NCBI RefSeq assembly: GCF_900129875.1 | Contig: NZ_FQXC01000001.1 | Location: 806,001-870,000, forward strand | Direction: 5' to 3' | From: Marivita hallyeonensis | GTDB lineage: Bacteria > Pseudomonadota > Alphaproteobacteria > Rhodobacterales > Rhodobacteraceae | Length of the DNA stretch: 64,000 nucleotides | Made by a program: the position numbers and the translations under genes | Shown here: positions 1-64,000 of the stretch, in pieces | How positions within the stretch are numbered: the stretch's first letter is position 1 | How the letters are laid out: each line of letters opens with the position of its first letter | Notes under the pieces: generated by a model | Database searches by the model: none | What the model was told of the DNA's origin: nothing | Seen by the model: only the letters and a program-made list of their open reading frames with translations

Positions 1-1243
1 TCAGCACCCCCGGTGCGCCGAAAAGCAGCGACCCGACCCAGACAAAGGGAATAACCCCCAGCGTGTGCCGTCCCCAATTGAGCCATGTGGAATAGAATGG
101 GCGTCCCACATTATTGAAGCAGGCGTTCGAGACAAAGAGCATCCCGTTGAAGAAAAACGCCAGCGCCAAAGGACCGCAGAAGAGGTAAATCAACGTCAGG
201 GACACTCCCTGCGCGTTGAAGAGCGCCGCGATATGGCTGCGAAGCACGAACAGCGCAAGCGTCGCCACCAGCACGACAATCCCGGTAAAGAGCAGCGCGT
301 CAAACAACGCCCGGCGCACCCGGACAAAGTCTTTCGCGCCGTAGTTCTGGCCGATGATCGGTCCGACCGCGCCCGACAGGGCAAAGATCGTGCCGAAGGC
401 GATGGGCGTCAGGCGGCCCACGATGGCCATGCCCGCCACCGCCTCCTCGCCATACTCGGCCATCGCGCGCGTCACCCAGGCCTGTCCGACCGGTGTTGCC
501 AGCTGCGTCAGGATCGCGGGCAAAGAGATCGCGAGGATCGGCGTCAGATCTTTGAAAAACCCGGCGAAGCGCGGCCAGGACAATCCGCCGTGGTGCTGGA
601 AGATCGGCACCAAGGCGAGCCCCGCGATGGTGAACCGGGCAATGACACTGCCCAAGGCCGCACCCATGAGTTCCAGCCCGAAGGTGAAGATCAACACCGG
701 TGCAACTGCCGCGTTCACCGCCCCGCCCACCACCGTCGCCGTCATCGCACGCCGCGCATCGCCATGCGCGCGCAGGATCGCGCCCCCTGCCATACCGATC
801 AGGAGAACGGGCAGCGAGGGCACGATGATCGACAGGTAAAGAACGGCCAGATCAGCCGTCTCGCCTGTCGCGCCCAGCAGACCGACAAGAAAACCGAGGT
901 TCTGCCAGACCAGTGCCGCGAACACGATGGCAAGAAGGACACCCGCCACCAGAGCGCTCGACGCACGTTGACGCGCAAGTTCCGGGTCTCCGGCCCCTAG
1001 CGCGCGCGCCACCAAGGCCCCCGCCGCGATGGCGATGCCGATGTTGAACGAGGTCGTGAAAAAGAGGATCGCACCCGCATACCCGACCGCGGCGGCGAGC
1101 TCTTCTTTGCCCAGCATCGAGATGAAGATCATGTCGACGAAATCGACCGCGAAGACGGCCATGAGCCCGACCGAAGCCGTCAGGGACATCACAGAGATGT
1201 GGCGAAAGAGATTGCCTTTGAGAAAGACGGCCTGATCAGACAT
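1..1243 (-). CDS. MATE family efflux transporter (3' end outside window)
   Basis: Inner-membrane multidrug/toxin exporter of the MATE family, expected to be driven by a proton or sodium gradient. Read on the minus strand from the ATG at 1243, the protein begins MSDQAVFLKGNLFRHISVMS and continues as long hydrophobic helices with the family-typical N-terminal pattern (VDMIFISMLGKEELAA). The frame is still open at base 1 (ending VIPFVWVGSLLFGAPGVL), so about 414 residues are visible. MATE proteins are usually 440-470 residues, so only the last helix or so is missing. It is divergent from the RTX gene, with 121 bases between them. The substrate cannot be predicted. Confidence 0.85.
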   Translation of the reverse strand, partial: MSDQAVFLKGNLFRHISVMSLTASVGLMAVFAVDFVDMIFISMLGKEELAAAVGYAGAILFFTTSFNIGIAIAAGALVARALGAGDPELARQRASSALVAGVLLAIVFAALVWQNLGFLVGLLGATGETADLAVLYLSIIVPSLPVLLIGMAGGAILRAHGDARRAMTATVVGGAVNAAVAPVLIFTFGLELMGAALGSVIARFTIAGLALVPIFQHHGGLSWPRFAGFFKDLTPILAISLPAILTQLATPVGQAWVTRAMAEYGEEAVAGMAIVGRLTPIAFGTIFALSGAVGPIIGQNYGAKDFVRVRRALFDALLFTGIVVLVATLALFVLRSHIAALFNAQGVSLTLIYLFCGPLALAFFFNGMLFVSNACFNNVGRPFYSTWLNWGRHTLGVIPFVWVGSLLFGAPGVL

Positions 1244-1364
1244 TCGGGAAGCCTGTCACGGATCATGGAGCACGAAAAGCCTGAATGCGCTTGGTGACGA
1301 CGCGCTTGAGGGGGTTAACAAACCACTATACGGTTGAATGATCAGGTTCGTAGGAGTGCGAGTT

Positions 1365-2828
1365 ATGGCGACTGTTTATCTGGATGGGAATTTCGACCTG
1401 CTGAACAGCTTTGACCATCAGGACGTCATCTACCCGTTCTACAGCATTGAATTCAGCCCCAATCTGATCACGGTCACGCATGGCGGGTTGGGGGCCTTTA
1501 CCAACCAGTATTCCGGCAGTTTCACGCAGGCGGACAACGGGGTGATTTCCGGTACGGTGGTCGGGGTGATGGGGCACTACTTCAGCGATGCCATTTCGCC
1601 CGACTCCAAATGGCCCGAACTGATGTTCATGGCGCAGGGAATGGCAGTGGAATTCGCCGATTTCGAGGCGGTCTTGGCCGACGACGGCACCTTTCCATCG
1701 CCCGAGGCGTTGTTGCTGGCCGAGAACGATTTGATCTACGTCGTCAATCACCAGGGGGGATATGGCTACCCCGTCCTGCGCGGCTACGCTGGCGATGATC
1801 GCATCTTTGGCGGTTACTGGTCCAACGACAACATGCAGGGCGATGACGGCGATGACGAGCTCATCGGCTATGGCGGCAACGACACGCTGACCGGCGGGGC
1901 GGGCAACGACCGTCTGAGCGCATCTTCTGGCAACAACCAGTTCGAAGGCGGCGCCGGCGACGACTGGATCAGCGGCGAGCCCGGGTATTACTTTGTCGGC
2001 GATGATGCTCCACAGATGAAAGAGATCGACACAGCCGTGTTTACTGGCGATGCGACGTCCTACACCATCACGCTGAGTTTTGGCTATTACGGCGGTGTGA
2101 CCACAGTGACCGACCGCGTGGAGGGTCGCGATGGCACTGATACGATTTTTGACATCGAGCGCCTCGAATTTGCCGATCGCACGATCGACTGGTCCTTCCT
2201 GACAGTCCCCTATTCGCTGGATCCGGATCAGATCGCCGATCTGGCCAGCCTCTACATCGCGTATTTTGACCGCGCGCCTGATGCGCTGGGGCTCTATTTC
2301 TGGATGGCCGCGATGGAAGAGGGCATGTCGTTGGAGGAAGTGTCGGCCTATTTCGCGACATCGACCGAGGCCGAAAACGATCTCGAATTGAACGGCAGTG
2401 TTGCCGAGATGGTGTCGTCCGTCTTTGCCAATGTGCTCAACCGTGCGGTGGATGATGACGGACTCGCCTTCTGGACCAGCGCGCTTGAGGCAGGCGAAAT
2501 CACCCGCGACGCTTTTGTGCTTGAAGTCCTGCGCGGGGTCGAGGCGGACCCGGCACCCGGTGAAGCCGCCGAGACCAGCGCCCTGCGACTGGTCGACAAT
2601 GCGTATCTTGATGCCAAAACTAATCTTGGTCTCTACTTTGCGGGGATCAAAGGGTTGAACGATGTCGAAGAGGCCGAGGCGCTGTTTGACGGGTTTGACG
2701 GGTCGCAGTCCAGCATCGTTGCCGGCAAGGCGATGGTGGACACGCTGTACGACGCGGCGGCTGACCCGGACTCGGGCGCTTTGCTGGTGCAGTTCACCGG
2801 TATTCTGGACGATCCGTTCTACCTCTAA
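1365..2828 (+). CDS. RTX calcium-binding repeat protein with DUF4214 domain
   Basis: Probably a secreted, calcium-binding surface protein exported by a type I system; no such system is encoded nearby. Residues of about 140-206 hold RTX-type glycine/aspartate nonapeptides (GDDGDDELIGYGGNDTL, GGAGNDRL, GGAGDDWI). About residues 290-410 match DUF4214, with LYIAYFDRAPDALGLYFW followed by a second copy-like segment VLNRAVDDDGLAFW. There is no Sec signal peptide, as expected for type I export, and the acidic C-terminus ends DDPFYL. I chose the ATG at 1365 because GGAG lies 8 bases upstream; the in-frame ATG at 1338 has no ribosome-binding site. The N-terminal 140 residues are unrecognised. Confidence 0.85.
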   Translation: MATVYLDGNFDLLNSFDHQDVIYPFYSIEFSPNLITVTHGGLGAFTNQYSGSFTQADNGVISGTVVGVMGHYFSDAISPDSKWPELMFMAQGMAVEFADFEAVLADDGTFPSPEALLLAENDLIYVVNHQGGYGYPVLRGYAGDDRIFGGYWSNDNMQGDDGDDELIGYGGNDTLTGGAGNDRLSASSGNNQFEGGAGDDWISGEPGYYFVGDDAPQMKEIDTAVFTGDATSYTITLSFGYYGGVTTVTDRVEGRDGTDTIFDIERLEFADRTIDWSFLTVPYSLDPDQIADLASLYIAYFDRAPDALGLYFWMAAMEEGMSLEEVSAYFATSTEAENDLELNGSVAEMVSSVFANVLNRAVDDDGLAFWTSALEAGEITRDAFVLEVLRGVEADPAPGEAAETSALRLVDNAYLDAKTNLGLYFAGIKGLNDVEEAEALFDGFDGSQSSIVAGKAMVDTLYDAAADPDSGALLVQFTGILDDPFYL

Positions 2829-3301
2829 GGCGTGAGCGCAGTTTGGGAACGTGCCAAGACCGTCTGATATGTCTTGGCCACGACCGCTTCATCCTGGCGA
2901 CTGCCGATGTTGAGCAGGCGCGACCAGAAGGCGCGTAAACTCTCTCGCGCTCTGAAACATCGAGGCACAGTGTTCGGCATCGACCGAACGGAGTGTTTCG
3001 CAATCATTAACCATGCGTGGGCCACAACTCCCGCCACAAAGCGCTTTGAGCGGGAAGGGTCACTCCCATGCCGCGAATTGAAATCTGACATCCTCTCACA
3101 CGCCGGAAGGCTGACCATGAGAGACCGGTTTCCGAACAGGCTTGGGTATCCCCCAAGTACAGGTCGCCCGTTGAATCGGGGACGTTGAGAGAACCGTCAG
3201 GCTCATAGAGCGGCGCCGCTTCTTTCCAAAGATCACAGGGTCAAGCGACCCGACGCCAGAGACCCGACCGGTCTGATCCCGGTGCGGGGCGCAGCGTTTG
3301 G
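2829..3301. other. Intergenic region without a recognisable gene
   Basis: This 473-base stretch lies between the RTX gene and the 3' end of lldD (convergent). No frame has both a credible start and codon usage like its neighbours. On the minus strand, 3240-3007 is open for 77 codons with protein-like composition (it contains DLWKEAAPLYEPDGSLN) but has no start codon near its beginning and is preceded directly by TGA. It may be a decayed gene end. I see no clear terminator hairpin. Confidence 0.4.
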
Positions 3302-4468
3302 CTATTCTGCCCAGTCACCTGAGAATCCCTTTGGGATCATCAGGATGTCTTTATCGACGTCATGAATGTCCGTGCGCCCGCAAAGGCCCATCGACATGTC
3401 GAGTTCCTTGTGGATGACATTCAGTGCATCGGTCACACCTTCCTGACCTTTCGCACCCAGCCCGTAGACATAGGCCCGCCCGATATAGGTGCCCTTCGCG
3501 CCCATCGCCATTGCCTTGAGAACGTCCTGCCCGGACCGGATACCGCTGTCGATATGCACCTCGATCTTGTCGCCAACGGCATCCACGATCGGCTCCAGCG
3601 CGCGGATCGACGAGAGCGCGCCATCAAGCTGCCGCCCGCCGTGGTTCGACACGACGATGGCGTCTGCCCCGACGTTCAAGGCCTCCTTCGCATCGCGCGG
3701 GTCCATGATGCCCTTGATGATAAGCGGCCCGTCCCACATCTTGCGGAATTCGCGGATGCGATCCCAGTTGAGCGATTGGTCGAACGCCTGCGCGGTCCAG
3801 GACGACAGCGATGAGGGGTCCTTCACCCCCTTCGCATGGCCGACGATATTGCCGAAAAACCGTCGCTTGGTCTGCAGCATGCCGAGGCCCCACTGCACCT
3901 TGGTCATCATGTTGGCAACCGATGCAGGGGTCAGCTTGGGCGGCGCGGAAAGGCCGTTCTTCAGGTCCTTGTGCCGTTGGCCCAAGAGCTGCAAATCGAC
4001 CGTGATGATCGCCGCCGAGCACTTTGCGTCCTTCGCCCGGTCGAAGAGCCGCTGCATGAAATCATCGTCCTTGAGCGTGTAGACCTGCATCCAGAACGGC
4101 TTTGACGTGTTGGCAGCCACATCCTCGATCGAACAGATCGACATGGTGCTGAGCGAGTAGGGCACGCCGAATTTCTCGGCCGCCTTCGCCGCTTTGATCT
4201 CACCGTCGAAATGCTGCATCCCCGTGAGGCCTACGGGCGCAAGCGCTACCGGCATCGACACGTCCTGACCGATCATCTGCGTCTTGGTCGACCGGCCTTC
4301 CATATCGATGGCCACGCGTTGGCGCAGGTAGATCTTGTCGAAGTCCGAGGTGTTCTCGCGGAAGGTCTGTTCCGTCCAGCTGCCCGACTCCGTGTAGTCG
4401 AAGAACATCTTCGGCACGCGGCGTTTGTAGATGCGGCGCAGGTCCTCGATTTCGGTGATGACGGCCAT
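3302..4468 (-). CDS. lldD: FMN-dependent L-lactate dehydrogenase (alpha-hydroxy-acid oxidase family)
   Basis: Membrane-associated flavoenzyme oxidising L-lactate to pyruvate, with electrons passed to the respiratory chain. The 388-residue length is right for LldD. Family hallmarks are the conserved Tyr in FFDYTESG (residue 24), Tyr130 in MQVYTLKD, Lys252 in LIIKGI, and the active-site motif SNHGGRQLDG (residues 274-283, catalytic His276), followed by a phosphate-binding C-terminal segment (HIDSGIRSGQDVLKAMAMGA). It is transcribed divergently from the nitroreductase/MarR pair, so both may share the 117-base promoter region. Another 2-hydroxy acid (for example glycolate or mandelate) cannot be excluded from sequence alone. 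Confidence 0.88.
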   Translation of the reverse strand: MAVITEIEDLRRIYKRRVPKMFFDYTESGSWTEQTFRENTSDFDKIYLRQRVAIDMEGRSTKTQMIGQDVSMPVALAPVGLTGMQHFDGEIKAAKAAEKFGVPYSLSTMSICSIEDVAANTSKPFWMQVYTLKDDDFMQRLFDRAKDAKCSAAIITVDLQLLGQRHKDLKNGLSAPPKLTPASVANMMTKVQWGLGMLQTKRRFFGNIVGHAKGVKDPSSLSSWTAQAFDQSLNWDRIREFRKMWDGPLIIKGIMDPRDAKEALNVGADAIVVSNHGGRQLDGALSSIRALEPIVDAVGDKIEVHIDSGIRSGQDVLKAMAMGAKGTYIGRAYVYGLGAKGQEGVTDALNVIHKELDMSMGLCGRTDIHDVDKDILMIPKGFSGDWAE

Positions 4469-4547
4469 GGCGTGTCCCTCGCTCGTATTGGTTAGGTTTC
4501 TTTACCAATATGGAAAATTTCACACAACGCGTCATTTTGAACTTGAA

Positions 4548-4585
4548 TAGTACGACATCGGACTACATAGTACGACATCGAACTA
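4548..4585 (+). promoter_or_regulatory. Two tandem palindromic operator-like sites
   Basis: Two 18-base copies, TAGTACGACATCGGACTA (4548-4565) and TAGTACGACATCGAACTA (4568-4585), repeat with exactly 20-base spacing. Each copy is an imperfect palindrome of the form TAGT-n-CGA-nn-TCG-n-ACTA. The second copy ends immediately before the first possible start codon of the nitroreductase gene. MarR-family proteins bind such palindromes as dimers, and a MarR gene is the second gene of this operon, so autoregulation is the simplest reading. Bound protein could also affect lldD on the other side. Confidence 0.6.
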
Positions 4586-4597
4586 ATGGAGATTCCG

Positions 4598-5704
4598 ATG
4601 ACCCTTTCCCGACGCAAGACACTTGGACTTCTGGGGGGTGGCACACTTGTTGCCGCGACCTCTGGCTTTGCTGTGTTCGCAAACACGCGAACGCCCACAC
4701 GGGCGCTGGCCCCGTGGGACATGGCGGGCGGCTACGGTGACATGCGCATGCGCGCACTGTCTTATGCGCTGCTCGCGCCGAATCCGCACAACCGCCAGCC
4801 GTGGGAGGCCGAACTGATCGGCGACGACACCGTCGCCATCTGGCGCGACCCCGCGCGCGATCTGCCTGTGACCGACCCCTTCGCCCGGCAATTGACCATC
4901 GGCATGGGCTGCTTCCTCGAACTCATGCGCATGGCCGCGGCGGAGGATGGGGTCGGGATCGAACAGACGTTGTTTCCGCAAGGTGAAGACGGCCCTGTTG
5001 CGTTCTGCCGGTTCGTCCCCGGAGCGGCTCAACCCGATCCGCTTTTCGCGCATGTCATGGAGCGGCGGTCGCACAAGGAGGCGTTTGATGGCCAGTCCGT
5101 TGGCCCGGACGCGCAAGCGGTTCTCGCGCCTTATGCGCAGGTGTTTGCGGGCGACGAAGCCACCGCACTGCGGACTCTGGCCGAGGAGGCCTGGCTGATC
5201 GAGGCCAGCACGCAGGACGCGTGGCAGGAAAGCGTCGATCTTCTGCGCATCGGCAAGGCCGAAATCAATGCCAACCCGGACGGGATCGACGTTGGCGGCA
5301 CGCAGATGGAGTTGCTGGCGGCTGCCGGGCTGTTCACGCGCGAAGCGGCGTCCGACCTGAATAATCCGGGCACGCGCGGCGCGGTCGAGGACACGCGCAA
5401 CGCCATCGCTACGGCCCCGGCCATGATCGTTCAGACCACGCCTTCGAACACACGCGAAGACCAGATCGCGGCGGGCGCCACATGGCTGCGGCTCAACCTC
5501 GCCGCCACGGGCGCAGGATTGGCGGTCCGTCCGGTCAGTCAGGCGTTGCAGGAATACCCTGAAATGGCCGAGGTCTATGCCGCGATCCACGACGCTTACG
5601 CACCAGGTGGCGGCACGGTTCAAATGCTGGGGCTTCTGGGCTACGCTCCGCGCACGGCCCGCACGCCGCGATGGCCGCTGGAAACCCGGATGAGGAATGC
5701 CTGA
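4598..5704 (+). CDS. Tat-signal nitroreductase family protein
   Basis: Predicted exported flavin (FMN) oxidoreductase of the nitroreductase superfamily; the substrate is unknown. The N-terminus MTLSRRKTLGLLGGGTLVAA has a twin-arginine export signal, fitting a cofactor-bearing protein folded before export. SYALLAPNPHNRQPWEAEL (about residues 55-72) resembles the family's FMN-binding start (S.R.SP.N.QPW). I prefer the ATG at 4598, which has GGAG six bases upstream, over the ATG at 4586, which abuts the operator. It overlaps the MarR gene by 8 bases, so the two are co-transcribed and probably translationally coupled. Confidence 0.75.
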   Translation: MTLSRRKTLGLLGGGTLVAATSGFAVFANTRTPTRALAPWDMAGGYGDMRMRALSYALLAPNPHNRQPWEAELIGDDTVAIWRDPARDLPVTDPFARQLTIGMGCFLELMRMAAAEDGVGIEQTLFPQGEDGPVAFCRFVPGAAQPDPLFAHVMERRSHKEAFDGQSVGPDAQAVLAPYAQVFAGDEATALRTLAEEAWLIEASTQDAWQESVDLLRIGKAEINANPDGIDVGGTQMELLAAAGLFTREAASDLNNPGTRGAVEDTRNAIATAPAMIVQTTPSNTREDQIAAGATWLRLNLAATGAGLAVRPVSQALQEYPEMAEVYAAIHDAYAPGGGTVQMLGLLGYAPRTARTPRWPLETRMRNA

Positions 5705-6158
5705 GACCACCGACACGCCCGAACTCACGGGCCTCTACTTCCGCCTGTTCAATGAGATCGGCATCATAAGTCAACTCAGCCGCGCCATGTTCGAGGCGCG
5801 GCTGCCCGACGGTCTGGTGCTGCCGCATTTCACGGTGATCAACCATCTGATCCGCGTGAAGGACGGGCAGACGCCGTTACAAGTCGCCCGTGCGTTTCAG
5901 GTCCCGAAGACGTCGATGACCCACACGCTGGCCGGGTTGGAGAAACGCGGTCTGGTGGAAATGCGGGCGAATCCCGAAGATGCGCGCAGCAAGCAGGTCT
6001 GGCTGACCGATGCAGGCCGCAGGTTTCGGGACGACGCCATCGCCGGAATGGCGCCGGACGTTGCAGGTATCGCAGACACGCTGCCGATGGACGTCGTCAG
6101 GGAGATCACGGATCACCTGGAAGCGCTCCGCATCCGGCTGGACGCGGCGCGCGTCTAG
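5697..6158 (+). CDS. MarR family transcriptional regulator
   Basis: Small dimeric winged-helix DNA-binding protein of 153 residues, the usual MarR length. The recognition region reads TPLQVARAFQVPKTSMTHTLAGLE, followed by the wing NPEDARSKQVWLTDAGRR typical of MarR proteins (D-x-R-S/R-K). The start codon lies inside the end of the nitroreductase gene. It most likely represses its own operon through the two palindromes at 4548-4585 and is released by a small aromatic or oxidising ligand; the ligand is not predictable. Confidence 0.85.
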   Translation: MPETTDTPELTGLYFRLFNEIGIISQLSRAMFEARLPDGLVLPHFTVINHLIRVKDGQTPLQVARAFQVPKTSMTHTLAGLEKRGLVEMRANPEDARSKQVWLTDAGRRFRDDAIAGMAPDVAGIADTLPMDVVREITDHLEALRIRLDAARV

Positions 6159-6164
6159 GTCAGC

Positions 6165-6593
6165 CTACATCTCCTGAACGGACTGCAGATAATACACGAG
6201 CGCGAGGATCCGCCCCTGAACGATATCCTCTGCGGTGACGCCTGGATGAAATGTTTGCGGCAGGGCGTCTTCAAGAAAGTAATTGCCCCAGATCGGCATC
6301 TCTGAATTCCCGTGCGCGGTGATATCCCGACGCCCATTGATCGACTGATACACCTCGCTGAACGGGAAGGTGTTGTTGTTCTCCTTTGCCAGATGCTGAA
6401 GGTTGCTGGGACGTTGCGAGAACAGCTCCGCGACCGGTCCATCGCCCGCGCCGGTAGGTCCGTGACAGACCGAGCAATTGCTTTGAAAAAGAGCCTGGCC
6501 GTAGCCCGTATCTTGCGCAAAGGCGGGCAATGCCGCGAGTGTCCCGAAGACGGCGGCGGCCAAGACTGTCGATGTTTTGCTGAATGCAAACAT
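6165..6593 (-). CDS. Small periplasmic c-type cytochrome
   Basis: Single-haem electron-transfer protein of 142 residues. A Sec signal peptide (about residues 1-26, ending LPAFA) is followed by the haem attachment site CSVCH at residues 40-44. The likely axial Met99 is in NSEMPIW. The sequence resembles class I cytochromes fused to dehydrogenase systems or acting as free carriers. Its stop lies 6 bases from the MarR stop (convergent), and no partner oxidase or dehydrogenase is adjacent. Upstream bases 6594-6701 carry its promoter, in which I see no recognisable box. Confidence 0.85.
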   Translation of the reverse strand: MFAFSKTSTVLAAAVFGTLAALPAFAQDTGYGQALFQSNCSVCHGPTGAGDGPVAELFSQRPSNLQHLAKENNNTFPFSEVYQSINGRRDITAHGNSEMPIWGNYFLEDALPQTFHPGVTAEDIVQGRILALVYYLQSVQEM

Positions 6594-6701
6594 AAGAAAC
6601 CCCTCATTTCTGATGTGACTGCAGTGCTCCGACTATTGCATACATATTCCAAATTCAGAACATGTTTTGCGCGTGCAGGTTTTGGAACTCTGCAGGAGGG
6701 G

Positions 6702-7493
6702 TCAGCGGAAGTGGACGGTCAGGCCTTGCAGCAGGGGCGTGTCAAACTCGGTGCGCCATGTTTGACCGGCGGCAATCGGACGGGCGTCGGTCAGGGTGCC
6801 CGTGGTGACGACTTCGCCAGCCTGGATCGATGTCGCGTTCGGCATGCGGCCGATCTGGCCCAGCAGATATCTCAGCGCGGATAGGGGCCCGTCGAGGACA
6901 TCGGACCCGCTGCCGCGATGGGTCTCGTCGGGACCGGTCAATGTGATCGCGCTAGTCGCAAGGGCCGCGAGACGCTCCGGTGTCGGTGTCTGGCGCGTGC
7001 CAATCCAAAGCGCGCCGTGCATCGCCAAGGCGGCGACGCTGTCGGGCGCGGTGAACTTCCAGCCGGGGTAAAGCGAGACCACGATTTCGATCCCGTGCGC
7101 CACCCAGTCGATGCAATCCACCAGCGCGGCGTCGTCCATGTCGGGTGACGGTGACGCCTTGAAGCCGAACACGATCTCCGGCTCGATCCTTGGCTCTGGA
7201 AGCACGGGCAGCGTCACGACCCCATCCGAGGGAATGTCCTGCACAGCGTGGTCATACATCCAGCCCCAGACAGGTGCATCGACATTGTAGATCGGCCAGA
7301 TGGTGCGATTGGTGAACCCGATCTTCCGCCCCACCGGGCGTTCGCCCCGGGCCACACGACGGGCATGGATATCGGACGCGATCCGGTAACCTTCATCGAG
7401 CGTCAGGTCAGGGCGCGTTTCCGTCAGCGGCGGCACCTGCATGTTGCCGTGAAACGCTGCGAACAGCTGATCCGCGGCCACGTTGTTAGGCAC
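6702..7493 (-). CDS. 2-keto-4-pentenoate hydratase-like protein (FAH superfamily)
   Basis: Likely hydratase or decarboxylase of the MhpD/fumarylacetoacetate-hydrolase superfamily, acting on 2-oxo acids from aromatic-ring breakdown with a divalent metal. The 263-residue length suits MhpD. Diagnostic segments are [14 protein letters not shown] near residue 55 and the metal-ligand motif [12 protein letters not shown] near residue 100, with two Glu residues. Translation starts at a GTG (7493) lying inside the last codons of trpA, an 8-base overlap, so it is probably coupled to trpA. No other meta-cleavage genes are next to it, so the physiological substrate is unclear. Confidence 0.75.
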
Positions 7494-8277
7494 GATGTGC
7501 GCCGTCCGCGAGTGTTTTCACGAAGTTCAGAACCTCGGACACGGGTTTGCCGCTCGCCAGTTCGGACACGATGGCCGAACCCACAACGCAGCCATCGGCC
7601 ACGCTGGCAATGGATTCGGACGCGTCCGGTGTCTTGATGCCGAAGCCGACGATCACCGGCAGGTCGGTCGCCGCCTTGATCCGCGCGACCTCGGGCCCGA
7701 CATCGGTCGCCTGCGCCTCTGCCGCGCCGGTGATGCCGGTGATGGAGACGTAGTAGACAAAGCCGGACGTGTTCTGCAGCACCTTGGGCAGCCGCTTGTC
7801 ATCCGTGGTCGGCGTGGCCAGACGGATGAAGTTCAGCCCGGCCGCCTGCGCCGGGATGCAGAGCTCTTCGTCTTCCTCTGGCGGCAGGTCCACGATGATC
7901 AGGCCGTCGATCCCGGCCTCCTTGGCCTGTTCCAGAAATCTGTCCACGCCGCGCGAGTAGATCGGGTTGTAGTAGCCCATCATCACAATCGGTGTGGTGT
8001 CGTCGCCTTCCCGGAAGCGGCGCACCATGTCCAGCGTGCGATCAAGCGTCATGCCGCCTTCAAGGGCGCGCTGCCCCGCCAGTTGGATGGTCGTTCCATC
8101 CGCCATCGGGTCGGTGAACGGCAGGCCGAGTTCAATAATGTCCACCCCGGCGTCGGGCAAACCCTTCACCAGTTGGAGCGACGTGTCCAAATCCGGGTCG
8201 CCGGCCATCACATACGCGACAAACGCTTTTGTGCCGGTTTCTCGCAGCGCGGCGAACTTGGCGTCAATCCGGGTCAT
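7486..8277 (-). CDS. trpA: Tryptophan synthase alpha subunit
   Basis: Cytoplasmic TIM-barrel subunit that cleaves indole-3-glycerol phosphate to indole and glyceraldehyde 3-phosphate; indole is channelled to TrpB. The 263-residue protein shows the family signature [20 protein letters not shown] with the catalytic Glu, the second catalytic Asp in [12 protein letters not shown], and the phosphate-binding VGFGIKTPD. The ATG at 8277 has AGGAG seven bases upstream. trpB is not in the window, so trpA stands apart from it here. The downstream hydratase-like gene overlaps its 3' end. Confidence 0.95.
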
Positions 8278-8352
8278 TTCAGTCTCCTGGTTCGGGGTCA
8301 GCCCCGATTGCCGGATGTATCGGGGAAAATCAATGGGGCAGGGACGCCAGAT

Positions 8353-8366
8353 TTGATGCGCATCAA
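8353..8366 (+). promoter_or_regulatory. FNR/FnrL-type binding site
   Basis: TTGATGCGCATCAA is a perfect match to the FNR/CRP-superfamily consensus TTGAT-N4-ATCAA, and with its flanking T and A it forms a 16-base perfect palindrome (8352-8367). Its centre is about 67 bases upstream of the PPK2 ATG. A possible -10 element (GATAAA, 8387-8392) would put the transcription start near 8401, placing the box at about -41.5, the classical activating position. Dnr- or NnrR-type regulators recognise nearly the same sequence, so the regulator could be any of these. Confidence 0.7.
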
Positions 8367-8426
8367 AGTGATCTTTGTCAGTGCGCGATAAACTCTGGCA
8401 AATCCAATCTGAATTCGGGAGCCGCC

Positions 8427-9374
8427 ATGACCACGAACACCGCCAAAACCGCGAAGCAACACGTTGCCCAGTCGAACGGTGCGTTGAAAGAGATCCCCGA
8501 AGCCCCGGCAAAGGCCGTTGGCGCCGATCAGGTGCGTCGCGCTTTCGAGACGGGCAAGTACCCCTACCGGACCAAGCTGTCGCGTCGCGCCTATGAGGCC
8601 GAGAAAGCGGCGCTGCAATCGGAGTTGCTCAAGGTGCAGCTCTGGGCGCAGGAGACCGGGCAGAAGTTCGTCATGCTGTTTGAAGGTCGGGATGCAGCCG
8701 GGAAGGGCGGCACGATCAAGCGCTTTACCGAACACCTGAACCCCCGCAGCGCGCGGGTAGTGGCGCTCAATAAACCGACGGATGTGGAACGCGGCCAATG
8801 GTACTACCAACGCTACATCCAGCATCTGCCGACCTCGGGCGAGATCGTGCTCTATGACCGGTCGTGGTACAACCGCGCCGGGGTCGAGCGGGTCATGGGC
8901 TTTTGCGAGCCGAACGAATACCTCGAATTCATGCGCCAGACGCCCGAATTGGAACGGATGCTGACGCGCTCGGGCATCCGGCTTTACAAATACTGGTTCT
9001 CGGTCACGCAGGACGAACAGAAACGCCGATTTGCCAGCCGCGAGACCGATCCGTTGAAACAATGGAAGCTGTCACCCATCGACAAGGCAAGCCTGTCCAA
9101 GTGGGACGACTACACGGAGGCTAAAGAGGCGATGTTCTTCTACACGGACACTGCCGATGCGCCCTGGACCATCGTCAAATCGAACGACAAGAAGCGCGCG
9201 CGCCTGAACTGCATGAAGCACTTCCTGTCGACGCTGGACTATCCGGGCAAGGATCACGACATCGCCACACCGCCCGATCCACTCATTGTCGGCGGCGCGC
9301 ATCATGTGGTCCATCGCTCTGACCACATCCTTGGCACCGCGCTTCACCCGGTGAACCGCAGATCGGCGACCTGA
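8427..9374 (+). CDS. ppk2: Polyphosphate kinase 2 (PPK2 family)
   Basis: Cytoplasmic phosphotransferase that uses polyphosphate to phosphorylate nucleotides (or the reverse). The 315-residue protein has Walker [10 protein letters not shown] at residues 87-95 and the PPK2 Walker B/lid motif YDRSWYNR at 143-150, plus the conserved [16 protein letters not shown] segment. These fit the PPK2 family with a single domain; residue Asp89 in the GRDA motif is typical of class I/III. Start chosen at 8427 because CGGGAG precedes it by about 6 bases; the frame is open further upstream through the FNR box but that is non-coding. It is divergent from trpA. Confidence 0.92.
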
Positions 9375-9433
9375 CCGCGCACCCATCGGCACCGGCGCAA
9401 AACCGCGCTTCTGCCGGTGGGGTGGCTTGTCTT

Positions 9434-10102
9434 ATGCGACGCAGGGCCTTACCTCGGGTTTCGATGAGACGGTTTGCTGCTGCCCTTGCTCTTGGATTGA
9501 TGGCTGCGCCCCTTGGTGCGCATCCGCATATCTTTGTCGACACCGCCTTGAGGTTCGAGGTCAACGACGCGAACGAGATCACCGGTGTCACGGTCACATG
9601 GACCTATGACGATTTCTTCACGCTTCTGATCCTCGAAGACTACGGATTGGATTCCGATGGCGACGGCAATCTGACCGAGGCGGAGTTAGACACGCTTTTC
9701 GGCTTCGACCTGATCGAATGGCCCGAAGGGTTCGAAGGCGACCTCTACGTCTACTCAAACAGCGAAAAGATCGAGATGCCGCGCCCGCGGCCCATCGGGA
9801 TCGCAGTTGAGGATGGCCTGATCACCGCCACGCATTATCGTGACATCCCGGCCGTCCCCGTCGACGGGCTGGAAGTGCTGCAATACGACCCGACCTATTA
9901 CGTCGCCTATGACGTCTCGCAAGGTGTCAGCTTTACCGATCCCGATTGCTCGGCCACGGTCACCGATCCCGACCAGCAGGTCGCGCAAGCGAAGATCGAG
10001 GAAGAGGTGAGTGGCAACATGGAAGACATCTTCAACGAGATGCGTGTTGGCATCTATTTCTCGGATCGGATCACGATGACATGCGCACAGCCCTCCAACT
10101 AG
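9434..10102 (+). CDS. DUF1007 family periplasmic protein with an EF-hand-like loop
   Basis: Exported protein of the DUF1007 family, which is commonly found beside NicO-type nickel/cobalt transporters and is thought to help metal capture. After an Arg-rich start and hydrophobic core (MRRFAAALALGLMAAP) comes the family motif AHPHIFVDT. The sequence DSDGDGNLTEAEL fits a canonical EF-hand calcium loop (Asp at 1, 3 and 5, Gly at 6, Glu at 12). The start could be the ATG at 9434 or the in-frame ATG at 9464, which would begin exactly at the signal peptide. The 3' end overlaps the transporter gene by 22 bases. Confidence 0.8.
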   Translation: MRRRALPRVSMRRFAAALALGLMAAPLGAHPHIFVDTALRFEVNDANEITGVTVTWTYDDFFTLLILEDYGLDSDGDGNLTEAELDTLFGFDLIEWPEGFEGDLYVYSNSEKIEMPRPRPIGIAVEDGLITATHYRDIPAVPVDGLEVLQYDPTYYVAYDVSQGVSFTDPDCSATVTDPDQQVAQAKIEEEVSGNMEDIFNEMRVGIYFSDRITMTCAQPSN

Positions 10103-10992
10103 CGGCGGTTGCGGTCGTCGCTCTGGCGGCGTGGCTCTGGGTCTTCGATGGCGCGCAGATGCTGGAACGCTGGGCCGCCGAGGGACAGCGCGCTGCGCAG
10201 TCCGGCATGGCACGCGGCTTGCGGGCACTTCGGGCCGAGGAGCCCGGCGCGATCATGACCTTGATGGCGGTGTGTTTTGGCTATGGCTTCTTCCACGCGA
10301 TTGGGCCGGGTCATGGCAAGCTTCTCATCAGTGGCTATGGCGTGGCCAAGCGTGTCGCACTCACGCGGCTGTCGGTCCTCGCTGTGCTGTCGAGCATTGC
10401 TCAGGCACTGACGGCGATCGTTTTGGTCTACGCGGGTGTCTGGTTGCTTGGGCTGGGCCGCGAGCAGATGGTCGGTGCCGCCGAAGACTGGTTCGCGCCG
10501 GTCAGCTATGCCGCGATCGGCGCGATCGGTGTCTGGCTGGCGATCAGGGGCGGGTTGAAGCTCTGGGCGGCATGGGCAGAGCGCGGACATGGGCACGAAC
10601 ACCATCACCACGACAAGGACGGCGTTTGCAGTTCCTGTGGACACGCCCATGCCCCGACGCCAGAGCAAGCCGGGAACGTGGCGTCGCTGCGCGATGCGCT
10701 GATGCTTATCGGTGCCATCGCCATCCGCCCCTGTACCGGGGCGCTGTTCCTGCTGATCCTCGCCATTCGGATGGATATCGATCTGGCAGGGATTCTCGGC
10801 ACACTGGCGATGGGGCTGGGCACCGCGAGCGTGACCCTCTTCGCGGCCTTCGCCTCGGTCACTTTCCGCGAAGGCGCCATGGCGCGTTTCGCGGGCGGGC
10901 CGCAAGCGGTGCGGGTCATGGGGCTGATCGAGACCGGTGCGGGTCTGATTATTGCCACCCTCGCCGCCCAGTTCCTGCTCCGCGCGCTCTGA
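10081..10992 (+). CDS. NicO/RcnA-type nickel-cobalt (metal) transporter
   Basis: Polytopic inner-membrane metal transporter of the NicO family, 303 residues. The helix motif HAIGPGHGK (residues 72-80) carries the conserved His pair, and AIRPCTGA (about 214-221) is the second family signature. Between them a cytoplasmic or periplasmic loop at about 169-191 is very rich in His and contains a CxxC (GHGHEHHHHDKDG then CSSCGHAHA), a likely metal-binding sensor. The start codon lies inside the DUF1007 gene, so the two are translationally coupled. Direction of transport (export as in RcnA, or import) cannot be settled from sequence. Confidence 0.85.
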   Translation: MRTALQLAAVAVVALAAWLWVFDGAQMLERWAAEGQRAAQSGMARGLRALRAEEPGAIMTLMAVCFGYGFFHAIGPGHGKLLISGYGVAKRVALTRLSVLAVLSSIAQALTAIVLVYAGVWLLGLGREQMVGAAEDWFAPVSYAAIGAIGVWLAIRGGLKLWAAWAERGHGHEHHHHDKDGVCSSCGHAHAPTPEQAGNVASLRDALMLIGAIAIRPCTGALFLLILAIRMDIDLAGILGTLAMGLGTASVTLFAAFASVTFREGAMARFAGGPQAVRVMGLIETGAGLIIATLAAQFLLRAL

Positions 10993-11040
10993 CCGAGATT
11001 ATGCTTGCCGGATGCGTTGTCCGGCGCTAACGCAGGCGTC

Positions 11041-12414
11041 ATGCACCCGGTTCATATGTCATACCCGGCCCATATCAGGGCCGTTCTCGTGCTTGGTCTG
11101 CCGCTTGTTGGCGGGCATATGGCACAGATGGCCATTGGGCTGACGGACACGATTATGGTGGGTCGTTACGGGTCTGAAGCGCTGGCGACAGTTACGCTGG
11201 CGACGACCTTGTTCTTCACGCTTTTTGTCGTTGGAATGGGCTTTGCCTATGCCGTCATGCCGATGGTGGCAAAGTACGACGCGGAAGGGGACGACCAGAA
11301 AGTACGCCGCGCCACACGAATGGGACTGTGGCTGTCCGCGTTTTTCTGCCTCGCTGTGTTGCCATTGCTTTGGTGGTCGGAAGCGGTGCTTCTGATTCTG
11401 CGACAGGAGCCTGACATTGCTGCGGGGGCGCAAGTGTATCTGCGGATCTTGGCGATTGGGCTTTTGCCTGCGCTGGTTGTGATGACACTCAAAAGCTACC
11501 TGGCGGCACTGGGAAAAACGCAAGTCGTGTTCTGGGTGACTGTTGTCGCCGTGCCGTTCAATGCCTTTGCCAACTACGCATTGATTTTTGGCAATTTCGG
11601 ATTTCCCGAACTTGGGTTGCGCGGGGCGGCGCTGGCCTCGCTCAGCACGCATACGTTTTCGGCACTGGTTGTGATCGGCTATATCCTTGTCTGGGTGCCG
11701 CAGCATGCGCTGTTCCAGAGGTTGTGGAAATCGGATCGCGAAATGTTGTCGGAGGTGTTCCGCCTTGGCTGGCCCATTGGTTTGACGCTGCTGTCGGAAA
11801 GCTTTCTGTTTGCCGCGTCGGCCATCATGATGGGCACATTGGGACAGGTGCCGCTTGCAGCGCATGGAATCGCCATCCAACTGGCCTCGATGACGTTCAT
11901 GCTGCATCTGGGTTTGTCCAATGCGGCCACGGTGCGAGCGGGCAATGCCTTTGGCCGCGAGGACTGGTCGCATATGGCGCGCGGGGGGCGCGTGGCGCTG
12001 GCCTTGTCGGCGGGGATCGCGGTGCTGACGATCGCGATTTTCGTTACATTCCCCGAGCCGCTGATGTCGATATTTCTTGATGCGGATGATCCTGACCGCG
12101 CCGAGATTTTCAGGATTGGTGTCGTTCTCTTGTTCCTGGCGGCGCTTTTCCAACTCGTTGACGGCGCTCAGGTCGTGGCATTGGGCTTGCTGAGGGGCGT
12201 TCAAGACACGCAGATGCCGATGATCCTTGCGGCTGTGTCTTACTTCGGGATCGGGCTGCCCGCGGCATACGTGCTGGGCTTGACTTTTGGCTTGGGTGGC
12301 GTCGGCATCTGGACCGGGCTGGTGCTTGGACTGGCTGTGGCCTCTGTCCTGTTGAACCACCGGTTCTGGTTCAGAACGGTACCGGAACTGAGCGCATCCC
12401 CAGCCCCGGCGTGA
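11041..12414 (+). CDS. MATE family efflux transporter
   Basis: Second, complete MATE exporter of the window, about 457 residues and twelve predicted helices. The N-terminal helix VLGLPLVGGHMAQMAIGLTDTIMVGRYGS contains the NorM-like pattern, including the T-D-T-I-M-V-G-R-Y segment typical of proton/sodium-driven NorM proteins. I prefer the ATG at 11041 (AGG a few bases upstream) over the TTG at 11005; the ATG at 11056 is also possible. It follows the metal transporter by 48 bases and may share its transcript. It is not a close relative of the truncated MATE at the window start. Confidence 0.88.
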   Translation: MHPVHMSYPAHIRAVLVLGLPLVGGHMAQMAIGLTDTIMVGRYGSEALATVTLATTLFFTLFVVGMGFAYAVMPMVAKYDAEGDDQKVRRATRMGLWLSAFFCLAVLPLLWWSEAVLLILRQEPDIAAGAQVYLRILAIGLLPALVVMTLKSYLAALGKTQVVFWVTVVAVPFNAFANYALIFGNFGFPELGLRGAALASLSTHTFSALVVIGYILVWVPQHALFQRLWKSDREMLSEVFRLGWPIGLTLLSESFLFAASAIMMGTLGQVPLAAHGIAIQLASMTFMLHLGLSNAATVRAGNAFGREDWSHMARGGRVALALSAGIAVLTIAIFVTFPEPLMSIFLDADDPDRAEIFRIGVVLLFLAALFQLVDGAQVVALGLLRGVQDTQMPMILAAVSYFGIGLPAAYVLGLTFGLGGVGIWTGLVLGLAVASVLLNHRFWFRTVPELSASPAPA

Positions 12415-12418
12415 ACGT

Positions 12419-12961
12419 TCAGCTTCCCGGCGTGTTGCGGACGTAGTCGCTGCCGCGTTCGGCGGTGGCGGTGAAGGTCATTCCCTCGACCCGCCAACCG
12501 TCTTCGGTGCGTGTGAAGTCATGCACATAGGTGCCCCAGACCTCCCACAGGTCGTTGCCGCCATTCTCGTCCAGTGCGCCAGAGGGCATCCGATTCCAGG
12601 CGTAGCCGTGGCTGAGCATCGTAGCCTCGTCGGTGCTGTCGAAGGTGATGCGATGGTTGCCACGCAGGTGGAAGCTTTCCTTTTCGCCCGAGAGGTTCGC
12701 CGACCAGCCCGCGATGAGGACATCCGCCGGGATCGTCGCGGGGTCTCCACCGATGAGGGAGGTGAAATCCACGGTTATCTCATCGGTGAAGAGGCTTCGG
12801 GCGAGGGTCCAGTCCTTCGCGTCGACGGCGGCGTCGATGCTATCGGCGATACGGACCATTTCGGCCTGATCGACCAAGGTCTCTGCGGTGATCGGAGAGC
12901 CCGCCAGATCGGCAAGGGCAGGGGTTGCGGTGAGTGCGAGAGCGAAGAGTGCGAGTTTCAT
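12419..12961 (-). CDS. Exported NTF2/SnoaL-like protein
   Basis: Periplasmic protein of 180 residues with a clear Sec signal peptide (MKLALFALALTATPALA) followed by an NTF2-like alpha+beta cone fold: ADSIDAAVDAKDWTLARSLFTDEITVDF is the typical helix-loop opening, and GTYVHDFTRTEDGWRVEGM the closing strands. Such SnoaL-like proteins are often small-molecule binders or isomerases; no catalytic residues can be assigned. It lies 73 bases downstream of the exported hydrolase on the same strand, suggesting co-transcription. The frame is open further upstream, but the signal peptide fixes the start at 12961. Confidence 0.75.
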   Translation of the reverse strand: MKLALFALALTATPALADLAGSPITAETLVDQAEMVRIADSIDAAVDAKDWTLARSLFTDEITVDFTSLIGGDPATIPADVLIAGWSANLSGEKESFHLRGNHRITFDSTDEATMLSHGYAWNRMPSGALDENGGNDLWEVWGTYVHDFTRTEDGWRVEGMTFTATAERGSDYVRNTPGS

Positions 12962-13034
12962 CTGTCTGTTCCTTTTTTGGAAGTGAGGAGGGTGCCGGAG
13001 CGGCGGGAGGAACCGCCCCGGCGATGTATCGGGC

Positions 13035-13979
13035 TCAGCTGTCCTGACCCGGTGTGGCGCGGAAGTGCTCGGCAATGGTGTCTGCCGCACGGGTCACGTC
13101 CTCGGGGTTGTGGTAGAAATCGAACTGCGTGACGTCTTCAAGCATCTGCAAGGTCGCGTCTCCGACAAACCCGCTCAGGAAGGTCTGCACGCCCTGAGGG
13201 ATCGCGGCGCTTTCCGAGTGCACGATGGCCAGCGGCTTATCGAGGCGCGCGGGATTGTCCGCCGGGTGATAGGTGAGCCAGCCTTCCCAGCCCGCGTTGT
13301 TCCACTGGTTGTCATATTCCGGGATCGCGCCCAGTTCAGGGTCGGCATAGTAGCCGTCGAAGGGCATGAGCACGCCTTCGGTGCCTGCCGGTCCAGCGGC
13401 GGGGATGATGCCGCCAGCGCGGCCCAGGTCGATCAGACCCTGCACGCCTTCGGTGCCGCCATAGACCGCGTTCACGATCTCTTCGTTCTGCAGCCATGGC
13501 GCGACAAGACCGATCCGGTTCACCAGATCATTGCCTGCGACTGCGTCGACCATGTAGCCCGCCGAGGCACAGATGCCGAGGCCGTTGATCCGGGTCGGGT
13601 CAACCTCGGGCAGGGTCGCGACGAAGTCGAAGGCGGCGCGGATGTCTGATGTCTTGGCCTCGGGGCTTTCGACGAAACGGACGTTCTGCGGCAGGTCGCC
13701 GGATTTGCCCCAGCCGCGGAAGTCGAAGGTGAAGGCGGCGAACCCGCGCTCGACCATCTCTTCGGCGTAGGTGGCGGGCATCTGCTCTTCTACCGTGGTC
13801 CAAGCGCCGGTGACGACGACTGTGGGCAGGGCAGAGCCGTCATGGCCTTCGGGCAAGTAGAGCGTCCCGGACAGGGTTGCGCCTTCGTTTTCGAAGGTCA
13901 GCGTGCGGGTTTCGACCTGCGCGATGGCGGATGTGGAGGCGAGCAGGGCAGCGGCGGTGGTGAGTGTGAAGGTGTTCAT
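13035..13979 (-). CDS. Exported alpha/beta hydrolase
   Basis: Periplasmic serine hydrolase-like protein of 314 residues. It has a signal peptide (MNTFTLTTAAALLASTSAIA) and an alpha/beta-hydrolase core with the oxyanion region VTGAWTTVEEQM and the nucleophile elbow GLGICASAGY, in which Ser (or Cys) is the candidate nucleophile, as in the dienelactone-hydrolase-like group. The ATG at 13979 has GGAGA seven bases upstream, better than the in-frame ATG at 13997. It is probably transcribed with the NTF2-like gene. An AraC-type regulator gene upstream on the same strand may control both. Confidence 0.78.
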   Translation of the reverse strand: MNTFTLTTAAALLASTSAIAQVETRTLTFENEGATLSGTLYLPEGHDGSALPTVVVTGAWTTVEEQMPATYAEEMVERGFAAFTFDFRGWGKSGDLPQNVRFVESPEAKTSDIRAAFDFVATLPEVDPTRINGLGICASAGYMVDAVAGNDLVNRIGLVAPWLQNEEIVNAVYGGTEGVQGLIDLGRAGGIIPAAGPAGTEGVLMPFDGYYADPELGAIPEYDNQWNNAGWEGWLTYHPADNPARLDKPLAIVHSESAAIPQGVQTFLSGFVGDATLQMLEDVTQFDFYHNPEDVTRAADTIAEHFRATPGQDS

Positions 13980-14215
13980 TTTGGTGTCTCCGTTCATTCG
14001 TGTTTCCGATGAACAAAGAGATACCGCTGAGGCCGCGCGCTTACTTGAAGCGGGCTGCTTGGATTTTGCAGGATTCTGCTATTTGCAGGATCTCGGTTTG
14101 ATCGTGCATGAGCCGCACCGTCTCCAGACCGCGGGGTGGTGATCTACTGCGGTGCGACGCGCTTTATGTCTGCCAAATCCGCGCACAGAATGAACGACGC
14201 TCCAACGCCAACCAA

Positions 14216-14244
14216 ATCACCAGCCCGGGGGGCGGTCTGGTGAT
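14216..14244. repeat. Hairpin in the hydrolase-AraC intergenic region
   Basis: Inverted repeat ATCACCAG (14216-14223) and CTGGTGAT (14237-14244) with a 13-base loop. A second 7-base stem follows directly, GGTGCGG (14245-14251) with CCGCACC (14268-14274). The stretch 13980-14318 (339 bases) holds no gene that I can support; it contains these stems, the hydrolase promoter and the AraC terminator. The stems could be regulatory-protein sites or transcript structure. Confidence 0.4.
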
Positions 14245-14286
14245 GGTGCGGCGGCTTCGCCTTGATCCCGCACCGGCGCGTCGATC

Positions 14287-14312
14287 AAAACAACACAATC
14301 CATTGTTGTTTT
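14287..14312 (-). terminator. Probable terminator hairpin after the AraC gene
   Basis: A 9-base perfect stem, AAAACAACA (14287-14295) with TGTTGTTTT (14304-14312) around an 8-base loop, begins 7 bases past the AraC-type gene's stop codon. Read on the minus strand, the stem ends in a T-run, as in an intrinsic terminator. The stem is AT-rich, so its strength is doubtful. Confidence 0.45.
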
Positions 14313-14318
14313 ACCGTC

Positions 14319-15206
14319 TCAAGCCGCCAGCCCTGCCCGGTATGCCCGTGGCGTCTGTCCCGTCACTTGTTTGAAGCTGCGCGAGAAATGCGCCTGATCG
14401 GCGAACCCACAGGCCAGGGCGATCTCTCCCAGAGGCACCGCTGCATCGGTCATCATCCTGGCGGCCTGCTCGATCCGGTAAGCCAGCACGTATTGCATCG
14501 GCGTGGTGCCCATCGTCTCTTTGAACACGCGCGCAAAGTGCGAGGGCGACATGCCCGCCTCTTTCGCCAGCTCGTCCACCGTGATGGTCTGATCGAGCCG
14601 CGAGCGGATGACGCCAAGCACCCGGTGGTAATGCGCCGAGGTGAATTTCGCGCTGAGCGCTGCATCTTCGGAGCGCTGTTCACCGTAGCGCTGCAGGAGC
14701 TTGACCAGAAGCACCCGGCTCATCGCCTCGAACATCACCCCCGATGACATGTCGTCGGCCTCCAGCGCGTCGCGCAGCATGACGCCCGCGGTGCACAGAT
14801 CGGGGTCGGAAAACTGCGGCGTGTCGCGTAGCTGCTGGGTGTCCAGAAGCATGCCCAGCTCCGTCTCGGCGAACCGTGCCACCTTGGCGGGGTCGAGCGT
14901 CACGATGATGACGTCGGACCGGGCATGCCAGCGCCAGCCCGATTTCATGCCGGCGGGTGTGATGATGACCTCGTGCTCGTGCAGCGTGAAATCGCGCAGC
15001 ACGCCGTCGCGCCAGTTCTGCACGCGATGCGGTTCCGTCTGCAGGTTGAGCAGCACGTGATGCTCGGCAAAGACATCCTCGGGCATCGTGTCCGGTTCGG
15101 CCTGGAAGTAGCGCACTGACATCAGGGCGGCCGCCGAGACATGCTGGGTCTCGTCGCTGTTGAGCAGCGGCAGAGACGGGTAGATCTCGGCGTAACGGCG
15201 CGGCAT
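14319..15206 (-). CDS. AraC family transcriptional regulator
   Basis: One-component regulator of 295 residues. The N-terminal half is a cupin-like sensing domain (EHHVLLNLQTEPHRVQNW, then TLHEHEVIITPAGMKSGWRW). The C-terminal 100 residues are a double helix-turn-helix AraC domain (VDELAKEAGMSPSHFARVFKETMGTTPMQY and LGEIALACGFADQAHFSRSFK), ending TGQTPRAYR. The ATG at 15206 has AAGGAG upstream; the frame remains open into ychF antisense, which I ignore. Its gene order suggests control of the exported hydrolase/NTF2 pair downstream; the ligand is unknown. Confidence 0.88.
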   Translation of the reverse strand: MPRRYAEIYPSLPLLNSDETQHVSAAALMSVRYFQAEPDTMPEDVFAEHHVLLNLQTEPHRVQNWRDGVLRDFTLHEHEVIITPAGMKSGWRWHARSDVIIVTLDPAKVARFAETELGMLLDTQQLRDTPQFSDPDLCTAGVMLRDALEADDMSSGVMFEAMSRVLLVKLLQRYGEQRSEDAALSAKFTSAHYHRVLGVIRSRLDQTITVDELAKEAGMSPSHFARVFKETMGTTPMQYVLAYRIEQAARMMTDAAVPLGEIALACGFADQAHFSRSFKQVTGQTPRAYRAGLAA

Positions 15207-15326
15207 CGATGGCTCCTTTGACGCAGCAAGATAACGTGTCGGCCCGGAATGGCGAGGTGCCTTGCAGCGCGCCCGGGTCCGGCATAGAAGCAGCGCGAAT
15301 TTCGGGAAGCCGCAGGAGGCAGTCAG

Positions 15327-16424
15327 ATGGGTTTCAAGGTGGGTATCGTCGGATTGCCGAACGTGGGCAAATCCACGCTCTTCAACGCGCTGACCAAGAC
15401 CGCGGCGGCGCAGGCGGCGAACTTTCCGTTCTGCACGATCGAGCCCAATGTCGGCGATGTGGCAGTGCCGGACGACCGGCTGGACAAGCTGGCGGCGATT
15501 GCCAAGTCCGCCCAGATCATTCCGACGCGGATCACCTTTGTCGATATCGCGGGCCTCGTGAAAGGCGCGTCCAAAGGCGAGGGTCTTGGCAACCAGTTCC
15601 TTGCCAATATCCGCGAGGTGGATGCGATTGCCCATGTGCTGCGCTGCTTCGAAGACGGCGATGTCGTGCATGTGGATGGCCGGATCGATCCGGTGGCCGA
15701 TGCCGAAACCATCGAGACCGAGCTGATGCTGGCCGATATCGAGAGCCTTGAGAAGCGCCTGCAAAACATCACCCGCAAGGTGCGTGGCGGCGACAAGGAC
15801 GCGGTGCAGCAGGAGCGGTTGATGAAAGCCGCGATGGCGATGCTGGAGGACGGCAAGCCCGCACGATTGGTCGACGTGTCGGACGAAGACCGCAAGGCGT
15901 GGGACATGCTGCAATTGCTGACCACGAAGCCCGTGCTCTACGTCTGCAACGTGGCCGAGGAAGATGCGGCAAACGGAAATGCGCTATCGGACGCCGTGGG
16001 CCAGATGGCGGCGGCGCAGGGCAACAGTCATGTCGTGATCTCGGCCCGGATCGAGGAAGAGATCAGCCAGCTGGATGCCGATGAAGCGCAGGAATTCCTG
16101 GCCGAGATGGGGCTGGAGGAACCTGGTCTCGACCGCGTGATCCGCGCGGGCTACGAGCTCTTGCAGCTGCAGACCTATTTCACTGTCGGCCCGAAAGAGG
16201 CGCGGGCCTGGACCATCACGAGGGGCACGCTTGCCCCGCAGGCGGCGGGCGTCATTCACGGCGATTTCGAAAAGGGCTTCATCCGCGCCGAGACGATTGC
16301 CTATGACGATTATGTCAGTCTGGGTGGCGAAAACCCGGCCAAGGAAGCGGGCAAGATGCGCGCCGAGGGCAAGGGGTATACCGTCAAGGACGGTGACGTG
16401 CTGCACTTCCTGTTCAACACCTAA
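15327..16424 (+). CDS. ychF: Redox-regulated ribosome-binding ATPase YchF
   Basis: Universally conserved Obg-related P-loop protein of 365 residues that binds ATP rather than GTP and associates with ribosomes; implicated in oxidative-stress response. Visible are the P-loop GLPNVGKST (residues 9-17), the switch II region DIAGLVKGASKGEG, and the C-terminal TGS-like domain (LLQLQTYFTVGPKEARAW...GDFEKGFIRAE). A strong AGGAGG precedes the ATG at 15327. It stands alone, divergent from the AraC-type gene. Confidence 0.96.
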   Translation: MGFKVGIVGLPNVGKSTLFNALTKTAAAQAANFPFCTIEPNVGDVAVPDDRLDKLAAIAKSAQIIPTRITFVDIAGLVKGASKGEGLGNQFLANIREVDAIAHVLRCFEDGDVVHVDGRIDPVADAETIETELMLADIESLEKRLQNITRKVRGGDKDAVQQERLMKAAMAMLEDGKPARLVDVSDEDRKAWDMLQLLTTKPVLYVCNVAEEDAANGNALSDAVGQMAAAQGNSHVVISARIEEEISQLDADEAQEFLAEMGLEEPGLDRVIRAGYELLQLQTYFTVGPKEARAWTITRGTLAPQAAGVIHGDFEKGFIRAETIAYDDYVSLGGENPAKEAGKMRAEGKGYTVKDGDVLHFLFNT

Positions 16425-16525
16425 GCCTCGCTCAGAGATACAGCGTGTGGCGCAGGCGCTCTTTGCACTCTATTGGCAGCGCCTGCCTCTATGCACTTGT
16501 GGTGTGAATAGCGGCGAAGCCGCCA

Positions 16526-16657
16526 CGCCATCGACGGGCCGTCCCGTGGCCTGTCGATTTGTATGGGCTGGCGTACCGCTCTGATCTGTCTCGCATCTGG
16601 CGCGATAAAGCGGACCGCACTCTCGGGGGATCGACAGACCCCGGCCCGTCGATGGCG
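16526..16657. repeat. Spaced 16-base inverted repeat downstream of ychF
   Basis: CGCCATCGACGGGCCG at 16526-16541 recurs as its exact reverse complement at 16642-16657, with 100 bases between. Inside, each arm can also form its own short hairpin because ATCGAC and GTCGAT recur (16530-16557 and 16630-16653). The region lies between the convergent ends of ychF and the Old Yellow Enzyme gene and holds no coding frame that I can support. It may be a bidirectional transcript end or a non-autonomous mobile repeat. Confidence 0.5.
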
Positions 16658-16668
16658 CGGCGCACTCT

Positions 16669-17943
16669 TTAAGTGAACTTCCGCCGCACCCCCTTCAGCG
16701 TTGTCCCCGTCAAATACCAAAGGAATGTGCCCACGGCGCTGTTGCGATGGATGGTCTGCGGGGCCTCGCCGCGGGACATGCGGGTCATCTGCCAGGCGTA
16801 GTATTCAACACTCGAGACCGTGTTCACGAGATTGACCAACCAGCTTTTCGTGTTCGCCCCAAGCGCCCCTGTCCCCAGCATCAACCCGCCCTCGTCGATC
16901 CCGACGCGGCTTTTCGTCCCGTCCATCAGCTTTTGCGCGGCGTCCGGATCGGTGCAAAGCGGGCGGGCGAGACCGATCATGTCGATGCCGTCTTCGGTCA
17001 ACGCTTCCTCCATCGCCTCCGCAGTCCGGAACCCGCCGGTGACCATGATCGGCGCGGTGACCGCCTTGCGCACTTCGCGCGCGTAGTCGAGGAAATAGGC
17101 CTCGCGCCGCTTCGTGCTGTCGCGCTGTTCGTCTTCGGTGCCGTTGACAAAGCTCATCTGTTCGTAGGTGCCGCCGGACAGCTCGATCAGGTCGATCCCG
17201 TCCGCATCGAGCCACGCCGCAACCTGCGCGCTGTCCTCAAGGCTGAACCCGCCTTTCTGGAAATCCGCCGAATTGAGTTTCACGGCCACCGGAAACGCGG
17301 GGCCCACCGCCGCGCGTACCGCCGCATAGACCCGCCGTAAAAACCGCGCGCGGTTCTCGACGGTTCCGCCCCACTGATCGCCACGCCGGTTGGTGATGGG
17401 CGACAGGAACTGACTGATGAGATACCCATGCGCCCCATGGATTTGCACGCCGTCAAACCCGGCCTCCTTCGCGACCTCGGCCGTGGTGGCATAGCGCCCG
17501 ATCGCGTCTTCGATATCGGCCTCGGTCATCTGTCTGGGTTTGCCGAATAGCCCGAGGATCCGAAGCTTCTCCGCCGACGGAGACAGGGGTCGCGTGTTGA
17601 CGACGATGGGGCACTGCCGCCCCGGATGGCTGATCTGCATCCAGATCTGCGCGCCCCCCGACTTGCCCGCCGCCGCCCAGCGTTTCAGAGCGTCGATATC
17701 ACGCCGGTCCTCGACCACCACGTTGCCGGGCCGTTCGAGATAGCGGCGGTCTACCATCACGTTGCCGGTCACCTGCAGGGCCATTCCACCCCGAGACCAG
17801 CGCGCGTAAAGCGTCTCATGCACTTGGGTCGGTGCATCATCCGGCCCAGCCAAAGCTTCGGTCATCGCGCTCTTCCCGGTCCTGTTGCGCAAGCGCGCCC
17901 CGCAGGGCAGGTCAAGCGGGTCGGCTAGTCGAGACACGGGCAT
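16669..17943 (-). CDS. NADH:flavin oxidoreductase (Old Yellow Enzyme family)
   Basis: FMN-dependent TIM-barrel reductase of about 424 residues; such enzymes reduce activated C=C bonds using NAD(P)H. Diagnostic are WMQISHPGRQ, QIHGAHGYLISQFLSPITN (the His-x-x-His active-site region and substrate loop), RGDQWGGTVENRARF and VAVKLNSADF, and the late phosphate-binding VTGGFRT and DMIGLARPLCTDP. The start at 17943 gives the expected N-terminus (LADPLDLPCGARLRNR); the longer open frame upstream runs through tRNA-Ser and is not coding. It stands alone, so its substrate is unknown. Confidence 0.88.
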   Translation of the reverse strand: MPVSRLADPLDLPCGARLRNRTGKSAMTEALAGPDDAPTQVHETLYARWSRGGMALQVTGNVMVDRRYLERPGNVVVEDRRDIDALKRWAAAGKSGGAQIWMQISHPGRQCPIVVNTRPLSPSAEKLRILGLFGKPRQMTEADIEDAIGRYATTAEVAKEAGFDGVQIHGAHGYLISQFLSPITNRRGDQWGGTVENRARFLRRVYAAVRAAVGPAFPVAVKLNSADFQKGGFSLEDSAQVAAWLDADGIDLIELSGGTYEQMSFVNGTEDEQRDSTKRREAYFLDYAREVRKAVTAPIMVTGGFRTAEAMEEALTEDGIDMIGLARPLCTDPDAAQKLMDGTKSRVGIDEGGLMLGTGALGANTKSWLVNLVNTVSSVEYYAWQMTRMSRGEAPQTIHRNSAVGTFLWYLTGTTLKGVRRKFT

Positions 17944-18057
17944 AATGGAGATCCAATTCACTGCAGTTGTGCGCCGTCGAAACAGACACACTATTTCGCC
18001 ACCCACGTTGTCAATTTGGCCTTGTCCCCGCAAGCCCACACCCTTACACGGGTCGAC

Positions 18058-18147
18058 GGAGACGTGGCCGAGTGGTCGAAGGCGCTCCCCTGCTAAGGGA
18101 GTAGGCGGGAAACCGTCTCGAGGGTTCGAATCCCTTCGTCTCCGCCA
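18058..18147 (+). tRNA. tRNA-Ser (GCU anticodon)
   Basis: The sequence folds as a class II tRNA: acceptor GGAGACG pairs with CGTCTCC, the anticodon stem CTCCC/GGGAG encloses the loop CTGCTAA (anticodon GCT), a long variable arm follows, and the T arm contains GGTTCGAATCC. The encoded CCA end is at 18145-18147. It reads serine codons AGC and AGU. Confidence 0.97.
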
Positions 18148-18773
18148 TTTTCCTCGAATATGCCATTGTATAACCGACTGATAGTAGGACGAAGTTTGGC
18201 GTATACGCACTGGCGATGGTGTTTGGTCCGCTTGATCAGTTCCACATTTTGCTGGACAAACGCAGAACATGTCCGCCTTGGTCATCGCAAAAAGAGGCCG
18301 TAACTACCACCTCCGCCGCCGCGTCTCTCGTCGGTACCGGGGCGCAGAGCCGCCCGAAATCGACTGGATGAGCCTGCACACCGTTTCCGAAACGGCCGGT
18401 CGGAGTAGGGCGGATCGCACGTGGTCTCAGATGATCGAGGCGTAAGAGGTGCGGCTGGCCGGGAATGGGGCCAATGCGGACCCCTAGCCTGTGAGGGTTC
18501 TCCGCAAGGAGTGAACCACCGCTTTGCGAAGTTGCACTCCGGCACACATAATCTTGGTGAGCGTCCGCTGTGGATTGTTCGCGAGTCGCACAACATGGAA
18601 GAACTGGCTGCAGATTCTTTGCCGGATGTAAGGATGTGCGATGCCGACAGTGGGAGGCGATTTGCCAGACGCTGGCAGCCGATGCGCACGATCCTGGGCT
18701 GGTCGATCCAGTTCGCCATGGTCTTGATGCCCTGTTCGCATTAGCCTGTCTTCGAGATCGACGAGGCCAGTGC
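18148..18773. other. Gene-free stretch downstream of tRNA-Ser
   Basis: These 626 bases lie between tRNA-Ser and the thioesterase gene. Several frames are open on both strands, but none has a recognisable product, ribosome-binding site and neighbour-like codon use together. The position next to a tRNA is a common integration site, yet I found no second copy of the tRNA 3' end and no integrase. It may be decayed foreign DNA. Confidence 0.4.
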
Positions 18774-19205
18774 ATGGACAGAGTTTTCGAAACCGAGCGT
18801 GAATTGCGCTTTGGCGACTGCGATATTTCCGGAACGGCCTATTTTCCGTCCTATCTCAACATCCTGAATGGTGTGAATGAAGAGTTTTGGGGGCATATCG
18901 GCTATCCTTGGCACGAGATCATTTGGAAGGACCGGTGGGGGACTCCGACCGTTCATCTGAGCTGTGATTTTTCCAAACCCTCCTTTTTCGGTGAAACGCT
19001 GGTCTTCAACCTGGCCGTCACGCGCATCGGCGGCTCATCGGTCACATTCCGGCACAGGATCAGATGCGGGGAAGAGCTGCGCTGGACCAGTAAGCAGGTT
19101 CTGGCGGCCAGTGATCTGGACAAGCACAGCTCTTTGAAATGGCCTGCGCATGTGCGCGAAACGCTTGAGAAGTGGTTGGTGCGCGACGAGGATCTCGACT
19201 TCTAG
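18774..19205 (+). CDS. Acyl-CoA thioesterase of the 4-hydroxybenzoyl-CoA thioesterase family
   Basis: Hotdog-fold hydrolase of 143 residues that releases CoA from acyl- or aroyl-CoA esters. The signature LRFGDCDISGTAYFPSYLNI (about residues 10-29) matches the YbgC/4-HBT motif, with the catalytic Asp in GDCD. A GAGG lies 7 bases before the ATG at 18774. It converges with the RidA end of the anthranilate-type cluster, and an aroyl-CoA thioesterase there could recycle CoA from dead-end thioesters. That functional link is inferred from position. Confidence 0.82.
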   Translation: MDRVFETERELRFGDCDISGTAYFPSYLNILNGVNEEFWGHIGYPWHEIIWKDRWGTPTVHLSCDFSKPSFFGETLVFNLAVTRIGGSSVTFRHRIRCGEELRWTSKQVLAASDLDKHSSLKWPAHVRETLEKWLVRDEDLDF

Positions 19206-19278
19206 AGGTTTGCGCCGAGCGGCTCGAACTGGTGGATCGCAGTACGCTGGTAATCGCGGGTCCAGCCCTCTCAAAATA

Positions 19279-19674
19279 TCACAGAATATGTGCTGTGGCC
19301 TCGATTTCGACCTTCGCCTCATCCTCTATGAGCGCCGCCACAACCACCATCGACATGGCCGGAAAGTGTTTGCCGAAGACGTCGCGGTAGGCTTTGCCAA
19401 CTTCGGATTGCGCCGCAAGATACTCTGCCTTGTCGGTGACGAACCAGGTCAAACGGGTCACGTCCTCCACCGTGCCGCCCGCGGCTTCAACAATGTCACG
19501 GATGTTGGACAAGGCTTGTCGCATCTGTCCGATGAAAGTGTCGCTGGTGAAATTCTTGTTGGCGTCCCAGCCGATCTGCCCGCCGATATGCAGGGTCCCG
19601 TCCTTGGCGAGCATGCCGTTGGCGTAGCCCTTCGCGGGCAGCCAGCCCGTGGGATGGATGACTTTATGGGTCAT
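19279..19674 (-). CDS. RidA family (enamine/imine deaminase) protein
   Basis: Small trimeric cytosolic protein of 131 residues in the RidA/YjgF/YER057c superfamily, whose members hydrolyse enamines and imines to ketones and ammonia. Family features are HIGGQIGWDA near residue 30, QALSNIRDIVEAAGGTVEDVTRLTWFV in the middle, and the C-terminal AALIEDEAKVEIEATA, where Arg is often expected for archetypal RidA but is Ile-Glu-Asp here, indicating a different subgroup. It is the last gene of the catabolic operon, its ATG overlapping the CoA-ligase stop (ATGA). It may deaminate a ring enamine intermediate. Confidence 0.85.
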   Translation of the reverse strand: MTHKVIHPTGWLPAKGYANGMLAKDGTLHIGGQIGWDANKNFTSDTFIGQMRQALSNIRDIVEAAGGTVEDVTRLTWFVTDKAEYLAAQSEVGKAYRDVFGKHFPAMSMVVVAALIEDEAKVEIEATAHIL

Positions 19675-21296
19675 GTCTGGCTCGCCTTAAGTTTGAACCG
19701 CTGGATCTTGCCGGTCTGGGTCTTGGGCAAGGCCTCCGCATACACGATGCGCCGCGGATATTTGTAGGGGGCGATCATGGACTTGACGTGGTCCTGCAAA
19801 TCCTTGGTCAGATCTTCCGATGGCGTGACCCCGTCTGCCAGGACGACATGCGCCTCGACGATGTGACCTCGCGCCTCGTCTGGTGCGCCGATGACGCCGC
19901 ATTCGCTGACAGCTTCGTGGGCAAGCAGCGCGGCCTCAACCTCGGGACCGGCGATATTGTAACCCGACGAGACAATCATGTCGTCGTTGCGGGCCGCGAA
20001 ATGGTAGTATCCATCTGCATCCCGCGAAAATGAATCCCCCGTGATGTTCCATCCGTCCAGCACATAGTCCATTTGCCGATCATCGTTCAGATAGCGGCAA
20101 CCCGTCGGGCCGCGCACCGCAAGTCGGCCGATTTCGCCATCCGGCACGTCGTTGCCTTGGTCATCAATGATTTTCGCCTCATATCCTGTGACCGGCTTGC
20201 CCGTGCAGGCGGGCCTGTGATCCTCGAAGCGGTTGGTGATGAAGATGTGCAGCATCTCCGTCGCGCCGATCCCGTCGAGCATGGGTTTGCCCGTCTTCTC
20301 GATCCACGCGTCATAGATTGGTTTCGGCAAGGTCTCACCTGCGGACACAGCGGCGCGCAGGCTGGACAGATCCGCCCCGTCGTCCATCGCGTTCAACATG
20401 ACGCGATAGGCGGTCGGCGCGGTGAAGGACACGGTCGCCTTATACTTCTGGATGATCTCGATCATGTTGGGCGGCGTTGCTTGTTCCAAAAGCGTGGCCG
20501 TTGCGCCGAACCGCAATGGAAATATCGCAAGACCGCCAAGCCCGAAGGTGAAGGCCAGCGGGGGAGAGCCGACAAAGACGTCTTCCGGCATGACGCAAAG
20601 CACCTCTTTGGCGTAGCCGTCCGCGATAATCAAAAGATCACGGTGGAAGTGCATCGTGGCCTTGGGCTCTCCGGTGGAGCCGGACGTGAAGCCCAGAAGC
20701 GCCACATCATCGCGACCCGTTTTGACCCAGTCGAATTTCACCGGCTTTTCCAAAGCCAGCCTGTCGAGTTCGGCGTCGTGGTTCGAGGTGCCATCAAAGG
20801 CCACCAAGCGCAGGCCCTCGCATTTGGCCGCGCACGCCTCCATCTCTTCCATCAGGCGGCTGTCGCACAGGGCGAAACCGATCTCGGCCTTGGCGACGTA
20901 TTTTTCCAACTCGGCCGCACGCAGCATGGGCATGGTGTTTACGACGACGGCACCAACCTTGGTCGCCGCCAACCAGCAGGCCACCATCGCCGGATTGTTG
21001 GCGGACCGGATCAAAACCCGGTTTCCCGGCTGCACGCCCAGGTCTTCGACCAGCACATGGGCCAGCCGGTTGGTCCAGTCGGCAAGCTCTTTGTAGGTCC
21101 GCCTGCGCCCGTTGCCGATCAGCGCCGTGTGGTCGCCAAAGCCCTTATCGACCATCGCATCTGTCAACTCGAAACCCGCATTCAGCACCTCGGGGTAATC
21201 AAACCCGTCGAGTTTGAACTCGGGCCACTGATCTTGCGGTGGCAGGTTGTCCCGCGCGAACGTATCAATGTGGGCCGAGGCGCTGAGTGTGGGCAT
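19671..21296 (-). CDS. Aryl-CoA ligase, probably 2-aminobenzoate-CoA ligase
   Basis: ATP-dependent acid-CoA ligase of 541 residues that would activate anthranilate (or benzoate-like acids) to the CoA thioester. The adenylate-forming P-loop is FTSGSTGEPKA (about residues 203-213), followed by MHFHRDLL, later YLNDDRQMDYVLDGWNITGD, and the C-terminal catalytic lysine in LPKTQTGKIQR. Overall layout matches the benzoate/2-aminobenzoate-CoA ligase group. GGAGA precedes the ATG by 7 bases. Its place beside a 2-aminobenzoyl-CoA monooxygenase/reductase-type gene favours anthranilate, but benzoate or salicylate cannot be excluded. Confidence 0.8.
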   Translation of the reverse strand: MPTLSASAHIDTFARDNLPPQDQWPEFKLDGFDYPEVLNAGFELTDAMVDKGFGDHTALIGNGRRRTYKELADWTNRLAHVLVEDLGVQPGNRVLIRSANNPAMVACWLAATKVGAVVVNTMPMLRAAELEKYVAKAEIGFALCDSRLMEEMEACAAKCEGLRLVAFDGTSNHDAELDRLALEKPVKFDWVKTGRDDVALLGFTSGSTGEPKATMHFHRDLLIIADGYAKEVLCVMPEDVFVGSPPLAFTFGLGGLAIFPLRFGATATLLEQATPPNMIEIIQKYKATVSFTAPTAYRVMLNAMDDGADLSSLRAAVSAGETLPKPIYDAWIEKTGKPMLDGIGATEMLHIFITNRFEDHRPACTGKPVTGYEAKIIDDQGNDVPDGEIGRLAVRGPTGCRYLNDDRQMDYVLDGWNITGDSFSRDADGYYHFAARNDDMIVSSGYNIAGPEVEAALLAHEAVSECGVIGAPDEARGHIVEAHVVLADGVTPSEDLTKDLQDHVKSMIAPYKYPRRIVYAEALPKTQTGKIQRFKLKASQT

Positions 21297-21307
21297 GGGA
21301 ACGTCTC

Positions 21308-21760
21308 CTACTCGTTCGCCTCGGGCGGCAGAAACTCAACGTCGTGTTCGGCGGAGACCTGAACAACCTTTTCGACATCCGTCATGTTGTGCAGCTCGTC
21401 GAACAGGTCCTTCAGTTTCCCGGCGGGCGACACCCAGAACAGCGCGCGACATGGCTTGTCGGACTTGTTGAAATACCCATGCGGCACGCCGCGCGGCATC
21501 CGGACCAGATCGCCCGCATAGGCCTTGGTCCATTTACCATCGAGCTTGAGGTCCAACTCACCTTCCTGCACCAGAATGAATTCGTCCTGCGTAGGATGGA
21601 TGTGAACAGGCACATGCTGTCCCGGTTCGGAGTTTGTCTCGAACGCAAAGGTGCTGTCGCAATAGGCTTTCACCAGATACTTCTGGCCGAGGATGTTCAG
21701 TTCAGTCCCTGTTTCGCTTGCCCCGTTGGCGGTGATGCCGCCGCTCAGATCATGTGCCAT
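21308..21760 (-). CDS. Metal-binding cupin protein (first of two)
   Basis: Single-domain cupin of 150 residues, function unassigned. Both cupin motifs are complete: motif 1, GQHVPVHIHPTQDEFILVQE, with ligands His, His and Glu; motif 2, GDLVRMPRGVPHGYFN, with the third His. A mononuclear iron, manganese or nickel site is therefore likely. It resembles the cupin at 30309-30767 over its length (shared NILGQ, FNKSD, LFWV, FLPP), so the two are paralogues. The ATG at 21760 has GGGAG 8 bases upstream; the GTG at 21766 is too close. It sits between acyl-CoA dehydrogenase and CoA-ligase genes. Confidence 0.82.
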   Translation of the reverse strand: MAHDLSGGITANGASETGTELNILGQKYLVKAYCDSTFAFETNSEPGQHVPVHIHPTQDEFILVQEGELDLKLDGKWTKAYAGDLVRMPRGVPHGYFNKSDKPCRALFWVSPAGKLKDLFDELHNMTDVEKVVQVSAEHDVEFLPPEANE

Positions 21761-21775
21761 GGTCACAACTCCCTT

Positions 21776-22915
21776 TCAGTTGGATTGCATCGCTTGGCGC
21801 GCGATGATGACTTTCTGCACGTCGCTGGCACCCTCGTAGATACGCAACGCCCGGATTTCACGGTAGAGCGTTTCGACCGTTGTACCGGACCGCACACCCT
21901 CGCCACCGAAAAGCTGCACAGCCTTGTCGATGACCCGTTGCGCCTGATCGGTGGCAAACAGCTTGGCCATGGCCGCTTCACGCGTGATCCGTGGCGCGCC
22001 GCTGTCGCGGGTCCATGCAGCGCGGTAGATCAGCAGGGCCGACGCGTCGATGTCGAGCGCCATGTCGGCGATGTGCCCTTGCACCATTTGCAGATCGAAA
22101 AGCGGTGCACCCTGAACGTGCCGGGTGGTCACACGTTTCAGTGCTTCGTCCAAGGCGCGGCGGGCAAAGCCCAAGGCCGCCGCCGCGACCGTTGCGCGGA
22201 ACACATCCAAAACAGACATGGCGATCTTGAAGCCCTGTCCAGGCGTGCCGATCAACGCGCTTGCCCGGATGCGGCAATCGCTGAACCGCAAGGTTGCAAG
22301 GGGATGAGGCGCGATTGTCTCCAAGCGCTCGACGACCTCGAAACCCGGCAGGTCGGGGGTGACGATGAAGGCCGACATGCCCTTTGCGCCGGGTGCCTCG
22401 CCCGTGCGGGCAAAGAGCGTGTAGACATCGGCAATGCCGCCGTTGGAAATCCACGTCTTCTCGCCATTCAGGACAAACGCGTCTCCATCGCGTGTGGCGG
22501 TCATCGTGTTGGCGGCAACGTCCGATCCCGAGCCGGGTTCGGTCAGGGCAAAGGCGGAAATGGCCGTGCCCGCGCGGGTCTTTGGCAGCCATGTCGCCTT
22601 CTGGTCAGGCGTGCCGAAAAGCGTGATTGCTCCGGTGCCCAGACCCTGCATGGCAAAGGCGAAGTCGGCCAAACCGTCATGGCGGGCGAGGACCTCTCGC
22701 GCGAGGCAGAGCTTGCGCACGTCAAAGCTGCCATCATCGCTGGAAGTGGGAGCCAACACACCAGTCTCCCCGAGCTGCGTTACCAACTGACGACAGGCGG
22801 CATCCGTGTCGCTGTGATCGACGTTCAGCGCCTCCGCGACCTCTTCGACATGCGCCGCCCAGTCGCGATGCGCCGCGTCGAAAAATGGCCAGTGGAGGAA
22901 GGTCGTATCCGCCAT
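21776..22915 (-). CDS. Acyl-CoA dehydrogenase
   Basis: FAD enzyme of 379 residues introducing an alpha-beta double bond into an acyl-CoA. It shows FALTEPGSGSDVAANTMTA (substrate/FAD region), the FAD loop QLFGGEGVRSGTTVETLYRE, and the catalytic Glu in IYEGASDVQKVIIAR near the C-terminus. It begins one base before the end of the enoyl-CoA hydratase gene (TGATG overlap), so translation is coupled. In this cluster it would act in beta-oxidation-like steps after ring dearomatisation. Confidence 0.9.
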   Translation of the reverse strand: MADTTFLHWPFFDAAHRDWAAHVEEVAEALNVDHSDTDAACRQLVTQLGETGVLAPTSSDDGSFDVRKLCLAREVLARHDGLADFAFAMQGLGTGAITLFGTPDQKATWLPKTRAGTAISAFALTEPGSGSDVAANTMTATRDGDAFVLNGEKTWISNGGIADVYTLFARTGEAPGAKGMSAFIVTPDLPGFEVVERLETIAPHPLATLRFSDCRIRASALIGTPGQGFKIAMSVLDVFRATVAAAALGFARRALDEALKRVTTRHVQGAPLFDLQMVQGHIADMALDIDASALLIYRAAWTRDSGAPRITREAAMAKLFATDQAQRVIDKAVQLFGGEGVRSGTTVETLYREIRALRIYEGASDVQKVIIARQAMQSN

Positions 22916-23718
22916 CAGTCGCCCTCGAACACGGGTTTTTCCTTGGCGACGAAGGCGTCATAGGCGCGACGGAAGTCATTGCCCTGCATACAGATCGCCT
23001 GCGCCTGCGCCTCGGCCTCAATCGCCTGATCAAGGCTCATGTTCCATTCCTGCGCCAGCATGGTCTTGGTCATGGAATTCGCGAATGTCGGACCGTCGGA
23101 AATGCGCGCGGCCAGCGCAATGGCGTCCGCCTCCAGCGCCTCGGCTGTGCTGACGGAGTTAAAGAACCCCCAACGCTCGCCTTCTTCGGTGCGCAAGGTG
23201 CGCCCGGTATAAAGCAGCTCTGCCGCCCGGCCTTGGCCAATGATCCGGGGGAGCATCGCGCACGCCCCCATATCGCATCCGGCCAGCCCCACGCGGTTAA
23301 ACAGGAACGCCACCTTTGCCTCGGGTCCCGCGATGCGAATATCAGAGGCCATCGCCATAATCGCGCCCGCGCCCGCGCAGACGCCATCGACCGCCGCGAT
23401 GATCGGCTTGCCGCAATGGATCATCGCCTTGACCAGATCGCCGGTCATGCGGGTGAACGCCAAAAGCTCTTTCATCGACATCTTGGTCAGCGGACCAATG
23501 ATATCGTGCACATCCCCGCCTGACGAAAAGTTCCCGCCATTGGGCAGGATCACCACGGCATGGACGTCGTCCGCATAGACGAGCGCCCGAAACCAGTCGC
23601 GCATTTCAGCGTAGCTGTCGAAGGTGAACGGGTTCTTGCGCTCTGGCCGGTCGTGAGAGATCCGCGCGATACCGTCGCGTATCTCGCAGCGAAAGTGCTT
23701 TGGGGCGGGGAGGGTCAT
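22915..23718 (-). CDS. Enoyl-CoA hydratase/isomerase family protein
   Basis: Crotonase-fold protein of 267 residues. The oxyanion-hole regions are [18 protein letters not shown] and [22 protein letters not shown], and [18 protein letters not shown] follows. The usual second catalytic Glu position (GFPE...) reads [17 protein letters not shown], so the reaction need not be simple hydration; crotonases with this pattern include hydrolases and ring-opening or isomerising enzymes. Its ATG overlaps the stop of the MarR gene (ATGA). A role in ring cleavage of the oxo-cyclohexene CoA product is conceivable. Confidence 0.85.
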
Positions 23719-24182
23719 GGCTGCTCCTGTGCGGCGAGGGCCTTTTCAACTAGTCGAGTCAGCGTCTTGGCCTCGTCGGCGGAAAGACCTGTCAGCAAGT
23801 CATCGACCCAGGCTTCGTGATGCCGGGCAAGCGCATCGAACGCCGCCTTGCCGTTGGGGGTCAGCCGCGCCACCTGCGCACGACGGTCGCCGGGACTAGC
23901 GACGCGCAGGGCCAAACCCTCTTCTGTCAGGCGGTCCACGATGCCCGTCACGTTTCCGTTCGAGACCTTCAGATATGTCGACAGGTCGCTCATCTTGAGC
24001 CCATCTGGATACCGCGACAGGGCGGACAGCACGTCGAAGCGCGGCAGTGTGGTGTCGTGATTGTCCCGAAGGCGTCGGCGGAGTGTGGCTTCGATCCCAG
24101 ACGTCAGCTTGAGAAGCTTGAGCCAAAGGCGCAGGCGGCTCTTCGAGATCGGTTCGGTTGCCGGTTTCGTTTGCAGCGTCAT
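23715..24182 (-). CDS. MarR family regulator of the aromatic-CoA cluster
   Basis: Winged-helix repressor-like protein of 155 residues. The recognition region [29 protein letters not shown] and wing [19 protein letters not shown] are typical. It is encoded within the operon (ATGA overlaps on both sides), so its level should follow that of the enzymes. MarR regulators of aromatic pathways usually respond to the aroyl-CoA intermediate. The inverted repeat at 27243-27270 in the divergent promoter is its most likely site. Confidence 0.85.
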
Positions 24183-24898
24183 ACCTCGCCTCCCGAGACT
24201 GACAGAGCGTGACCGTTGATCGAGGCCGCACCCTCGGACGCGAGGAAAAGAGCTGTGGCAGCAACCTCGGATGGATCAATCAACCGGCCCTGTGGGTTGG
24301 CTGATGTGACCATCTTGGTGGCCTTGTCGCGATCGACATCGAACCGGCTCATCAAGCCGGTGATCGCGGTGTCCGCCAGATCGGTATCGGTGAATCCCGG
24401 ACAGATGGCGTTGCAGGTGATGCCCGCCTTCGCCACATCCAGCGACACCGCCCGCACCAGTCCCAATACGCCGTGCTTGGCCGCAACGTATGCCGGAACT
24501 GACGGGTTGCCCTTGAGAGCAGCGGTTGACGCGATGGCGATCAATCGACCCCCTGCGGTCATTCCCTTCAACGCCTCACGGAAGACCAGGAAGGTGCCGG
24601 TCATGTTCACGGTCAGCGTTGCGGTCCAGTCCTCAAGCGACAGGTCGCGTATCTTGGCCTGAGCCCCGCCGCCTGCATTCGCGATGACTACGTCATAGGG
24701 CGCGTCGAACAGAGCTGCGACCTGCGCTTCGTCCGTCACATCGGCGACTTTCGGCGTGATTGCGCGGCCCTCGGCAGCCGCTTCCAACACGTCCTGCCTG
24801 CGCCCGGTGATTGTCACGGCATCACCGGCATCGGCGAACGCGTGGGCAATCGCCTTGCCGATCCCTGTCCCGCCACCTGTGACCAGAACCCGTCTCAT
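24179..24898 (-). CDS. Short-chain dehydrogenase/reductase
   Basis: NAD(P)-dependent oxidoreductase of 239 residues. It has the cofactor motif [10 protein letters not shown] near the N-terminus, NAGGGAQ near residue 90, the catalytic Ser in IAIASTAAL and the YVAAK motif. ARRQD-like residues after strand 2 (GRRQDVLE) hint at NADP preference. The ATG at 24898 overlaps the monooxygenase/reductase stop (ATGA). In the cluster it would oxidise a hydroxyacyl-CoA or reduce a ring ketone. Confidence 0.88.
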
Positions 24899-27189
24899 GC
24901 GCGCAACATCTCTGCTTCCCGGTCCGCGAGACGCCATGCCTGATCGCGGCCCGCGAGGTATGGCAGGGGCCAGTCGGTCGCAGCACGGTCGCCGATCTTC
25001 GACCCTTCGCGCAGCGTCCAGTATGGATCGGCCAGGTGGGGGCGGCCAACCGCAACCAGATCGGCGCGGCCTGCCATCAGGATCGAATTGGCGTGGTCGG
25101 CCTCGTAGATGTTGCCGACTGCCATCGTCCTAATCCCCGCTTCGTTGCGGATGCGGTCACTGAACGGCGTCTGGAACATGCGGCCATAGACGGGTTGTGC
25201 GTCTGGCGTCGTTTGCCCGGCTGAGACGTCGATCAAATCGGCACCGGCGTTGGCAAACGCCTGAGCAATCAGCACGGCATCCTCTGGCGTTACGCCGTCT
25301 TCACCCACCCAATCGGTCGCGGAAATGCGCACCGACATCGGCTTGTGCGCCGGCCAAACGGCGCGCATCGCTTCGAACACCTCCAACGGCCACCGCATCC
25401 GGTTTTCGAGTGACCCGCCGTATTCATCGGTCCGCACGTTCGAGACAGGCGACAGGAAGGAGGACACCAGATAGCCGTGCGCGGCATGCAATTCGATCAT
25501 GTCAAAACCTGCACGCTCGGCCATCTGGGTTGCGGCCACGAACTCATCGCGAACCTGATCCATCTCGGCACGGGTAATCTCGCGCGGGGTGGCGTTCTCT
25601 TTTGACCACGGAATTGGCGAGGCGCTGACAACGTCCCAATTGCCCTCTGGCAAAGGGGCGTCCATCGTGTCCCACCCCAGCTGGGTAGACCCCTTGCGCC
25701 CGGAATGTCCGATCTGACAGCAGATCTTTGCGTCTGTGTGCGTATGCACGAAATCGGTAAGACGCGACCACGCCGCTTCATGTTCGGGTGCATAGAGACC
25801 GGGACAGCCCGGCGTGATCCGGCCTTCGGCGCTCACACAGGTCATTTCCGTATAGACGAGGCCCGCGCCGCCTTTTGCCCGCTCTCCATAATGGATCAGA
25901 TGCCAGTCGGTCGGGCAGCCATCTACAGCCTTGTACTGGGCCATGGGTGACACCACGATGCGGGATTTCAACTCCATATCGCGCAGTTTGAAGGGGGCAA
26001 ACATCGGCGCTCGGACAGGCGCGTTGGGTGACACCCCCGCCTGATCCATGAACCATCGTTCCGCGCTTTCCAGCCACTTCGGGTCGCGCGCGCGCAGGTT
26101 CTCATGGCTGATCCGCTGCGACCGGGTCAGCATCGAATAGTTGAGCTGCACCGGGTCGAGCACGAAATACCGCTCCACCGTCTCGAACCACTCCATCGAG
26201 TTGCGCGCCGCGGATTGCAGGCGCAGCACTTCGAGCCTGCGGTCTTTTTCGTACCGGTCAAACGCCACCTGCATGTCGTCCTCGCCATGCAGCAAATCCG
26301 CCAGCGCGATCGCGGACTCCAAAGCCAGCTTCGTGCCTGAGCCGATGGAGAAATGCGCCGTCGCTGCCGCGTCACCCAAGAGCACGACATTCTCATGGCT
26401 CCATTTCTCGCACAGCACGCGCGGGAAGCGCAGCCAGGCCGACCCGCGGATGTGGTTGGCATTGGTCATCAGGGAATGACCGCCAAGGTGATCCTTGAAG
26501 ATGTCCTCGCAGATCGCGATGCTCTCCTGCTGGCTGATGTTGCCGAATCCGTAGGCGTCAAACGTCTCTTGCGAACACTCCACGATGAAGGTCGCCGTGT
26601 CGTCGTCGAACTGATAGGCGTGCGCCCAGACCCAACCCTTGTCCGTTTCTTCGAAGATGAACGTGAAGGCATCATCGAACCGCTGATGCGTTCCAAGCCA
26701 GACAAACTGGCAGTGCCGCAGGTCAATCTCGGGTTTGAACGTGTCTTGATACAGCAGGCGCGTTTTCGAATTGAGACCGTCACAGGCGACCACGACGTCG
26801 TAGTCCTTGGCATATGTCTCGGCGCTTTCAACCTCGGTTTCAAAGCGCAGATCGACGCCTAACTCTCGGGCGCGATCCTGAAGCAGAATCAACAGCTTCT
26901 TGCGGCCGATGCCGCAGAACCCGTGCCCGGAAGAGGTAATGACTTCACCCTTGTAGTGCAGAGCGACGTCATCCCAATAAGCGAAATGCGCCCGTATGGC
27001 CTCCGCACTTTTCGGGTCGTTGGCGGCAAGGTTGTCCAGCGTTTCGTCTGACAGAACGACGCCCCAGCCGAACGTGTCATCCGGTTTGTTGCGCTCGAAC
27101 ACCGTGATGTCATGCGACGGATCGCGCAGTTTCATCGAGATCGCAAAGTAGAGACCTGCAGGCCCACCACCGAGACACGCAACGCGCAT
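24895..27189 (-). CDS. Fused FAD monooxygenase/Old Yellow Enzyme, 2-aminobenzoyl-CoA monooxygenase/reductase type
   Basis: Bifunctional flavoprotein of about 764 residues. The N-terminal half is a PheA/PHBH-type FAD monooxygenase: GGGPAGL at residues 7-13, and [21 protein letters not shown] near residue 290. From about residue 390 an Old Yellow Enzyme domain follows: [49 protein letters not shown]. This fusion is the hallmark of 2-aminobenzoyl-CoA monooxygenase/reductase (Azoarcus evansii), also annotated as salicylyl-CoA 5-hydroxylase/oxidoreductase. The known reaction hydroxylates and reduces 2-aminobenzoyl-CoA to 2-amino-5-oxocyclohex-1-enecarboxyl-CoA. The ATG at 27189 has AAAGG upstream. 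It heads the minus-strand operon. Confidence 0.88.
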
Positions 27190-27242
27190 TTTCAGCAACC
27201 TTTCATTTCGGTCAGTTTAAGCATTCTTCAGGCATGGTCATA

Positions 27243-27270
27243 TTTCAAGCATAAAATTTCGTGCTTGAAA
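27243..27270. promoter_or_regulatory. Candidate operator between the divergent catabolic operons
   Basis: A perfect 9-base inverted repeat, TTTCAAGCA (27243-27251) and TGCTTGAAA (27262-27270), separated by 10 AT-rich bases. It lies 54 bases upstream of the minus-strand monooxygenase/reductase start and 157 upstream of the plus-strand hydratase/dehydrogenase start, in an AT-rich patch unlike the surrounding GC-rich DNA. The cluster-encoded MarR protein is the obvious candidate to bind it and control both arms. Confidence 0.6.
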
Positions 27271-27426
27271 GTTTTGAATATATAACTTTTGCTGAGCCTG
27301 ACGAATCCGAGGGAGGTCCTGCATTTTGGACGCCACGCGCATCCCTGAACCAGCCCACACCAAGGGCACGACCCTGCTGCGTCCTCCGGCATATAGGCGA
27401 GCGCAACCAGGATTGCGGGCCTTTCC

Positions 27427-29370
27427 ATGACAGTCGACATCGCGCGCCAAGGTGACCTTGCGATTGTCACCATCGACAATCCACCAGTAAATGCGACGTC
27501 GCAGGCTGTCAGGCAGGTGCTGAGTGATGCTGTTCGACAAACCTCGTCCGACCCGGATGTGCGTGCCGTCGTGTTGCGCTGTGCCGGAAGGACCTTCGTT
27601 GCTGGTGGGGACGTCACGGAATTTGACAAACCCCCGGTCCCGCCACACTTGCCCGACGTCATCGCCGCGATCGAGGATGCGGACAAGCCATGGATCGCGG
27701 CGCTGCATGGCTCGGTTCTTGGCGGCGGGTTGGAACTTGCCATGGGGTGTCACGCACGCATCGGCGCCCCGGCGACGAAACTGGGCCTGCCGGAAGTCTC
27801 GCTTGGTCTGATCCCGGGTGCAGGAGGCACCGTGCGCTTGCCGCGCCTTGTTGAGGCAGACCTGGCCTTGGACATGGTCGCAACCGGAAAGCCAATTTCG
27901 GCAGAACGCGCGCTAAAGGCGGGCTTGATCGACCGGATTGCCGAGGGCGACCTTCTGGACGCAGCGAAAGAGCTCGCCCGCCGCACGACGGCACCACGAC
28001 GCACGCTTTCGCGTCCTGCCCGGCCGCCGAAAGATCCAAATGCGTTTGCGGCAGAAGCGGCCACACTGCGCGCCAGGGCGCGGGGTCAGAATTCTCCTGT
28101 CGCGGCCGTCGCGGCGATCGAACGCGCACTTGAGCTCCCGGCCGACGCAGCACTTGCAGCCGAACGGCAAGACTTTTTGGAGCTGAAGGCAGACCCGCAA
28201 AGCAAGGCCCTGCGGCGGATGTTCTTTGCTGAACGGCAGACGCTGAAGGACGACCCGCGCGCGGCAGGCACGGCGCGGCCCCTGGCGCACATCGGCGTCG
28301 TCGGTGGCGGTACCATGGGCGCAGGCATCGCTGCCGCGGCGCTATTATCGGGCCTGTCCGTCACGATGGTCGAACGCGACGCAGATGCCCTCGCGGCGGG
28401 GCAAGGCCGCGTTGGTGATATTCTCGACGGCAGCCTTAAACGCGGCAAGATCAGCCCCAAGCGCCATGCTGAAATACAGGCTGTCTTTGCCGGATCGGTA
28501 GACTATGCCGCGCTTTCTGACGCAGACCTTGTGATCGAAGCTGTGTTCGAGGACATCCAGGTCAAGACAACCGTTTTCAAGGCACTCGACAGCGCCACGC
28601 GCCCTGATGCGGTCCTCGCCACGAACACGTCCTATCTGGATGTCGGCCAGATCGCGTCTGCGGTGTCCGATCCATCCCGCGTGATCGGACTGCATTTCTT
28701 CTCTCCCGCGCACATCATGAAGTTGCTGGAGCTGGTCGTCCCTGACAGGGCGTCCCCTGACGCGGTGGCGACCGGTGCTGCCTTGGGCAAGCGTTTGGGC
28801 AAGATCACCGTTTTGTCGGGCGTCTGCGACGGCTTCATCGGCAACCGGATCATGTCGGCCTACCGACGAGAGGCGGATTACATGATCGAAGACGGGGCCT
28901 TGCCCGCGGACGTGGACAAGGCGATGCGCGACTTTGGATTTCCGATAGGCGTGTTCGAGATGCAGGATCTCGCCGGGCTCGACATCGCGTGGGCCATGCG
29001 CAAACGGCGGGCTGCGACCCGCGACCCGAATGAGCGATACATCGAGATTGCGGACCGGTTGTGCGAACAGGGTCGTCTCGGGCGAAAGACCGGCAAGGGT
29101 TGGTATCGGTATTCGGGCAAAACAGCCGAGGTTGATCCGGAGGTCACGGCCCTCATCGAAGCGGAATCGGCACGCAAGGGCATCGTGCGAAAGCCGCTTT
29201 CCGACGACGCCATCATGGCCCGCATTCTGACGGTTATGCAGACCGAGGGACGCGCGATCCTTTCGGAGGGGATTGCCGCGAAAAGCAGTGACATCGATGT
29301 GGTGATGGTCAATGGTTACGGGTTCCCGCGATGGCGGGGCGGGCCGATGTTCATGGCCGGGGAGATGTGA
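27427..29370 (+). CDS. Fused enoyl-CoA hydratase/3-hydroxyacyl-CoA dehydrogenase
   Basis: FadB-like bifunctional enzyme of 647 residues. The crotonase domain (about 1-190) keeps both catalytic Glu positions, in GGGLELAMGCHARI and LGLPEVSLGLIPGAGG. The dehydrogenase part begins with IGVVGGGTMGAGIAA (about residue 283 onward), has the catalytic HFFSPAHIMKLLELV, and ends with the C-terminal domain containing DGFIGNRIM. Unlike the paralogue at 48379-50355, all key residues are present. It is the first gene of the plus-strand operon and fits beta-oxidation of a ring-opened CoA thioester. Confidence 0.9.
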   Translation: MTVDIARQGDLAIVTIDNPPVNATSQAVRQVLSDAVRQTSSDPDVRAVVLRCAGRTFVAGGDVTEFDKPPVPPHLPDVIAAIEDADKPWIAALHGSVLGGGLELAMGCHARIGAPATKLGLPEVSLGLIPGAGGTVRLPRLVEADLALDMVATGKPISAERALKAGLIDRIAEGDLLDAAKELARRTTAPRRTLSRPARPPKDPNAFAAEAATLRARARGQNSPVAAVAAIERALELPADAALAAERQDFLELKADPQSKALRRMFFAERQTLKDDPRAAGTARPLAHIGVVGGGTMGAGIAAAALLSGLSVTMVERDADALAAGQGRVGDILDGSLKRGKISPKRHAEIQAVFAGSVDYAALSDADLVIEAVFEDIQVKTTVFKALDSATRPDAVLATNTSYLDVGQIASAVSDPSRVIGLHFFSPAHIMKLLELVVPDRASPDAVATGAALGKRLGKITVLSGVCDGFIGNRIMSAYRREADYMIEDGALPADVDKAMRDFGFPIGVFEMQDLAGLDIAWAMRKRRAATRDPNERYIEIADRLCEQGRLGRKTGKGWYRYSGKTAEVDPEVTALIEAESARKGIVRKPLSDDAIMARILTVMQTEGRAILSEGIAAKSSDIDVVMVNGYGFPRWRGGPMFMAGEM

Positions 29371-29375
29371 GCGAT

Positions 29376-30194
29376 ATGCCGAAGCGCGACTGGGACGATG
29401 CCTTCGCCAACATGGCGCATGTTGAGGGGTCGGAGAAACTGCCCACCTTCTGGGCCGATCGCGCCGCAGCCTATCGCGCAAGCGGTGTCCGGGTGGACGA
29501 AGATATCCGCTACGGGCCTGCCGAACGCGAGCTGATGGACATCGTGTGGCCGGATGGTGCGCCAAAGGGCCTCGCCGTGTTCGTTCACGGGGGCTTCTGG
29601 ATCCGCATGGACAAGTCTCACTGGACCGATCTGGCAGAAGGTGCGCGTGCCAACGGGTGGGCGGTGGCCTTGCCACAATACACGCTCGCCCCGGAGGCCC
29701 GCATTTCACAGATGACACGCCAAGTGGCCAGCGCGATTGCCCTGGCGGCGGACAAGGTCGATGGTCCGATCCGACTGGCTGGGCATTCGGCGGGTGGGCA
29801 CCTCGTGTCGCGCATGGTGTGCGTTGACAGTCCTTTGCTGACGCCAGTGCTGGACCGGGTTGAGCACGTTCTGTCTCTGTCCGGCCTGCACGATTTGCGC
29901 CCGCTGATGTGGACCGCGATGAACGATCTTCTGAAGCTCGACGAGGAAGAGGCCTGCGCCGAAAGCGCGGCCCTGCTGCGCCCGCATGAACGCGCCAACG
30001 TTACCGCTTGGGTCGGGGGTGGCGAACGGCCTGAATTCATCCGCCAGACAAAGCTGCTTGCGATGATTTGGGACGGGCTCGATGTGCCGATCCGCGAAGT
30101 GATTGAAGGCGATCATAATCACTTCACGGTGCTGGAGAGTTTGAAAGACGCCAACAGCCCGTTAACCCGCGCCTTCGTCGGGCTGAATGGTTAG
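29376..30194 (+). CDS. Arylformamidase-like alpha/beta hydrolase
   Basis: Cytosolic alpha/beta hydrolase of 272 residues resembling kynurenine formamidase of the BNA7/AFMID type: oxyanion motif FVHGGFWIRMDKSHW near residue 70 and nucleophile elbow AGHSAGGHLVSRM near residue 143, followed by LSGLHDLRPL. A late GDHNHF supplies the catalytic His. It begins five bases after the preceding stop. Such enzymes deformylate N-formylkynurenine or N-formylanthranilate, which would feed anthranilate into this pathway; a different ester or amide substrate is possible. Confidence 0.75.
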   Translation: MPKRDWDDAFANMAHVEGSEKLPTFWADRAAAYRASGVRVDEDIRYGPAERELMDIVWPDGAPKGLAVFVHGGFWIRMDKSHWTDLAEGARANGWAVALPQYTLAPEARISQMTRQVASAIALAADKVDGPIRLAGHSAGGHLVSRMVCVDSPLLTPVLDRVEHVLSLSGLHDLRPLMWTAMNDLLKLDEEEACAESAALLRPHERANVTAWVGGGERPEFIRQTKLLAMIWDGLDVPIREVIEGDHNHFTVLESLKDANSPLTRAFVGLNG

Positions 30195-30308
30195 ACGGAG
30201 TGAATGCATGTCAGTCGTTCCGCAGCGAAGCGACACCTGTTTGAATAGCTTTACGCCTGAAATTTAAGAGATAAACTGAACAAAAACGACAACAGGGAAG
30301 GGGAAAGA

Positions 30309-30767
30309 ATGACGGAGATGTCACCCGGGATCGTCCAGTCGCATACCGGCATGGATGCGATTGAATGGAACATCCTCGGGCAAACCTATGTCCCGAAGGC
30401 GAAGACAGATGACTGTTTTTCGTGGCACGCGACCCTGCCACCAGGAACTTTTGTACCGCCCCATATTCACCCGGATCAGGACGAATACCTCTATATTCTC
30501 GAAGGTCGGTTCGACTTTCTGCTCAATGGCGTCGAAGCATTTGGCGAGCCGGGCGATCTGATCAAGCTGCCCAAGGGCATCCCGCACGGGATCTTCAACA
30601 AGTCCGACCAGGCGATCAAAACGCTATTCTGGGTCACGCCGACCGGACCACTCTACGAATTGTTCTGGGCGCTTCACAACCTCGGGCCAGAGCCCGACCC
30701 TGCAGAGGTGGTGGCGATCTCCGCGGCCCATTCCGTTGATTTCCTGCCCCCCGGCAAGTCGAAATAA
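30309..30767 (+). CDS. Metal-binding cupin protein (second of two)
   Basis: Cupin of 152 residues with complete metal ligands: motif 1 GTFVPPHIHPDQDEYLYILE and motif 2 GDLIKLPKGIPHGIFN. It is a paralogue of the cupin at 21308-21760, which sits on the opposite arm of the same cluster. It is preceded by a 114-base gap, so it may have its own promoter, and by an AAGGGG ribosome-binding site. Three bases separate it from the flavin monooxygenase. A dioxygenase, isomerase or ligand-binding role is possible; nothing in the sequence decides. Confidence 0.82.
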   Translation: MTEMSPGIVQSHTGMDAIEWNILGQTYVPKAKTDDCFSWHATLPPGTFVPPHIHPDQDEYLYILEGRFDFLLNGVEAFGEPGDLIKLPKGIPHGIFNKSDQAIKTLFWVTPTGPLYELFWALHNLGPEPDPAEVVAISAAHSVDFLPPGKSK

Positions 30768-30770
30768 GCG

Positions 30771-32009
30771 ATGAAGCGGGTTGTCATAGCAGGTGCAGGT
30801 ATCGGTGGTCTGACCACCGCCTTGATGCTGCACCAGCGTGGCATTGAGGCCGTCGTTGTCGAACAGGCGGCGCAGGTGCGCGAGGTGGGTGTTGGGATCA
30901 ACACGCTGCCCCATTCGATTGCGGAGCTGGCAAATCTCGATCTTCTGGACCGGCTGGATCAGGTTGGCTTGCGGACGCGCGAACTGCGCTATCTCAATCG
31001 CGCCGGAAAAGAGGTTTGGCGGGAATTGCGCGGCCTTCACGCAGGTCACGACCACCCTCAGTTTTCCATCCACCGCGGCAGGCTTCAGAAGCTGTTGTTC
31101 GACGCGGTTGTCGAACGGCTCGGCCCCGCGGCGGTGATCACCGGACACGCGCTGCGTGGGTTCGTGCAGGACGAAAAAGGCGTGACCGCCCACTTTGTCG
31201 ATACGAAGGACGGGATCGGTTCGCTGCAACTGCGCTCCGAAGTGCTGGTCTGTGCGGACGGCATTCACAGCGCCGGGCGGCGCGCGTTTTATCCCGGTGA
31301 AGGCGCGCCAAGCTGGCCCGGCGTCGTCATGTGGCGCGGCGCAACCGAATGGCCCGTCTGGGAAGACGGAGAGACGATGGCGATTGCAGGCGGTTTGGCA
31401 GGCAAATTCGTCCTCTACCCGATTTCACCTGTGAACGACGGCAAACAGTTGATGAACTGGGTCGTCAACGTCCGGATCAAGGACCCGAAAGTGTCGCCGC
31501 CACCGCGCGAAAGCTGGTCCAAGCGGGCCTCCCTTGCGACCGTTTTGCCTTATGCAAAGCGCTTCACCATTCCGGGCATGGACATCGAAGCGCTGGTGCG
31601 AGCGACGGATGCAATCTTTGAATATCCGATGGCAGACCGCGACCCGCTGCCGCGCTGGACCTTCGGGCGCGTCACGCTTCTCGGCGATGCGGCACACCCC
31701 ATGTATCCCGTCGGTTCGAATGGCGCGGCGCAGGCCATACTGGACGCGCGATCCTTTGCGGATAATTTCGCACGTGCATCCCATCCGAGAGAGGCGCTCT
31801 ATCGCTACGAACGCGACCGCCGCCCCAAAACGGCAGACATCGTGCGCCAGAACCGCATCGGTGGCCCGGAACGCGTGATCGACGAGGTCGAAAGACTGGC
31901 CCCCGAAGGATTTGACGACGTGAATGACGTGCTAAGCCATGGCGACCGCGAGGCCATCGTTCGGGGCTATGCGAAACTGGCCGGCTTTGCGACGCAACGG
32001 CGACGATGA
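30771..32009 (+). CDS. FAD-dependent aromatic monooxygenase (PhzS/salicylate hydroxylase-like)
   Basis: Class A flavoprotein monooxygenase of 412 residues. The FAD/NADH fold has GAGIGGL at the N-terminus, a middle DG segment VLVCADGIHSAGRRAF and the second FAD motif LLGDAAHPMYPVGSNGAAQAILDA. It is distinct from the N-terminal half of the fused enzyme upstream and closer to PhzS or salicylate-hydroxylase proteins. It follows the cupin by 3 bases. It may hydroxylate a free aromatic acid, generating a second entry substrate for the cluster; the substrate is not predictable. Confidence 0.8.
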   Translation: MKRVVIAGAGIGGLTTALMLHQRGIEAVVVEQAAQVREVGVGINTLPHSIAELANLDLLDRLDQVGLRTRELRYLNRAGKEVWRELRGLHAGHDHPQFSIHRGRLQKLLFDAVVERLGPAAVITGHALRGFVQDEKGVTAHFVDTKDGIGSLQLRSEVLVCADGIHSAGRRAFYPGEGAPSWPGVVMWRGATEWPVWEDGETMAIAGGLAGKFVLYPISPVNDGKQLMNWVVNVRIKDPKVSPPPRESWSKRASLATVLPYAKRFTIPGMDIEALVRATDAIFEYPMADRDPLPRWTFGRVTLLGDAAHPMYPVGSNGAAQAILDARSFADNFARASHPREALYRYERDRRPKTADIVRQNRIGGPERVIDEVERLAPEGFDDVNDVLSHGDREAIVRGYAKLAGFATQRRR

Positions 32010-32093
32010 CAGATCAAGACGCGCTGGAAGAACCGGGCGCAAACCACGGTAACAGGTTCAACCAAAAACAAAATTACGACTGGGAGATATGAC

Positions 32094-33263
32094 ATGAAAC
32101 CAACACTGAAAATCGCGACCGGCGCCGCCGTGCTGTCCATGCTGATGGGCACGACTGCGCTCGCTGAAAACCTGAAGATCGGCATGGTCGTCACGCTGTC
32201 GGGCCCACCCGCGGCACTTGGTCAGCAGATCGTAGATGGCTTTCAACTGGCCCTGGATGAAAAGGGCGGCATGTTGGGCGGACAGGCGGTCGATCTGATC
32301 GTGGAAGACGACGAGTTGAAGCCCGATGTGGCGCTTCTGAAAGCCACCTCGCTCATCGAACGCGAAGAGGTCGACTTCGTCGTCGGCACAGTCTTCTCGA
32401 ACATGCTGCAAGCGATCTTCAAGCCGATCGTGGAAAGCGAAACTTTCCTGATCAGCCCCAACGCCGGGCCGTCGACCTTTGCGGGCAATAACTGCAATCC
32501 GTACTTCTTCGTGACCTCCTATCAGAACAACCAGAACGCCGAAGTCAGCGGCATGGTCGCCAATGAGGAAGGGTTCGAGAACGTCTTCGTCATGGCGCCG
32601 AACTATCAGGCGGGGCGCGATAACGTGGAAGGGTTCAACAAGACCTTCGAAGGCACCGTCACCGACGAAGTGTTTACACCGCTAGGCCATCAGGACTTCT
32701 CCGCAGAGCTCGCGCGGATGTCGACATCGGGCGCGGATGCGGTCTTCACCTTCATGCCGGGCGGCATGGGCGTGCGCCTTGTCGGACAGTTTGACGGTGC
32801 GGGTCTGAAGGACAGCATGAAGTTCATGTCAGTCTTCACAACGGACGAGACCACTCTGCCGGGTCAAAAGGATGCCGCTGTCGGCTTCCTTGCTGCAGGC
32901 AACTGGGCGCCCGACATGGACAACGAGGCGAACAATGCCTTCGTGTCCGCGTTTGAGGAAAAATACGGCTATATTCCTGGTGGTTATGCCATGCAGGCCT
33001 ATGACACCGCCAACCTGATCGACAGCGCTGTGGCGGCGACGGGTGGATCGCTGGAGGACAAGGACGCTGTGCGCGCTGCGTTGAAAGCGGCTGACTTCAC
33101 GTCCGTCCGCGGCGACTTTTCGTTCAACAACAATCACTACCCGGTGCAGGATTTCCATGCCCTGACCGTGGTGAAGCGGGATGACGGTAAGTTCCACACC
33201 TCCTTCGTGCGCACGGTCGTTGAAGATTATGCCGATAGCTTTGCCAGCGAGTGCGGCATGTAA
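32094..33263 (+). CDS. ABC importer substrate-binding protein (LivK/Leu-binding type)
   Basis: Periplasmic binding protein of 389 residues with a signal peptide (MKPTLKIATGAAVLSMLMGT then ALAEN). The mature part starts LKIGMVVTLSGPPAALGQQI, typical of type I periplasmic binding proteins for branched-chain amino acids and aromatic acids. It opens a five-gene importer (substrate-binding, two permeases, two ATPases) directly downstream of the aromatic-degradation genes, so it likely captures anthranilate or a related aromatic. The ATG at 32094 follows GGGAG. Confidence 0.88.
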   Translation: MKPTLKIATGAAVLSMLMGTTALAENLKIGMVVTLSGPPAALGQQIVDGFQLALDEKGGMLGGQAVDLIVEDDELKPDVALLKATSLIEREEVDFVVGTVFSNMLQAIFKPIVESETFLISPNAGPSTFAGNNCNPYFFVTSYQNNQNAEVSGMVANEEGFENVFVMAPNYQAGRDNVEGFNKTFEGTVTDEVFTPLGHQDFSAELARMSTSGADAVFTFMPGGMGVRLVGQFDGAGLKDSMKFMSVFTTDETTLPGQKDAAVGFLAAGNWAPDMDNEANNAFVSAFEEKYGYIPGGYAMQAYDTANLIDSAVAATGGSLEDKDAVRAALKAADFTSVRGDFSFNNNHYPVQDFHALTVVKRDDGKFHTSFVRTVVEDYADSFASECGM

Positions 33264-33311
33264 CTCTGACAGAGTCCCGGCCATCCCGCCGGGGCTCATC
33301 AAGGCCTGACC

Positions 33312-34238
33312 ATGTCTCTCACACTATTTCTGATCTTGTGCCTGAACGGGCTGCAATACGGTCTTTTGCTGTTTTTGATCGCAGCGGGGCTGACGCTCGT
33401 GTTCGGGGTGATGGGCTTCATCAACCTCGCGCATGGTGTGCAATACATGGTTGGTGCCTACCTGATCTTTGCCTTCACCGGGCTCACCGGCAGTTTCTGG
33501 CTCGCCCTTGTGCTGTCGTTGATCACGGCGCTTCTGATCGGGCTCTTGCTGGAATACGTCGTCTTTCGACATCTCTATTCCCGCTCGCACCTCGATCAGG
33601 TGCTGGCGACCTTCGGGATCATCATTTTCCTGAACGAATTGGCCAAGGTGCTGTTTGGTCCGGCGACGCTGTCCATTGATACGCCAGAGCTGTTGTCCGG
33701 GTCGATCCAATTGACCGAACAATTGCGCTATCCCGTCTATCGGCTTGTCACCATTGGCGTCGGACTGGTTGTGGCCGTCGGGCTGTTTCTGACGATCAGC
33801 TACACGCGGACCGGGATGCTGATCCGCGCCGGGTCCACCACGCCCGAGATGGTGTCGGCTCTGGGTGTGAACGTCAAACAACTGTTCCAGATCGTGTTTG
33901 GAGTGGGCGCGATGCTTGCGGGATTTGCGGGTGTCATCGCTGCGCCGATCTTTGCGATTGAACCCGGCATGGGTGACAACATCCTGATCATCGCCTTTGT
34001 GGTGATCATCATCGGCGGTGTCGGCTCTATCGGCGGGGCGTTCGTGGCGGCGATCCTCGTTGGGCTGATCGACACGCTAGGCCGGAGCCTCGTGACCGAA
34101 GCCCTTGGCCTTGTCTTCAATGCCTCGATGGCGAACCAGATCGGACCGGCACTGGCCTCGATGCTGATCTACATTCTGATGGCAGCGATCCTCGTGTTCC
34201 GGCCGAAAGGCCTGTTGCCCGCCAAGGGGGCCACATGA
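33312..34238 (+). CDS. ABC importer permease (LivH type)
   Basis: Inner-membrane permease of 308 residues with about eight hydrophobic helices, starting MSLTLFLILCLNGLQYGLLL and containing the conserved MGFINLAHGVQYM and GSIGGAFVAAILVG segments of LivH. The C-terminus FRPKGLLPAKG is typical. It pairs with the LivM-type permease, whose ATG overlaps its stop. Confidence 0.92.
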   Translation: MSLTLFLILCLNGLQYGLLLFLIAAGLTLVFGVMGFINLAHGVQYMVGAYLIFAFTGLTGSFWLALVLSLITALLIGLLLEYVVFRHLYSRSHLDQVLATFGIIIFLNELAKVLFGPATLSIDTPELLSGSIQLTEQLRYPVYRLVTIGVGLVVAVGLFLTISYTRTGMLIRAGSTTPEMVSALGVNVKQLFQIVFGVGAMLAGFAGVIAAPIFAIEPGMGDNILIIAFVVIIIGGVGSIGGAFVAAILVGLIDTLGRSLVTEALGLVFNASMANQIGPALASMLIYILMAAILVFRPKGLLPAKGAT

Positions 34239-35179
34239 TGGACCGCGGAGCACTCATCGGCGGCGTGATCTTTGCGCTGTTGCTGGCGATGCCGGTTCTG
34301 TTGCCCATTGTCGGGGCGGAGTACCTGACCGGGTTGCTGATCAAGGCAATGCTCTTGGCGATTGCCGCGATCTCGCTTGATCTCATCATCGGACATGGCG
34401 GAATGGTCAGCCTCGGGCATGCGGCCTTCATCGGGGTGGGCGCCTATGCCACGGCCATCGGATTGGAAAGCGGGATCGAGGAAATCTTGGTACTTCTCGC
34501 GATCACGCTCGCTGTGACGGGTGGTCTTGCGCTTGTCACGGGCACGCTCGCCCTCCGCACGAGCGGCGTATATTTCCTGATGATCACGCTCGCATTCGGA
34601 CAGATGATCTATTTCACGCTGACCTCGCTCGCGGCGTATGGCGGCGACGATGGGCTGACACTCTGGTCACTCGCGACGTTTTTCGGCAGCGACATCGTGC
34701 AGGAAGGCGAAGGTCTCTACTTCTTCGTGTTCGCAGCCTTGTTCCTCACCTGGCTCGGCGTCTGGCGGATCAGCCAGTCGCGCTTTGGCCGGGTCTTGCG
34801 AGCTGCACGGGACAACCCGCAACGGGCTGAGGTCATGGGCTATCCAATCGCACGATACCAGTTGATCGCTTATGTCATCGCCGCCTGTATCGCTGGGGTC
34901 TCGGGCTTGCTCCTCGTCCAATATGCCGAGTTTGTCAGCCCTTCCATCGCCGCCTGGCAGCGCTCGGGCGATCTGATTGTGGCAGTTGTGCTGGGCGGGC
35001 TGGGGTCGCGCAACGGGGCCATTCTCGGGGCTTTCTTCATCGTCATCATGGAAGAATTCCTCAGTTCCATTTTCCATGAATGGCGTCTGATCTACGGCCC
35101 GCTTCTGGTGGTCCTGGTGCTCTACGCCAAGGGCGGTCTGAACGATCTACTTCACCCCAAATCGCGCGAGGCGTCATAG
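34235..35179 (+). CDS. ABC importer permease (LivM type)
   Basis: Second permease subunit, 314 residues. LivM features are LIIGHGGMVSLGHAAFIGVGAYA, TGTLALRTSGVYFLMITLAFGQM, the cytoplasmic coupling helix RVLRAARDNPQRAEVMGY, and GGLGSRNGAILGAFF. The start overlaps the LivH stop (ATGA); the neighbouring ATG at 34238 has the better ribosome-binding-site spacing. Confidence 0.92.
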   Translation: MMDRGALIGGVIFALLLAMPVLLPIVGAEYLTGLLIKAMLLAIAAISLDLIIGHGGMVSLGHAAFIGVGAYATAIGLESGIEEILVLLAITLAVTGGLALVTGTLALRTSGVYFLMITLAFGQMIYFTLTSLAAYGGDDGLTLWSLATFFGSDIVQEGEGLYFFVFAALFLTWLGVWRISQSRFGRVLRAARDNPQRAEVMGYPIARYQLIAYVIAACIAGVSGLLLVQYAEFVSPSIAAWQRSGDLIVAVVLGGLGSRNGAILGAFFIVIMEEFLSSIFHEWRLIYGPLLVVLVLYAKGGLNDLLHPKSREAS

Positions 35180-35182
35180 GCG

Positions 35183-35920
35183 ATGCTGGCGATCGAGCAT
35201 CTCTACAAGAGCTTTGGCGCGCTGCAGGTCAGCAAGGACATCTCGCTGTCCGTCGCGACGGGGCAATGCCATGCGGTGATCGGCCCGAACGGGGCGGGCA
35301 AGACGACGCTCATTCACCAGATCTCGGGCGTGTTGCGACAAGACTCGGGGCGTGTGCTGCTGGGCGGGCAGGACGTCTCGCACCTGTCGGTGTGGGAACG
35401 GGTGCAGGCCGGGCTGGGCCGCACGTTCCAGATCACTTCGGTCCTGCCGTCCTTTTCGGTACTGGAAAATGTCGCAACGGCCGTGCAGGCGAAAACAGGC
35501 TCCAGCCTGAAGTTCTTTGCCCGAGCGGCTGACGAGGCTGCCCTGAATGAAAAAGCACAGGCCACTCTGAGCCGTGTTGGTTTGGGAGACCGCATCGACC
35601 GACCTGCGGCGGACTTGTCCCATGGTGAGCTCCGTCTGCTGGAAATCGCCATTGCGCTCGCCGGATCACCGAAGTTCCTTCTGTTGGATGAGCCGATGGC
35701 GGGCCTTGGAAAGACCGAAAGCGCGGCGTTGATTGACCTTCTGAACGACCTCAGAAGCGACTTTCCGATGCTTCTGGTGGAGCATGACATGGACGCGGTG
35801 TTCCAGTTGGCCGACGAAGTGTCCGTCCTTGTGGAAGGTGAAATCGTCGCCCGTGGCACGCCATCCGAGGTCCGCGAAAACCCGCAGGCCCGCGCGGCGT
35901 ATCTTGGGGACGGGGCATGA
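35183..35920 (+). CDS. ABC importer ATP-binding protein (LivG type)
   Basis: Cytoplasmic ATPase of 245 residues. Walker A GPNGAGKTTL, the LivG-typical GLGRTFQITSVLPSFSVLENV Q-loop region, signature LSHGELRLLEIAIAL and Walker B FLLLDEPMAGL are visible. LSHGE replaces the usual LSGGQ, as is common in LivG proteins. It precedes the LivF-type ATPase with a 4-base overlap. Confidence 0.92.
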   Translation: MLAIEHLYKSFGALQVSKDISLSVATGQCHAVIGPNGAGKTTLIHQISGVLRQDSGRVLLGGQDVSHLSVWERVQAGLGRTFQITSVLPSFSVLENVATAVQAKTGSSLKFFARAADEAALNEKAQATLSRVGLGDRIDRPAADLSHGELRLLEIAIALAGSPKFLLLDEPMAGLGKTESAALIDLLNDLRSDFPMLLVEHDMDAVFQLADEVSVLVEGEIVARGTPSEVRENPQARAAYLGDGA

Positions 35921-36618
35921 GTCACATCGCGCGGATCGAAAACCTGCATGCCGGATATGGCCGGGCAGAGGTCTTGTTTGGCATCGACATGCAGGTGAGA
36001 CAAGGCGCGGTGACCACCTTGATGGGGCGCAACGGGATGGGCAAGTCCACCACCATCCGTTGCCTGATGGGTTTGCTCACGCCCCGAGAGGGGTCAATCC
36101 ATATCTCCGGGAAAGACATGACTGGCGCACCGCCGTTCAAGGTCGCACAAGCCGGGCTTGGGCTTGTGCCCGAAGGGCGGCAAGTGTTCCCGTCGCTCAG
36201 CGTGGTTGAAAACCTGCGCGCCACGGCCCGCCCGCGCGCGGATGGCTGGACCGAAGAGCGTATCTTCGAGGCTTTCCCGCGGCTGGCTGAGCGCAAGGGC
36301 CACTACGGGTTTCAGCTTTCTGGCGGCGAACAACAAATGCTGGCCATCGGACGCGCGCTGATGACCAATCCTGACCTGCTGGTGCTGGATGAGGCGACCG
36401 AGGGACTTGCCCCGCTCATCCGCGAAGAAATCTGGTCCATGCTGGACCGGCTGAAACAGACGGGCCTGTCGATCCTGCTCGTGGACAAGAACCTCGACGA
36501 GCTGGCACGGATTTCCGATCAGTATTACGTCATCGAAAAAGGCAAGATCGTCTGGTCCGGCGACGCCGCCGCCTTTGGCGCGGAGCGCACTAAAGTGGAA
36601 CAGTATCTGCACCTGTAG
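35917..36618 (+). CDS. ABC importer ATP-binding protein (LivF type)
   Basis: Second ATPase, 233 residues. It shows Walker A GRNGMGKSTTIRCLMG, the LivF pattern LGLVPEGRQVFPSLSVVENL, signature LSGGEQQMLAIGRALM and Walker B LLVLDEATEGLAP. It ends the plus-strand operon; the 410 bases that follow hold no recognisable gene. Confidence 0.92.
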   Translation: MSHIARIENLHAGYGRAEVLFGIDMQVRQGAVTTLMGRNGMGKSTTIRCLMGLLTPREGSIHISGKDMTGAPPFKVAQAGLGLVPEGRQVFPSLSVVENLRATARPRADGWTEERIFEAFPRLAERKGHYGFQLSGGEQQMLAIGRALMTNPDLLVLDEATEGLAPLIREEIWSMLDRLKQTGLSILLVDKNLDELARISDQYYVIEKGKIVWSGDAAAFGAERTKVEQYLHL

Positions 36619-37028
36619 CGAGGTTGCGGACGAGGGTATCGCGGCCACTTTTCTTTAAGGACGAACGGTTTCAGAAAGCGGCACATGGATGAGACCCTTG
36701 GTTTAGCCCATGCGCCGATTCGGCGTCAGGACAAGACCACCGAGAGGCCGCGTGTCGCGGAACGCGGGAGTTGGCAAACGTCGGTAGCACGCTTGTACTC
36801 GATTTCGAGCGGAAGAAGCATGAACGCTGGATCGTTCCCTGGTATCGTCTTCCGACCTCACCGCCATTGTGGAGTCGCAACGAATGCCTCCTTCGAGCGC
36901 CGCGCCACGGCATCGATCCAGACCGTTCAATGGGAGGATCGGGCCGCTCGCACTTCTTTGCAGACCCAGCATTCTGCGCATTGCTGACTCACATCGAGAG
37001 CGCTGTATTTGGTAGAACGGGCTGATCT
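36619..37028. other. Gene-free stretch left of the insertion sequence
   Basis: This 410-base region between the LivF-type gene and the left IS end has short open frames on both strands but no product that I recognise, and the codon pattern differs from neighbouring genes. It may be debris from earlier insertions. The last four bases, ATCT (37025-37028), recur two bases past the right IS repeat and may be a target duplication. Confidence 0.4.
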
Positions 37029-38557
37029 TGTTGAAAAACTTACGGTTGATCGAAGCATTAGTGGTGGATTCAATTCTTCCGAAGGTCCTGAGATTGAGTG
37101 ATGATGGATCGGAGGCAGGAGCGCAGGCGGTGTTGTTTCACGAGTTCTCGCCAGAAGACCACGTCTCGCATGATCACTTGGGACGGTCGATTGATCGGTA
37201 CGTCGAACTCAGCAAATTTCGCCCGCATCTGGTGGATTTCTACAGTTATACTGGCCGTTCCTTGGTCGATCCTGAACCTCTGATAAGAATGCTTTTTATG
37301 GATATCGCTTTGGCATCCGATCTGAGCGACGGCTTTGCGAAGAAGTGCATCTGAACCTCGCTTATCGCTGGTTTTGCCGCTTCGATCTCACGGACCGCAT
37401 CTTGGACCATTCGACATTCTCAAACAACAGGCACGGTCGATTCCGCGAGAGTGACCGCTTGTGCCATGTGTTCGAGATGACCGTTGCCCGCTGCATGGAA
37501 GAGGGTTTGGTCGGTGGCCAGGGCTTCGCGGTCGACGCCAGTTTGATCAGTGCCGTTGTTCAGACGCAAAACTCGAGCAATCCCGAGGATTGATCCGCCC
37601 ACGAGATCGATCCCGCTGACGCGCCGTGCGCGAGCATCTCAACGCTTTGGATGACGAAGCCTTCGGAGCGGCGACCACAGCCAGGCCCAAGTTCACCGCC
37701 CACGCCGATCCCGCAAGCCAATGGACGGCAGCCCGGAAAGGCCCTGCTTTTTTTTGCCTATCCCGAGAATTACCTCATCGATACGGACCAAGGTATCATC
37801 ATGGATGTGGATGCCAGCCGGTCAAACAAGACCGCTGAGGCGTACGCCATGCGCAAGATGCTCGACCGGACCGAAGACTGCTTCGGCCTGAAGCCGGAGT
37901 GGATTGCAGCAGATACGGCCTACGGGTCTTCCGACACTCTGGTCTGGCTGGCACTGAAGCGCTAAATCCTCCCCCTCATCCCGGTCTTCGACAAGGGTGA
38001 ACAGACCGACGGAACCTTCTCGCGCTCCGACTTCACATGGGATGATGAGAACGACCGGTATATCTTCCCGGGCGGCAAAGAGATGCGGCACACCTGGCGC
38101 ACCTATTCCGATCCAAAGCGGAATGCCCCGAGTTGGCGTTCCCGCAAGTATCGCGCGCGGAAGTCAGATTGCACGGGATGTGCGCTGAAAGCCAAATGCT
38201 GTCCGAACACATAGGCTCGCGCTATCCACCTTGAGAAATATGAGGTCGTCCGAAACTTCGTCCGCCAATGCACGGCTTCCGAGTTCAATTCGAAGGCTCA
38301 GGCGCGCGGCAAGAAGGTCGAGATGCTCTTTGCCCACTTCAAACATATCCTTTGCCTCGGACGGCTCCGATTACGCGGCCCATGCAGCGTTCAAGACGAA
38401 TTCATTCTCGCGGCAACCGCCCACAACCTCCGCAAACTGGCGAAGCTCAAGCCAATGGTCCCCGCCACGGGATGAAAGGCGGCTGAGACTTCCAAATCCA
38501 AGCGAATTCAAAGCCATAGCTTAAATAGAAGCGCCAAAATCAATGAGCTTTTCAACA
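37029..38557 (+). mobile_element. Decayed IS1182-type insertion sequence
   Basis: About 1.53 kb bounded by imperfect terminal inverted repeats: TGTTGAAAAACT (37029-37040) at the left and AGCTTTTCAACA (38546-38557) at the right, 11 of 12 positions matching. The enclosed transposase is broken (see its own entry), so the copy cannot move by itself. ATCT flanks both sides (37025-37028 and 38560-38563), a possible 4-base target duplication offset by two bases on the right. Confidence 0.7.
37098..38475 (+). pseudogene. IS1182/IS5-like transposase, frameshifted
   Basis: Reassembled across frames, the product is a DDE transposase of the IS1182 type: HEFSPEDHVSHDHLGRSIDR, RSERRLCEEVHLNLAYRW, EGLVGGQGFAVDASLI, WTAARKGPAFF, EWIAADTAYGSSD, GCALKAKCC and a C-terminal RLRLRGPCSVQDEFILAATA. 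Damage is extensive: one frameshift near the start, single-base losses near 37297 and 37620, one extra T in the T8 run near 37752, and in-frame stops at 37963-37965 (TAA) and 38212-38214 (TAG). The conserved acidic residues of the catalytic core can still be recognised. Confidence 0.85.
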
Positions 38558-38841
38558 CAATCTGGGACAAGGTCGCCGTTCGCTACAACGCAGAACTTAG
38601 AGCGGCACGAAATCGCGACAGGTCCAGCATGCGTATCCGTCTATGAGTTTAATGCTGACTGGAACAGCGGATATCGGGTTATCTACGATGAAATAATGGG
38701 GCCAAACGTGATGGGCATAGTTAGTCCCGAGCCAAATGCTTGTTTCATCGCTCCGCCAAAGCCATCTCTTTTTCCATCTACCAATCGCGGACTTTCAGTA
38801 CTTCGCGTTGGCTAATGCGGGCCAAGAGATCGTTTTGCATG
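38558..38841. other. Gene-free flank right of the insertion sequence
   Basis: This 284-base stretch lies between the IS end and the stop of the racemase gene. A 90-codon frame is open on the plus strand (starting at 38543 inside the IS end), but it has no recognisable similarity or ribosome-binding site, and its base composition is AT-richer than nearby genes. I do not call it a gene. Confidence 0.4.
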
Positions 38842-39546
38842 TCAGAGTTTAACAGATTGCTTGGTCTGTTCGATAGAGCGTGAACTTGCGCTGACCACCC
38901 CCAGACACAGTTGCACGGCAGCGACGACCGGATCAATGATGTGGGCCGGACTGGACGGCGAAATCTCAGATGCGATGGCCGTCATGCCACCGCAGCCCAG
39001 CACAATGCTTTGATGCGGGTCGGCTTCGAGTAACTGGTCAATTGTGTTCGTTATCCGTGGCAAGCTATGCCCGGCAGAGCTCAATTCAAGCACTGCCACA
39101 CCCGATGGATGTACCCCGTTGCATCTGTCCCAAAGGCCCATATTTCGGATGTTCTCCGCGATCACGGGCACCGACACGACCAAGGTTGTGACGACACTGA
39201 ACCGGCTGGCTGCAAGGCTTCCAGCTATACAGCCCGCTTCGCCAAGCCCGATGACGGGGACTGTGCCGCGTGCCCGCAACTCGCGTAGGCCCGTATCATC
39301 GAAACATCCGACAATAATCCCATCCGCACCTTGTGAGCGGGCCGTTTCGAAAAGACCAAACAAACCCGAAAGACAATCCTCGGCATCTTTGGGCCCTTGA
39401 ATGGCGGCAGGTCCAAGACTGTTTGTAAGCCCTTCCACCTTTGCCAACCCACCCACCGACAATTGTGCTGAAGCGACCATCTCATCGGTCATGCTTTGTG
39501 TCGCGTTTGGGTTCAGGATGCTGATCCTGATCGGTTCCCGGCTCAA
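38842..39546 (-). CDS. Asp/Glu/hydantoin racemase family protein
   Basis: Cytosolic racemase-like protein of 234 residues, cofactor-independent with two catalytic cysteines, one in GIIVGCFDDTG and one in VLGCGGMTAI. The N-terminus IRISILNPNATQSMTDEM matches the hydantoin-racemase group. Translation probably starts at a TTG (39546) whose bases overlap the stop of the preceding ATPase gene (TTGA), giving the usual family length. It ends the ABC importer operon, so it may racemise an imported amino acid, hydantoin or similar compound. Confidence 0.8.
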   Translation of the reverse strand: MSREPIRISILNPNATQSMTDEMVASAQLSVGGLAKVEGLTNSLGPAAIQGPKDAEDCLSGLFGLFETARSQGADGIIVGCFDDTGLRELRARGTVPVIGLGEAGCIAGSLAASRFSVVTTLVVSVPVIAENIRNMGLWDRCNGVHPSGVAVLELSSAGHSLPRITNTIDQLLEADPHQSIVLGCGGMTAIASEISPSSPAHIIDPVVAAVQLCLGVVSASSRSIEQTKQSVKL

Positions 39547-40565
39547 TTGCCTGCCCCCATCCTGTCTTTGCGCGCAGCCTCGCGTTTCGCATGGACGCAT
39601 CGCGCCCAGCGGTTTTCACCATCAGACCAGAGCGGAACAGGGCTGACCAAGCAGAGGTCTTCCGCGACGGCGCAGCGCGGCGCAAAGGCGCAGCCTTCGG
39701 GCAAGGCATTCAGCGGGGGCGGCGCTCCCGGAACCGCATCAAGTCGCGTGCCGGGCACCGCGCCAACAAGGTTGGCGGCCAGTAGACCCTTTGAATAGGG
39801 GTGGCGCGCGTCACGGATCACATCCTTTACCGAGCCTGTCTCAACGAAACTACCGGCGTACATAACAGCAAGACGGTCCGAAACCTCTACCGCGACGCCG
39901 ATGTCATGCGTTACAAAGATCACGCCCATACCCATCTCTTGCTGCAATTCACGCAACAAAAGCAGGATCTGGATCTGAACCGTTGCATCAAGCGCGGTGG
40001 TCGGTTCATCAGCCAGCAACAATTTCGGCCGACATGCGAGCGCAAGGGCGATCATCGCGCGTTGTCGCATACCACCTGACATCTCGTGCGGGTAATTTTC
40101 CAGCCGCTGCTTGGCAGAAGGGATGCGCACCAGCTCCAGCATTTCGAGGGCTCGTGCCATGGCATCCTGTTTGGATGCGCCTTCGTGGCGGATGACGGAT
40201 TCAGCAATCTGCTGTCCGATGGTGTAGACAGGATCGAGGGCCAGCGATGGGTCTTGAAAGATCATTGAAACGATGCCGCCGCGATGATCCGCGAGTCCCC
40301 GACCGGTCAAGCTCAGAACGTCTTGTCCGTCGATCTCGACCGTGCCGGTGATGGTTGCCTTTCGCTCTGGCAAAAGGCGAAGCAGTGTCTTGAGCGTGAC
40401 GCTCTTGCCCGATCCGCTTTCTCCAAGGATGCCCAGCACCTCGCCCGGTGCCAGATCGAAACTAACAGAGTTCACGGCGTGAACCGGCGGTGTGCCCGCG
40501 AACCGAACCGAAAGGTCGCGGACACGGATCAGCGACATATCCGACTGTGAGAAACCCGATGTCAT
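39543..40565 (-). CDS. Dipeptide/oligopeptide-type ABC importer ATPase (DppD-like)
   Basis: ATPase of 340 residues. It has Walker [17 protein letters not shown]-loop [16 protein letters not shown], signature [16 protein letters not shown], Walker [13 protein letters not shown], and the C-terminal Opp/Dpp extension with cysteines ([14 protein letters not shown]) that may hold an iron-sulphur cluster. The ATG at 40565 overlaps the stop of the second ATPase gene (ATGA). The longer upstream frame is antisense-like and ignored. Confidence 0.92.
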
Positions 40566-41536
40566 GCCACATGCTCCTTGACGCTGTTGAGGTGGCACGC
40601 GGCGACATGGCTTCTGCCGACCGTGTAGGAGGGCGGGATCTGGGTCGAACAGGGTCCAAAGGCGCGCGCGCAGCGCGTATGAAACCGGCACCCCGAAGGC
40701 GGGTCGATTGGGTTGGGCGGATCACCTGCAAGAGGGGCTTCCATCGTGCGCTGATCCGGATCGAGCGACGGCATCGCTGCCAAAAGCGCCTCCGTATAGG
40801 GGTGACAAGGTGCGCCATAGAGGCTTTCTGCCGGACCGATCTCGGCCACTTCGCCCAGATACATGACCATGACCCGGTCCGAGATATGGCGTACGACGTT
40901 CAAGTCGTGACTGATAAACACATAGGTCAGACCGCGTTCGCGCCGGAGGTCCATTAAAAGATTCAGGACCTGCGCTTCGACTGACTTGTCTAGCGCCGAG
41001 ACCGCCTCGTCCAAGACGATGACCTGCGGATCGAATGCAAGTGCGCGTGCGATGTTCACTCGCTGGCGTTGCCCGCCAGACAATTCATGGGCATAGCGCC
41101 CACCAAAGCGGGCCGGGTCCAAACCAACACGATCCAACAGGTCTTGTGCCTTGCGGATCGCGTCAGATTGAGAGACGCCATGCACGGTCGGCCCAAAGGC
41201 CACAGCGTCAATCATTGTCATGCGCGGGTTGAGAGAGGCGAAACTGTCCTGAAACACCATCTGGACCTTGCTGCGAAATGCCTTGAGTGGCAGTTCCGGC
41301 CCCACCACTTTGCCTTCGTAGCGGACACTTCCCGAGTCAGGCTTGAGCAACTGCACCAAAAGCCGGGCAGTGGTGGATTTTCCGCAACCGCTTTCACCGA
41401 CAACACCCAGCGTTTCCCCGGGAGCCAGTTCGAAACTCACGTCATCGACCGCACGCACCACCTTGCGTGCCGCGCCAAAGCCACCGGCATTGAAATGCTT
41501 GACGAGGCTGTGGGCGGACAGGATCGGCGTGCTCAT
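40562..41536 (-). CDS. Dipeptide/oligopeptide-type ABC importer ATPase (DppF-like)
   Basis: Second ATPase, 324 residues. Walker A GVVGESGCGKSTTARLL, Q-loop MVFQDSFASLNPRMTM, signature ELSGGQRQRVNIARAL, Walker B VIVLDEAVSALDKSVEAQ, and the Dpp-type C-terminal CRFHTRCARAFGPC cysteine cluster are present. The ATG at 41536 overlaps the DppC-like permease stop (ATGA); the open frame further upstream covers the permease gene and is not coding. Confidence 0.92.
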   Translation of the reverse strand: MSTPILSAHSLVKHFNAGGFGAARKVVRAVDDVSFELAPGETLGVVGESGCGKSTTARLLVQLLKPDSGSVRYEGKVVGPELPLKAFRSKVQMVFQDSFASLNPRMTMIDAVAFGPTVHGVSQSDAIRKAQDLLDRVGLDPARFGGRYAHELSGGQRQRVNIARALAFDPQVIVLDEAVSALDKSVEAQVLNLLMDLRRERGLTYVFISHDLNVVRHISDRVMVMYLGEVAEIGPAESLYGAPCHPYTEALLAAMPSLDPDQRTMEAPLAGDPPNPIDPPSGCRFHTRCARAFGPCSTQIPPSYTVGRSHVAACHLNSVKEHVA

Positions 41537-42420
41537 TGCTTTACGTCCATGGCGGATCTCAGCCCGTCGCTGAGCATGTTGAACGAGATCGAGGTGAGAA
41601 AGATCATCACGCCCGGCAGTGCTGCCAGCCAGGGCTGGACATAGATCGCATTGCGCAATGTGTTGAGCATCAAACCCCACTCCGCGTTCGGCGGGCTGAC
41701 GCCTAGGCCTAAAAAAGACAGACCAGCGGCGAGGATCATCGACACGGAAATGAGGCTGGTGGCATAGACGAAGATCGGCCCCAGCACATTGCCCAGAACA
41801 TGTTGGCGCACGATTTGAAAACTGGATGCGCCACTGGCTTGTGCCGCCTCGATATATTCCAGCTTGCGGACCGAGGTCGTGACGCTTTCTGCCACGCGTG
41901 CAATCGGCGGGATGAACACAACAGTCAGCGAGAGCAACCCGTTCAAGATGCCCGCGCCCAGAGCACCCGAAATCGCGATTGCCAACAGAACAGATGGAAA
42001 TGCATAGAGCACATCCAGTGTGCGCATCGTGATCGTGTTGACCCAACCTCCGAGATAGCCTGCGGCAATCCCGATGGCAGAGCCGATGGCAAATGCGATG
42101 AGTACGGGTACGACGCCCATAAAAAGAGACAGGCGCGCTCCATAGATCAGACGGCTAAGCATGTCGCGACCCAATTCATCGGCGCCTAGCGGGTAACCTT
42201 CGGTGCCGATGGGCGAGAGGCGCTTGATCATACTCCCGTCCAGTGGATCGGCCGGCGCGATCCAGGGTGCAAATATCGCCATAAGAACCAATCCCGCGGC
42301 GACCAGCCCTGCGCAAACCGCCACCTTGTCGCGCAAGAAGCGGGTCCAGACTGATCGCCAGTAGCCATGAGACCTCTCGATCTTGGCTAATTCTGTAATG
42401 TTTGCAGCGGTATCAGGCAT
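41533..42420 (-). CDS. Dipeptide-type ABC importer permease (DppC-like)
   Basis: Permease of 295 residues with six predicted helices. The N-terminal part ends the first helix with IFAPWIAPADPLDGSMIKRLSPIG and continues YPLGADELGRDMLSRLIYGARLSL, which is typical of DppC/OppC. The inner-membrane-protein coupling motif lies in EAAQASGASSFQIVRQHVLGN. Two bases separate it from the DppB-like permease. Confidence 0.93.
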   Translation of the reverse strand: MPDTAANITELAKIERSHGYWRSVWTRFLRDKVAVCAGLVAAGLVLMAIFAPWIAPADPLDGSMIKRLSPIGTEGYPLGADELGRDMLSRLIYGARLSLFMGVVPVLIAFAIGSAIGIAAGYLGGWVNTITMRTLDVLYAFPSVLLAIAISGALGAGILNGLLSLTVVFIPPIARVAESVTTSVRKLEYIEAAQASGASSFQIVRQHVLGNVLGPIFVYATSLISVSMILAAGLSFLGLGVSPPNAEWGLMLNTLRNAIYVQPWLAALPGVMIFLTSISFNMLSDGLRSAMDVKQ

Positions 42421-42422
42421 TC

Positions 42423-43376
42423 TCAGCCCCTCTGCAAACGTGGATCAAGCGAGGTCTGCGCCACGTCTACCAACAGGTTGAGGATCACGAAGAACATCGC
42501 CAGCACGAGGATCGTGCCTTGCAAGAGCGGCAGATCACGTTGAAAGATGGCTTGCCCCAGAAGGAAACCCGTACCCGGCCATGAAAACACCGTCTCGATC
42601 AGGATCGACCCACCCAGCAGATAGCCCAGTTGCAGCCCCATCACCGCAAGGGCGGTGGGGGCCGCGTTCTTGATCACATGTGCCAGCACGCCGCGATCGA
42701 GAAGCCCCTTTGCACGCAAGCCCGAAACGAATTCCTGTTGAAGGATGTCCGCCACCAGCGCACGAACCGTTCGGGCGACGATACCCATCGGGATGACAGA
42801 CATCGTGACGGCCGGAAGGATGAGGTATTGCATGTGCTCCCAATCCCAGACCCATTGGCTTGATCCGCCAGGACCTGCTCCCGTCGCGGGCAGCCAGCGC
42901 AGCTCGACCGAGAAAATAATGACCATCACCATCCCCAGCCAATAGTGCGGCACAGAGACACCGATCACTGAGATCGCCGTGGCCAGCTTGTCGATCCAAC
43001 TGTCACGGAAATAACCCGCGACAAAGCCGAAGAGCCCGCCCAAAACAAAGCCAATGATGGTTGCGGTGATCGCAAGGATCAGGGTGTTGCCAACAGCGTT
43101 GAACACTTCGGACGCCACAGGCCGTCCGGTGGCGATCGAATTGCCAAGATCGCCTTGTAGAGCCAGCCCGAGCCACCGCAAAAACTGTTCGGGGTACGAG
43201 CGGTCGAAGCCGTAGATGGCCATCATCTGTTCCTGCAATTCGACCGAGGCATCCGGTGGGAGGATTGAGACCAGAGGATCGCCGGGCGAAATGTGGACGA
43301 GGGCAAAGCATACCAGCGAAACGCCCAGCATGATGGGTAAGGTATAAAGCACTCTGCGCAAGACGAAGGAAAGCAT
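42423..43376 (-). CDS. Dipeptide-type ABC importer permease (DppB-like)
   Basis: Permease of 317 residues starting MLSFVLRRVLYTLPIMLGVS, followed by LVHISPGDPLVSIL, a DppB hallmark. The coupling segment is EFVSGLRAKGLLDRGVLAHVIKNA. It lies 66 bases downstream of the binding-protein gene in the same operon. Confidence 0.93.
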   Translation of the reverse strand: MLSFVLRRVLYTLPIMLGVSLVCFALVHISPGDPLVSILPPDASVELQEQMMAIYGFDRSYPEQFLRWLGLALQGDLGNSIATGRPVASEVFNAVGNTLILAITATIIGFVLGGLFGFVAGYFRDSWIDKLATAISVIGVSVPHYWLGMVMVIIFSVELRWLPATGAGPGGSSQWVWDWEHMQYLILPAVTMSVIPMGIVARTVRALVADILQQEFVSGLRAKGLLDRGVLAHVIKNAAPTALAVMGLQLGYLLGGSILIETVFSWPGTGFLLGQAIFQRDLPLLQGTILVLAMFFVILNLLVDVAQTSLDPRLQRG

Positions 43377-43442
43377 GAGTCTGATGGCCTGTGAGAAAAA
43401 GGGACCGTCCTGACACCAGGGCGATCCCGTGGGTGTTACGCG

Positions 43443-45095
43443 TTACTCGTCGATGGTCATTGGAGCGATGTCGATAAACCAGTTCTTGGGCTGCGTGACG
43501 TTGCCGACTTTGGCCGACATTGCGCGCGGACCCACGTCGTGAGCGATCCAGACGAACGGCGCTTCTTCGACGATGCGGGTGTGCAAGCGCGCGAGCGCCG
43601 CGTCACGATCCGCATCTGCAAACGATGTGCGCGCTTCGGCGATCAAAGCGTCGAATTCGTCGTTCCCGAACAGGCCCCAATTGTTGGACACAGGCGGAAA
43701 AGTTTCCGTCGACACAAAGCGTACCATGGCAAAGAACGGGTCCATCGTCGCGAAAGACACGTTGATCGCATTGGCACCGCGCGCGCTTTCGTCCGCCGCG
43801 CCCTTGCGCCAGTTGGTGAAGACGGTATTCCACTCGAGCACGTCCAGTTCGACGTCAAAGAAGCAATCCGCAAGCGACTGCTGCACATATTCGTTCATCG
43901 TGACCGGCTGCATCTGACCTGATCCAGAGGCAGAGGTCTGGACTTTCACCTGTATCGGGTTGTCGGCCGAGAAGCCCGCTTCGGTCATCAGGGCACGCGC
44001 CGCATCAGGATCGTAGCGGATATCGAATGACGGGTTGCCCCACCACGGGTGCCCCGGCTCAACCGATCCCTTCGGAATACCCATGTAACCGCCGAGCAGC
44101 ACTTGGAGCTCCTCGCGGTTCACACACAGGTTGGCTGCGTGACGCACGCGCTTGTCGAGCCAGGGCGAACCTTCGTGGAAAGACAGCTGCCACGGCCAGA
44201 CGTGCGGCTGAGGGTTGGCATAGATGACGTTTCCTTCGGCCTGAATGCGCGGGATTGCGTCGGGTGCAGGCGCTTCGATCCAGTCGACCTGACCGGACAG
44301 AAGGGCGGCAGTGCGCGCGTTTGCGTCCGGCAGCGGGACAAGAACAACCCGGTCGATGGTCGGCGTGCGGGCCGGATCCCAATAGTCTTCGTTCTTGACC
44401 ATTTCGAAGCGTTCACGCGGCACAAACAGATCGCCTTCGAACGGGCCGGTGCCCGACGGATCAAACGCAAACGCTGTCCACGCCGCAGCCGCGCGTTCCT
44501 TGGGGTCTGTGATCGAGGCATCAACAGCATCGTAGAGCGACTGCCAATGCGTCGGCGAGGCCATGAAAAGCATGGTCATGTTCAGCGGCAGAAAACTGTC
44601 AGGCTGCGTCGTGGTCAGTTCAACAGTCAGATCGTCAATGGCGCGGGCAGAGGCCAATGTCGGCATACGCGATTTGGTGGCGCCCACTTGATCCGGGGCG
44701 AAGTGCGGCGCGTTTTCATCCAGTACCTTCTGTACGTTCCACACAACCGCATCGGCATTGAAAGGCGAGCCGTCATGGAAAGTAACACCTTCGCGCAGGG
44801 TGAATGTCCATTTGGTGGTGTCGTCTGGGTTCACTTGCCAAGACGTGGCCAGTCCCGGAACAATCCCGCTGGCTTCGGTTTCTGATGAGAGATCCCAATG
44901 GGTCAGCGCGTCATACATCGGGATGCCGGTAAAACGGTTCCCTTCAAAGCCTTGGTCGGGTTGACCCGATGTGCGCGGGATATCCGCTGCGGTCATACCA
45001 ATTGTTAACGTTTTTTCTGCCCAGACGGGACCAGCAGCGAGCATTGCGGTCAGCAATGTGATCGCCGTGGATCGGTAAAGCGTTTTCTTAGCCAT
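43443..45095 (-). CDS. Dipeptide-type ABC importer substrate-binding protein (DppA-like)
   Basis: Periplasmic solute-binding protein (family 5) of about 550 residues. A signal peptide (TLYRSTAITLLTAMLAAGPV then WAEK) precedes the mature LTIGMTAADIP. Family features are KWTFTLREGVTFHDGSPFNADAVVWN near residue 115 and RRKL-less C-terminal lobe with FVWIAHDVGPRAMS. I chose the ATG at 45095, with GGAG 8 bases upstream; the ATG at 45101 is in frame but too close to it. It is the first gene of the importer operon. The ligand is unknown; the downstream racemase suggests an amino acid derivative. Confidence 0.9.
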   Translation of the reverse strand: MAKKTLYRSTAITLLTAMLAAGPVWAEKTLTIGMTAADIPRTSGQPDQGFEGNRFTGIPMYDALTHWDLSSETEASGIVPGLATSWQVNPDDTTKWTFTLREGVTFHDGSPFNADAVVWNVQKVLDENAPHFAPDQVGATKSRMPTLASARAIDDLTVELTTTQPDSFLPLNMTMLFMASPTHWQSLYDAVDASITDPKERAAAAWTAFAFDPSGTGPFEGDLFVPRERFEMVKNEDYWDPARTPTIDRVVLVPLPDANARTAALLSGQVDWIEAPAPDAIPRIQAEGNVIYANPQPHVWPWQLSFHEGSPWLDKRVRHAANLCVNREELQVLLGGYMGIPKGSVEPGHPWWGNPSFDIRYDPDAARALMTEAGFSADNPIQVKVQTSASGSGQMQPVTMNEYVQQSLADCFFDVELDVLEWNTVFTNWRKGAADESARGANAINVSFATMDPFFAMVRFVSTETFPPVSNNWGLFGNDEFDALIAEARTSFADADRDAALARLHTRIVEEAPFVWIAHDVGPRAMSAKVGNVTQPKNWFIDIAPMTIDE

Positions 45096-45201
45096 CTTCA
45101 TCACTCCAGTTGCTTGTCGCGGGTCAGGCCTTTCCAGGCAGCGCAACCCTCGTCGTGACACTATGGTTTCGAAGATCTTCGTCGATATGTGTGCTCAATT
45201 A

Positions 45202-45209
45202 TGTATACA
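45202..45209. promoter_or_regulatory. Candidate GntR operator
   Basis: TGTATACA is a perfect 8-base palindrome within the AT-rich 290-base region between the binding-protein gene and the GntR gene. FCD-type GntR regulators typically bind short palindromes of the form T-n-GT-n-AC-n-A, which this fits. No second clear copy was found, so the assignment is tentative. Confidence 0.4.
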
Positions 45210-45385
45210 ATTAAAACACTCTATGTCGACAATCGCCAAAATTTTGATCTTTACTGGCTCATGGAGCCCGATTTGTTTGCATGACGGGCATAAGTCTCGT
45301 AGTACGAATGTTCATTCGGGACATAGGACCCCCGTTGTTCACAAGTCTCTCATAGGAATTGTACTCAATCGTCGAGCCGTCAAAC

Positions 45386-46111
45386 ATGAGTATCACGCAC
45401 AAGAAAACAGAGTTCCCGCAGAGCACTAGAGCGGATGTACTGCAAAACCCGGTATTCGTCGGCATCGAACAGGCAATTCTCGAACAGCGCATACCTCCAG
45501 GCATGCGGCTTGCGGAGAACGACCTTGGAGACGTCTACGGCGTCTCGCGCACAATCGTCCGGGCGGGTCTTCAGGCCTTGTCACAGGCACATCTCGTAAC
45601 ACTGCGCCCCAACAGAGGTGCAAGCGTTGCAAATCCCAGCCCAAGGGAAGCCCGTGAAGTTTTCGAAGCGCGTGAATTGCTGGAACCGCGTTCGGCACGC
45701 GAAGCCGCGTTGAATGCCAAGCCCAAGGACATTGCAGACCTGCGCCTACACGCCCTCGCCGAGCACGAGGCCATGCAAGAGAATGCGTCCGGTCGGGCGT
45801 TGCGCTTGTCGGGCCTCTTCCACGTAAAGATTGCAGAGATTGCAAATCAAAAAACAATTGCTGAGTTTATTGAAAGCCTCGTCTCAAGGTCGTCTCTGAT
45901 CATCGCCCTGTATTGGACCAAATCGAGCACACGCTGTGACGAAGGCTGTCACAACGCACTGATTGATGCCATTGAACGCCATGATGCCGATGAGGCGGAA
46001 GACTTGATGCGCAGTCACCTTGTAGACATTCACTCCGCGTTGAGTTTCGGCGTTGCGGACAAAGAGCACAAGACCCTGAAAGATATGCTGGGAATTGATT
46101 TAAGTAATTGA
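45386..46111 (+). CDS. GntR family regulator (FadR/FCD subfamily)
   Basis: Regulator of 241 residues. The N-terminal winged helix has ILEQRIPPGMRLAENDLGDVYGVSRTIVRAGL and LVTLRPNRGASVANPS. The C-terminal FCD domain has EVFEARELLEPRSAREAA, FHVKIAEIA and a late HNALIDAIERHDADEAEDLM, with His and Asp residues likely to bind a metal or carboxylate. It is divergent from the dipeptide-type importer operon and is its likely repressor. The ATG at 45386 is preferred to an upstream TTG at 45359. Confidence 0.88.
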   Translation: MSITHKKTEFPQSTRADVLQNPVFVGIEQAILEQRIPPGMRLAENDLGDVYGVSRTIVRAGLQALSQAHLVTLRPNRGASVANPSPREAREVFEARELLEPRSAREAALNAKPKDIADLRLHALAEHEAMQENASGRALRLSGLFHVKIAEIANQKTIAEFIESLVSRSSLIIALYWTKSSTRCDEGCHNALIDAIERHDADEAEDLMRSHLVDIHSALSFGVADKEHKTLKDMLGIDLSN

Positions 46112-46557
46112 TTTATATTGAAATTACTAACCGAAAAATGCTTTAGGATTCCAGCGCGATGTTTATTCCTATTTGGATGGCTCGCTTTCGTATCAGCGAG
46201 TGAATAGCGCCAGATGCATCAGAAAGATGGTCGCGAGAGCGAGCGAAGTCAGGTTAGAGTTCTATATGGCCGCCTGCGTCGCATGGCTTCTTCCATTTTT
46301 CGGAACGGATTCGCGCTTTGCGGGGTTGTGAGGGACCGCGCCACCGGGTTCCTTTTCTGACGTCAAGACAAGAGCCGCAGATGCCTGCTTTTTTAGACGA
46401 TGCTCCAGTAATGCAGCGGCGCCGCGCATGTCCGCTTTCAGTCGTTTTTGCGTTCGACTTCAACCTGACGGCGTTTACGGACGAGTGGACAGGAAGGCGG
46501 GCGGTCTGCCTGTCTTCGCGCGTAAGTCAGCGAGAAGATTTGGCTACAATGATTAAA
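46112..46557. other. Gene-free stretch before tRNA-Thr
   Basis: These 446 bases lie between the GntR gene and the 3' end of tRNA-Thr (minus strand). I see no supported gene. A stem GACAGG...CCTGTC (46490-46516) could end the tRNA transcript. Short stems around 46166-46190 are also visible. Confidence 0.35.
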
Positions 46558-46633
46558 TGGTGCCCCCACACGGACTCGAACCGCGGACCTACTGATTACA
46601 AATCAGTTGCTCTACCAGCTGAGCTATAGGGGC
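46558..46633 (-). tRNA. tRNA-Thr (UGU anticodon)
   Basis: On the minus strand the sequence folds as a canonical cloverleaf of 76 nucleotides including CCA: acceptor GCCCCTA pairs with TGGGGGC, D arm GCTCAGCTGGTAGAGC, anticodon stem-loop CTGATTTGTAATCAG with anticodon TGT, and T arm GCGGTTCGAGTCCGT. It reads ACA and ACG-type threonine codons. Confidence 0.97.
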
Positions 46634-46781
46634 TCCGAGGCGCTGATTACTGGCAGTTGGAGCACGGTGCAAGAGGCAAATGGCGGATTTTTTAGCAGGG
46701 GCGGGATTGCCGTGTGATGATGGTTTTCAACAAAAATCGCGGCTCTATACTCCGGCGCATCGACAAGAACAAAAGAGCCAG

Positions 46782-47663
46782 ATGCAGGTAGTCCTTCACA
46801 CCGGTGTTCACGAAACGGACGGCGACCGTCTTCTCAAGACGTTGCTGCGCAACCGCGACGGGCTGCGTCCCAAGGGTGTGTCGGTGCCCGGGCCTGGGAA
46901 GTACCGCAAGCTGATCTCGGAGATGCTCAACGCGCTGAACGGTGCTGCGCCCGCGCCCGGCGCGCGCGACGTTCTGGTGGACAGCATTCTCGACGAGGAT
47001 GCCGACCACGTGGACCGGTTGATCCTGTCGCACGAAAACCTGTTTTCCGTCCCCAAAATCGCATTTCAGGGCGGCGTGATCTACCGTAAAGCTGAACAGC
47101 GGCTGCAGGCGGTACGGGACGTTTTCGAGGGCGATGAGCTCGAGCTCTACATGGCCGTGCGCAATCCGGCGACGCTATTGCCCGCGCTGCTTGCCGCGAC
47201 CCCGCACGATACGATGGATGCACTCCTGTTTGGGCTGGATCCGCTGCAGTTCCGCTGGACGGACCTTCTGTCACGGATCATCGAGGCGCTGCCGGGCGTG
47301 CCGATCACCGTGTGGTGCGACGAGGACAGCCCGCTCATCTGGGGAGAGCTGATCCGTGATCTGGCGGGAGTAGAGCCGACGTTTCCGACCATCGGGGCCT
47401 ATTCCCGGCTGGCCGAGATCATGGACAAAGAGGGCATGACGCGTTTCCGCACCTATCTCGAAGAGCGGTCGGACCTGACGGAAATCCAAATCCGCCGGGC
47501 GATGGTGGCGTTTCTCGACAAATACGTGGACGAATCCAAAGTGGAGCACGAACTCGACATCCCTGGGTGGGACGACGCCTTTGTTCAGGAGATGTCGGAA
47601 CGATACGAGGAAGACGTCTTTACCCTTGGCCGCTTGCCGGGTGTAACGATGATGACGCCTTGA
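46782..47663 (+). CDS. Conserved hypothetical protein, sulfotransferase-like N-terminus
   Basis: Soluble protein of 293 residues that I do not recognise as a named family. The opening MQVVLHTGVHETDGDRLLKT resembles the start of sulfotransferase-like P-loop proteins (LH.G..KT.S...), and the later LYMAVRNPATLLPALL resembles their phosphonucleotide-binding strand, but the canonical P-loop is degraded. No signal peptide or membrane segment is seen. It is on the opposite strand from tRNA-Thr and convergent with gapR. A role in polysaccharide or surface modification is only a guess. Confidence 0.65.
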   Translation: MQVVLHTGVHETDGDRLLKTLLRNRDGLRPKGVSVPGPGKYRKLISEMLNALNGAAPAPGARDVLVDSILDEDADHVDRLILSHENLFSVPKIAFQGGVIYRKAEQRLQAVRDVFEGDELELYMAVRNPATLLPALLAATPHDTMDALLFGLDPLQFRWTDLLSRIIEALPGVPITVWCDEDSPLIWGELIRDLAGVEPTFPTIGAYSRLAEIMDKEGMTRFRTYLEERSDLTEIQIRRAMVAFLDKYVDESKVEHELDIPGWDDAFVQEMSERYEEDVFTLGRLPGVTMMTP

Positions 47664-47747
47664 GGTGTGTCGCTGTGACGTAAGGGTCCGAGGGTTGATA
47701 GTTCATCCATCAGCATCCGGCGCACGCGCTGATGCGTGGCTTTTAAG

Positions 47748-48008
47748 TCAACGCATACCCAAGGCTTCTTTGTACATGTCGAGCACGGCTTCTTCTTCGG
47801 CGATGTCGTCGGGTTCGCGTTTGCGCAGCGCGATGACTTTGCGCATGACCTTGGTGTCGTAGCCGCGGGCCTTGGCTTCGGCCATCACCTCTTTCTGCTG
47901 GTCGGCGATGTCTTTCTTTTCCGCTTCCAACCGTTCGAAGCGTTCGATGAATTGGCGCAGTTCGTCTGCGGTGACGCGGTAGTTGGCTTCGATTGCGCTG
48001 TCGTCCAT
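47748..48008 (-). CDS. gapR: GapR family (DUF2312) DNA-binding protein
   Basis: Small nucleoid-associated protein of 86 residues. The sequence is a near-continuous amphipathic helix (RVTADELRQFIERFERLEAE, then KKDIADQQKEVMAEAKARGY) followed by VMRKVIALRKREPDDIAEE, the DUF2312 signature. In Caulobacter, GapR clamps overtwisted, AT-rich DNA ahead of replication and transcription. It is divergent from the small membrane-protein gene. Confidence 0.93.
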   Translation of the reverse strand: MDDSAIEANYRVTADELRQFIERFERLEAEKKDIADQQKEVMAEAKARGYDTKVMRKVIALRKREPDDIAEEEAVLDMYKEALGMR

Positions 48009-48129
48009 CGGGGGCTCCTCACTGTGGTGCGGGTGTCGTAGCGGGGGCGGCGTGGGCCTTCAAGGGCTTGTCGCTCGGACAGTGATCAATTACGCCCGCC
48101 GGGAGCGCGGTTTTCAGGAGCACATGCCA

Positions 48130-48345
48130 ATGGATATTCTGATCTGGTCAGGCGCGACGCTGTCTTTCCTGGGATTGTGCGGTCTGGTCTATTGCATCGT
48201 GCGCGTCGCGAAGGCCCGGAAGTCGGGTATGAGCGACGATGATCTGCGGGATGAAGTAAAACAGGTGATGCCAATCAATCTTGGCGCGCTCTTTGTCTCG
48301 GTCTTTGGGCTGATGCTTGTAATCCTTGGTATCTTCTTCAGCTAG
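48130..48345 (+). CDS. Small two-helix membrane protein
   Basis: Hypothetical protein of 71 residues with two hydrophobic helices (ILIWSGATLSFLGLCGLVYC and INLGALFVSVFGLMLVILGI) joined by a charged cytoplasmic loop (KARKSGMSDDDLRDEVKQV). The ATG at 48130 is preferred because AGGAG lies about 9 bases upstream; the ATG at 48124 is in frame but too close. Proteins like this are common next to housekeeping genes in Rhodobacterales, but I assign no function. Confidence 0.7.
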   Translation: MDILIWSGATLSFLGLCGLVYCIVRVAKARKSGMSDDDLRDEVKQVMPINLGALFVSVFGLMLVILGIFFS

Positions 48346-48378
48346 GCCCTCAGAATCGCGGCTTTCTTGCGGTCTGCG

Positions 48379-50355
48379 TCAGAGCTGATCGAAGCTTTTG
48401 CCGTTCTTGATCAAGTCCTCGAACAGAGGATCGGGCGTCCAGAACGCGGTGTCCCTGTCGGCGATGGCAGTCATCTCGCGTGAGATGTGCAAGAGGCCTT
48501 CGGCGCTTGCCGCATGCAGAACACCGCCTTTCCAACGCGGGATCAGGCCGGTGAGGATCGACACGAGATCGGCATCGCTTGCTTGGGAGATCGCGTTCTC
48601 GCGCAGGGCGCGGGCGGCTTCATTGGCCATCGCTCCGATGAGCAGGGGGGCGATCCGGGTGGGCTGACCGTCCGGCTCGGGCGGGCGGGCCTTGTTCAAG
48701 AGCGCGATGACGGCATCATCGGGTTGCCTGCGTCCGCTTTCGTCATAGCGATAGGCGCCGTGGCCCTGACCGGGACCGTGCCGACCTGCTTCGACAAGCA
48801 CATGGGCCCAGTTGGTGCACCCCTCGGCCCGGTCGTTGCGTGACACGGCCAAAAGCCCCGAAGCGTCGGCGAGTTCGTATGGGGGGGTCGCCATGCCCCA
48901 CGCGCGCATAGCGTCGTCAATCTGATAAGGCGACCAGCCGAGATCGACGAGCCGGTCCGACGCCCGCCAGAGCGCTTCGGTCAGACGGTCGAACAGGCTC
49001 GGGCCGTCGGAGTGTTGAACGACTGCCAGGAGGTTCATGTCCTTGGCGAGACCCAGAGCCTTCTTGAGGTCATCGTCGGCGCCGTCTGGCCCTAGGATGA
49101 TTTCTGCGAGACGCGTCGCCGTTGCGGCCGGGCCAAGGCGGAACGAAAGACGCGGTTCCCGCCCGGGGATGGCCTGCGCCACCAAAAGCCCTTGCGGCAC
49201 CGCAACACCGCGCTGACCACGGGCGGCCCGAAGGGCGATATCCACATCGACAAGCATCTCGTGGGGTGGACCGTGCCGGAGCGCCGCTTGGCATTGCTTG
49301 AGTTTGCCGAGGCCCATGCGGCCCCTTTGCACTTTCTCCATGAGCCGTGCGTTGAGTTGCACGGTGCTTTCCCGCCGTTGCGCGTCGTTCTTGATGGCCC
49401 AGTTGACCTTCAGCCCCTGTTCAAGCGCGAGTTGGGCAAACTGGATGGCAAGCGTTCCGCCGCCCAATATCGCCACCCTGCCCATTTTTGGAATGTCCGA
49501 GCGGCGGATCGTGTTGCGCGCGGTTTGCTCGATATGAAATGCATGCGCCATGGCGCGGGCTTGCGGGGTTTCCAGACAGTCTTCATAGGCAGCGCCCTCG
49601 AAAGCGAGACCCGCGTCCATGGGCAGAACAAGTGCGGCTTCCAGCGCGGACAAGATGTGTCTCGGCGCGGTTTCGTGCGAGGTCGACAGGCGGTCGCGCG
49701 TTTGAGTGAGCGCGCTTTGATAGGCTTGGGGATTCGCAAATCCGGTACGGATGTTGGAGGTTTTGCGAGGGGGGACCGTGTGGGGTTGGGCTGTTTCGAT
49801 GAAAGCTGAGATCGCCTGGAAGGTGTCGCCCTCGAAGACCTGATCCACCAACTGCACGAGCGGTTGTGTCGCAAGAGGTAGAAGATGGCCCTCGATGAGA
49901 AGCTCCACGCTTGGCGCGGCTCCGACAAGCCGGGGAAGACGTTGCGTCGCGCCGGCGTTCGGGATCAGACCCAGCCGAACCTGCGGGAAACCCATGCGGG
50001 CGTCCTTGTGTGCGAGCCGGTAATGGCAGGCGAGGGCAAGCTCTGCGCCTCCGCCGACGATCACGCCGCGCAGGACAGCGATCACTGGTTTGCCGAACCC
50101 TTCGATGCGGGTGCAGAGTGTTGCCAGACGGTTGTCCGTGTCGTCGCCATCGGCGAGCGGGTCGGTGAGGCCGGACGGGAATGCCCCACCTTTGCCAGAC
50201 AAGACCACTGTGTTGACCGCCTCCTCGTCTTCCACGCGGGTCAAGGCCGCGTCGATTTGTTCGAGAACCGTTTTCGAAAGGCGCGCGGATGGTCCGGCAT
50301 TGATCGCGACATGCGCGATGCCGCTCTCGACGACAATGTCGGCTTGCGTGCTCAT
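48379..50355 (-). CDS. FadB-like fatty-acid oxidation protein with degenerate active sites
   Basis: Protein of 658 residues with the layout of FadB: crotonase domain, then two 3-hydroxyacyl-CoA dehydrogenase domains. Catalytic positions have changed. In the hydratase, the second Glu (usual GFPE) is Gln in GFPQVRLGLIPNAGATQRLP. In the dehydrogenase, the nucleotide loop is LGGGTLAIQFAQLAL (no GxGxMG), and the HFFSP motif is replaced by SFRLGPAATATRLAEIILG, losing the catalytic His. Folding residues remain. It may be a pseudoenzyme or have a changed function. It starts 90 bases from the GAPDH gene end (both on the minus strand). Confidence 0.85.
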   Translation of the reverse strand: MSTQADIVVESGIAHVAINAGPSARLSKTVLEQIDAALTRVEDEEAVNTVVLSGKGGAFPSGLTDPLADGDDTDNRLATLCTRIEGFGKPVIAVLRGVIVGGGAELALACHYRLAHKDARMGFPQVRLGLIPNAGATQRLPRLVGAAPSVELLIEGHLLPLATQPLVQLVDQVFEGDTFQAISAFIETAQPHTVPPRKTSNIRTGFANPQAYQSALTQTRDRLSTSHETAPRHILSALEAALVLPMDAGLAFEGAAYEDCLETPQARAMAHAFHIEQTARNTIRRSDIPKMGRVAILGGGTLAIQFAQLALEQGLKVNWAIKNDAQRRESTVQLNARLMEKVQRGRMGLGKLKQCQAALRHGPPHEMLVDVDIALRAARGQRGVAVPQGLLVAQAIPGREPRLSFRLGPAATATRLAEIILGPDGADDDLKKALGLAKDMNLLAVVQHSDGPSLFDRLTEALWRASDRLVDLGWSPYQIDDAMRAWGMATPPYELADASGLLAVSRNDRAEGCTNWAHVLVEAGRHGPGQGHGAYRYDESGRRQPDDAVIALLNKARPPEPDGQPTRIAPLLIGAMANEAARALRENAISQASDADLVSILTGLIPRWKGGVLHAASAEGLLHISREMTAIADRDTAFWTPDPLFEDLIKNGKSFDQL

Positions 50356-50445
50356 CTTCTGCTCCGATGGCCTCTTGGCAGGTTATCTGCCCAAGCTTTT
50401 GCGCGCATTAGAGGTGAAATCGGGCGATCTGGCAAGAATCGCGGA

Positions 50446-51432
50446 TCAGTCTTCCCGCGCGTGCATCATTCGCGCGACATCCAGCATGCGGGCTGAAAAC
50501 CCCCATTCGTTGTCATACCAGCCAAAGATGCGGAGTTGGTCGCCGGTTGCCAGCGTCTCGTGCGGCGCGATGACAAGCGATTCTGTCCGGGCGCGCAGAT
50601 CGACGGACACGCAGGGGTCTTCCACAACGCCGATAACGGCATTGGTCTCGGCGATCTCTCTCAGTGCGCCGGCCGGGTCGTCTGGCGGGTGGGTCAGTCG
50701 GACGACAAGGTCTACGGCAGAGACGCTGATAGCAGGAACGCGAACGGCAGCACCGGTGACGCGACCCGCCAGGTCAGGCAAAACCCGGTCGATCAGCTTT
50801 GCCGCGCTTGTCGTTGTCGGCACCATGCTGACCGCACCGGCACGGTTCCTGGCAAGGTCGGGACCGCGCGGGGCATCCACCATGGGCTGGCTGCCGGTGT
50901 AGCAATGGATCGTTGTCATGTGCCCCTGGATCATACCAAAGCGCGTGTCGAGGTCGCGCAGAAGCGGGGCTAGAGCATTGGTGGTGCAGGACGCGTTGGA
51001 CACGATCCGCGCCGCGCCCATCCGGTCATCGTTTGCGCCAAGGACGATGGTTTCGTCGGCGACATTGGAGGGACCCGAGATCAGGACGGACCGCGCGCCT
51101 GCCCGAAGTGCCGCCGTCGCGGTGCCGCGGGATTTCAGCGCGCCAGTGCAATCCATGACAAGATCGACACCTTTGAGCGGCAAGTCCGGCAAGGCCACGC
51201 CAGTCAAAAGCGGGATATGCCGTCCACCAGCGTGCAGCGCGCCATCCGTGAATGTCGCGCCGCCGGGTAGCGAGCCGAAGACACTGTCGTATTTGAAAAG
51301 ATAGGCACAGGTCTCGGGGCTTGCGATGTCATTGATCACAACGACCTCGATATCGTGATGCGCCGGATCAGTGAGGATCTGGCGCAGGATCACCCGACCG
51401 ATGCGGCCGAAACCGTGAATGACAATCCGCAT
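50446..51432 (-). CDS. Glyceraldehyde-3-phosphate dehydrogenase family protein
   Basis: NAD-dependent dehydrogenase of 328 residues. The N-terminus RIVIHGFGRIGRVILRQI is the Rossmann fold, the adenosine-binding Asp is in VVVINDIASP, the catalytic Cys149 lies in SNASCTTNALAPL, followed by HMTTIHCYTGSQPMVDAPR and GWYDNEWGFSARMLD. Some standard GAPDH positions differ (for example PTTTSAAKLI for PTSTGAAKA), so it is likely a paralogue rather than the main glycolytic enzyme; erythrose-4-phosphate is an alternative substrate. It is divergent from an IclR regulator with 93 bases between them. Confidence 0.85.
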   Translation of the reverse strand: MRIVIHGFGRIGRVILRQILTDPAHHDIEVVVINDIASPETCAYLFKYDSVFGSLPGGATFTDGALHAGGRHIPLLTGVALPDLPLKGVDLVMDCTGALKSRGTATAALRAGARSVLISGPSNVADETIVLGANDDRMGAARIVSNASCTTNALAPLLRDLDTRFGMIQGHMTTIHCYTGSQPMVDAPRGPDLARNRAGAVSMVPTTTSAAKLIDRVLPDLAGRVTGAAVRVPAISVSAVDLVVRLTHPPDDPAGALREIAETNAVIGVVEDPCVSVDLRARTESLVIAPHETLATGDQLRIFGWYDNEWGFSARMLDVARMMHARED

Positions 51433-51485
51433 GCCGGTCCCCCAGAAACGCCCTCGTGCGTCGCGGGTTGCATTTCAATCTCGAA

Positions 51486-51503
51486 TTTTTCAAATTGTAA
51501 AAA
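51486..51503. promoter_or_regulatory. Candidate operator in the GAPDH/IclR promoter region
   Basis: TTTTTCAAATTGTAAAAA is a near-perfect palindrome around a central A with one mismatched pair (core CAA-A-TTG with T-runs outside). It lies 54 bases upstream of the GAPDH start and 23 bases before the IclR start, so a bound regulator could control both. IclR proteins commonly autoregulate from such positions. Confidence 0.5.
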
Positions 51504-51525
51504 TGTTTTTTGTATCGAGACAATC

Positions 51526-52353
51526 ATGAACGCTGAAGCTCCTCCTGAACGCAGATCGCGCGGGCGGCCCCGGGCGTGGGGCGACACCACGGAACAGAAC
51601 AAAATCAAATCCCTCGATCGCGCGCTGATGATCCTGGAACGGTTGGGAGAGCGCGGCGGCGCGACGCTGACCGATTTGGCGGAAGACCTGAAGCAGTCTC
51701 CTGCAACAGTCTACCGCGTGCTGTTCACATTCGAGGCGCGCGGGATCGTGGATTTCGACCCGTCGGCGCAGACATGGCATATCGGAGCCGGGGCGTTTCA
51801 GATCGGGTCACGGTTCCTTCGCCGCACGTCACTGGTGGAACGCGCGCGTCCGTTCCTGCGTGAGCTGATGCAGCGGACCGAGGAAACCGCCAATCTGGGT
51901 ATGATGCGGGACGGTCAGGTGCTGTTCCTGAGCCAGGTGGAGACGCATCACAATATCCGCGCGTTTTTCCCTCCGGGCGCGATGTCGGATATGCATGCGT
52001 CCGGCATCGGCAAGGCGTTGCTGGCGCAACTGCCGGACAAGGACGTGGCGTCGATCATACGGGCGCGAAAGCTCAGCCGGTTTACGGACGAAACACTGGT
52101 CACGCCCGAGGCGTTGGCGGCAGATCTCGAACAGACGCGGCGCCGGGGATATGCCTTTGACAAGGAAGAGAAGAACCCGGGTATGCGGTGCATCGCGGCG
52201 CCCGTCTTCGACATGCACAGCGAACCCATTGCGGGGGTGTCGATTTCCGGCCCCTCGGCCCGAATTCCTGATGAACGGGTCGAGGAGCTTGCCCGCGCGG
52301 TGCAACACGCGGCCACGCAATTGACCGAAGCGTTGGGCGGCACGCCGCCCTAG
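51526..52353 (+). CDS. IclR family transcriptional regulator
   Basis: Regulator of 275 residues. After a basic arm RRSRGRPRAWGDTTEQNKI comes the winged helix (LSDLA-like TDLAEDLKQSPATVYRVLFTFEARGI) and a GAF-like effector domain (SGIGKALLAQLPDKD, GYAFDKEEKNPGMRCIAAPV and SISGPSARI). The Arg-rich opening and KSLDRAL stretch resemble the BhcR group that controls glyoxylate assimilation, but no bhc genes are in the window. The ATG at 51526 is chosen; the frame upstream is non-coding. It converges with metF with a 4-base overlap. Confidence 0.85.
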   Translation: MNAEAPPERRSRGRPRAWGDTTEQNKIKSLDRALMILERLGERGGATLTDLAEDLKQSPATVYRVLFTFEARGIVDFDPSAQTWHIGAGAFQIGSRFLRRTSLVERARPFLRELMQRTEETANLGMMRDGQVLFLSQVETHHNIRAFFPPGAMSDMHASGIGKALLAQLPDKDVASIIRARKLSRFTDETLVTPEALAADLEQTRRRGYAFDKEEKNPGMRCIAAPVFDMHSEPIAGVSISGPSARIPDERVEELARAVQHAATQLTEALGGTPP

Positions 52354-53216
52354 GCGACGTTGCGCAGTTCGATTTTCGGTGTGACGCCCAAAGCGTGACA
52401 CACGTCACGGGTCAGATCCGGGCGGTTCAGTGTGTAGAAATGCAAGCTGTCGACACCACCGTCGAGCAGGTCAGAGCACAGTTCGGCGCAAATGGCGGTG
52501 GCAAGCAGGTCTTCGCGGCCATCACGCTCGGCCTTTTCGAACGCATCGACGACCCAGGCAGGGATATGCGTGCCACAGCGTTTGGCAAACCGCACCGCGC
52601 CTTTCCAGTTCTCGATCGGCAGGATGCCGGGGGTGATCGGTTTGTCGATTCCGGCTTTCTCGCAGGCGTCGCGGAAGCGGAAAAACGTCTCGGCCTCAAA
52701 GAAGAACTGCGTCAGTGCCTCCGACGCGCCGGCGTCAAATTTGCGCTTAAGGTAGGCCACATCGGCGTCAGCGCTTTTGGCTTCGGGATGGATGTCGGGA
52801 TAGGCGCCGACGCGGATGGTAAAGTGACCCGTGTCCGACAGCGCTTCGATCAGGTCAATGCTTGATGCAAATCCATCCGGATGGGGTGTGAAACCCTCGG
52901 TACCTTTGGGCGGATCACCGCGCAGCGCGACAATGTCCGTCACACCCGCCGTAGCGAAGTCTTGTGCGATCTTCAGTGTTTCCTCACGCGTTGCGTTCAC
53001 ACAGGTGAGATGCGCAGCGACGGGCAGGCCGCTCGACTTGTGCAGCGTCGCAACTGCCTCGCGCGTCAGGTCGCGAGTGGTGCCGCCCGCACCGTAGGTG
53101 ACGGACACGAAACGTGGGCTGAGCGGGGCCAGCGCCTGTACGGTGTCCCATAGGCGGAACGAGCCTTCGAGCGACTGGGGCGGGAAGAATTCGAAGGAAA
53201 CAGAAGGTGTGGTCAT
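52350..53216 (-). CDS. metF: 5,10-methylenetetrahydrofolate reductase
   Basis: FAD enzyme of 288 residues reducing 5,10-methylene-THF to 5-methyl-THF, the methyl donor for methionine synthesis. It opens VSFEFFPPQSLEG, with the catalytic Glu in SFEFFPP, and continues with VSVTYGAGGTTR, HLTCVNATREE, ALRGDPPKG and ALTQFFFEAE. AAGGGA precedes the ATG at 53216. It is divergent from a MetR-type LysR gene, a classic arrangement. Confidence 0.96.
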   Translation of the reverse strand: MTTPSVSFEFFPPQSLEGSFRLWDTVQALAPLSPRFVSVTYGAGGTTRDLTREAVATLHKSSGLPVAAHLTCVNATREETLKIAQDFATAGVTDIVALRGDPPKGTEGFTPHPDGFASSIDLIEALSDTGHFTIRVGAYPDIHPEAKSADADVAYLKRKFDAGASEALTQFFFEAETFFRFRDACEKAGIDKPITPGILPIENWKGAVRFAKRCGTHIPAWVVDAFEKAERDGREDLLATAICAELCSDLLDGGVDSLHFYTLNRPDLTRDVCHALGVTPKIELRNVA

Positions 53217-53262
53217 CGTGAATATCCCTTGGATTTGGCACCTTGTCGCATGGACCGCATTG

Positions 53263-53297
53263 TGAGACAAACTCATAAAACTCATCACCAACATGAG
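53263..53297. promoter_or_regulatory. Candidate MetR binding sites between metF and the LysR gene
   Basis: Two palindromes sit close together in the 92-base promoter region: TGAG-ACAAA-CTCA (53263-53275) and CTCAT-N7-ATGAG (53281-53297). MetR sites in enterobacteria are TGAA-N5-TTCA, so the first is a good structural match with a changed half-site. Position just upstream of the regulator start and 47-81 bases from metF suggests dual control. Confidence 0.55.
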
Positions 53298-53308
53298 GTG
53301 AACAGATA

Positions 53309-54214
53309 ATGCATATCGAGTTTCGGCACCTGCGCACCGTCAAGGCCATCCATGAATGCGGTGGTGTCGCGCGGGCCGCAGACCAGTTGAACATCACGCA
53401 ATCTGCGCTGAGCCATCAGATCAAGGCGCTTGAAGATCAGGCGGGGGTCGAGCTTTTTGTGCGACGGTCAAAGCCGATGAAACTGTCGGCAGCGGGGATG
53501 CGGCTCTTGCGGCTCGCAGACCAGGTGCTGCCGCAGGTCGAAGCGCTGGTGGCAGAGTTCGATGGGTTACGTGACGGGTCGTCTGGCCGCATGCATATCG
53601 CCATCGAATGTCATGCCTGTTTTGAATGGCTGTTCCCGGTGTTGGAAGCGTTCCGCAAGACGTGGCCGGATGTGGATGTCGATATCCGCCCGGGTCTGGC
53701 GTTCGATGCTTTGCCCGCGCTGCAGAAGGAAGAGGTCGATCTTGTGGTGTCCTCCGATCCGGAAGACCTGCCTGGTGTGACCTTCACCGAGCTTTTTGAT
53801 TACAACGCTGTCTTCGTTGCCGCGGCGGCGCACCCCTTGGCGCAGAAAGACTATGTCGAGGCAGAGGACTTTCGCGGGCAAACGCTCATCACCTACCCGG
53901 TGGAGCGGTCCCGTCTGGACGTGTTCAGCCAGCTATTGATGCCGGCAAAAGTCGAACCGGCGGCGGTGCGGCAGGTGGAATTGACGGCCGTCATCCTGCT
54001 GCTTGTGGCCTCCAACCGCGGCGTGTCTGTCTTGCCGGATTGGGTGGTGCGCGAGGTCAAGTACAGCTCGGATTACGTCACCCGCCCGCTCACACAGGAT
54101 GGAATCACGCGGCGACTTTATGCGGCGACCCGGTCAACGGACACCGACAAACCCTTTGTCTCGGATTTGATCCGGCTCGCACGTCAGGAGGCGAACCGGC
54201 TGCAAAACGTGTGA
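53309..54214 (+). CDS. metR: LysR family regulator, MetR-type
   Basis: LysR-type activator of 301 residues. The N-terminal HTH (RHLRTVKAIHECGGVARAADQL and QSALSHQIKALEDQAGVELF) is MetR-like; the effector domain has MHIAIECHACFEWLFPVLEAFRKTW, a MetR hallmark around the homocysteine-binding region, and ends at ANRLQNV. It is divergent from metF. MetR senses homocysteine and activates methionine genes. Symbol given from close similarity and position. Confidence 0.88.
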   Translation: MHIEFRHLRTVKAIHECGGVARAADQLNITQSALSHQIKALEDQAGVELFVRRSKPMKLSAAGMRLLRLADQVLPQVEALVAEFDGLRDGSSGRMHIAIECHACFEWLFPVLEAFRKTWPDVDVDIRPGLAFDALPALQKEEVDLVVSSDPEDLPGVTFTELFDYNAVFVAAAAHPLAQKDYVEAEDFRGQTLITYPVERSRLDVFSQLLMPAKVEPAAVRQVELTAVILLLVASNRGVSVLPDWVVREVKYSSDYVTRPLTQDGITRRLYAATRSTDTDKPFVSDLIRLARQEANRLQNV

Positions 54215-54215
54215 C

Positions 54216-54422
54216 TTACATGGGCTGAAGGTTGCTGGCCATCATCCGGCCATCGCGTCCTTCCGACATTTCGAAGCTCACCTTTTGGTTGTCTTGAAGA
54301 CCCTCCATCCCGGATTGCTGGACGGCGGAAATATGCACAAACACATCCTTGCCGCCATCTTCGGGGGAAATGAAGCCGTAGCCTTTTGTGGAATTGAACC
54401 ACTTCACGGTGCCGCTGGGCAT
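54216..54422 (-). CDS. cspA: Cold-shock protein (CspA family)
   Basis: Single-domain nucleic-acid chaperone of 68 residues. RNP1 is KGYGFISPED and RNP2 is DVFVHISAVQ, both intact. The start ATG at 54422 gives the normal CSP length (MPSGTVKWFNSTKGYGFI); the longer upstream frame is untranslated leader, as usual for csp genes. It converges with metR and is divergent from the ArsC-like gene. Confidence 0.95.
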   Translation of the reverse strand: MPSGTVKWFNSTKGYGFISPEDGGKDVFVHISAVQQSGMEGLQDNQKVSFEMSEGRDGRMMASNLQPM

Positions 54423-54609
54423 GGGTCCGTGTCTCCTCTTCTCGTCACTTATGATCCCCTGAGGGATCGCTCTTCGCGTGGCGGAGATCGTTTCCGCGAC
54501 GTTCCACCACATCTAAAAACATTGGCTTTCTCGGACGGAAGGCAAGGGCGCGGGTCGCTTTTTAGTTGTATGCAATGATATACCGTTTTGGACAGAAAAG
54601 GGGGTGGGT

Positions 54610-54924
54610 ATGATCCTGTATGGATTGAAGAATTGCGATACGTGCCGCAAGGCTTTGAAGGCATTGCCCAAAGCAGAGTTGGTTGACGTCTCCGTCACTC
54701 CGGTGCCGGAGGACGTTTTGGATCAGGCATTAGGCCAGTTCGGCGAGAAATTGTTGAACACGCGGTCCACGACATGGCGGGGATTGAACGACAGCGAGCG
54801 CGCGCGAGCGCCGAAGGATCTGCTGATCGCGCATCCCAAGTTGATGAAAAGGCCGCTGATTCGGGATGCCGATACGCTCTATCTTGGCTGGGACAAACGC
54901 ACTCAAGAGGCGATTGGCGTCTAG
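54610..54924 (+). CDS. ArsC/Spx family thioredoxin-like protein
   Basis: Protein of 104 residues with a thioredoxin-like fold. The N-terminal motif YGLKNCDTCRKALKAL has CxxC as in ArsC/YffB/Spx proteins, and the family segments STTWRGLND and LIAHPKLMKRPLIRDAD follow. It resembles the YffB/arsenate-reductase-related group rather than a true ArsC (no Cys triad visible). The ATG at 54610 has AGGGGG upstream. Its stop overlaps the exporter gene stop (convergent). Confidence 0.82.
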   Translation: MILYGLKNCDTCRKALKALPKAELVDVSVTPVPEDVLDQALGQFGEKLLNTRSTTWRGLNDSERARAPKDLLIAHPKLMKRPLIRDADTLYLGWDKRTQEAIGV

Positions 54925-56666
54925 GCGCGCGTTTGCATCTGGTGCAGGGCGGCGTAGGTGCCCGGTTTGGCGAGGAGCGCATCATGCGTGCCGTGCTCGA
55001 TCACTGTGCCTCCGTCCATGACAACAATCTGATGCGCGTCGCGGATCGTAGAGAGGCGATGCGCGATCACCAGCGTTGTGCGCCCTTTCGACAGTTCATC
55101 CAGCGCTTCCTGGACTTTGGCCTCTGATCCGGTGTCGAGCGCGGAGGTGGCCTCGTCCAGAAGCAAGATCGGACGGTTTCGCAGCAACGCGCGGGCAATG
55201 GCGACGCGTTGGCGCTGACCACCGGAGAGGGTCGATCCGCGCGGGCCTACTGGTGTGTCGAGGCCGTCCGACAGTTGTGGGAGGAAGTCCGCGACATGCG
55301 CGGCGTCGAGAGCGTTCTGCAGGTCTTTCTCAGATACGTCGCTTTGGCCCAGTAAAATGTTTTCCCTCACGGTGTCATCGAATAGTAGCGCTTCCTGAGA
55401 GACAACGGAAAACAAACCGCGCAAATCCCTGAGATCCATATCTGAAACGGCCGTTCCGCCAATAGTCACCGTGCCACTTGTTGGATCAACAAGTCGCGTC
55501 AGGACATTGAAAACCGTGGACTTACCCGCACCCGAGGGGCCAACCAATGCCGTTGTTTGCGCGGCCTCTGCCGTGAAGCTGCAATCGCGCAAAACAGCCG
55601 TATCACCATATCTGAGTGACACGTTCTGAAGCACAATCCCGGGTATGCCGTCCGGTGCCGGTTTCGGTTGAGCGGGGCTTCGCAGCGTCGGTTCGGTATC
55701 GAGGATCTGACGGATGCGTTCGATCCCGGCCGCTGCGACCTGCCAGACGCCCGCGACGTTGCCGAGACGTCGGAGAGGTTCGAAGGCCAGACCAATCGCG
55801 GTGAAGAACGCCATGAAGTCGCCGACCGTCTTCTCGCCCGACAGGATTTCCGACCCGCCGTAGTACAGCACGCCCATGAACCCGAGACCGGCCATGATGT
55901 CGATCATGCCGGGAATGGTGGCCTGTCCCAAGGCACTGCGCGTTTCGACCTTCACGCGTTCTTCTGTCAGGGTGCGATACCGCTCGGATTGGTACTTTTC
56001 GAGCGCGTTGAGTTTGACCGGCACGATGCCGTGGAAGGCCTCGTTCAGACGGACGGACAAGCCTGCTGCGACGTCCCGGGCACGGCGGGCTTTCTTGCGG
56101 ACGTAGCGTTGCAGGATCATCGACGGCGCGACAAGGATCGGCGCGCCCACAAGCGCGACCAGTGTCCAGCGCCAGTCGACGGAGATGGCGACGGCAAAAA
56201 GTGAAATCAGCGCGATCACGTCACGCCCCGCGCCGGTGATGATGGTACGCCAGACCTTGCTGATCGCGTCCACATCGCCCTCGACACGCTGCATGAGGTA
56301 CCCAGGCGAATGGGTTTGGTGGTAAGCCGGATCAAGCACCATGAGGTGCGCCAGCAAGTCTTGCCGGATATCAGCGACCGACAGTTGCGAAATGTGCGTC
56401 AACAGAACCTTTTGCACGATGCTGGCCATTGCGCGCACCAGAAAGATGCCAAAGAAGACAAGCCCGACCCAGACAATCGCGTCGGCCTCACCGCCGACGA
56501 AGATGCGGTCGAACATCGGCTTCATCATGTAGCTGAGCGCACCGAACATCGCCCCTTCGAGCGACATGAAGACCATCGCCACGGCCAGCAGCTTCCAGTG
56601 TTTCGACAGGTATCCACGCCACACCCAGAGCAGCAGGCCGCGCGGGTTGATGGCGGCATCGGTCAT
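54921..56666 (-). CDS. ABC exporter (MsbA/LmrA-type, fused permease-ATPase)
   Basis: Inner-membrane half-transporter of 581 residues with six N-terminal helices and a C-terminal ATPase: Walker [19 protein letters not shown]-loop VVSQEALLFDDTVREN, signature LSGGQRQRVAIARALL, Walker B PILLLDEATSALDTGSE and the H-loop VIAHRLSTI. This is the MsbA-like lipid/drug exporter layout. Its ATG overlaps the phosphatase-like stop (ATGA), so the two are translationally coupled. Lipid A flipping by MsbA is one possibility; the substrate is not fixed by sequence. Confidence 0.9.
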   Translation of the reverse strand: MTDAAINPRGLLLWVWRGYLSKHWKLLAVAMVFMSLEGAMFGALSYMMKPMFDRIFVGGEADAIVWVGLVFFGIFLVRAMASIVQKVLLTHISQLSVADIRQDLLAHLMVLDPAYHQTHSPGYLMQRVEGDVDAISKVWRTIITGAGRDVIALISLFAVAISVDWRWTLVALVGAPILVAPSMILQRYVRKKARRARDVAAGLSVRLNEAFHGIVPVKLNALEKYQSERYRTLTEERVKVETRSALGQATIPGMIDIMAGLGFMGVLYYGGSEILSGEKTVGDFMAFFTAIGLAFEPLRRLGNVAGVWQVAAAGIERIRQILDTEPTLRSPAQPKPAPDGIPGIVLQNVSLRYGDTAVLRDCSFTAEAAQTTALVGPSGAGKSTVFNVLTRLVDPTSGTVTIGGTAVSDMDLRDLRGLFSVVSQEALLFDDTVRENILLGQSDVSEKDLQNALDAAHVADFLPQLSDGLDTPVGPRGSTLSGGQRQRVAIARALLRNRPILLLDEATSALDTGSEAKVQEALDELSKGRTTLVIAHRLSTIRDAHQIVVMDGGTVIEHGTHDALLAKPGTYAALHQMQTRA

Positions 56667-57379
56667 GATACCAGCGCCCCGGGAAGGCGCAGTTGATCGG
56701 CGGGGATCTTACCGTCCCACCCGGCCTGAATGCTCGTGGCGTCGTATTCGCTGCGGATCCAATCCTCGAAACCGATGGGCTGCTTGGCGTTGCGCGCCGC
56801 ATAAACGTCAAGGATGTAGTCCTGCACGCCTGTGGCCGTGAAATCGAGGTGGATGTATTTGAGCGAGAGCTGCTTGCGCGCCACCTCGACCGGTTGGTTT
56901 TCAAAGATCATCAGGTACATCGCCGCCACGAACCCCGCACGGTCCGCGCCGGACTTGCAGTGAAAGACAAACGGCTTCTCTGCGTCGCGCAGCGTGTCGA
57001 TGACGTGCACGATCCGATGGCGGCTGGCCGCGTTGCGCGCCCAGAGCTTGGCATTCATCAGCTTCAGACCAAGCGCATCGCAGGTCTCTTTTTCAAAGAG
57101 ATAGTGGGCGTATTTGTCTTCACCGCGCAGGTTCACAACGGTCTTGATGCCCATGCGCGCGTATTTCTCGAACCGCGCATGCGTTGGCTGGTTCGACCGG
57201 TACACGCCCGGTGCGATCTGGAAGAAATTCGTCCAGAAGGTGCGCAGGAAGGCGTGATCGAAGATGTGGTAATGGAATGCGGACCAGCGGCGGGCGCGGG
57301 GGGTCGAGATGTCCTTGCCGAACGACCGGCGCAGCTTGCGCTCGGCGTGTTCGATCTTGCTCCAGAACTCTGCGAACAT
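56663..57379 (-). CDS. Tyrosine-phosphatase-like protein (dual-specificity fold)
   Basis: Protein of 238 residues. The PTP signature HCKSGADRAG (residues 140-149) has Cys141 and Arg147 in the expected C-x5-R spacing, preceded by a DSP-like beta-strand region (VYRSNQPTHARFEKYARMG). A general-acid Asp may lie in RGEDKY. The ATG at 57379 follows GGGGA by 4 bases. It is co-transcribed with the MsbA-like exporter. Related proteins act in bacterial inositol/lipid or polysaccharide metabolism; no target is given. Confidence 0.82.
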   Translation of the reverse strand: MFAEFWSKIEHAERKLRRSFGKDISTPRARRWSAFHYHIFDHAFLRTFWTNFFQIAPGVYRSNQPTHARFEKYARMGIKTVVNLRGEDKYAHYLFEKETCDALGLKLMNAKLWARNAASRHRIVHVIDTLRDAEKPFVFHCKSGADRAGFVAAMYLMIFENQPVEVARKQLSLKYIHLDFTATGVQDYILDVYAARNAKQPIGFEDWIRSEYDATSIQAGWDGKIPADQLRLPGALVS

Positions 57380-57524
57380 CACGTCCCCTTTACATCAGGC
57401 GCGGATGTAGAGGCTGGCGCGCGTCGTGGCAAGAAGCGCGCACCATTGACGGCGCGACGTAACGGCGTAGGTTTCGGCCAAGTTGCGAGTTTTGCAGCGC
57501 TTTTCCGACCCTGGAGGTTCTTTC

Positions 57525-58721
57525 GTGTCCCTTGCTTCTGGCCGCACCTACCTTGCTATTCCCGGCCCTTCCGTCGTGCCTGATGCCGTATTGCGCGCAA
57601 TGCACCGCGCGTCCCCGAATATCTACGAGGGCGAGTTGATCGACATGATGCCCGCTTTGACCGCAGATCTGAAAAAGGTCGCGCGCACTGATGGGCATGT
57701 GGCGATTTACATTTCCAACGGGCATGGCACGTGGGAAGCGGCGCTCGCCAATACCGTGGCGCCGGGTGAGAAAGTGCTTCTTCTGTCGACCGGGTTCTTT
57801 GCAAAGGCGTGGGGCTGGGTGGTCGAGGCGCGCGGGATCGAGGTCGATGTGCTCGATTTTGGCAATGGCGGCACATTCGATCTGGCTTTGGTGGAAGATG
57901 CGCTACGGGCGGACGCGACGCATGAGTATAAAGCCGTTCTTGCCGTGCATGTGGACACTTCGAGTTCCAACCGAAACGCGTTCGCGCCGCTGCGGCAAAT
58001 CCTTGATGACCTCGATCATCCGGCGCTCCTCATGGCCGATTGTATCGCCTCCATGGGCTGTGACCGGTTCGAGATGGACGCGTGGGGCGTCGACGTGGCG
58101 ATCACCGGATCACAAAAGGGTCTGATGTGCCCGCCCGGCTGCGGGTTCGTCTTCTTCAACGACAAAGCCGCAGAGGCCCGATCGCGGCTGGACCGTGTCA
58201 GCGTCTACTGGGACTGGACGCAGCGCGCCAATCCAGAGGCGTTCTACCAGTATTTCAGCGGTACTGCTCCGACGCATCACCTCTATGGGCTGCGCGTTGC
58301 GTTGGATATGATCCACGAGGAAGGTTTGGAAGCGATCTGGGCGCGGCACGACACGCTGGCGCGCGCGATCTGGACGGCGTGCGAGCATTGGGGGCAGGAC
58401 GGCCCGCTGAAGCTCAACATTCAGGACCCGAACTTGCGCAGCCGCGCGGTGACATCGCTTTCGATTGGTAAACCGGACGGAAGGCGCCTGCGCCAGTGGT
58501 GTGCGGATCAGGGCGGTGTGACGCTTGGGATCGGGTTGGGAATGTCGACGGAAGAGGACCCGATGAGCGAAGGGTTCTTCCGGTTCGGCCACATGGGGCA
58601 CGTGAATGCGCATATGATCCTTGGGCTGCTGGGTGTCGTGGAAGCGGGGCTTGCAGCCATCGGTGTGCCGCACAGACCGGGTGGCGTGGCCGAGGCGGCA
58701 AAAGTGGTGTCAGGCGTCTGA
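57525..58721 (+). CDS. Class V aminotransferase, serine-glyoxylate aminotransferase-like
   Basis: Pyridoxal-phosphate enzyme of 398 residues. The fold type I layout is clear: TYLAIPGPSVVPDAVLRAM near the N-terminus, SNGHGTWEAALANTVAPGEK, and the PLP lysine Lys198 in TGSQKGLMCPPG. It starts at a GTG (57525) with GGAGG 8 bases upstream. The nearest groups are serine-glyoxylate and alanine-glyoxylate aminotransferases, so a role in glyoxylate or serine metabolism is likely. It is divergent from the phosphatase gene. Confidence 0.85.
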   Translation: MSLASGRTYLAIPGPSVVPDAVLRAMHRASPNIYEGELIDMMPALTADLKKVARTDGHVAIYISNGHGTWEAALANTVAPGEKVLLLSTGFFAKAWGWVVEARGIEVDVLDFGNGGTFDLALVEDALRADATHEYKAVLAVHVDTSSSNRNAFAPLRQILDDLDHPALLMADCIASMGCDRFEMDAWGVDVAITGSQKGLMCPPGCGFVFFNDKAAEARSRLDRVSVYWDWTQRANPEAFYQYFSGTAPTHHLYGLRVALDMIHEEGLEAIWARHDTLARAIWTACEHWGQDGPLKLNIQDPNLRSRAVTSLSIGKPDGRRLRQWCADQGGVTLGIGLGMSTEEDPMSEGFFRFGHMGHVNAHMILGLLGVVEAGLAAIGVPHRPGGVAEAAKVVSGV

Positions 58722-58919
58722 CGGCCACTGGATTTCTCTGCTGGCGCGATACTGCTCCACCCGCGTGATACCGTGGTTCAGCAGCCATCCGGTCAGGATC
58801 ACGGCAAACAGGCCGAAATTCGCCCAGATCACACCGAAAATCCACAAAAGGTTCACAAAGATGAGGATCAGGTTCGCCGTGGTGTAATCCTCGACCCGTT
58901 TTGCGTGCTTCTGTTGCAT
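58710..58919 (-). CDS. Small membrane protein, two predicted helices
   Basis: Hypothetical protein of 69 residues: a short charged N-terminus (MQQKHAKRVEDYTTAN), two hydrophobic helices (LILIFVNLLWIFGVIWANFG, then LFAVILTGWLL) and an acidic-basic tail. It overlaps the 3' end of the aminotransferase gene (convergent) by 12 bases. The 118-base gap upstream, to the HisC-like gene end, contains nothing recognisable. I assign no function. Confidence 0.65.
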   Translation of the reverse strand: MQQKHAKRVEDYTTANLILIFVNLLWIFGVIWANFGLFAVILTGWLLNHGITRVEQYRASREIQWPSDA

Positions 58920-59037
58920 CGCTGTCTCCGCGTAGAAATGGCTCTCTGTGCTGCGACAGAATAGCGCAGTCTGCGGCTCTGTCAGGCCCGAATGCATCAG
59001 AAATCCCAAAACTTTTCGTGAAGATGCGGTGCAGTGA

Positions 59038-60144
59038 CTATTTCCGCGCCGCTGCGAGTGCCTTTGGCAGCGCTTTCTCAAAGATATCGAGGTCAACGGG
59101 TCGGCCCGCACTCACACGGATGGCGCGGTTTCCGGGGGCAACAAAAGGCATCCGTACGAAAACACCTTCGGCGATCAGACCATCAAGAACGCGCTTGGCA
59201 AACGCCCCGTCCTCCCCGCAATCAATGGCCACGAAGTTGGTCGCTGAGGGCAGGGGGGTTAGCCCGTTCGCGCGTGCGATCGCGCCGATCCGATTGCGGG
59301 CCTCGGCGACAAGCTCGACCACCTCTTCGAGCCACGCGTCATCTTCGAGCGCCGCCAGCGCGCCGGCTTGCGCGATGCGGGACATCCCGAAATGGTTGCG
59401 GACCTTGTCGAAGCTTTTGATCAGTTCCGGCGCGCCAATGCCGTAGCCGACGCGCGCACCGGCCATTCCGTGCGCCTTCGAGAAAGTGCGCAGGCGGATG
59501 ACGCGGGGATCATCGGGGTCAATTTCGGGCGCGGTCCCGTGCGGGGCGAATTCGATATAGGCTTCGTCCAGGATCAGAAGCGTTCCATCGGGCAGGGCAT
59601 CCAGCGCCTTTTCGATGACAGACCCGCTGTGCCAACTGCCCATGGGATTGTCCGGGTTGGCAAGATAGACCAGCTTCGCCTCGACTGACCGCGCCATTTC
59701 CATCAGGGCATCGACGTTTTCATGATCGTCCTTGTAGGGGACCTTGTGCAGCACACCACCAAAGCCCGCCACGTGGTAGTTGAATGTGGGATATGCGCCG
59801 TCGGACGTGACGACGGGATCGCCCGGCGCGACCAGCATGCGCACGAGATACCCGAGCAATCCGTCGATGCCTTCGCCGACGATGATGTGTGCATGGGTCG
59901 TGGAAAGCCGTGCGGAAAGGGCTGAAATCAGGTCATGGTTGGTGGGATCGGCGTATTGCCAGCACTCGGTCGTGGCATCCTGCATCGCCGCCACGGCGAA
60001 GGGCGACGGCCCAAAGACGCTTTCATTGGCCCCGAGCCGTGCGTCAAACGGCGCGCCGCGCTGGCGCTCCTGCACTTCGGGGCCGACGAACGGCACGGTC
60101 GAGGGCAGGGTTTCGACAAGTTTGGTGAAGCGCGGTCCGGTCAT
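59038..60144 (-). CDS. Histidinol-phosphate-type aminotransferase
   Basis: Fold type I pyridoxal-phosphate aminotransferase of 368 residues, similar in layout to HisC. Present are RLGANESVFGPSP, NPDNPMGSW, the Asp-x-x-Tyr LILDEAYIEF, and the PLP lysine Lys223 in RTFSKAHGMAGARVGYG. It lacks adjacent his genes, and the family includes broad aromatic-amino-acid and tyrosine aminotransferases, so HisC itself is not certain. Transcription starts near the 32-base palindrome. Confidence 0.85.
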   Translation of the reverse strand: MTGPRFTKLVETLPSTVPFVGPEVQERQRGAPFDARLGANESVFGPSPFAVAAMQDATTECWQYADPTNHDLISALSARLSTTHAHIIVGEGIDGLLGYLVRMLVAPGDPVVTSDGAYPTFNYHVAGFGGVLHKVPYKDDHENVDALMEMARSVEAKLVYLANPDNPMGSWHSGSVIEKALDALPDGTLLILDEAYIEFAPHGTAPEIDPDDPRVIRLRTFSKAHGMAGARVGYGIGAPELIKSFDKVRNHFGMSRIAQAGALAALEDDAWLEEVVELVAEARNRIGAIARANGLTPLPSATNFVAIDCGEDGAFAKRVLDGLIAEGVFVRMPFVAPGNRAIRVSAGRPVDLDIFEKALPKALAAARK

Positions 60145-60181
60145 GCCCTGTCTATGCCGTCTGCGCGCGCGTCCGACAAGC

Positions 60182-60213
60182 GCCCAAGAATTTTCGTACG
60201 AAAATTCTTGGGC
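60182..60213. repeat. 32-base perfect palindrome
   Basis: The half-site GCCCAAGAATTTTCGT (60182-60197) is followed without a spacer by its exact reverse complement (60198-60213). It lies in the 252-base gap between the divergent HisC-like and lolC genes. No other copy was seen in this window. A perfect 32-base palindrome with a GC-clamped end is unlikely by chance; it could be a protein binding site, a REP-like repeat or a cruciform/transcript structure. Similar palindromes are, in my recollection, common in Rhodobacterales, but I cannot verify that here. Confidence 0.8.
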
Positions 60214-60396
60214 CCCGCCCATGCAACCTGCTGCTGACCGGTTAAGGCAATGTGCACATGGTGGGGTGCATCTCGTCGCAGGGGCCACGCATCCGTCTCT
60301 GCAAGCGATGTTGCCTCTAGTGTTCAAGCGTCAGCCAGTGCTTGACCCTCCCGAGACAAGCCGCCACTTATCCGAAAGAGCAGAAAAGAGACCGGT

Positions 60397-61683
60397 ATGG
60401 CCCAAACCCCAGCCCCGTTTGCCCCGTTCGAGTGGATGATCGCGTGGCGCTACCTGCGCGCGCGGCGGGCCGAAGGCGGGGTCAGTGTCATGACGTGGAT
60501 CAGCCTCATCGGGATCACACTCGCCGTCTTCGCCCTTATCGCCACATTGGCTGTGCGGTCCGGGTTTCGGGCGGAGTTCGTCGATACGATCCTGGGCGCG
60601 AATGCTCATGTGACCGTCTACTACAGTGCCGAGCAGGATGAATTTGGGCGTCTCACGCGTACCATCGCAGAGTATGACGCCATCTCAGAGGCAGTGGCCG
60701 CCGTACCGGGCGTCACACGTGCGGCGCCGCTTGTGAAGGGGCAGGTGATGGCCACGGCCAACGGGCGCAACGCGGGCGTCGAGGTGTTTGGCATCTCTCA
60801 GGACGATCTCGCCACGGTACCGCGCGTGGCCAATCCCGAAACTGCCCAAGGAGATCTGTCGCGGTTCAGCGAGGGCATCGCGCTTGGGTCTGGGGTCGCG
60901 CGCGAACTCGGGGTGGCTCTGGGCGACAAGGTGCGATTGATCTCGCCCGATGGCGTGCGCACGGCCTTCGGCACAAGCCCGCGCGTCAAGGCCTATGAGA
61001 TTGTCTACGTGTTTACTGCCGGGCGGTATGACATCGACCGCACGCGGGTCTACATGCCGTTCGACGAGGCACAGCTCTACTTCAACCGGGAGGGCGTCGC
61101 GGACGAAATCGAGGTCATGGTGACCGAGCCTGAGCGTGTCGGAGAGATCACCCTGCCCATCGTCACAGCCGCCGGATCGCGCGCGCTGGTCTGGACGTGG
61201 CAGGATGCCAGCGGCGGGTTTCTTCGGGCGCTCGAGATCGAGGACAATGTGATGTTCATCATCCTTTCGATCCTCGTTTTGATCGCTGCGATGAATATCG
61301 TGTCGGGCCTCATCATGCTGGTGAAGAACAAGGGGCGCGACATCGGCATTTTGCGAACCGTGGGGCTGACCGAAGGCGCGGTGCTGAGGGTGTTCTTCAT
61401 CTGCGGGGCGTTCACCGGGCTGATCGGTACAGCGGCAGGCGTCGTGTTCGGCTGTCTTTTCGCGCTCTATATCGATCCGATCTTTTCGTTTGTGAATTAC
61501 GTCGCAGGCGGCGGGGTCTGGGACCCGGCCGTGCGCGGCATCTACGAGCTTCCGGCTCAGCTGCGACTGGGCGACGTGCTGAGCGCCGTGGCGCTGTCGT
61601 TGGGTCTGAGCTTCATCGTCACCTATTTCCCCGCTCGGCGGGCGGCACGGATGAACCCTGTTGAGGCGTTGCGCTATGAGTGA
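60397..61683 (+). CDS. lolC: Lipoprotein-releasing system permease LolC/LolE family
   Basis: Inner-membrane subunit of the LolCDE machinery, which extracts outer-membrane lipoproteins for transfer to LolA. The 428-residue protein opens with the cytoplasmic [18 protein letters not shown] and a first helix ([19 protein letters not shown]), then a large periplasmic domain and three C-terminal helices ([20 protein letters not shown], then [20 protein letters not shown] and the last ending [18 protein letters not shown]). It ends overlapping lolD by 8 bases. In this group one LolC/E-type subunit often serves as both. Confidence 0.9.
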
Positions 61684-62359
61684 TGTGGCGCTGAGGCTGA
61701 GCGGGATCACCAAGGCCTACAACCTCGGTACCCCCGGCGTGGTTGAAGTCCTGCGCGGCGTGGACCTCAACCTTGCTCCGGGAGAGATCGTGGCGCTTGT
61801 GGCACCCTCGGGCGCCGGGAAATCGACTCTGCTACACATCGCGGGTCTTCTGGACACGCCCGACGCAGGATCGGTGGAGATCTCGGGTGAGGCTGTCAGT
61901 GCGCAATCGGACCGTGTTCGGACCGCGGTCCGCCGTGACAGTGTGGGGTTCGTCTACCAGTTCCATCATTTGCTGCCCGAGTTCAGCGCTTTGGAAAACG
62001 TGGTGCTGCCGCAGCTGGCGGCTGGGAAAGCGCGCAGGGAGGCGGATGCGCAGGCACTTGCGCTTCTGGATGCCGTCGGGGTCGCGCACCGTGCGGGTCA
62101 CCGTCCTGCAGAGCTCTCGGGAGGTGAACAGCAGCGCGTTGCACTCTGCCGTGCGCTGGCCAACGGGCCAGCCGTTCTACTGGCGGACGAACCGACGGGT
62201 AACCTCGATCCAGAAACGGCGGAGACCGTGTTCGCGTCGCTTCTACGTCTGGTCCGGGAGACCGGTCTTGCGGCCTTGATCGCGACGCACAATCTTGAGC
62301 TCGCGGGCCGTATGGACCGTCAGCTCCGTTTGGATCAGGGTGTCCTGACCGTCGCGTGA
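61676..62359 (+). CDS. lolD: Lipoprotein-releasing system ATP-binding protein LolD
   Basis: ATPase of 227 residues. Walker [18 protein letters not shown] (from residue 43), the LolD-typical [17 protein letters not shown], signature [16 protein letters not shown], Walker [14 protein letters not shown] and H-loop IATHNLEL are intact. The ATG at 61676 lies within the lolC end, an 8-base overlap. Confidence 0.93.
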
Positions 62360-62404
62360 CGGCAGCAAAGCCAACACGCCACGCATTTGAAGGGGAGGAC
62401 GACA

Positions 62405-63385
62405 ATGGCCGAGATCCGCATTTCCGAGATTGAAGATGTGACGCGCGCGGCTTTGCTGGCGCATGGCGCATCGCACATCGTTGCCGATACGATGGCTGAC
62501 GCGGTGCGCTGGGCCGAAGCGCGCAGCAATCGGATTTGCGGTCTGTATTACCTGGAAAGCTATTGCCAGCAGTTGGGTTCAGGCCGGGTGAACGGGACAG
62601 TCACGCCCGAGGTCAACAAGGTCAGACCGGCCGTGATTGAGGTCGACGCAGGCTACGGCTTTGCACAGCCTGCGTTCCGCGATGCGCTTGGTAATGCGGT
62701 GCAAGGCGCGCAGTCTTGCGGTCTGGCCAGCCTTCTGGTCCGCCACGCACATACCTGCACTGCGCTGGGCTGGTTCACTGAAGCCATCGCGCGCAAAGGT
62801 TTGATTGGTCTTGGCGTCACCAACGCCTCCCCGATCGTTGCGCCGCCGGGGGGCAAGACACGGGTGCTTGGCACGAACCCGATGTCTTTCGCGGTCCCGG
62901 ATGGGGCGGGCGGCGTTGCGATGATTTTTGACCAGTCGACGACCACCGTGGCACTTGGGCGGATCACCATGGCGAAGGCGGCGGGCGAACCGATCCCCGA
63001 GGGCTGGGCGGTAGATGCCGAAGGGCGTCCGACTACTGACCCCGACGCGGCTTTGACAGGGTCACTTTGCAGCGTGGGTGGCTACAAGGGCTGGGGGCTT
63101 GGTCTGATGGTGGAGGTCCTTGCGGCAGGGCTCGCCGGTGGGACGGCAAGCCGGGACGTCAAACCGCTCAAGGCGCCGGAGGGTGATCCGCACGACCTGG
63201 GGCACAGCTTTTTCCTGATCGATCCCGGTATCCGCCCCGACTTCCACGACATGGTATCTGGCTTGGCCGAGGCTGTCTCACAGGACGACGGCGCGCGCCT
63301 GCCGGGGCAGGGCAAGGAACTCTTGGACACTGTCGAGGTCCCGGATGCGTTGTGGCAGGCAACGCTCGCGCTGGCTGGACGGTGA
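62405..63385 (+). CDS. Malate/L-lactate dehydrogenase family oxidoreductase (Ldh2 type)
   Basis: NAD(P)-dependent dehydrogenase of 326 residues in the family containing YbiC-type and sulfolactate dehydrogenases and delta1-piperideine-2-carboxylate reductase. It has the conserved VRHAHTCTALGWFTEAIARKG (substrate/hydride His region), LGTNPMSFAVP and GSVGGYKG-like SVGGYKGWGLGLMVE. A strong GGGGAGG precedes the ATG at 62405. It lies 45 bases after lolD. The substrate could be a 2-oxo acid or a cyclic imino acid. Confidence 0.82.
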   Translation: MAEIRISEIEDVTRAALLAHGASHIVADTMADAVRWAEARSNRICGLYYLESYCQQLGSGRVNGTVTPEVNKVRPAVIEVDAGYGFAQPAFRDALGNAVQGAQSCGLASLLVRHAHTCTALGWFTEAIARKGLIGLGVTNASPIVAPPGGKTRVLGTNPMSFAVPDGAGGVAMIFDQSTTTVALGRITMAKAAGEPIPEGWAVDAEGRPTTDPDAALTGSLCSVGGYKGWGLGLMVEVLAAGLAGGTASRDVKPLKAPEGDPHDLGHSFFLIDPGIRPDFHDMVSGLAEAVSQDDGARLPGQGKELLDTVEVPDALWQATLALAGR

Positions 63386-63465
63386 CACATGGTTCACGCG
63401 AACGTTTGATGCGTGCGAGGCGCGCGATTTGCTAGAACACCCTGCAATACATGCGAGGTATGTTC

Positions 63466-64000
63466 ATGCGTTCCCTGTTGGCAGCTTTTCTGACCTGCGC
63501 TTTTTCCCTGCCGGTGTTGGCCGCGCCGGTCTCGTTCGACGGGTCGTGGAAAACGCAGAAGTTTTCGCTCTTTTCGTCGAACACATACGGGTTCAACGGC
63601 AATTCGGTTTCGGTGGCCTCTGACGGGTCTGTGTCGCTGGCGTATCGCCAGTTGGACACGTCGTTCTGGGATGCCACGTCGGCGCGGTGGTCGTGGCGGG
63701 TGGATGAAGGGGTTCCTGCAACTGACCTCCGCAACAAGGGCGGCGACGACCGCAACCTCGCGCTGTATTTCGTTTTCCTGCCCCAGTCAGAGGCCGAAAG
63801 CCTTCGCGGGGCCAGTGTGCGGCGCCTGTTGACGAACAACTCCGCCCGAGTGCTCGTCTATGTCTGGGGCGGCGCGCACAACCGGGGTGCTGTGCTGAGC
63901 AGCCCGTATCTGGGCAATCGCGGGAGGACGATTGTCCTGCGCGGGTCCGGCACCGGCAGTGAGAGCGAAAACGTGGATCTGGCACGGGATTACGCCAATG
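63466..64000 (+). CDS. DUF3047 family exported protein (3' end outside window)
   Basis: Exported protein, about 178 residues visible. A signal peptide (MRSLLAAFLTCAFSLPVLAA) is followed by the DUF3047 pattern: WKTQKFSLFSSNTYGF, DGSVSLAYRQLDTSFW, the WSWRVDEGVPATDLRNKGGDDRNLALYFVF core and a later YVWGGAHNRG. The fold is likely a beta-sandwich of unknown role. The ATG at 63466 follows GAGG by 8 bases; the ATGs at 63451 and 63460 are in frame but less well placed. The reading frame is open to the end of the window. Confidence 0.8.
   Translation, partial: MRSLLAAFLTCAFSLPVLAAPVSFDGSWKTQKFSLFSSNTYGFNGNSVSVASDGSVSLAYRQLDTSFWDATSARWSWRVDEGVPATDLRNKGGDDRNLALYFVFLPQSEAESLRGASVRRLLTNNSARVLVYVWGGAHNRGAVLSSPYLGNRGRTIVLRGSGTGSESENVDLARDYAN

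Follow-up and report, generated by a model that had tools for sequence, protein, structure and literature searches.

The gene at positions 48379–50355 of the window (the whole 64 000-nucleotide stretch of Marivita hallyeonensis DNA analysed here) encodes a FadB-like protein that is best read, from its sequence, as no dehydrogenase, probably no hydratase and still a binder of CoA thioesters. We put the probability that it would bind CoA thioesters without hydrating them at roughly 0.5, a reading favoured by precedents in Glu mutants and by the preserved active-site stretch of its crotonase half. The gene would derive, at its present site, from an intact bifunctional enzyme of the FadB/MFE-1 type, a single chain encoded upstream of gapR. 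Its 3-hydroxyacyl-CoA dehydrogenase half is without the complete NAD loop, the Ser loop, the His and the Asn, and its hydratase half has, in the genus, lost the second Glu and kept the first Glu and the active-site stretch. The crotonase half would then bind CoA thioesters and, at best, hydrate them very slowly, in the manner of the E123A mutant of rat MFE-1; the protein would serve to carry, sequester or sense CoA thioesters, the remodelled central domain with its RGQ motif acting, together with the C-terminal half, as a scaffold or partner surface. Feature positions are collected in Table 1.

Table 1. Features of the window discussed in the text, with position, strand and basis of assignment.
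Feature	Position	Strand	Basis
FadB-like protein, dehydrogenase-degenerate (ECH + 3HCDH_N + 3HCDH)	48379..50355	-	ORF, Pfam, alignments
Crotonase (enoyl-CoA hydratase-like) domain, residues 10–179	49819..50328	-	Pfam ECH_1, 82.1 bits
First hydratase Glu, Glu105, kept	50041..50043	-	Alignment, 15/15 genus sequences
Second hydratase Glu position, Gln125 (CAG)	49981..49983	-	Alignment, codon read
NAD-binding domain remnant, residues 291–410; Ala303 at third Gly of GxGxxG, NTS loop deleted	49126..49485	-	Pfam, alignments
LRAARGQRG, residues 375–383	49207..49233	-	Subclade/genus conservation
Catalytic His position of HFFSP, Arg406 here	49138..49140	-	Alignments
Remnant of 3HCDH C-terminal half, residues 411–658; Asp for catalytic Asn	48382..49125	-	Pfam, alignment
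GAPDH-like gene (gap), 90 bp upstream of the FadB-like gene, probable operon partner in the genus	50446..51432	-	Profile scan, locus comparison
Divergent IclR-type regulator scoring as BhcR	51526..52353	+	401 bits, cut-off 350
Conserved small protein (cluster c14) lying between gapR and the FadB-like gene	48131..48345, start inferred; ORF 47983-48345	+	In 11/34 loci
gapR (PF10073), conserved downstream neighbour defining the locus	47748..48008	-	Pfam, 115 bits
Protein conserved at the gapR locus	46680-47663	+	Cluster in 26/34 loci
Intact FadB-type homologue, 28% identical to the window protein	27427..29370	+	Pfam, alignment

The open reading frame lies on the reverse strand and runs for 658 residues without an internal stop, and its codon-usage fit of 0.182 falls inside the range of 11 other window genes (0.147–0.241), as an earlier note on this DNA had it: no frameshift and normal codon usage. 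The protein has the FadB domain order ECH–3HCDH_N–3HCDH, with all three domains above the Pfam gathering score, the 3HCDH_N (28.5 bits) and 3HCDH (26.4 bits) domains barely so. In NCBIfam it comes closest to the FadJ and FadB models, scoring below the FadB/FadJ equivalog cut-offs for both (154 versus 869 bits and 153.5 versus 870); these cut-offs do not discriminate here, because the intact homologue at 27427–29370 falls short as well (427 and 408 bits). That homologue (ECH_1 113, 3HCDH_N 181 and 3HCDH 105 bits) has all motifs, in agreement with the earlier note. It is not a close backup copy, since it shares only 28% identity with the window protein and has an aromatic-CoA neighbourhood, with a salicylyl-CoA 5-hydroxylase-type gene nearby. 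The region 19671–30767 around it contains a benzoate-CoA-ligase-like gene, a salicylyl-CoA 5-hydroxylase-type fusion, an enoyl-CoA hydratase gene, an SDR gene and the intact FadB-type gene, and looks like an aromatic-CoA degradation cluster. An AlphaFold2 model computed with the window protein and one other window protein as the alignment had a mean pLDDT of 41 and a pTM of 0.26 and was discarded.

The catalytic set of the dehydrogenase half comprises the GxGxxG loop, the Ser of NTS, the His of HFFSP, a Glu and an Asn. Of these, the window protein retains only the Glu (Glu418) and the GxG. The nucleotide loop reads LGGGTLA, with Leu for Met and Ala303 for the third Gly, so the GxGxMG signature is indeed missing as first noticed. 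The strongest sign of loss had escaped notice: relative to the homologue at 27427–29370 the window protein has two 11-residue gaps (22 residues deleted altogether), one of which takes out the NTS Ser loop, and the Asn of GFIGNR is replaced by Asp. The proposed replacement of HFFSP by SFRLG stands as far as the loss of the motif is concerned; the string SFRLG itself is two residues out of register, and the alignments place Arg406 on the His. With the nucleotide loop, the Ser loop, the His and the Asn all gone, such a sequence cannot credibly support NAD-linked oxidation by the known mechanism.

The catalytic residues of the hydratase half are two Glu, as described for several crotonase-type enzymes (PMC3660561, PMC10988713, PMC5651017). 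Of this pair, which bifunctional FadB/MFE-1 enzymes have in full, the window protein has Glu105 and lacks the other, so that one of the two catalytic carboxylates is missing; the codon at the second position is CAG, confirming the Gln reported earlier. A full-length orthologue is present in 15 of the 17 genus genomes (its own included), the other 14 copies being 45–50% identical to that of the window. The first Glu is present in all 15 copies and a carboxylate at the second position in none, where 13 have Asn, one has His and one, the window protein, has Gln. Mutants of the corresponding residues are known. The E123A mutant of RnMFE1 (rat peroxisomal MFE-1; PDB 3zwb) lacks the same Glu as the window protein, and its hydratase site is described as inactive, with 2E-enoyl-CoA bound unhydrated; unlike the window protein, it is a laboratory mutant with a working dehydrogenase (PMC10988713). 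In DmdD, E141A lowers kcat/Km for MeSH release by ∼88 000-fold (PMC3660561), and activity was undetected in either Glu mutant of AcuH (PMC5651017). These precedents are Ala or unspecified substitutions, and the genus proteins have Gln, Asn or His instead. Mycobacterium tuberculosis EchA6, described as a non-catalytic crotonase-type protein that binds acyl-CoA (PMC5501465), resembles the proposed role; it belongs to a different pathway, and the likeness is one of function, with no orthology claimed. Unlike the window protein, EchA6 consists of a single crotonase domain.

The crotonase active-site stretch (residues 95–145) is the best-conserved part of the protein in the genus, with 28 of 51 positions invariant among 14 genus sequences, a count reached by only three of 608 windows of 51 residues. 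Residues 1–94 have 20 invariant positions of 94 and residues 291–365, in the NAD remnant, 11 of 75; this remnant is among the least conserved parts, and residues 146–190 are the lowest (6 of 45). The same pattern could be read as a retooled enzyme, in which the crotonase half carries out a CoA-ester reaction with one acid (isomerisation, hydrolysis or lyase-type), with Asn, His or Gln standing in for the second Glu and the dehydrogenase half vestigial; we regard this as possible, if doubtful. The Glu at the first position, invariant in all 15 genus copies, suits such an enzyme and counts against a mere binder, as chemistry may still be done; it may nevertheless be kept for structural reasons, because both Glu side chains of rat MFE-1 also hold loops by hydrogen bonds, according to the description of that structure (PMC10988713). 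In the genus the substitute for the second Glu is in every case polar and either uncharged or weakly basic, and this has the look of a directed change, but which residue takes its place varies (Asn, His or Gln), as expected if a catalytic residue had been lost and no new one gained. The fold is described as supporting many chemistries (PMC3660561), and the conservation of residues 95–145 would fit a new one as well. The active-site stretch is conserved in intact enzymes too; it therefore shows that the pocket is kept and not that the role is new, which counts against the reading as a CoA-thioester binder.

By Nei–Gojobori estimates the gene is under purifying selection, with dN/dS of 0.088–0.318 in the 16 closest genus pairs (0.041–0.455 for the NAD remnant alone) and a median of 0.187 in 21 genus pairs with dS < 1.2. 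The medians of its neighbours are 0.084 for gap (63 pairs), 0.052 for MetF (78), 0.035 for gapR (77) and 0.051 for the IclR gene (72), so the value for the gene is 2–5 times theirs. Mean within-genus identity is 63.6% for the gene, compared with 87.0% for gap, 90.9% for MetF and 95.4% for gapR. The constraint is thus weak, and the gene kept but loosely, because its identity is far below and its dN/dS above those of the neighbours; this weakness and the absence of the gene from two of the 17 genus genomes (G007 and G010) are further points against the binder reading. G007 has every other gene of the locus (ABC, MetR, MetF, IclR, gap, the small gene and gapR), and no match to this one was found in it, so the gene is dispensable there.

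Such looseness raises the prospect that the gene is on its way out, with redundancy after duplication having relaxed selection on a decaying protein. We consider this very improbable, since dN/dS is well below 1 in every segment, the NAD remnant included (0.04–0.46, 16 pairs), and long open frames occur in many genera; the window copy itself, without breaks and with dN/dS of 0.09–0.32, does not have the marks of a pseudogene. What would agree with decay is the fast evolution of the gene, its clean absence in G007, an in-frame TGA in one genus copy (locus L027 of G005, on a 3-kb contig), the lack of a FadB-like ORF in 38 of 70 stretches picked by gapR, and the loss of the second carboxylate in nine and of the first in five of 49 sequences from outside the genus. 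A CoA-thioester-binding protein under light constraint remains our preferred description.

The deletion in the NAD domain is common to the genus orthologues, which have LRAxRGQ before it; Gly380 and Gln381 of LRAARGQRG are kept in at least 92% of a 26-member subclade, and Arg379 is kept in the genus. Orthologues with the usual motifs, as a recent local mutation would leave, were looked for in the genus and not found, and the observed losses are, on this comparison, not a local mutation. The suggestion that the gene has been kept for a non-standard role is borne out to that extent, because the losses are common to orthologues and the gene is under purifying selection. A conserved loss of the HFFSP His was considered and rejected: in the 14-row genus alignment (with context, G005 being left out) the position holds Gln in seven rows, His in five, Asn in one and Arg in one, and the His position is unconstrained, given that five of the 14 rows have His.

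In the genus the gene stands in a constant neighbourhood. In the window, and likewise in each of the 13 other genus loci examined, gap is found ∼100 bp upstream of the gene in the same orientation, with the IclR gene divergent beyond it. Genes scanned in 46680–54214 comprise gap, the IclR gene, MetF, a MetR-like gene, gapR and two without a match, the latter being the proteins at 46680–47663 and 47983–48345, for which no Pfam or NCBIfam match was found; no thiolase gene (fadA) was found among these neighbours. The arrangement invites the view that the protein is a scaffold or subunit for which CoA-ester binding is irrelevant and which is kept for contacts with an intact FadB, a thiolase or the upstream GAPDH. 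The C-terminal residues Trp486, Pro492 and Asn515-Trp516, conserved in the 26-member subclade and absent from the intact homologue, are in line with such contacts. We hold this view to be improbable: conservation peaks at the crotonase active site, the 20 loci examined outside the genus (L084–L103) yielded neither gap nor a BhcR-like gene, and the closest solved relatives are, as we take it, one-chain enzymes. For the earlier suggestion of a subunit, nothing in the scanned neighbourhood or in those presumed one-chain structures points to a thiolase complex. The CoA-ester sensor also suggested earlier would be compatible with the observations.

The regulator BhcR controls the β-hydroxyaspartate cycle, which is linked to glyoxylate. 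In all 14 gene-bearing genus genomes judged (its own included; G005, whose copy is on the 3-kb contig, is left out of the count), the sole BhcR above the cut-off is at the window-type locus. BhcA scores above the cut-off in 16 of 17 genus genomes, in the window's own on another contig, and the regulator seems to have come apart from the genes of its pathway across most of the genus; in G010, which lacks the gene, BhcR is found beside BhcA–D and a gap gene. Our guess is that gap and the window gene answer to this glyoxylate-linked regulator.

The constant neighbour of the gene is a small downstream gene, which Pfam identifies in the window as gapR; it is present in 33 of the first 34 loci (the window and 33 others), usually as the next gene or after one small gene. 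A few loci have it after insertions, and in the remaining one, L077, the stretch begins where a contig does. Of 295 family genomes, 280 have a gapR match. We compared 114 loci: the window, 33 retrieved for their similarity to the gene, 70 drawn from the gapR listing (L104–L163 and L171–L180) and ten through FadB-like matches. A FadB-like ORF is present in 76, of which 13 are intact and 63 belong to a degenerate group (two of them intermediates); the 76 are a non-random sample, the first 33 having been chosen by similarity to the window protein. The other 38 have gapR and no FadB-like ORF longer than 150 residues in the stretch, a few of these stretches being truncated where the contig stops, as in L147 (1.9 kb). 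The fairest sample is the 60 loci L104–L163, read off the gapR listing in order, omitting four rows and any loci already included: 26 have a FadB-like ORF (five intact and 21 degenerate) and 34 have none. L171–L180, hand-picked from the same listing with some known beforehand to have FadB-like matches, include six FadB-like ORFs, one of them intact.

Where gapR is within the stretch, all eight intact and all 60 degenerate genes are on its strand. The eight intact genes (L131, L140, L151, L152 and L160 of the fairest sample, with L165, L166 and L177) share their strand and their order relative to gapR with the window gene, at 134–388 bp in six of them and ∼2 kb in L160 and L165; they have all the catalytic residues examined, unlike the window protein. 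Distances of 3.3 and 4.4 kb separate gene and gapR in L138 and L149. Judged by this arrangement, the window gene is a positional orthologue of the FadB-like gene upstream of gapR. A functional link to GapR was considered for the constancy of the neighbourhood and is not claimed, because the arrangement may reflect nothing but synteny, and in at least some loci a small gene on the opposite strand intervenes (c14, 11 of 34).

Residue assignments in the 63 degenerate rows are taken from one MAFFT alignment of divergent proteins. Counting the Ser, His, Glu and Asn of the dehydrogenase half, four rows keep none, 49 keep one, eight keep two, one keeps three (L111) and one keeps all four (L182). Residue by residue, the Glu is retained in 58 rows, the third Gly of the loop in 16, the His in ten, and the Ser and the Asn in two each. 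At the first hydratase position 52 rows have Glu and six Asp; at the second, 27 have Glu, 13 Asp, 12 Asn, four Gly and two His, with one each of Gln, Ser, Ala, Tyr and Cys. The expectation that orthologues would share the losses is thus borne out for the dehydrogenase residues in nearly all 63 rows, and for the second Glu in the genus (no carboxylate in 14 of 14 rows) but not outside it (nine of 49). Many relatives outside the genus may still be hydratases, because the second carboxylate is missing in so few of them: 35 of the 49 outside rows have a carboxylate at both positions and 20 have Glu at both, and the latter are probably plain hydratases without a dehydrogenase. Twelve members of the 26-row clade that includes the window protein come from outside the genus (L084–L095); at the second position nine of them have Glu and one has Asp, with Ser in L094 and Gly in L095. 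A confinement of the second-Glu loss to the genus was rejected on these numbers; the loss is fixed among the genus copies but sporadic elsewhere.

The loss of the dehydrogenase would escape a simple domain search, since Pfam 3HCDH_N is still found at E 0.001 in 53 of the 63 degenerate sequences, as it is in all 13 intact sequences. The NAD domain is absent from three short forms (L110, L120 and L130; 456–468 residues), the hydratase half running into the C-terminal half; the domain check by Pfam was made on L120. L182 (2790–4997, +) and L111 (1672–3759, -), with four and three of the four dehydrogenase residues, are best called intermediates; their motifs are altered, for example to HLCPP and TTVSWLD in L182.

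In the full-length tree all 63 degenerate rows form one clade (100, starred), within which the window protein belongs to a 14-row genus clade nested in one of 26 rows, both starred. The hydratase-half tree has five changes between intact and degenerate, or three if L182 and L111 are counted as intact, and starred branches force at least two; L182 is in a starred mixed group of four degenerate and four intact rows. Both are quick trees with SH-aLRT support, and the starred values are those less trusted by the tool itself. The single loss of the dehydrogenase that the full-length tree would give was not accepted, as this tree includes the degenerate half and carries a warning of long branches. 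More than one loss is likely because the hydratase-half tree needs five changes, at the support of a quick tree, and the loss is old and probably repeated. The loss of the second Glu in the genus is, as the distribution of residues indicates, younger than that of the dehydrogenase.

A wider reading is that the family has repeatedly turned one gapR-linked β-oxidation enzyme into a non-catalytic CoA-thioester receptor, with the NAD domain rebuilt (RGQ motif) or cut out and the crotonase pocket as the ligand site; in the genus this receptor would be tied to gap beside a BhcR-type regulator, reporting or buffering acyl-CoA for central carbon metabolism. We advance this tentatively and think it rather unlikely as a whole. 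The series at one chromosomal site, from intact genes through the intermediates to forms that are dehydrogenase-dead, lack the NAD domain or lack the second Glu, lets one watch a bifunctional enzyme lose its activities successively while selection keeps the protein. Naming by homology would credit this positional family with a dehydrogenase step that most of its members cannot make, and the wrong step would enter metabolic models.

No paper on this FadB-like family was found among open-licence papers searched by titles and abstract openings. The one match in a named genome to the window sequence, used as a single-sequence query, is from Cupriavidus (33% identity over the hydratase part), a plasmid search gave at most 31% identity among the matches listed, and L184 and L185 are further outside orthologues with 37–39% identity. 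The solved structure closest in sequence over both halves is PDB entry 6ium/6iun, a 701-residue enoyl-CoA hydratase/isomerase chain with the same domain order (204.9 bits with the window protein and 417.7 bits with the 26-member profile). We take it to be Cupriavidus necator FadB′, and the nearest solved structures to be one-chain bifunctional enzymes. In the aligned part examined it has PEVKLG and GAGTMG; in the window protein a Gln stands in place of the Glu of PEVKLG, and the NAD domain is shorter. At L107 (2001–4355, -), which encodes 784 residues, a short repeated stretch of the RLPxLRL type is inserted where HFFSP would be expected.
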